Assembly (NCBI GenBank): GCA_030037105.1
Contig: JASHRY010000151.1
Coordinates: forward strand, 1 to 15,797
Source: Xanthobacteraceae bacterium
GTDB lineage: Bacteria > Pseudomonadota > Alphaproteobacteria > Rhizobiales > Xanthobacteraceae
Length of the DNA stretch: 15,797 bases
Direction: 5' to 3'
Of the stretch, positions 1-15,797 are shown piece after piece. The position numbers were made by a program, and so were the translations under genes. Below the pieces are notes generated by a model, which saw only the letters and a program-made list of their open reading frames with translations, was not told the origin of the DNA and searched no databases. The stretch's first letter is position 1; every line of letters begins with the position of its first letter.

Positions 1-633
1 ATGTTCTCGTTTATTGAGGTATTGCCGCTGGTGCTGTTGATTATCGAGGCCATCAATCATTACCGGCTGATCCGCGCGCACCAGGAGTTCAAGTACCGGC
101 TCGCCTACACCTACATCATCGGCGCCGCCTTCTGGAACTTCGTTGGCGCGGGCGTCTTCGGCGGCGGCACGCTCAACGCGCCGCTGGTCAACTACTACGA
201 GCATGGAACCTTCCTGACGCTCAACCATGCGCACACCGCGCTGTTCGGCGCCTTCGGCGAGCTGGCGATCGGCCTGATCTATTTCTGCCTGCGCTACATC
301 CACGCTGAGCGTCCCGCCTTCAGTGAGAAGCTCGGGCTGTGGGCCTTCTGGCTCTACAATGGCGGCCTCGTCCTGTGGATCCTGCTCAACTTCTTCCCGA
401 TCGGCTGGCCGCAGCTTATCGCCGTCTATGAGCACGGGCTTGCTTATGCGCGGAGCAGCGATTTCTATAACGCGACGCTGTTCTGGCAGTGGATGCGCCT
501 GCCGGGCGACGTGGTGTTCGCGATCGGTGCGCTGCTGATGGCCTGGGACTTCATTGTCAAGCTGTGGCCGCTCTATCCGCGGGCGATCGACACTTGGCTC
601 AACACGGTCGAACCGCGTGCCCGGTCTTGTTAG
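1..633 (+). CDS. norB: Nitric oxide reductase large subunit, quinol-dependent type (C-terminal part)
   Basis: Partial gene; the 5' end lies before the window. The enzyme is an inner-membrane haem-copper-oxidase relative that reduces NO to N2O. The 210 visible residues are mostly hydrophobic helices. They include NHAHTALFGAFG (residues 75-86 of the visible part), whose two histidines fit the haem-ligating HxH of the NorB family. The end, with WQWMRLPGDVVFA and an AWDFIVKL tail, matches what I recall of single-subunit quinol NorB (NorZ) proteins. The first codon is ATG, but the text reads as the interior of a transmembrane helix, so this Met is probably internal and not the start; full-length qNOR is more than 700 residues. 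The stop is TAG at 631-633. No norC or norQD is visible, which fits the quinol type. Confidence is high for NorB and lower for the quinol subtype, because the diagnostic N-terminal extension is not in view. Confidence 0.88.
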   Translation: MFSFIEVLPLVLLIIEAINHYRLIRAHQEFKYRLAYTYIIGAAFWNFVGAGVFGGGTLNAPLVNYYEHGTFLTLNHAHTALFGAFGELAIGLIYFCLRYIHAERPAFSEKLGLWAFWLYNGGLVLWILLNFFPIGWPQLIAVYEHGLAYARSSDFYNATLFWQWMRLPGDVVFAIGALLMAWDFIVKLWPLYPRAIDTWLNTVEPRARSC

Positions 634-712
634 CGTCGCTTCGCCGGCCTCGGATGCCGCAGCGCGGGGCGCGCCGCGATCGTCCTTTGACGAGAGGGGG
701 ATTATTAGAATA
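634..712. other. Intergenic spacer downstream of the NO reductase gene
   Basis: Short GC-rich spacer between the NO reductase stop codon and the inverted-repeat element. I see no gene. A short CGCGG/CCGCG hairpin at 663-678 is too weak and lacks a T run, so I do not call it a terminator. Confidence 0.5.
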
Positions 713-866
713 ATACCAATGGCATTGAACAGTAATCCATGGCTGTCATCGTCCGCAAAGGCGACGGCGGACGATCCAGTCAACACCGATGTGTTAGCGA
801 ATACTGGATCATCCGCCTGCGCGGATGATGACACCAACACGAGTCAGCGTTTAATGCCGCCGGTAT
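713..866. repeat. 154-bp MITE-like element with 18-bp imperfect terminal inverted repeats, copy 1
   Basis: The ends are inverted repeats: ATACCAATGGCATTGAAC (713-730) and the reverse complement of 849-866, ATACCGGCGGCATTAAAC, matching at 14 of 18 positions. Inside is nested dyad symmetry: ATCGTCCGC/GCGGACGAT (748-756 with 767-775), ATCCAGT/ACTGGAT (774-780 with 803-809), AACAC/GTGTT at the apex (782-786 with 791-795) and ATCATCCGC/GCGGATGAT (808-816 with 821-829). A second copy in the same orientation lies at 8757-8909; by eye the two are roughly 85-90% identical. There is no coding capacity. It resembles the GTCATCGTCCGC-type palindromic repeats scattered through Bradyrhizobium-group genomes (recollection). 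GAATAAT occurs at 708-714 and 873-879, near both ends, but it is not a convincing target duplication. Confidence 0.8.
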
Positions 867-927
867 AACTCGGAATAATCGAATGGAAGTGAGGGGTGTG
901 AGGGGAGCTCCGTGCAAGCTTGGATAA

Positions 928-1065
928 CGAGGCTATGCCACTGGAGTTCATGATCTGCTGTTCGCGACTTGTGCTTTGCGGCGGGGATTTGAAATCGTAA
1001 CCCACAACGCGCGGGAGTTCGTTCGCGTCGACGGGCTCGGGCTTGAGGCTTGGCGCGACCGGTGA
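928..1065 (+). pseudogene. Remnant of a VapC-type PIN-domain toxin (C-terminal fragment)
   Basis: Reading frame 1 downstream of a TAA at 925-927 gives a 45-residue tail that ends at TGA 1063-1065. It contains GVHDLLFATCALRRG followed by EIVTHNAREFVRV and GLEAWRDR. This is the usual end of VapC toxins: a conserved Asp in a GxxDLLIAA-like helix, then LVTxNxREFxRVxGLxxExW. VapC proteins are Mg2+-dependent ribonucleases of about 130 residues paired with a VapB antitoxin. Here about two thirds of the gene, including the first catalytic Asp, is missing. There is no start codon with a ribosome-binding site and no antitoxin gene nearby, so I read it as a decayed relic. It sits between the 154-bp element and the peroxidase operon. 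A chance resemblance cannot be excluded because the fragment is short. Confidence 0.55.
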
Positions 1066-1111
1066 TGCCTCTAATTCGGTCGCGCTTTGCATGAAGGACC
1101 CCCAGGTCAAC

Positions 1112-1117
1112 AAGGAG
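1112..1117 (+). promoter_or_regulatory. Ribosome-binding site of the peroxidase gene
   Basis: AAGGAG, 6 nt before the GTG at 1124. This strong site decides the GTG start for the peroxidase. Upstream, TTGGCG (1050-1055) and TAATTC (1072-1077) with a 16-nt spacer form a weak candidate promoter for the operon. Confidence 0.75.
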
Positions 1118-1123
1118 TGAAGC

Positions 1124-2182
1124 GTGCCGTCCGCTGTTCCGCAACCGGTCGTCGCCCAGCTCACGCGGGCCGCCATTTTTCTCGTCGTGGCGATCAACTC
1201 CGGACGGGAAAGTGAAGCCGCCGTTCGCGCCTTGTGTGGCGATGTGGCCGCGCTTTTGCGCGCAGTCGGCTTCCGCGATCTCGAGGGGCGGCTGTCATGC
1301 GTCATGGCGTTTGGCTCTGACGCCTGGGACCGGCTCTTCGGCGCACCGAAGCCGAAAGATCTGCATCCTTTCCGCGAGATCCGCGGCCGGCATCACGCGG
1401 TTTCGACGCCGGGCGATATCCTCTTTCATATCCGCTCCGCACGCATGGACCTTTGCTTCGAACTGGCGACACAGATCATGTCAAGGCTCGGCGGCGCCGT
1501 TGCCACGGCGGACGAGGTGCACGGCTTCAATTACTTCGATAATCGCGACCTGATCGGCTTCGTCGACGGGACGGAGAATCCCGCGGGCCGGGCTGCTCTC
1601 GACGCAACCATCATCGGCGAGGAAGATGCCGCGTTCGCGGGTGGGAGCTACGTGATCGTACAGAAATACCTTCATGACCTGAAGAGGTGGAACGCGCTGC
1701 CGATCGAGGATCAGGAGAGAATTATCGGCAGGACCAAGCTTGCCGACATCGAGCTAAACGATGCTGTGAAGCCGACTTCGGCCCACAACGCTTTGACGAC
1801 CATTATCGAGGACGGGGAGCAATTGGAGATCGTGCGCGACAACATGCCGTTCGGCGACGTCGGGAGGGGCGAATTCGGCACCTATTTCATCGGCTACGCC
1901 CGGACCCCGCGCAGAATCGAGCAGATGCTCGAGAACATGTTTGTCGGCCGACCGCCGGGCAACTATGACCGCCTGCTCGACTTCAGCCGCGCCGTGACTG
2001 GCACGCTGTTTTTTGTGCCGTCGGCGACCTTTCTCGAAAATGTTGCGGCAGGGGAGGCTCTGTCGACCGCCGGCTTGGCGTCCCAAGAGCCCAAGGTTGG
2101 AGACGCATCCACGTCGCGACTGTCAACGCCCGACGGCTCGCTCGGTATTGGTTCTCTGAAAAAAGAGGCAGGATATGAATAA
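1124..2182 (+). CDS. dyp: Dye-decolorizing peroxidase (B-type DyP), encapsulin cargo
   Basis: 352-residue haem peroxidase that uses H2O2 to oxidise dyes, phenolics or Mn2+; its physiological substrate is unknown. Visible family marks are GFVDG (residues 145-149, catalytic Asp148), His221 in TSAHNALTT as likely proximal haem ligand, and Arg238 in VRDNMPFG as likely distal Arg. These correspond in order and spacing to the Asp, His and Arg of characterised B-type DyPs. After the domain (about residue 310) comes a flexible linker and then DGSLGIGSLKKE (337-348), the classic cargo-loading peptide that docks inside family 1 encapsulin shells. There is no signal peptide, so it acts in the cytoplasm within the shell. 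The start is GTG, fixed by AAGGAG 6 nt upstream. Its stop overlaps the encapsulin start by 8 nt (ATGAATAA), implying translational coupling and joint production of cargo and shell. Confidence 0.95.
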   Translation: MPSAVPQPVVAQLTRAAIFLVVAINSGRESEAAVRALCGDVAALLRAVGFRDLEGRLSCVMAFGSDAWDRLFGAPKPKDLHPFREIRGRHHAVSTPGDILFHIRSARMDLCFELATQIMSRLGGAVATADEVHGFNYFDNRDLIGFVDGTENPAGRAALDATIIGEEDAAFAGGSYVIVQKYLHDLKRWNALPIEDQERIIGRTKLADIELNDAVKPTSAHNALTTIIEDGEQLEIVRDNMPFGDVGRGEFGTYFIGYARTPRRIEQMLENMFVGRPPGNYDRLLDFSRAVTGTLFFVPSATFLENVAAGEALSTAGLASQEPKVGDASTSRLSTPDGSLGIGSLKKEAGYE

Positions 2183-2993
2183 TCTCCATCGGGAACTCGC
2201 CCCCATCTCCGACAAGGCGTGGGCGCAGATCGAGGAAGAAGCATCGCGTACCCTCAAGCGCCACTTGGCGGCGCGGCGGGTCGTGGACGTGCCGGGCCCG
2301 AAAGGCCTCGAATTCTCGGCCGTCGGCACCGGTCATCTTCATCAGATCCAAGCGCCCGGCGATGGAATCCAAGCTGTCCAGCGCGAAGCGAAAGCGCTCG
2401 TCGAATTGCGCGTTCCGTTTGAACTCACGCGGCAGGCCATTGACGACGTCGAGCGCGGCGCAACCGATTCGGATTGGTTGCCGGTGAAGGAAGCCGCGCG
2501 CAAAATCGCCTTTGCTGAAGATCGCTCCGTCTTCGAGGGGTATGCCGCAGCGGGGATTGAGGGCATTCGTGAAGGCAGCAGCAATCCGCCGGTTGTGCTT
2601 CCGTCCGATGTGAGGGGCTATCCGGGCGCAGTCGCGCAGGCGGTCAGCCAATTGCGGCTCGCTGGCGTCAATGGACCATACGCGCTTGTACTCGGTGCGG
2701 AGGCGTACACCGTCGCCAGCGGCGGAAGCGACGAGGGTTATCCGGTCTTTCACCATATTGAGCGTGTGGTGGACGGAGGCGTTATTTGGGCGCCCGCCAT
2801 TGAAGGCGGGTTCGTCGTCACGACCCGCGGTGGTGATTTTGAGCTGGATATCGGTCAGGACATCTCGATCGGTTACCGGAGCCATTCCAATACAGCCGTT
2901 GAACTATATTTCCAGGAGACATTCACGTTCCGACTGCTGACGACCGAGGCTGCCGTCGTGCTCGCCCCGGGAAGCAAGGAGTCCGCAAGATGA
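2175..2993 (+). CDS. enc: Encapsulin nanocompartment shell protein (family 1)
   Basis: 272-residue HK97-fold shell protein, formerly annotated as linocin M18/CFP29 bacteriocin. Family 1 encapsulins that carry DyP usually assemble into 60-subunit (T=1) icosahedral shells around cargo bearing a C-terminal targeting peptide. The N-terminus MNNLHRELAPIS, followed by an AW..IE.EA..T.KRHLA pattern and RRVVDVPGPKG (residues 34-44), is the hallmark opening of the family. Length is close to the usual 265-270 residues. Later marks are the LPSDVRGYP segment (142-150), LVLGAEAY (171-178) and the GQDISIGYRSH region (227-237) near the end. It starts inside the last codons of the peroxidase gene, preceded by an AGGCAGGA-like ribosome site, and its stop overlaps the next ATG by 4 nt (ATGA). 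No prophage head or protease genes are nearby, which argues against a phage capsid. Confidence 0.96.
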   Translation: MNNLHRELAPISDKAWAQIEEEASRTLKRHLAARRVVDVPGPKGLEFSAVGTGHLHQIQAPGDGIQAVQREAKALVELRVPFELTRQAIDDVERGATDSDWLPVKEAARKIAFAEDRSVFEGYAAAGIEGIREGSSNPPVVLPSDVRGYPGAVAQAVSQLRLAGVNGPYALVLGAEAYTVASGGSDEGYPVFHHIERVVDGGVIWAPAIEGGFVVTTRGGDFELDIGQDISIGYRSHSNTAVELYFQETFTFRLLTTEAAVVLAPGSKESAR

Positions 2994-3205
2994 CCAGGAG
3001 GTTCAAGGTCGGCGATCATGTAAGCTGGAATTCCGAAGCTGGTCGCGTGGCAGGAACCATCATTGCCATCCACATCACGGACTTCAGCTACAAGGGTCAC
3101 GTCCATCACGCTTCGCACGACGATCCCCAGTACGAAATCAAGAGCGACAAGACCGATCATATCGTGGCCCACAAGGGCGGCGCCCTTGAGCGCGCACCCA
3201 AGTAG
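2990..3205 (+). CDS. DUF2945 small protein (HVA1/TUDOR-like)
   Basis: 71 residues, whole protein. It opens with RRFKVGDHVSWNSEAGRVAG (residues 3-22) and continues with a GTIIAIHITDF strand, HASHDDPQYEIKSDKT and HIVAHKGGAL. That is the pattern of the DUF2945 family, also called hypervirulence-associated TUDOR domain: a small beta-barrel fold of unknown function. The ATG overlaps the encapsulin TGA by 4 nt, so it is probably translated by re-initiation from the same mRNA. It has no signal peptide and no C-terminal encapsulin-targeting motif, so it is unlikely to be a cargo loaded by the known route. A nucleic-acid or protein-binding role is possible from the fold, but nothing here shows it. Confidence 0.85.
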   Translation: MTRRFKVGDHVSWNSEAGRVAGTIIAIHITDFSYKGHVHHASHDDPQYEIKSDKTDHIVAHKGGALERAPK

Positions 3206-3215
3206 AGGCGACGGG

Positions 3216-3764
3216 GTGACGCTTCCGTTCTTCACGATCGGCCATTCCAACCGAAGCCTTGAGGAGTTCATCGAGCTGTTGAGCGGAGCTGAAATCGATC
3301 TTGTCGCGGATATCAGAACGGTTCCGAGGTCGAGAGCCAATCCGCAGTTCAACAAGGACACGTTTCCCGGCGCTCTGGCGGCCTTCGACATTTCCTATGA
3401 GCACATGGCGGCGCTTGGCGGTCTTCGTGGAAAAGCGCGAATCGCCTCTGAGGATGTCAACGGTTTCTGGGAGAACGAGAGCTTCCATAATTATGCCGAT
3501 TATGCGCTTACCGCGCAGTTTCACGCGGGTCTCGAGCATCTGCTCGATGAGGGACGCAAGCGGCGCGGCGCGATAATGTGTTCGGAGGCGGTATGGTGGC
3601 GGTGCCACCGCCGCATCGTTGCCGATTATCTTATCGCCTGCGGTGAAACCGTTTTCCACATTATGGGGAAGGGGCGCTTGGAGCCCGCCCGCCTTACGGC
3701 GGGCGCGGTTATTCAACCCGGCGGGACGGTCGTTTATCCCGGCGTGGCTCGATCGCATCGGTAA
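3216..3764 (+). CDS. DUF488 family protein
   Basis: 182 residues, beginning with TLPFFTIGHSNRSLEEFIELL. The TIGHSNRS opening, ADIRTVPRS (31-39), NPQF (42-45), CSE (122-124) and CHR (130-132, in WWRCHRRIVADYL) form the DUF488 signature. Biochemical function is not established; the conserved Cys, Arg and His residues suggest nucleotide or metal handling, which is inference. I chose the GTG at 3216 because AGAGG (3204-3208) stands 7 nt upstream and the conserved TIGHS motif follows at once. The longer open frame from 3063 would run across the DUF2945 gene and adds no conserved sequence. It lies 10 nt after the DUF2945 stop and is the last gene of the peroxidase-encapsulin operon. Its C-terminus (YPGVARSHR) carries no targeting peptide. 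Confidence 0.85.
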   Translation: MTLPFFTIGHSNRSLEEFIELLSGAEIDLVADIRTVPRSRANPQFNKDTFPGALAAFDISYEHMAALGGLRGKARIASEDVNGFWENESFHNYADYALTAQFHAGLEHLLDEGRKRRGAIMCSEAVWWRCHRRIVADYLIACGETVFHIMGKGRLEPARLTAGAVIQPGGTVVYPGVARSHR

Positions 3765-3786
3765 GCGGTGATGGAGTCATGTTTTG

Positions 3787-3802
3787 CCGCGCGCTCGCGC
3801 GG
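3787..3802 (+). terminator. Weak hairpin after the encapsulin operon
   Basis: CCGCGC-GCTC-GCGCGG forms a 6-bp GC-only stem with a 4-nt loop, 22 nt after the DUF488 stop and in the gap to the convergent oxygenase gene. No T run follows, so at best it is an atypical terminator. Confidence 0.3.
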
Positions 3803-3841
3803 GCGTCTATCAGCGGTGCAACTTTCTATTTCATAAAGTTT

Positions 3842-5164
3842 CTAAGTGTGTGCAGGGCGATATGCTTCCGCATTCGTTGTGAATTCCGCGCGCCCGTAGC
3901 GCGCCAGTTGCTTGGTTAATTTGCGGACCAGCGATCGGTCGGCTGCATTGCAGATAACCGGGATGCGTGCGGCGATCGCATAGATCGTCATCTGTGAGGC
4001 AATCACAATGCCGGCGACGGCGGCGGCGATGTAGTCGGACAAGCTGACTTCGACTCCGACCCTGGCCGCCGCGCTTTTACCGCCACGCACGAGATTTTTG
4101 ACGAAAAACACTTTGGTGAATCCGCGCTCGAGCCATGTGTGCAAGCGGCCGCGTACCGAGTGGTCCGACGTGAGATCCGCGGTAAGCATCGCGTGGACGA
4201 GAGCGGCACAATTGTCGTCGAAGCCTTTTCGTAGCGTGGCGTGGCGCGTCAGCAGCAGGTCGACGACGACCTGCGGCGTATCCGCGAGCAGATCGTGCGG
4301 CAAGCCCAGCAGGAAGCAGCGGTAACGGGCCAGTTCAACATGCGCGCGCTCGGCGGGCGTGAACGCCGTGCGCCCTTGGCGCAACGCCTCTCGCGCAATG
4401 ATGAAAATCGACATAAGGCCGGCCGGCATCTGGTCGACCTGCGGAATCGGAATGCCGTAGGTCTTGACGTCCCAGCGATTGCCGCGGCTCAGGATGTTGA
4501 ACCGCACCATCGAATGCATGAGGCGGACCATCGCCGCGGCTTTGAAGGCGGCGCCGTGACGATCGAGCACGTCGGGCATGACCGTCTGCGTGAAGAAGAT
4601 CGCCGTCTCGTTCACCCGGTGCGCGGCCGACTTGCTCGACAAGGCGCCGGTCAGCGCCATCGGCAAAGCGGCATACTTGTTCATGAAGGTTGCAATCAAA
4701 CCGCCCCGGATGATGAAAGGAGCCCGGTGGGCGTAAGCGTTGCGCTCGATCCGGGCGCCTTGTTCGATCAGCTTCGCGTCGAGCCAGGTGGGGAATTGTT
4801 CCATGTTCCGGATGAACCGAACGAGCTCCGGCGGAGCGGAGGGCACGTTCTCCACCCCGCGATCGCAGGCCTCCGTGAGCATCGCCACCAGCCGCTGGAA
4901 TCCGTATTGTGGAATTAGCGTGGCGTAGGCGTCGGCGACCGGGTCGCCGTGCATGGTGTAGGCCTTTATCAGCGCGACCCGCTCTTTGTTGACGAGCAGT
5001 TCCGGTCGCCGCGCGACAAACTCCGGCGCAAGCTCGGTCTCGTCGCCGGGCGACGCCGTGAAGCGCTCCGGTGTGATCGAAAAGTCGACGCGGCCGTACA
5101 TGGCGGGAAGCTGCGTCGCTTGGCCGGCATCCGCCGCGGTCGGCTCTGTGATCGATATGTTCAT
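3842..5164 (-). CDS. MpaB/Lcp-like haem oxygenase family protein (DUF2236)
   Basis: 440 residues. The central region resembles the oxygenase MpaB/latex-clearing protein family (DUF2236), b-type haem proteins that cleave isoprenoid or related carbon-carbon bonds with O2. The best mark is VRLMHSMVR (213-221): Arg214, His217 and Arg221 fit the RxxHxxxR haem-binding helix of Lcp-like enzymes. Before it are MNKYAALPMALTGALSSKSAAHRV-type helices (161-184) and FFTQTVMPD (190-198). Unlike secreted rubber oxygenases it has no Tat or Sec signal, so it is probably cytoplasmic; a hydrophobic stretch near 385-410 may be a buried or membrane-associated helix. The substrate is unknown. The ATG is supported by AGGAG 8 nt upstream (5173-5177). 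It is transcribed divergently from the TetR gene, with two likely operators between them, so induction by a ligand of the TetR protein is likely. Confidence 0.72.
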   Translation of the reverse strand: MNISITEPTAADAGQATQLPAMYGRVDFSITPERFTASPGDETELAPEFVARRPELLVNKERVALIKAYTMHGDPVADAYATLIPQYGFQRLVAMLTEACDRGVENVPSAPPELVRFIRNMEQFPTWLDAKLIEQGARIERNAYAHRAPFIIRGGLIATFMNKYAALPMALTGALSSKSAAHRVNETAIFFTQTVMPDVLDRHGAAFKAAAMVRLMHSMVRFNILSRGNRWDVKTYGIPIPQVDQMPAGLMSIFIIAREALRQGRTAFTPAERAHVELARYRCFLLGLPHDLLADTPQVVVDLLLTRHATLRKGFDDNCAALVHAMLTADLTSDHSVRGRLHTWLERGFTKVFFVKNLVRGGKSAAARVGVEVSLSDYIAAAVAGIVIASQMTIYAIAARIPVICNAADRSLVRKLTKQLARYGRAEFTTNAEAYRPAHT

Positions 5165-5172
5165 GGCTCAAG

Positions 5173-5177
5173 CTCCT
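5173..5177 (-). promoter_or_regulatory. Ribosome-binding site of the oxygenase gene
   Basis: AGGAG on the minus strand, 8 nt before the ATG that ends at 5164. It decides this start over the out-of-frame ATG at 5171. Confidence 0.7.
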
Positions 5178-5223
5178 GGGGGTGCGTTCGGCGGCTAGCG
5201 ATTGTGTCCGCTTGGCGATCCAA

Positions 5224-5229
5224 ATAATA
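5224..5229 (-). promoter_or_regulatory. Candidate -10 box of the oxygenase gene
   Basis: TATTAT on the minus strand, about 60 bp before the oxygenase ATG. Its presumed -35 region would lie just beyond the palindrome at 5229-5248 and is poorly conserved, which fits a promoter whose spacer is occupied by the operator. Position only; no transcript data. Confidence 0.4.
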
Positions 5230-5248
5230 ACCTATCAATTGATAGGTT
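5229..5248. promoter_or_regulatory. Probable TetR operator 1, perfect 20-bp palindrome
   Basis: AACCTATCAATTGATAGGTT is its own reverse complement over all 20 bases. Its core CTATC-AATT-GATAG (5232-5245) recurs as CTATC-AGAC-GATAG at 5259-5272. It lies in the gap between the divergent oxygenase and TetR genes, next to the candidate oxygenase -10 box, as expected of a repressor site. Confidence 0.75.
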
Positions 5249-5275
5249 GTGGACATACCTATCAGACGATAGTAT
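5247..5275 (+). promoter_or_regulatory. Candidate promoter of the TetR gene
   Basis: TTGTGG (5247-5252) and TAGTAT (5270-5275) are separated by exactly 17 nt and face the TetR gene. The second operator (5259-5272) covers the spacer and the start of the -10 box, so the regulator would repress its own gene. The leader would be about 100 nt. Confidence 0.5.
5259..5272. promoter_or_regulatory. Probable TetR operator 2
   Basis: CTATC-AGAC-GATAG has the same half-sites and the same 4-nt spacing as operator 1; their centres are 27 bp apart. Symmetry beyond the core is imperfect (ATAC to the left of the site, TAT to the right), so it may be the weaker site. Confidence 0.65.
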
Positions 5276-5381
5276 TTCTGGCAAGCTTGAATCGACCGAT
5301 GCCACAAGAAGCCTAAAACCATAGTTCTGGCAGTGGCTTAAGGCCGAAATTGGCCGCTGTCTGACCGGACTGGCGCTATCG

Positions 5382-6101
5382 ATGGATGACAAAATGTCCG
5401 AAACCGTTACGGCCGTGCCCAAAAGCTCGAAAGTCCGTGCCGTCGCGAGCGCGGGCTACCGGAAGGGGGAGGAGACCCGGCAGCGGATTCTCGACGTGGC
5501 GCTGGAGGCATTCGGCGAGGCCTCCTTCAAGGCCGTGACGACGCGTCGTATTTCGGAGGCGGCCGGTGTCAGCCTGCCGACCCTGCAATATTACTTCGAC
5601 GGCAAGGAGGGTCTTTACCGCGCTTGCGCCGAAACTATTGTCGAACGGTATCGCCGCCGTACCGCCGTCGCCGCCGCCAAGGCAGCCGAAGCTTTGAACA
5701 AGGATCGCACGGTGGAGACGGCCCGCACCCACCTGAAGGCGCTAATCGGAGCCCTCGCCGGATTTCTGGTTGGGTCCAAGGAGGCGGAGCGCTGGGCCCA
5801 GTTCGTGGCCCGGGAATTGCGCGACCCCGGCCCGGCGTTCGAGATTCTGTATGAGCGGCTGTGGCGGCCGGGCGTCGACATCACGGCGCGATTGGTCGCC
5901 CGCATCCTCGGTAGCCCCGAGAGCGATCCGGCCGCCCGCATTCAAGCGCTGTTGCTTATCTCCAGCCTGCTGGCGTTCCAGTCCGGGCGCAGAATCTCCT
6001 TGCGCACCATGCACTGGTCGACAATCGGGCGTGAAGAGCTGGCAATGGTCCTGTCCAGCCTGGGCCTCCAGATCGACGCGATCGGCCGCAATCGATCGTG
6101 A
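5382..6101 (+). CDS. TetR/AcrR family transcriptional regulator (CecR-like C-terminus)
   Basis: 239 residues. After a polar N-terminal tail of about 30 residues, EETRQRILDVALEAFGE (30-46) opens a TetR DNA-binding domain. The helix-turn-helix is VTTRRISEAAGVSLPTLQYYF (52-72), with the usual YYF-GKE-L-Y ending. The rest is the ligand-binding and dimer domain and looks like the CecR/YbiH subgroup; FLVGSKEAERWAQFVARE (127-144) is the clearest part. The effector is unknown. The start is ATG at 5382; the in-frame ATG at 5394 is a close rival because neither has a strong ribosome site. It is divergent from the oxygenase gene across 217 bp with two matching palindromes, so it most likely represses both. 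It ends 84 bp before the convergent ATPase gene. Confidence 0.9.
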   Translation: MDDKMSETVTAVPKSSKVRAVASAGYRKGEETRQRILDVALEAFGEASFKAVTTRRISEAAGVSLPTLQYYFDGKEGLYRACAETIVERYRRRTAVAAAKAAEALNKDRTVETARTHLKALIGALAGFLVGSKEAERWAQFVARELRDPGPAFEILYERLWRPGVDITARLVARILGSPESDPAARIQALLLISSLLAFQSGRRISLRTMHWSTIGREELAMVLSSLGLQIDAIGRNRS

Positions 6102-6185
6102 TCGGGCAAACGCATATGTCGCCGCCGGGACGTTGCGCGGCATTCCTTGCTGCCTTGCGGCGCGTCGGCGTCGCAGTCGTCAAAG

Positions 6186-8591
6186 TCAGGCGAGCTTGAG
6201 GCCGGCGAACAGCGGCGCCTTCAACAGGTCGAACGTCATCATGAAGACGATCGCCGCGCCCAGCACGGCGGCGACGACCCATGCCGGCAAGGGCGTCATT
6301 CCGGTTCCCGTGATCGCCAGCGTCGAGGCGATCAGCAGGTCCGCCACCGATGAAAGAATGAGCCAAATGCTCGGAGGCGAGGACCACCAGTGCCGGCGAT
6401 CCCGATTGGTGTAGCAGGTCGCCTGGTTGCCAAAGACGATGAGAATGAAGGCCAACGTTTGCAACGCGCCGATGCCAAATCCCATCCGATAGGCGCCGAA
6501 CGCCAGCACGAGCGTGCAGAACACCAGCTCACCGAGCCCCACGAGGACGCCGCCAACGGTGATCTTGTCGATCTGCCAGACGTTCGGTGCCGGCGACGGC
6601 CTGACATTGTCGGTCGTCAGCGCCATGCCGAGGAAATCGCCCGTGATCATGATGAGGACCATCAGGAAGGGCGTCAGGATGGCGTGTCCGGTCATGATCA
6701 GGCCGGTCGCGAGGAACAGCGCCTGCACCGTTTTCTTCGTGATCGAGTTCAGCGTGTAGCTGAGGATGCGCTGGAAGATCATGCGCCCGACCTTGATTCC
6801 GGCGACAATGCCGGCAAGCCCGGGCGCGGTGAGCACTATGCCGGCCGCCGATTTTGCGACGTCGGTGGCCGTCGCAACTGCGATGCCCATCTGCGCCTGG
6901 CGCAGCGCCGGCGCGTCGTTGGCGCCGTCGCCGCACATGCCGACGATGTGACCGCGGGCCTGCAGCGCCTTGACCAGCTTGTATTTGCCCTCCGGCAGGA
7001 CGCCGGCGAACACGGCATATTGGCTGGCATGGACCTGATCGGGAATCATGCCGGGCGGACAGACCGGACCGTCAAGTCCCACCGCATGGGCGACGATAGC
7101 CGCGGTTGTCGGCGCGTCGCCCGTCACCATCACGGTGCGCACACCGAGATCGTGAAGCTCGGCGATGAGCTGCGCCGAATCCGCGCGCGGCGGATCGCTG
7201 AGCGCGACCAATCCCGCCAGCGTCATCGCGCTCGACGGTCCCGCTGCCACGGCCAAGACCCTATATCCCTTCGCCTGGAGCTCCTCTGCCGCAGTGGTTG
7301 CCTCGGCCGACGGTTGAGCGAGCTTGCCGACCGCCGCGAAAGCGCCCTTGACGATCCGTTGCTGCTCACCGCTCGCATTCGCCGCCGTTGCCGAGGACAT
7401 CTTCGTCGTCGGGTCGAACGGCACGAATGCGACCAGCTTCGGCGTGTCGGGCGTTTGCTTTCCCCGGGCGGCCGCACGGATCGCACCATCGACCGGATCC
7501 TGCCCGCCGTCCGAACTGGCCAGCGCGGCGAGCGTGAGCACATGTGCCTCGTCGAAACCGCGCATCGGGCGAACGGCGGTCACCGTCAGCGCGTTCTGGG
7601 TCAGCGTGCCCGTCTTGTCCGAACACAGCACATCCATGGACGCGGCTTCGTCCACGGCGGACAGGCGGGTGGGGAGCACGCCCTGCCGCGCCAGGAGGCG
7701 CGCACCGAGCGCGGCGGCGAGGGTGAAGGTTGCCGGCAGCGCCACGGGTATCGCCGCCAGAATCGCGGTCAGGCCGAGCGATACGATATCGTCGAGCGGC
7801 ATTTTAAGGAACGAGGCATAGGTGACCAACAGCACGATGACTAGGCCGTTCAACGCCGCCAAATTGCGCACGACGCGTAAAACGGCGTTCTGCTGGGAAC
7901 TGACCGCATGCGCGGTCCGAACGAGTTCCGCGGTGCGGCCGAACTTGGTCTGCGGGCCGGTCGCCGTCACCTCGGCGACGGCCTCGCCGCGCCGCACCAA
8001 CGCCCCCGCATAGGTTTGCACGCCCGCGCCGGCCTCCACAGGCACGGACTCTCCGGTCAGCATGGATTGGTCGAGCAGAACTTCACCGCTTGTCAGGCGC
8101 ACATCGGCGGGAACCACGGCGCCGAGCGAAAGCTTCACGATGTCGCCCGGCACCAGCTCGGTCGCCGGCGTGGTCTTCCACTCTCCGTCGCGGCGCACGG
8201 AGGCGTTTAGCGCAAGACGGGACCTCAGCGCGGCGAGGGTCGCCTGGGCACGGCTCTCCTGGAACAGGCCGAGCACGGCGTTGAATACCAGGAGCGCGGC
8301 GATGATCGCAGCCTCGATATGCTTGCCGAGCGCCAATTCGAGCACGATGGCGGCTTCGAGCATCCACGGCACGGGCGCCCAGAATTTCCCGAGCGCCATC
8401 CGCAATGGACGAACGCTCGTATCCGGCATTGTGTTGGCGCCCAATGTCCGGAGCCGGTCGCGAGCCTCCTTGCTCGTCAGGCCGGCCTCCACGCCGGTGC
8501 CCGATTCGTTTCCTGATTGGGGGCGCCCGGCAACTGGGTTGTCGCGGGCAACTATCCCGCCTTCATTGATTGCTTCGGGCCGTGAGGGCAT
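6186..8591 (-). CDS. Plasma-membrane proton-efflux P-type ATPase (class IIIA)
   Basis: 801 residues; an ATP-driven H+ exporter of the inner membrane, related to fungal and plant PMA1 pumps. Marks in order: the first helix pair (about 72-110), actuator loop LTGES (178-182), IPVALP in M4 (281-286), phosphorylation motif DKTGTLT (325-331, Asp325), KGA in the nucleotide domain (415-417), VTGDAPTTAAIVA (489-501), the FAGVLPEGKYKLV segment (528-540) and hinge GDGANDAPAL (554-563). The last 200 residues hold about six helices, including ITGDFLGMALTTDNV in M6 with the Asp expected of proton pumps. IPVALP and no Cys-Pro-Cys or metal-binding N-terminal domain argue for H+ rather than a heavy metal. It lacks the long C-terminal autoinhibitory domain of plant pumps. 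The start is uncertain: no good ribosome site precedes the ATG, and the first 35 residues are not conserved in kind. Confidence 0.9.
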   Translation of the reverse strand: MPSRPEAINEGGIVARDNPVAGRPQSGNESGTGVEAGLTSKEARDRLRTLGANTMPDTSVRPLRMALGKFWAPVPWMLEAAIVLELALGKHIEAAIIAALLVFNAVLGLFQESRAQATLAALRSRLALNASVRRDGEWKTTPATELVPGDIVKLSLGAVVPADVRLTSGEVLLDQSMLTGESVPVEAGAGVQTYAGALVRRGEAVAEVTATGPQTKFGRTAELVRTAHAVSSQQNAVLRVVRNLAALNGLVIVLLVTYASFLKMPLDDIVSLGLTAILAAIPVALPATFTLAAALGARLLARQGVLPTRLSAVDEAASMDVLCSDKTGTLTQNALTVTAVRPMRGFDEAHVLTLAALASSDGGQDPVDGAIRAAARGKQTPDTPKLVAFVPFDPTTKMSSATAANASGEQQRIVKGAFAAVGKLAQPSAEATTAAEELQAKGYRVLAVAAGPSSAMTLAGLVALSDPPRADSAQLIAELHDLGVRTVMVTGDAPTTAAIVAHAVGLDGPVCPPGMIPDQVHASQYAVFAGVLPEGKYKLVKALQARGHIVGMCGDGANDAPALRQAQMGIAVATATDVAKSAAGIVLTAPGLAGIVAGIKVGRMIFQRILSYTLNSITKKTVQALFLATGLIMTGHAILTPFLMVLIMITGDFLGMALTTDNVRPSPAPNVWQIDKITVGGVLVGLGELVFCTLVLAFGAYRMGFGIGALQTLAFILIVFGNQATCYTNRDRRHWWSSPPSIWLILSSVADLLIASTLAITGTGMTPLPAWVVAAVLGAAIVFMMTFDLLKAPLFAGLKLA

Positions 8592-8680
8592 TGACGCGTC
8601 TGTGTGGCAGGACCCTCGACGGGGCGGATGGCGAATGACGATCGATCAGGCGATGAGGCCGTGACGGTATTTCTCCCGGA

Positions 8681-8725
8681 GCATGATCCGGAAAAGTGGG
8701 AACCGGTTTTCCGAAAAGATCATGC
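8681..8725. repeat. Dispersed 45-bp palindromic repeat of Rhizobiales type
   Basis: GCATGATC (8681-8688) pairs with GATCATGC (8718-8725), and CGGAAAA (8689-8695) pairs with TTTTCCG (8707-8713), leaving an AAAA bulge. I recognise GCATGATCCGGAAAAGTGGG..CCGGTTTTCCGAAAAGATCATGC as a sequence scattered in many copies in Bradyrhizobium and relatives (recollection, not a search). It lies about 90 bp upstream of the ATPase gene. Confidence 0.8.
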
Positions 8726-8756
8726 GCCGCCAAGAAGCTGAAGCGCAATCCGATTC

Positions 8757-8909
8757 ATATCAATGGCATTGAACGGTAATCCATGCCTGTCATCGTCCGC
8801 CAAGGCCAAGGCGGACGATCCAGTCAACACCGATGCGTTGGCGAATAGGCATCATCCGCCGGCGCGGATGATGCCGCCGATACGAGTCAGCGTTGAATGC
8901 CGCTGGTAT
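8757..8909. repeat. 153-bp MITE-like element, copy 2
   Basis: The terminal inverted repeats are ATATCAATGGCATTGAAC (8757-8774) and the reverse complement of 8892-8909, ATACCAGCGGCATTCAAC. The same internal dyads as copy 1 (713-866) are present, including an ATCGTCCGCC/GGCGGACGAT pair and an ATCATCCGCC/GGATGATG pair. It lies in the same orientation as copy 1, 7.9 kb away. The apex hairpin has one mismatch here. It has no coding content. Confidence 0.8.
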
Positions 8910-8964
8910 CGAGGTCGATCGACGTGATCGACACCGCACAACAGCGTGCGGATTTTCCGACCAT

Positions 8965-8992
8965 TGTGCCGACGTCCGATGACGTCGGCACA
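8965..8992 (-). terminator. Probable terminator hairpin of the autotransporter gene
   Basis: TGTGCCGACGT (8965-8975) and ACGTCGGCACA (8982-8992) make a perfect 11-bp stem with a 6-nt loop, starting 9 nt after the autotransporter stop on the minus strand. No U run follows, so it may stabilise the 3' end or act with Rho rather than as a textbook intrinsic terminator. Confidence 0.6.
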
Positions 8993-9001
8993 GCCTGCGC
9001 G

Positions 9002-12000
9002 TCAGAACTTGTAGTTCACACCGGCGGTGCCGGTATAGGCCTGGAATTGGGTGTTGAACTTGGAATCGAGGCGCACGTAGGCGGACCAGCCGGAGTACCG
9101 GTTGAGCCAATCCAGCTGTACGCCGGCTTCGCCGTAAACTCCCGCGTAATTCTCGGCCAGCGTCAGCGGCGAGCCGAGATTGATCACGTTCACGGCATCG
9201 TTCTCGTACACCCGATCCCAAACGCGGCCGATGACCGACACTTCAAGATAATGCACGCGGTCGTCCATGATCACGCCGCCGACCCGCGCTCCACCGCCGA
9301 CATTGAGCATGTCGTTGTCGGGGAACTGGAGGGAGACCGCCGCCGCCGGCAGGTTGATGTTGCTGATACGGTTGTCGGCCCATTCCACGGACCCGATCGG
9401 CTCCAAGAAGTAGCGGCCGCGCTCGAAGCGATAGCCGATGTCGCCCACCACGCCCCAGGTCGTCGAGTACGCCGACGCGCCGGTCGAGCCGGGTATGTTG
9501 CCGACGTCAAGCGCGAGGAAATCGGCCTTGACCAGAGCATCGGCGAAGAAGCCGCGGTTCATGTAGGTGGCGGAGCCGCCGATCGTGCCGCCGCTGAAGG
9601 AGAGCGAGGTATTCTGCGGCGAAAGCGACGTGCCCATCGCGAAGGCAGAGGGCGAATTGAAGGTGGCGATCGAGTTGATGTAACCGCCCATGATGCTGAG
9701 CACCAGGGAGTCGTATTTCGACGTGACTTCGGCTGCGTCGAAGTCGACGCCCACAAGCGCGCCGCCGATGCCTTGGCGGAAGCTGGTGTCATACTGCGTG
9801 CTGGCGAACAGCGGATTGATCTGGCCGAGCCCCACGCTGCCGTTCTGGTTGGTCCAACTGCCGATCAGCTTGGTCCACATGCCGGAGCTGCAGACCGGCA
9901 GTTCCGGCGGCTGTTCCTTGACGGCGAGGTCGGTGCCGCCGCCATAGTCCAGGCCGGCGGCGGCAAAACCGTGGCGCATGCAGTTGCGGGTCTCTTCCTG
10001 GCGGTCGTACCAAGTGGTCGTGGTGGCGTCGAAAATGTTCAGCGCCGCCGCCGCGAAGGCCGGGGTCTGCGCCAGGAACGGTCCGGGCAGGCCGAACAGT
10101 TGATAGGCGGCGCCGCCGTCGTTGTTGGCGTTGTAGACCAACGGATAGATCCACAGCCCCTTCTGGATGGCGCCAAGCGCAAAGCCGCTGTTGGGGCCGA
10201 GATAATCGGGGGTGGAGGGATCGATTTCGAACGCCGTGGCGCTGGAGCCGCTGCCGGTCGAGCCTTGCACATGGACCAGCGTGATGCCGGTCGGGTTGTA
10301 GGCGCCGGGGCCGGTGTCGACGTCATTGACCTCGATGTAGGTCAGCCCGTTGACGTTGCCGCCCACCACCAGCCGGTCGGAAGTCGAGCCGGAGGCGCCG
10401 AGCTGGGTGTCGACCAACAGCTCGCTCGGCGGCTGCGACGGGCTGGTATCGCCGATGAAATCGTAGCCGGTGGCGGCGCTGTAGGGGGTCGGGGTGATGA
10501 ACTGGTAGGTGTAGTTGAGGTCGGACGTGCCGCCGAGCGAGGCGACGTTGAGGGTGACGGCGTTGTTGGGGGCACCGCCGTCGGCCTGCAGGTTGATCGT
10601 GCCGCCGGCATTGTTGAAGGTCGAGCCGCCGGCGCCGACGAAATTGAGCGAGCCGCGGTAGCCGGTCGCGGATTGCGCCTGCAGCGCCAGCACGTTGATG
10701 GTGCCGGTATTGGTCACGGTCTGCACCCCGCCGGCGGTGGTCGCGGTGGCGCCGGAGGAGAAATTGGTCTGCTCGCCGAGGACGCCGGCGGCGCTGCCGA
10801 CGTTGAAAATGCCGCTGGCCGGGTTCTGGTTGATCAACAGGTTGTTGAAGTTCTCCAGCGCCAAGAAGTCGACCATGCCGGCGGAGTTGATGGTGCCGCC
10901 GTTGGTGAGCGTGTTGATGCCGGTGCCGAAGGTGAACGTGGTCGGCGCGGTGTTGAAGATGTTGATGATGCTGTCGAGATTGTTGGTGAGCGTGTCGCCG
11001 CCGTCGGCGAAGGTGTTCGCCCCGTAGACGTCCCACACCGCCGCCGTGCAGATATTGTTGGTGCACAGGCCGTTGTTGATGGTCGAGCTGCCGGTTCCGG
11101 CCAGGAGCAGGCTGCCGACCAACAGGCCGCTGTTGTTGATGGTCACCGGGCCGCCGGCCGACTGCACGACGATGTTGTCGGCCGCGGCGGACGCCGACTC
11201 GATGGTGGCGCCGGTAAGGTTGTTGATCGTGGTCGGCCCGGTGGTGCTGACAATGTTGATGACCGGGTTGGCGGTGCTGGTGCCGAGACCGATGATCGAG
11301 GCGCCGGCCTCGTTGGTGAGCACCGCCGAGGCGGCGCCGGTCTGCGTCAGCGACACGCCGATGCCGGTTGGGTTGGTCACCAGGCCGTAATTGGTGATGC
11401 CGATCGGGCCGGTCACGGTCGAGGCGGCGATGCCGGCATTGCCGCTGCCGGCGCCGGTGACGGTGACGGTCGTCGCCACGTTGATGGTGGTGGTGCCGGC
11501 GCCGGTCTCGATGGTCTGGATGCCGTTCGCCGTCCCGGTGACGTCGGCGTTCGCGTTCTCGGTGATGTCGCCGCCGCTGGTGAGAGTGATGCCGGGATCG
11601 CCCGACGCCGCGGCATAGTTGGTCACCGAGACGCTGCCCGAGGTGCTGGTCACGTCGATGCCGTTGCCGCCTGCGCCGCCGTTGACGGCGGCGAAAGTCT
11701 GGATGGTGACGTTGCCGGCGTTGGTGGTCACGTCGATGGCGTCGCCGGTCGTGCCGGTGACCGTGCCGTCGGTGGTGATGGTGACGCTGCTCCCCGTGGC
11801 GCTGAGGCCCGTGGTCGAGGCGACAATGCCGACCGGGGCGGAGACGTTGCTCGCGCTCGAAGTCGACACGATCACCGAGCCGGTGGTGCCGCCGCCGGCG
11901 ATGATGCCGGTGCCGGTGGTGCCGCTCACGTTGCCGGTGGTCTGAACGATGACGTTGCCCGCCGTCGAGCTCGCGTTGATGCCGTTGACGCTGCCGGTGA

Positions 12001-15000
12001 CGGCCGCGGCGGTCACCGAGATCGCGCCGGCGTTGCTGAAGGCGTCGATGCCGTCGCCGGCGGTGCCGGTGACCGGGCCGGCGGTCGAGGTGACGGTAAC
12101 ATTGCCCGTGCCGAGCGAGTCGGCGTAGATGCCGTTCGTGCCGCTCACGGTGCCGCCGGTCGTCACCTGGATGGCGCCGCCCGTGGCGCCCGTGGCCGTC
12201 GCTGAGATGGCGTCACCTGTGGTGCCGCTCACGTTTCCGCTGGTCGTGACGGTGACATTGCCGCCCCCGGTCGAGTTCGCATTGATGCCGTAGGACGCGC
12301 CCGACACGGTCCCGGCCGTCACCGAGATGGCGCCGCTGTCGCTGCTGGCGATGATGGCGTCGCCGACGGTGCCGGTCACCGTTGCGACGTCGACCGTAAC
12401 GGTCCCGCTCCCGGCCGCAGACGCATCGATGCCGGTGGCGCCGGCGACTGTGGTGCCGGCGCTGGTCGACACCGAGACGTCGCCGTTGCCGCCGCTCTGC
12501 ACCGCGCCGATGCCGATGCTGGTTGTGCCGGTCACGTTGCCGGTGGCCGCAACCGACACGGCCCCGCCATCGCTCGATTGCGCGAAGATGCCGGAATCCG
12601 CGCCGGTCACGGTGGCGGCGGTCACTGAGATCGCGCCGCTGCTGCTCGAGGCGTCGATGCCGTCGCCGGCCGTGCCGGTGACCGTGCCGAGACTGCTGTT
12701 GACCGTGACCGTGCCGTCGCCGCCCGTCGCGGCATTGATGCCGGTGGTGGCGCCGGTGACGTTGGCGACCGCGACCGAGACCGCGCCCGAACCCGCGCTC
12801 GTGGCGTTGACGCCGAACGTGGTGGTGCCGGTGATCGTCGTTCCGGCGCTGTCGGTGACGATGACTGCGCCGCTGCCGGCGCCGGTATCCTGCGCGTTGA
12901 TGCCGATGCCGCCGCTGACATTGCCGCCGGCGGCAACGCTGACCGTGCTCGTTCCGGTCGAATCGGTGGTGGCGTTGATGCCGTAGTCGCCGGCGCCCGT
13001 CCCGCCGGTCGTAACGCCGGTGGTGATGACAGTCACCGGACCGCTGGTCGAGCTGGCGTTGATGCCGTTGGTCGTGCCCGTCACGGTCCCGGCCGTCACC
13101 GAGATCGCGCCGGTGTCGCTGGTGGCGGCGATGCCCTGGCCGGCGCTGGCGGTTACCGTTGCGACGTCGACCGTAACGGTCCCGCTGCCGGCCGCAGACG
13201 CATCGATGCCGAAGTCGGAACCGCTGACTGTGGTGCCGGCGCTGGTCGACACCGAGACGTTGCCGTTGCCACCGCTCTGGAACGCGTCGATGCCTTCCTT
13301 GGTCGTGCCGGTGACGTTGCCTGTTGCGGCAACCGTCACGGCTCCGCCATCGGTCGATTGGGCGAAGATGCCGGAATCCTCGCCGGTCACGGTGGCAACG
13401 GTCACGGAGATCGCGCCGCTGGTCGTGCCCGCGTCGATGCCGTCACCGGCGGTGCCGGTCACCAAGCCGCCGGCGCTGGTATTTACCAGCACCGTTGTCG
13501 TCGAATTGCCGGTGGAGAACGCCTGGATGCCGGTGGCGCCCGTCACGGTCGCGCCATCGGTCACCGTGACCGAAACGCTGCCGGTCGTGCCCGTCAAAGC
13601 CGTTGCGCCGCCGGCGATGATGCCGGTGCCGGCAGTGCCCGTCACATTGCCGCTAGCGGCGACGATCACGTTGCCGGACGTCGATGTGGCGTCGATGCCG
13701 TTGGTGCCGCCCGACACCGCGGCGGTGGTGACGGAGACTTGGCCGGCGTCGGAGGTCGCGGTGATGCCGTTGCCGGCGGTGCCGGTGACCGTGCCGGCGG
13801 TCGAATTGACATAAACGTTCGCGGTCAAGGCCGTTCCGGCCGTCGTGGCAAGGATGCCGTTCGTCGAACCGCTCACGGTTCCCCCGGTCGTCACCGAAAC
13901 GCCGCCGCCCCCGGCCCCCGTGACCGTCGCATCGATGCCGTCTCCGTCGTTACCGCTGACATTGCCGGTCGTGGTTACGTTGACGCTGCCGGCGACGCTG
14001 CTGGCGTTGATGCCGGTGGTGGCGCCGGTGACGTTGGCGACCGCGACCGAGACCGCGCCCGAACCCGCGCTCGTGGCGTTGACGCCGAACGTGTTGGTGC
14101 CGGTGATCGTCGTTCCGGCGCTGTCGGTGACGATGACCGCGCCGCTGCCGGCGCCGGTGTCCTGCGCGTTGATGCCGATGCCGCCGCTGACATTGCCGCC
14201 GGCGGCAACGCTGACCGTGCTCGTTCCGGTCGAGGCCGTGGTCGCGTCGATGCCGTAGTCGCCGGCGCCCGTCCCGCCGGTCGTAACGCCGGTGGTGATG
14301 ACGGTCACCGGACCGCTGGTCGAGCTGGCGTTGATGCCGAAGGTCGTGCCCGTCACGGTCCCGGCCGTCACCGAGATCGCGCCAGTGTCGCTGGTGGCGG
14401 CGATGCCCTGGCCGTCGGTCGCGGTTACCGTTGCGACGTCGACGGTGACGGTCCCGCTCCCGGCCGCAGACGCATCGATGCCGAAGTCGGAGCCGCTGAC
14501 TGTGGTGCCGGCGCTGGTCGATACCGAGACGTTGCCGTTGCCGCCGCTCGCGAACGCGTCGATGCCTTCCTTGGTCGTGCCGGTCACGTCGCCGGACGCC
14601 ATGACCGTTACCGCCCCGCCATCGGTCGATTGGGCGAAGATGCCGGAGGCCCCGCCCGTCACGGTGGCAGTACTGACCGAGATCGCGCCGCTGCTGCTCG
14701 AGGCGTCGATGCCGTCGCCGGCGGTGCCGGTGACCGTGCCGAGACTGCTGTTGACCGTGACCGTGCCGTCGCCGCCCGTCGCGGCATTGATGCCCGTTTC
14801 CCCACCGGTGACGGTGTTGCCGGTGACCACCTGCACATTGCCGGTGCCTGAAATGGCATTGATGCCGGTAGCGCCGGTACCGGTGTCGGTCACGGTACCG
14901 GTCAGGTTGACCGTCACGCTGCCGGAGCCATCCGTTGTCGCGTTGATGCCTTGGGTGGGGCTGCCCGCACTGCCACCTGCGCCGGTCACGTTGCCGCTGC

Positions 15001-15797
15001 CGCTGACTTGCACGTTGCCGGTTCCGTCGCCGGCGAGGGTCGCGCTAATGCCGGTGCCCGTCGCTCCGGTGACCGAGACATTGTCGTTGGCGGTGACGAT
15101 GATGCCGCCGGTCGTATCCCCGGTGATGCTGGCGGCGATGCCGCCGGTTGCGCCGGTCACCGGACCGTTGTTGGTCGTGTAGCCGATGTTGCCGGCGCCG
15201 GTGGTGGAGAGCGTGACCGCGGTGCTGGCGCTGTCGCTGACGATGTTGTTGCTGGTCATCGTGATGTCGCCGCCGCCGGCGTTCATCACGATCGCCGGGC
15301 CGCCGATGACCGCGCCGTTGAGCGTGGCGTTGATGTTACCGCCGGTGGTGGTGGCGCTGATCGCTATTGCATTCGGGTCGGTGGTATTGGTCTGCACCTC
15401 ACCGTTGGTGATGATGGTGATGGTGCCGGTCGTGGCGCTGGCCAGGATGCCGTAATTGGTTCCAGTTGCCGCGGTCTCCGAAACCCCGCCGATGCCGACG
15501 GTGATCCCGACGTTGCCGGCGCCGGTCGCGCTTGCCACGATGCCCGAGCCGCCGGCCGCCGTGCCGGTGATCAAGCCGCCGTTGCTGGTATCGACCGTCA
15601 CCGTCGTGCCGGTGCCGCCGCTCGATTCGGCGTCGATGCCGGTGCCGCCGGTGACCGTCGAACCGTTGGTGACGGTGACCGACACGCTGCCGCTGGTGAG
15701 CGCGCCGGCGATGATGCCGGTGCCGGTGGTGCCCGTCACATTGCCGCTGGCGGCAACGATCACGTTGCCAGACGCCGATTCGGCGACGATGCCGTTG
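9002..15797 (-). CDS. Giant autotransporter adhesin (type Va), 5' end outside the window
   Basis: About 2,264 residues are visible and the frame is open to the right edge, so the signal peptide and true start lie beyond it; the in-frame internal codon at 15763 (GTG) sits in the middle of a repeat and is not a start. The C-terminal 290 or so residues (about 9002-9890) are an autotransporter beta-barrel: alternating strands such as MWTKLIGSWTNQNG, YSTTWGVVGDIGYRFERG and YAGVYGEAGVQLDWL, ending in VNYKF with the terminal Phe recognised for outer-membrane insertion. Before it comes a linker and stem region with a CTNNIC motif (near 11055) and an NCMRHG/LPVCSSG cysteine pair. The rest, 11200 to the edge, is a passenger of imperfect 20-22-residue turns of the type GTVTGTAGDGIDASSSSGAISV, predicted to fold as a beta-helix exposed on the cell surface. 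It is rich in G, T, S, V and A and lacks Arg. Likely role: adhesion or aggregation; the ligand is unknown. Confidence 0.92.
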   Translation of the reverse strand, partial: NGIVAESASGNVIVAASGNVTGTTGTGIIAGALTSGSVSVTVTNGSTVTGGTGIDAESSGGTGTTVTVDTSNGGLITGTAAGGSGIVASATGAGNVGITVGIGGVSETAATGTNYGILASATTGTITIITNGEVQTNTTDPNAIAISATTTGGNINATLNGAVIGGPAIVMNAGGGDITMTSNNIVSDSASTAVTLSTTGAGNIGYTTNNGPVTGATGGIAASITGDTTGGIIVTANDNVSVTGATGTGISATLAGDGTGNVQVSGSGNVTGAGGSAGSPTQGINATTDGSGSVTVNLTGTVTDTGTGATGINAISGTGNVQVVTGNTVTGGETGINAATGGDGTVTVNSSLGTVTGTAGDGIDASSSSGAISVSTATVTGGASGIFAQSTDGGAVTVMASGDVTGTTKEGIDAFASGGNGNVSVSTSAGTTVSGSDFGIDASAAGSGTVTVDVATVTATDGQGIAATSDTGAISVTAGTVTGTTFGINASSTSGPVTVITTGVTTGGTGAGDYGIDATTASTGTSTVSVAAGGNVSGGIGINAQDTGAGSGAVIVTDSAGTTITGTNTFGVNATSAGSGAVSVAVANVTGATTGINASSVAGSVNVTTTGNVSGNDGDGIDATVTGAGGGGVSVTTGGTVSGSTNGILATTAGTALTANVYVNSTAGTVTGTAGNGITATSDAGQVSVTTAAVSGGTNGIDATSTSGNVIVAASGNVTGTAGTGIIAGGATALTGTTGSVSVTVTDGATVTGATGIQAFSTGNSTTTVLVNTSAGGLVTGTAGDGIDAGTTSGAISVTVATVTGEDSGIFAQSTDGGAVTVAATGNVTGTTKEGIDAFQSGGNGNVSVSTSAGTTVSGSDFGIDASAAGSGTVTVDVATVTASAGQGIAATSDTGAISVTAGTVTGTTNGINASSTSGPVTVITTGVTTGGTGAGDYGINATTDSTGTSTVSVAAGGNVSGGIGINAQDTGAGSGAVIVTDSAGTTITGTTTFGVNATSAGSGAVSVAVANVTGATTGINAATGGDGTVTVNSSLGTVTGTAGDGIDASSSSGAISVTAATVTGADSGIFAQSSDGGAVSVAATGNVTGTTSIGIGAVQSGGNGDVSVSTSAGTTVAGATGIDASAAGSGTVTVDVATVTGTVGDAIIASSDSGAISVTAGTVSGASYGINANSTGGGNVTVTTSGNVSGTTGDAISATATGATGGAIQVTTGGTVSGTNGIYADSLGTGNVTVTSTAGPVTGTAGDGIDAFSNAGAISVTAAAVTGSVNGINASSTAGNVIVQTTGNVSGTTGTGIIAGGGTTGSVIVSTSSASNVSAPVGIVASTTGLSATGSSVTITTDGTVTGTTGDAIDVTTNAGNVTIQTFAAVNGGAGGNGIDVTSTSGSVSVTNYAAASGDPGITLTSGGDITENANADVTGTANGIQTIETGAGTTTINVATTVTVTGAGSGNAGIAASTVTGPIGITNYGLVTNPTGIGVSLTQTGAASAVLTNEAGASIIGLGTSTANPVINIVSTTGPTTINNLTGATIESASAAADNIVVQSAGGPVTINNSGLLVGSLLLAGTGSSTINNGLCTNNICTAAVWDVYGANTFADGGDTLTNNLDSIINIFNTAPTTFTFGTGINTLTNGGTINSAGMVDFLALENFNNLLINQNPASGIFNVGSAAGVLGEQTNFSSGATATTAGGVQTVTNTGTINVLALQAQSATGYRGSLNFVGAGGSTFNNAGGTINLQADGGAPNNAVTLNVASLGGTSDLNYTYQFITPTPYSAATGYDFIGDTSPSQPPSELLVDTQLGASGSTSDRLVVGGNVNGLTYIEVNDVDTGPGAYNPTGITLVHVQGSTGSGSSATAFEIDPSTPDYLGPNSGFALGAIQKGLWIYPLVYNANNDGGAAYQLFGLPGPFLAQTPAFAAAALNIFDATTTTWYDRQEETRNCMRHGFAAAGLDYGGGTDLAVKEQPPELPVCSSGMWTKLIGSWTNQNGSVGLGQINPLFASTQYDTSFRQGIGGALVGVDFDAAEVTSKYDSLVLSIMGGYINSIATFNSPSAFAMGTSLSPQNTSLSFSGGTIGGSATYMNRGFFADALVKADFLALDVGNIPGSTGASAYSTTWGVVGDIGYRFERGRYFLEPIGSVEWADNRISNINLPAAAVSLQFPDNDMLNVGGGARVGGVIMDDRVHYLEVSVIGRVWDRVYENDAVNVINLGSPLTLAENYAGVYGEAGVQLDWLNRYSGWSAYVRLDSKFNTQFQAYTGTAGVNYKF
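12301..12660. repeat. Passenger repeat module, third diverged copy
   Basis: This segment aligns with 13081-13440 at an offset of 777-780 bp, with one 3-bp indel between 12381 and 12446, and so also with 14353-14712. Shared landmarks are GTTGCGACGTCGACCGTAAC (12381) and GACTGTGGTGCCGGCGCTGG (12446). It is more diverged than the other two copies. Confidence 0.65.
12627..12742. repeat. Passenger direct repeat, 116 bp (partner at 14679-14794)
   Basis: It starts GAGATCGCGCCGCTGCTGCT and ends GGCATTGATGCC; the partner lies at an offset of exactly 2052 bp (684 codons). I see one difference by eye, GGCCGTG against GGCGGTG. Confidence 0.75.
12741..13463. repeat. Passenger direct repeat, 723 bp, copy A
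   Basis: It aligns without indels to 14013-14735 at an offset of 1272 bp (424 codons), with scattered substitutions only. It encodes about 241 residues, roughly eleven beta-helix turns, in frame within the autotransporter. Confidence 0.8.
14013..14735. repeat. Passenger direct repeat, 723 bp, copy B
   Basis: Partner of 12741-13463. The boundaries are sharp: upstream of 14013 the match to copy A is lost, while the last part (14679-14794) also matches 12627-12742, so the array is a mosaic. Confidence 0.8.
14679..14794. repeat. Passenger direct repeat, 116 bp (partner at 12627-12742)
   Basis: Nearly identical to 12627-12742 and overlapping the end of the 723-bp copy B. The overlap of two repeat pairs at different offsets points to repeated unequal exchange or gene conversion. 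Confidence 0.75.

Follow-up and report, generated by a model that had tools for sequence, protein, structure and literature searches.

A predicted DyP-class encapsulin operon from a Xanthobacteraceae bacterium and the DUF2945 and DUF488 genes downstream of it

A large survey recorded 1,505 DyP encapsulin systems, in which the cargo gene usually lies directly upstream of the shell gene, and describes the general function of DyP encapsulins as still speculative (PMC8346489). The solved system closest to the locus studied here is that of Klebsiella pneumoniae, represented by PDB entries 8u4z, 8u50 and 8u51 (DyP encapsulin by molecule name). The haem residues of the Klebsiella peroxidase are His225 and Arg242, and 1193 unique DyPs encoded in encapsulin operons are reported to carry a C-terminal tag of the form GSLxIGSLK (PMC10960027). 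According to the same source, the tag contacts Arg34, Asp38, Asp229 and Ile230 of the Klebsiella shell protein, KpEnc, and possibly also Thr217; when the first four of these residues were mutated, Asp38 had the least effect. An enterobacterial, transposon-associated DyP encapsulin has the same class of cargo and shell, and a stress function has been proposed for it (PMC12140327). A further arrangement of this type is annotated on plasmid pShin-01 of Shinella sp. HZN7 (NZ_CP015737.1), where genes for DnaJ, CbpM, a hypothetical protein, DUF2171, a second hypothetical protein, DyP, Enc, an oxidoreductase and DUF2945 follow each other in one direction.

The window, a 15,797-nt stretch of DNA from a Xanthobacteraceae bacterium, contains a peroxidase gene and a shell gene in the same order as in Klebsiella. 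The peroxidase gene (1124-2182, + strand) is an intact ORF encoding 352 aa; it begins with a GTG that is probably served by the Shine-Dalgarno-like AAGGAG read just upstream (1112-1126, including the start codon). Its product matched TIGR01413 with 296.4 bits (cut-off 100.5) and carries both the N-terminal (PF04261, 115.2 bits) and the C-terminal (PF20628, 203.1 bits) Dyp_perox domains. Among solved structures the best match (E=2e-148) was 8u4z, whose molecule name is 'Family 1 encapsulin-associated DyP peroxidase'. The three haem residues listed in a preliminary description of this DNA are all present: Asp148, His221 and Arg238. Asp148 lies in a GFVDG sequence starting at residue 145, the GXXDG motif of DyPs, and His221 and Arg238 align, at an offset of 4, with the proximal His and distal Arg of the Klebsiella enzyme. 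By analogy with these homologues, the window peroxidase is predicted to bind haem and to be active as a peroxidase. Toward its C terminus, at residues 337-348 (2132-2167, + strand), we found DGSLGIGSLKKE, followed only by the last residues, AGYE. This stretch, already picked out as a cargo-loading signal in the preliminary description, fits the GSLxIGSLK motif (PMC10960027); it reads GSLGIGSLK in the window, as against GSLNIGSLK in Klebsiella.

The shell gene (2175-2993, + strand; ATG start, 272 aa) is also intact. Its product scored 327.5 bits against PF04454, the Linocin_M18 or encap_f1 family (cut-off 24.3), and 358.3 bits against the encap_f1 equivalog model NF041155 (cut-off 100), so that the family scores of both members of the pair are far above their cut-offs. 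The top solved relative was 8u50, the shell of K. pneumoniae (E=4.6e-119), and identity to a Klebsiella plasmid copy was 66% over 268 residues; from homology to solved shells, an HK97-type fold would be expected. Close homologues of both proteins have been solved, in each case from DyP encapsulin systems, and the class is known from other bacteria. Sequence comparison showed that Arg34, Asp38, Thr217, Asp229 and Ile230 of the window shell are identical to those of KpEnc, five residues out of the 21 that lie near the tag by the count of PMC10960027, and judged on these five residues the luminal tag-binding pocket appears to be present. Furthermore, the gene directly upstream of and adjoining the shell gene encodes a DyP with a C-terminal targeting peptide, as is expected of a Family 1 system.

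As first described, the two genes overlap by 8 nt, ATGAATAA (2175-2182, + strand), in which the shell ATG occupies 2175-2177 and the peroxidase TAA 2180-2182. Directly upstream, codons 348-350 of the peroxidase supply GAGGCAGG (2165-2172, + strand), a Shine-Dalgarno-like stretch for the shell gene, and the end of the tag therefore doubles as a probable ribosome-binding stretch. Since the shell start lies within the last peroxidase codons behind this stretch, translation of the shell is probably coupled to that of its cargo. Among 79 related loci (see below), the two genes overlapped in 50, by exactly 8 nt in 32 of these 79, and did not overlap in 29; a loose purine motif preceded the shell start in 77 of the 79, a count made without a shuffled control. 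Overlap was commoner outside Actinomycetota (41 of 56 loci) than within (9 of 23), as grouped from record titles. The overlap is thus a common arrangement of the family and no oddity of the window, and the 29 loci that lack it indicate that such a system can do without coupling.

We also scanned for promoters. A sigma-70 scan of 600-3900 returned two sites against 1.0 expected, and no EcfG-type stress-promoter motif was found upstream of the window peroxidase gene; together these results leave stress regulation unsupported in the window. The idea of a general-stress promoter was rejected across relatives too: of 60 non-actinobacterial loci scored, counting the window, two had the EcfG-like motif upstream of DyP, where base-shuffled copies gave an expectation of 1.0.

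The related loci were assembled from 73 loci with a related shell, obtained by scanning one genome per species, and 15 stretches added from an evenly drawn set. From these 88, two duplicates (L086 of L016 and L087 of L013) were dropped and seven further loci without a DyP match or a matched shell start were set aside, leaving 79 that were scored. All 79 encode a DyP with L-x-[IV]-G-x-[LM] at its C terminus, with I at the third position in 75 and V in four; as all were found via the shell, this count does not measure how frequent the tag is in unpaired DyPs. The four loci with V (L077, L078, L085 and L088; SLAVGSLK or SLGVGSLK) have the same 8-nt overlap as the window. Given the solved close relatives, the identical pocket residues and the tag in 79 of 79 loci, the window locus is an ordinary, intact member of the commonest and best-known class of encapsulins, to whose 1,505 recorded DyP systems (PMC8346489) it adds one.

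Taken together, we are highly confident that the window holds a Family 1, DyP-class encapsulin operon whose tagged peroxidase is predicted to be loaded into the shell, with probable coupling of translation and a probable four-gene message, and no sequence feature of the window contradicts this reading. In the model that we propose, the peroxidase would be made with its C-terminal GSLGIGSLK tag. By analogy with studied homologues, folded DyP hexamers would dock through this tag into the pocket on the luminal side of the shell protein as the shell forms around them. The shell gene would be read from its start within the last peroxidase codons, the tag-end codons supplying the probable ribosome-binding stretch, and the message would probably run on into the DUF2945 and DUF488 genes. 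The predicted product is a small icosahedral haem-peroxidase compartment that would reduce peroxide and most likely help with peroxide stress.

The interval 1124-2993 given in the preliminary description is right for the peroxidase-shell pair; it omits two further genes on the same strand (2990-3205 and 3216-3764), and the 'one message' proposed there should probably be widened to include them. The first, a DUF2945 (Hva1_TUDOR) gene of 71 aa (2990-3205, + strand), matched PF11160 with 71.7 bits (cut-off 24.1); there is a 4-nt overlap between its ATG and the TGA of the shell gene. The second, a DUF488 gene of 182 aa with a probable GTG start (3216-3764, + strand), begins 10 nt after the DUF2945 stop and matched PF04343 with 117.3 bits (cut-off 22.2). 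No GSLxIGSLK-like tag was found in either window protein; for this reason a role as cargo was not favoured, and both are more likely to be accessory proteins. Structural comparison gave little further information: a search for solved relatives returned none at E<=0.001 for DUF488, one chance-level match for DUF2945 (E=0.46), and no match at E<=1 for profiles A1 and A2. An AlphaFold2 model of DUF488, built on an alignment of 27 sequences (the window, four loci and 22 of 120 listed proteins), had a mean pLDDT of 53, too poor for a fold search.

The surroundings of the pair differ from those of the described systems. In Klebsiella, a formate dehydrogenase gene lies upstream and an RpoH-like gene downstream (PMC10960027); in the window, there is a COX1-type gene, truncated at the window edge, on the upstream side of the pair and DUF2945-DUF488 on the downstream side. 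The enterobacterial system is flanked by transposases and accompanied by FDH and RpoH (PMC12140327), whereas no transposase was seen among the nine ORFs scanned in the window. Among rhizobial and Shinella DyP encapsulin loci, plasmid pShin-01 has the same 8-nt overlap (5001-5008 of locus L092) and a same-strand DUF2945, but has an oxidoreductase between shell and DUF2945 and DnaJ, CbpM and DUF2171 upstream. Accessory genes that the survey names for Family 1 DyP systems include SDR, cupin, DUF1345, DUF5709, 6-GPD and DAPDC, and its main text contains no mention of DUF488, Tudor or hypervirulence (PMC8346489). Our literature search, at the level of titles and abstract openings and with few subscription journals covered, found nothing linking DUF2945 or DUF488 to encapsulins, no paper naming both encapsulin and DUF2945, no paper joining encapsulin with ClpB and peroxidase, and no description of a two-gene DUF2945-DUF488 module.

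We then asked how regularly the downstream genes accompany the shell. Of the first 73 loci, some of which have short flanks, eight have DUF2945 downstream of the shell at no more than 200 nt and five more at about 1.1-1.3 kb; in none of the 25 actinobacterial loci was it seen there. In the 11 relatives with DUF2945 close by, the gap from shell to DUF2945 was 19-79 nt, only the window having -4 nt, and in seven of the 11 DUF488 then follows. As the first locus set had been chosen by shell similarity, we also sampled 198 genomes evenly across one alphaproteobacterial family, the one to which G002, the genome carrying L014, belongs. PF04454 was found in 21 of the 198 (G068 and G222 by weak partial matches) and PF11160 in 35, once in each; the two occurred together in 11 genomes, where about 3.7 would be expected. 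Fisher's test gave p = 1.2e-4 (3.3e-5 when G068 and G222 are left out), to be taken as a guide only, since the genomes are related rather than independent and the centre genome G002 itself has the arrangement. Of these 11 genomes, seven (G002, G005, G006, G008, G119, G158 and G189) have DUF2945 directly downstream of the shell on the same strand and three (G083, G127 and G183) have it elsewhere; in G177 the encapsulin runs off the contig end. DUF2945 was present in all 13 encapsulin-bearing genomes of one set, 11 of which had been picked for DUF2945 near the shell, and in only 13 of 34 other encapsulin-bearing genomes. One of the seven, G008, contains a second encapsulin match with an internal TGA (contig C267, 2358-3110, - strand), which is adjoined by a DUF488 match (1877-2251).

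The DUF2945-DUF488 pair also occurs on its own. The two genes were within about 0.4 kb of each other in at least 12 genomes lacking a PF04454 match (G085, G090, G152, G173, G180, G191, G195, G199, G210, G214, G224 and G238). In at least two more, G127 (where the DUF488 match has an internal stop) and G183 (where the two genes are on opposite strands), the pair is away from the genome's own encapsulin, and in G009 the pair and the encapsulin are on different contigs. Because they are neighbours without an encapsulin or away from it, DUF2945 and DUF488 form an independent module that sits behind the shell gene in some lineages, a recurrent but not exclusive companion of the encapsulin in the lineage of the window.

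What this companionship means can be read in two ways. The first, to which we give an even chance, is that DUF2945 and DUF488 are mere neighbours, stress genes of the kind that gather in genome islands, sharing no function with the compartment. The independence of the module fits this explanation, as does the mobility of the shell gene: a related shell was found on 63 plasmid records and its closest matches cross phyla (some taxon labels of metagenome assemblies may be wrong), from which we conclude that the DyP-encapsulin operon probably moves between lineages and that its neighbours may be hitch-hikers. On a Sphingomonas plasmid (locus L093, NZ_CP037914.1), the DyP-encapsulin pair is flanked by uvrB-uvrA on one side and a PRC-barrel gene on the other, and a conjugation gene and a transposase are nearby. 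Mere clustering is harder to reconcile with the 4-nt stop/start overlap in the window and with the repeated, immediate, same-strand placement of DUF2945 on the shell tree. In this tree (56 rows), loci with DUF2945 close to the shell occur in three clades with good support (L074-L076; L008 with L014, L020, L024, L033 and L071; and L041 among Shinella relatives) and in two single rows, L010 and the window; its deeper order being unresolved, the tree does not separate repeated gain of DUF2945 from loss.

The second, more tentative possibility is that the DyP operon of certain Hyphomicrobiales has grown into a stress-defence cassette whose genes are linked at translation. The four window genes at 1124-3764, which overlap or almost touch, would then be one unit in which the Tudor-like DUF2945 protein and DUF488 cooperate with the compartment, perhaps providing reductant or shielding nucleic acid or protein; in relatives the partners would be DUF2171, ClpB or DnaJ/CbpM, a 2-hydroxyacid dehydrogenase, or an NDH-2-like oxidoreductase. 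Such a unit is suggested by the position of DUF2945 directly behind the shell in 7 of the 11 genomes (of 198) with both genes, by a co-occurrence p of about 1e-4, by the short shell-DUF2945 gaps of relatives and the -4 nt of the window, and by the one-direction run from DnaJ to DUF2945, DyP and Enc included, on the Shinella plasmid. Other gene families recur as well. Among 74 loci (the 73 and the window), ORFs near the pair belonged to a DUF2171 family in 19, a ClpB-like family in 11 and a pyridine nucleotide oxidoreductase family, NDH-2-like by its NDH2_C match, in 11; a 2-hydroxyacid dehydrogenase family (formate-dehydrogenase-like), presumably what PMC10960027 calls 'formate dehydrogenase', was present in 7. 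Each of the four families was named from one member. A cassette with shared function sits less well with the module's adjacency in at least 12 genomes lacking an encapsulin match, with the absence of DUF2945 from 21 of the 34 further encapsulin-bearing genomes, and with the separate contigs in G009. Gene content around the pair, moreover, varies among the 74 clustered loci, and of the accessory genes named here and for the Shinella plasmid the window has only DUF2945, with no ClpB, DUF2171 or oxidoreductase beside the pair.

That the overlap and tag of the DyP encapsulin operon are accidents joining an unrelated peroxidase and shell gene is vanishingly improbable: we found no point in support, tag and pairing recur in 79 of 79 scored relatives, and loading has been demonstrated for the homologous Klebsiella pair (PMC10960027). 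Among the few hints at what the compartment does are its conserved neighbours, and DUF2945 (in places with DUF488), together with the ClpB, DUF2171 and NDH-2-like oxidoreductase genes of relatives, are named candidates for deletion tests; the downstream DUF2945-DUF488 genes are thus a modest new lead beside an otherwise familiar system.

Finally, we compared the window with other genomes and inspected its remaining features. Among 22 chosen genomes, the four-gene stretch was best matched by Xanthobacteraceae genome G002 (76% DNA identity over 1111-3741). Taken by itself, the peroxidase-shell pair was better matched by a Nitrosospira (83% DNA identity) and by a Nitrospira-labelled assembly (82%); the Nitrosospira shell matched that of the window at 87%. 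The best matches of the COX1-type gene, of those searched, were in two Gammaproteobacteria-labelled assemblies (83% over 1-416 and 80% over 1-573). A 47-bp palindromic interspersed element (8679-8725) was matched 41 times in G001 (Bradyrhizobium) and 8 times each in G002 (Xanthobacteraceae) and G003 (Bradyrhizobiaceae), with two weak matches in G007 (Shinella) and one marginal match in G015 (Binataceae-labelled); it had none in the other 9 of the 14 genomes searched, which include the Nitrosospira, four Gammaproteobacteria-labelled and two Nitrospira-labelled assemblies. Judged on this distribution, an origin in Hyphomicrobiales is likely, and with it the alphaproteobacterial placement of the preliminary description, although the closer matches of the pair and of the COX1-type gene speak against it. 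The element is similar to a portion of two Brucella sRNA models, at scores well short of the gathering thresholds; an Rfam scan of the window gave three matches, none at the family gathering score, and no tRNA was found in the window. The ORF at 9002-15763 (- strand) encodes a repetitive protein of 2253 aa in which Gly, Thr, Ser and Val are abundant; it had no Pfam match at E<=0.001, and it may be truncated, its start being near the end of the window. It resembles a giant autotransporter adhesin. A P-type ATPase (6186-8591, - strand) is near the plasma-membrane proton-pump type, with 605.5 bits against TIGR01647, just under the cut-off of 615.5; in a search that scored at most two candidates per genome, 5 of 385 sampled class members had matches at E<=1e-150, the best full-length match having 65% identity and a partial match 70%. 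A protein with an MpaB/latex-clearing-type oxygenase domain (3842-5164, - strand) faces away from a CecR-type TetR regulator (5382-6101, + strand), and the two may possibly form a regulated pair.
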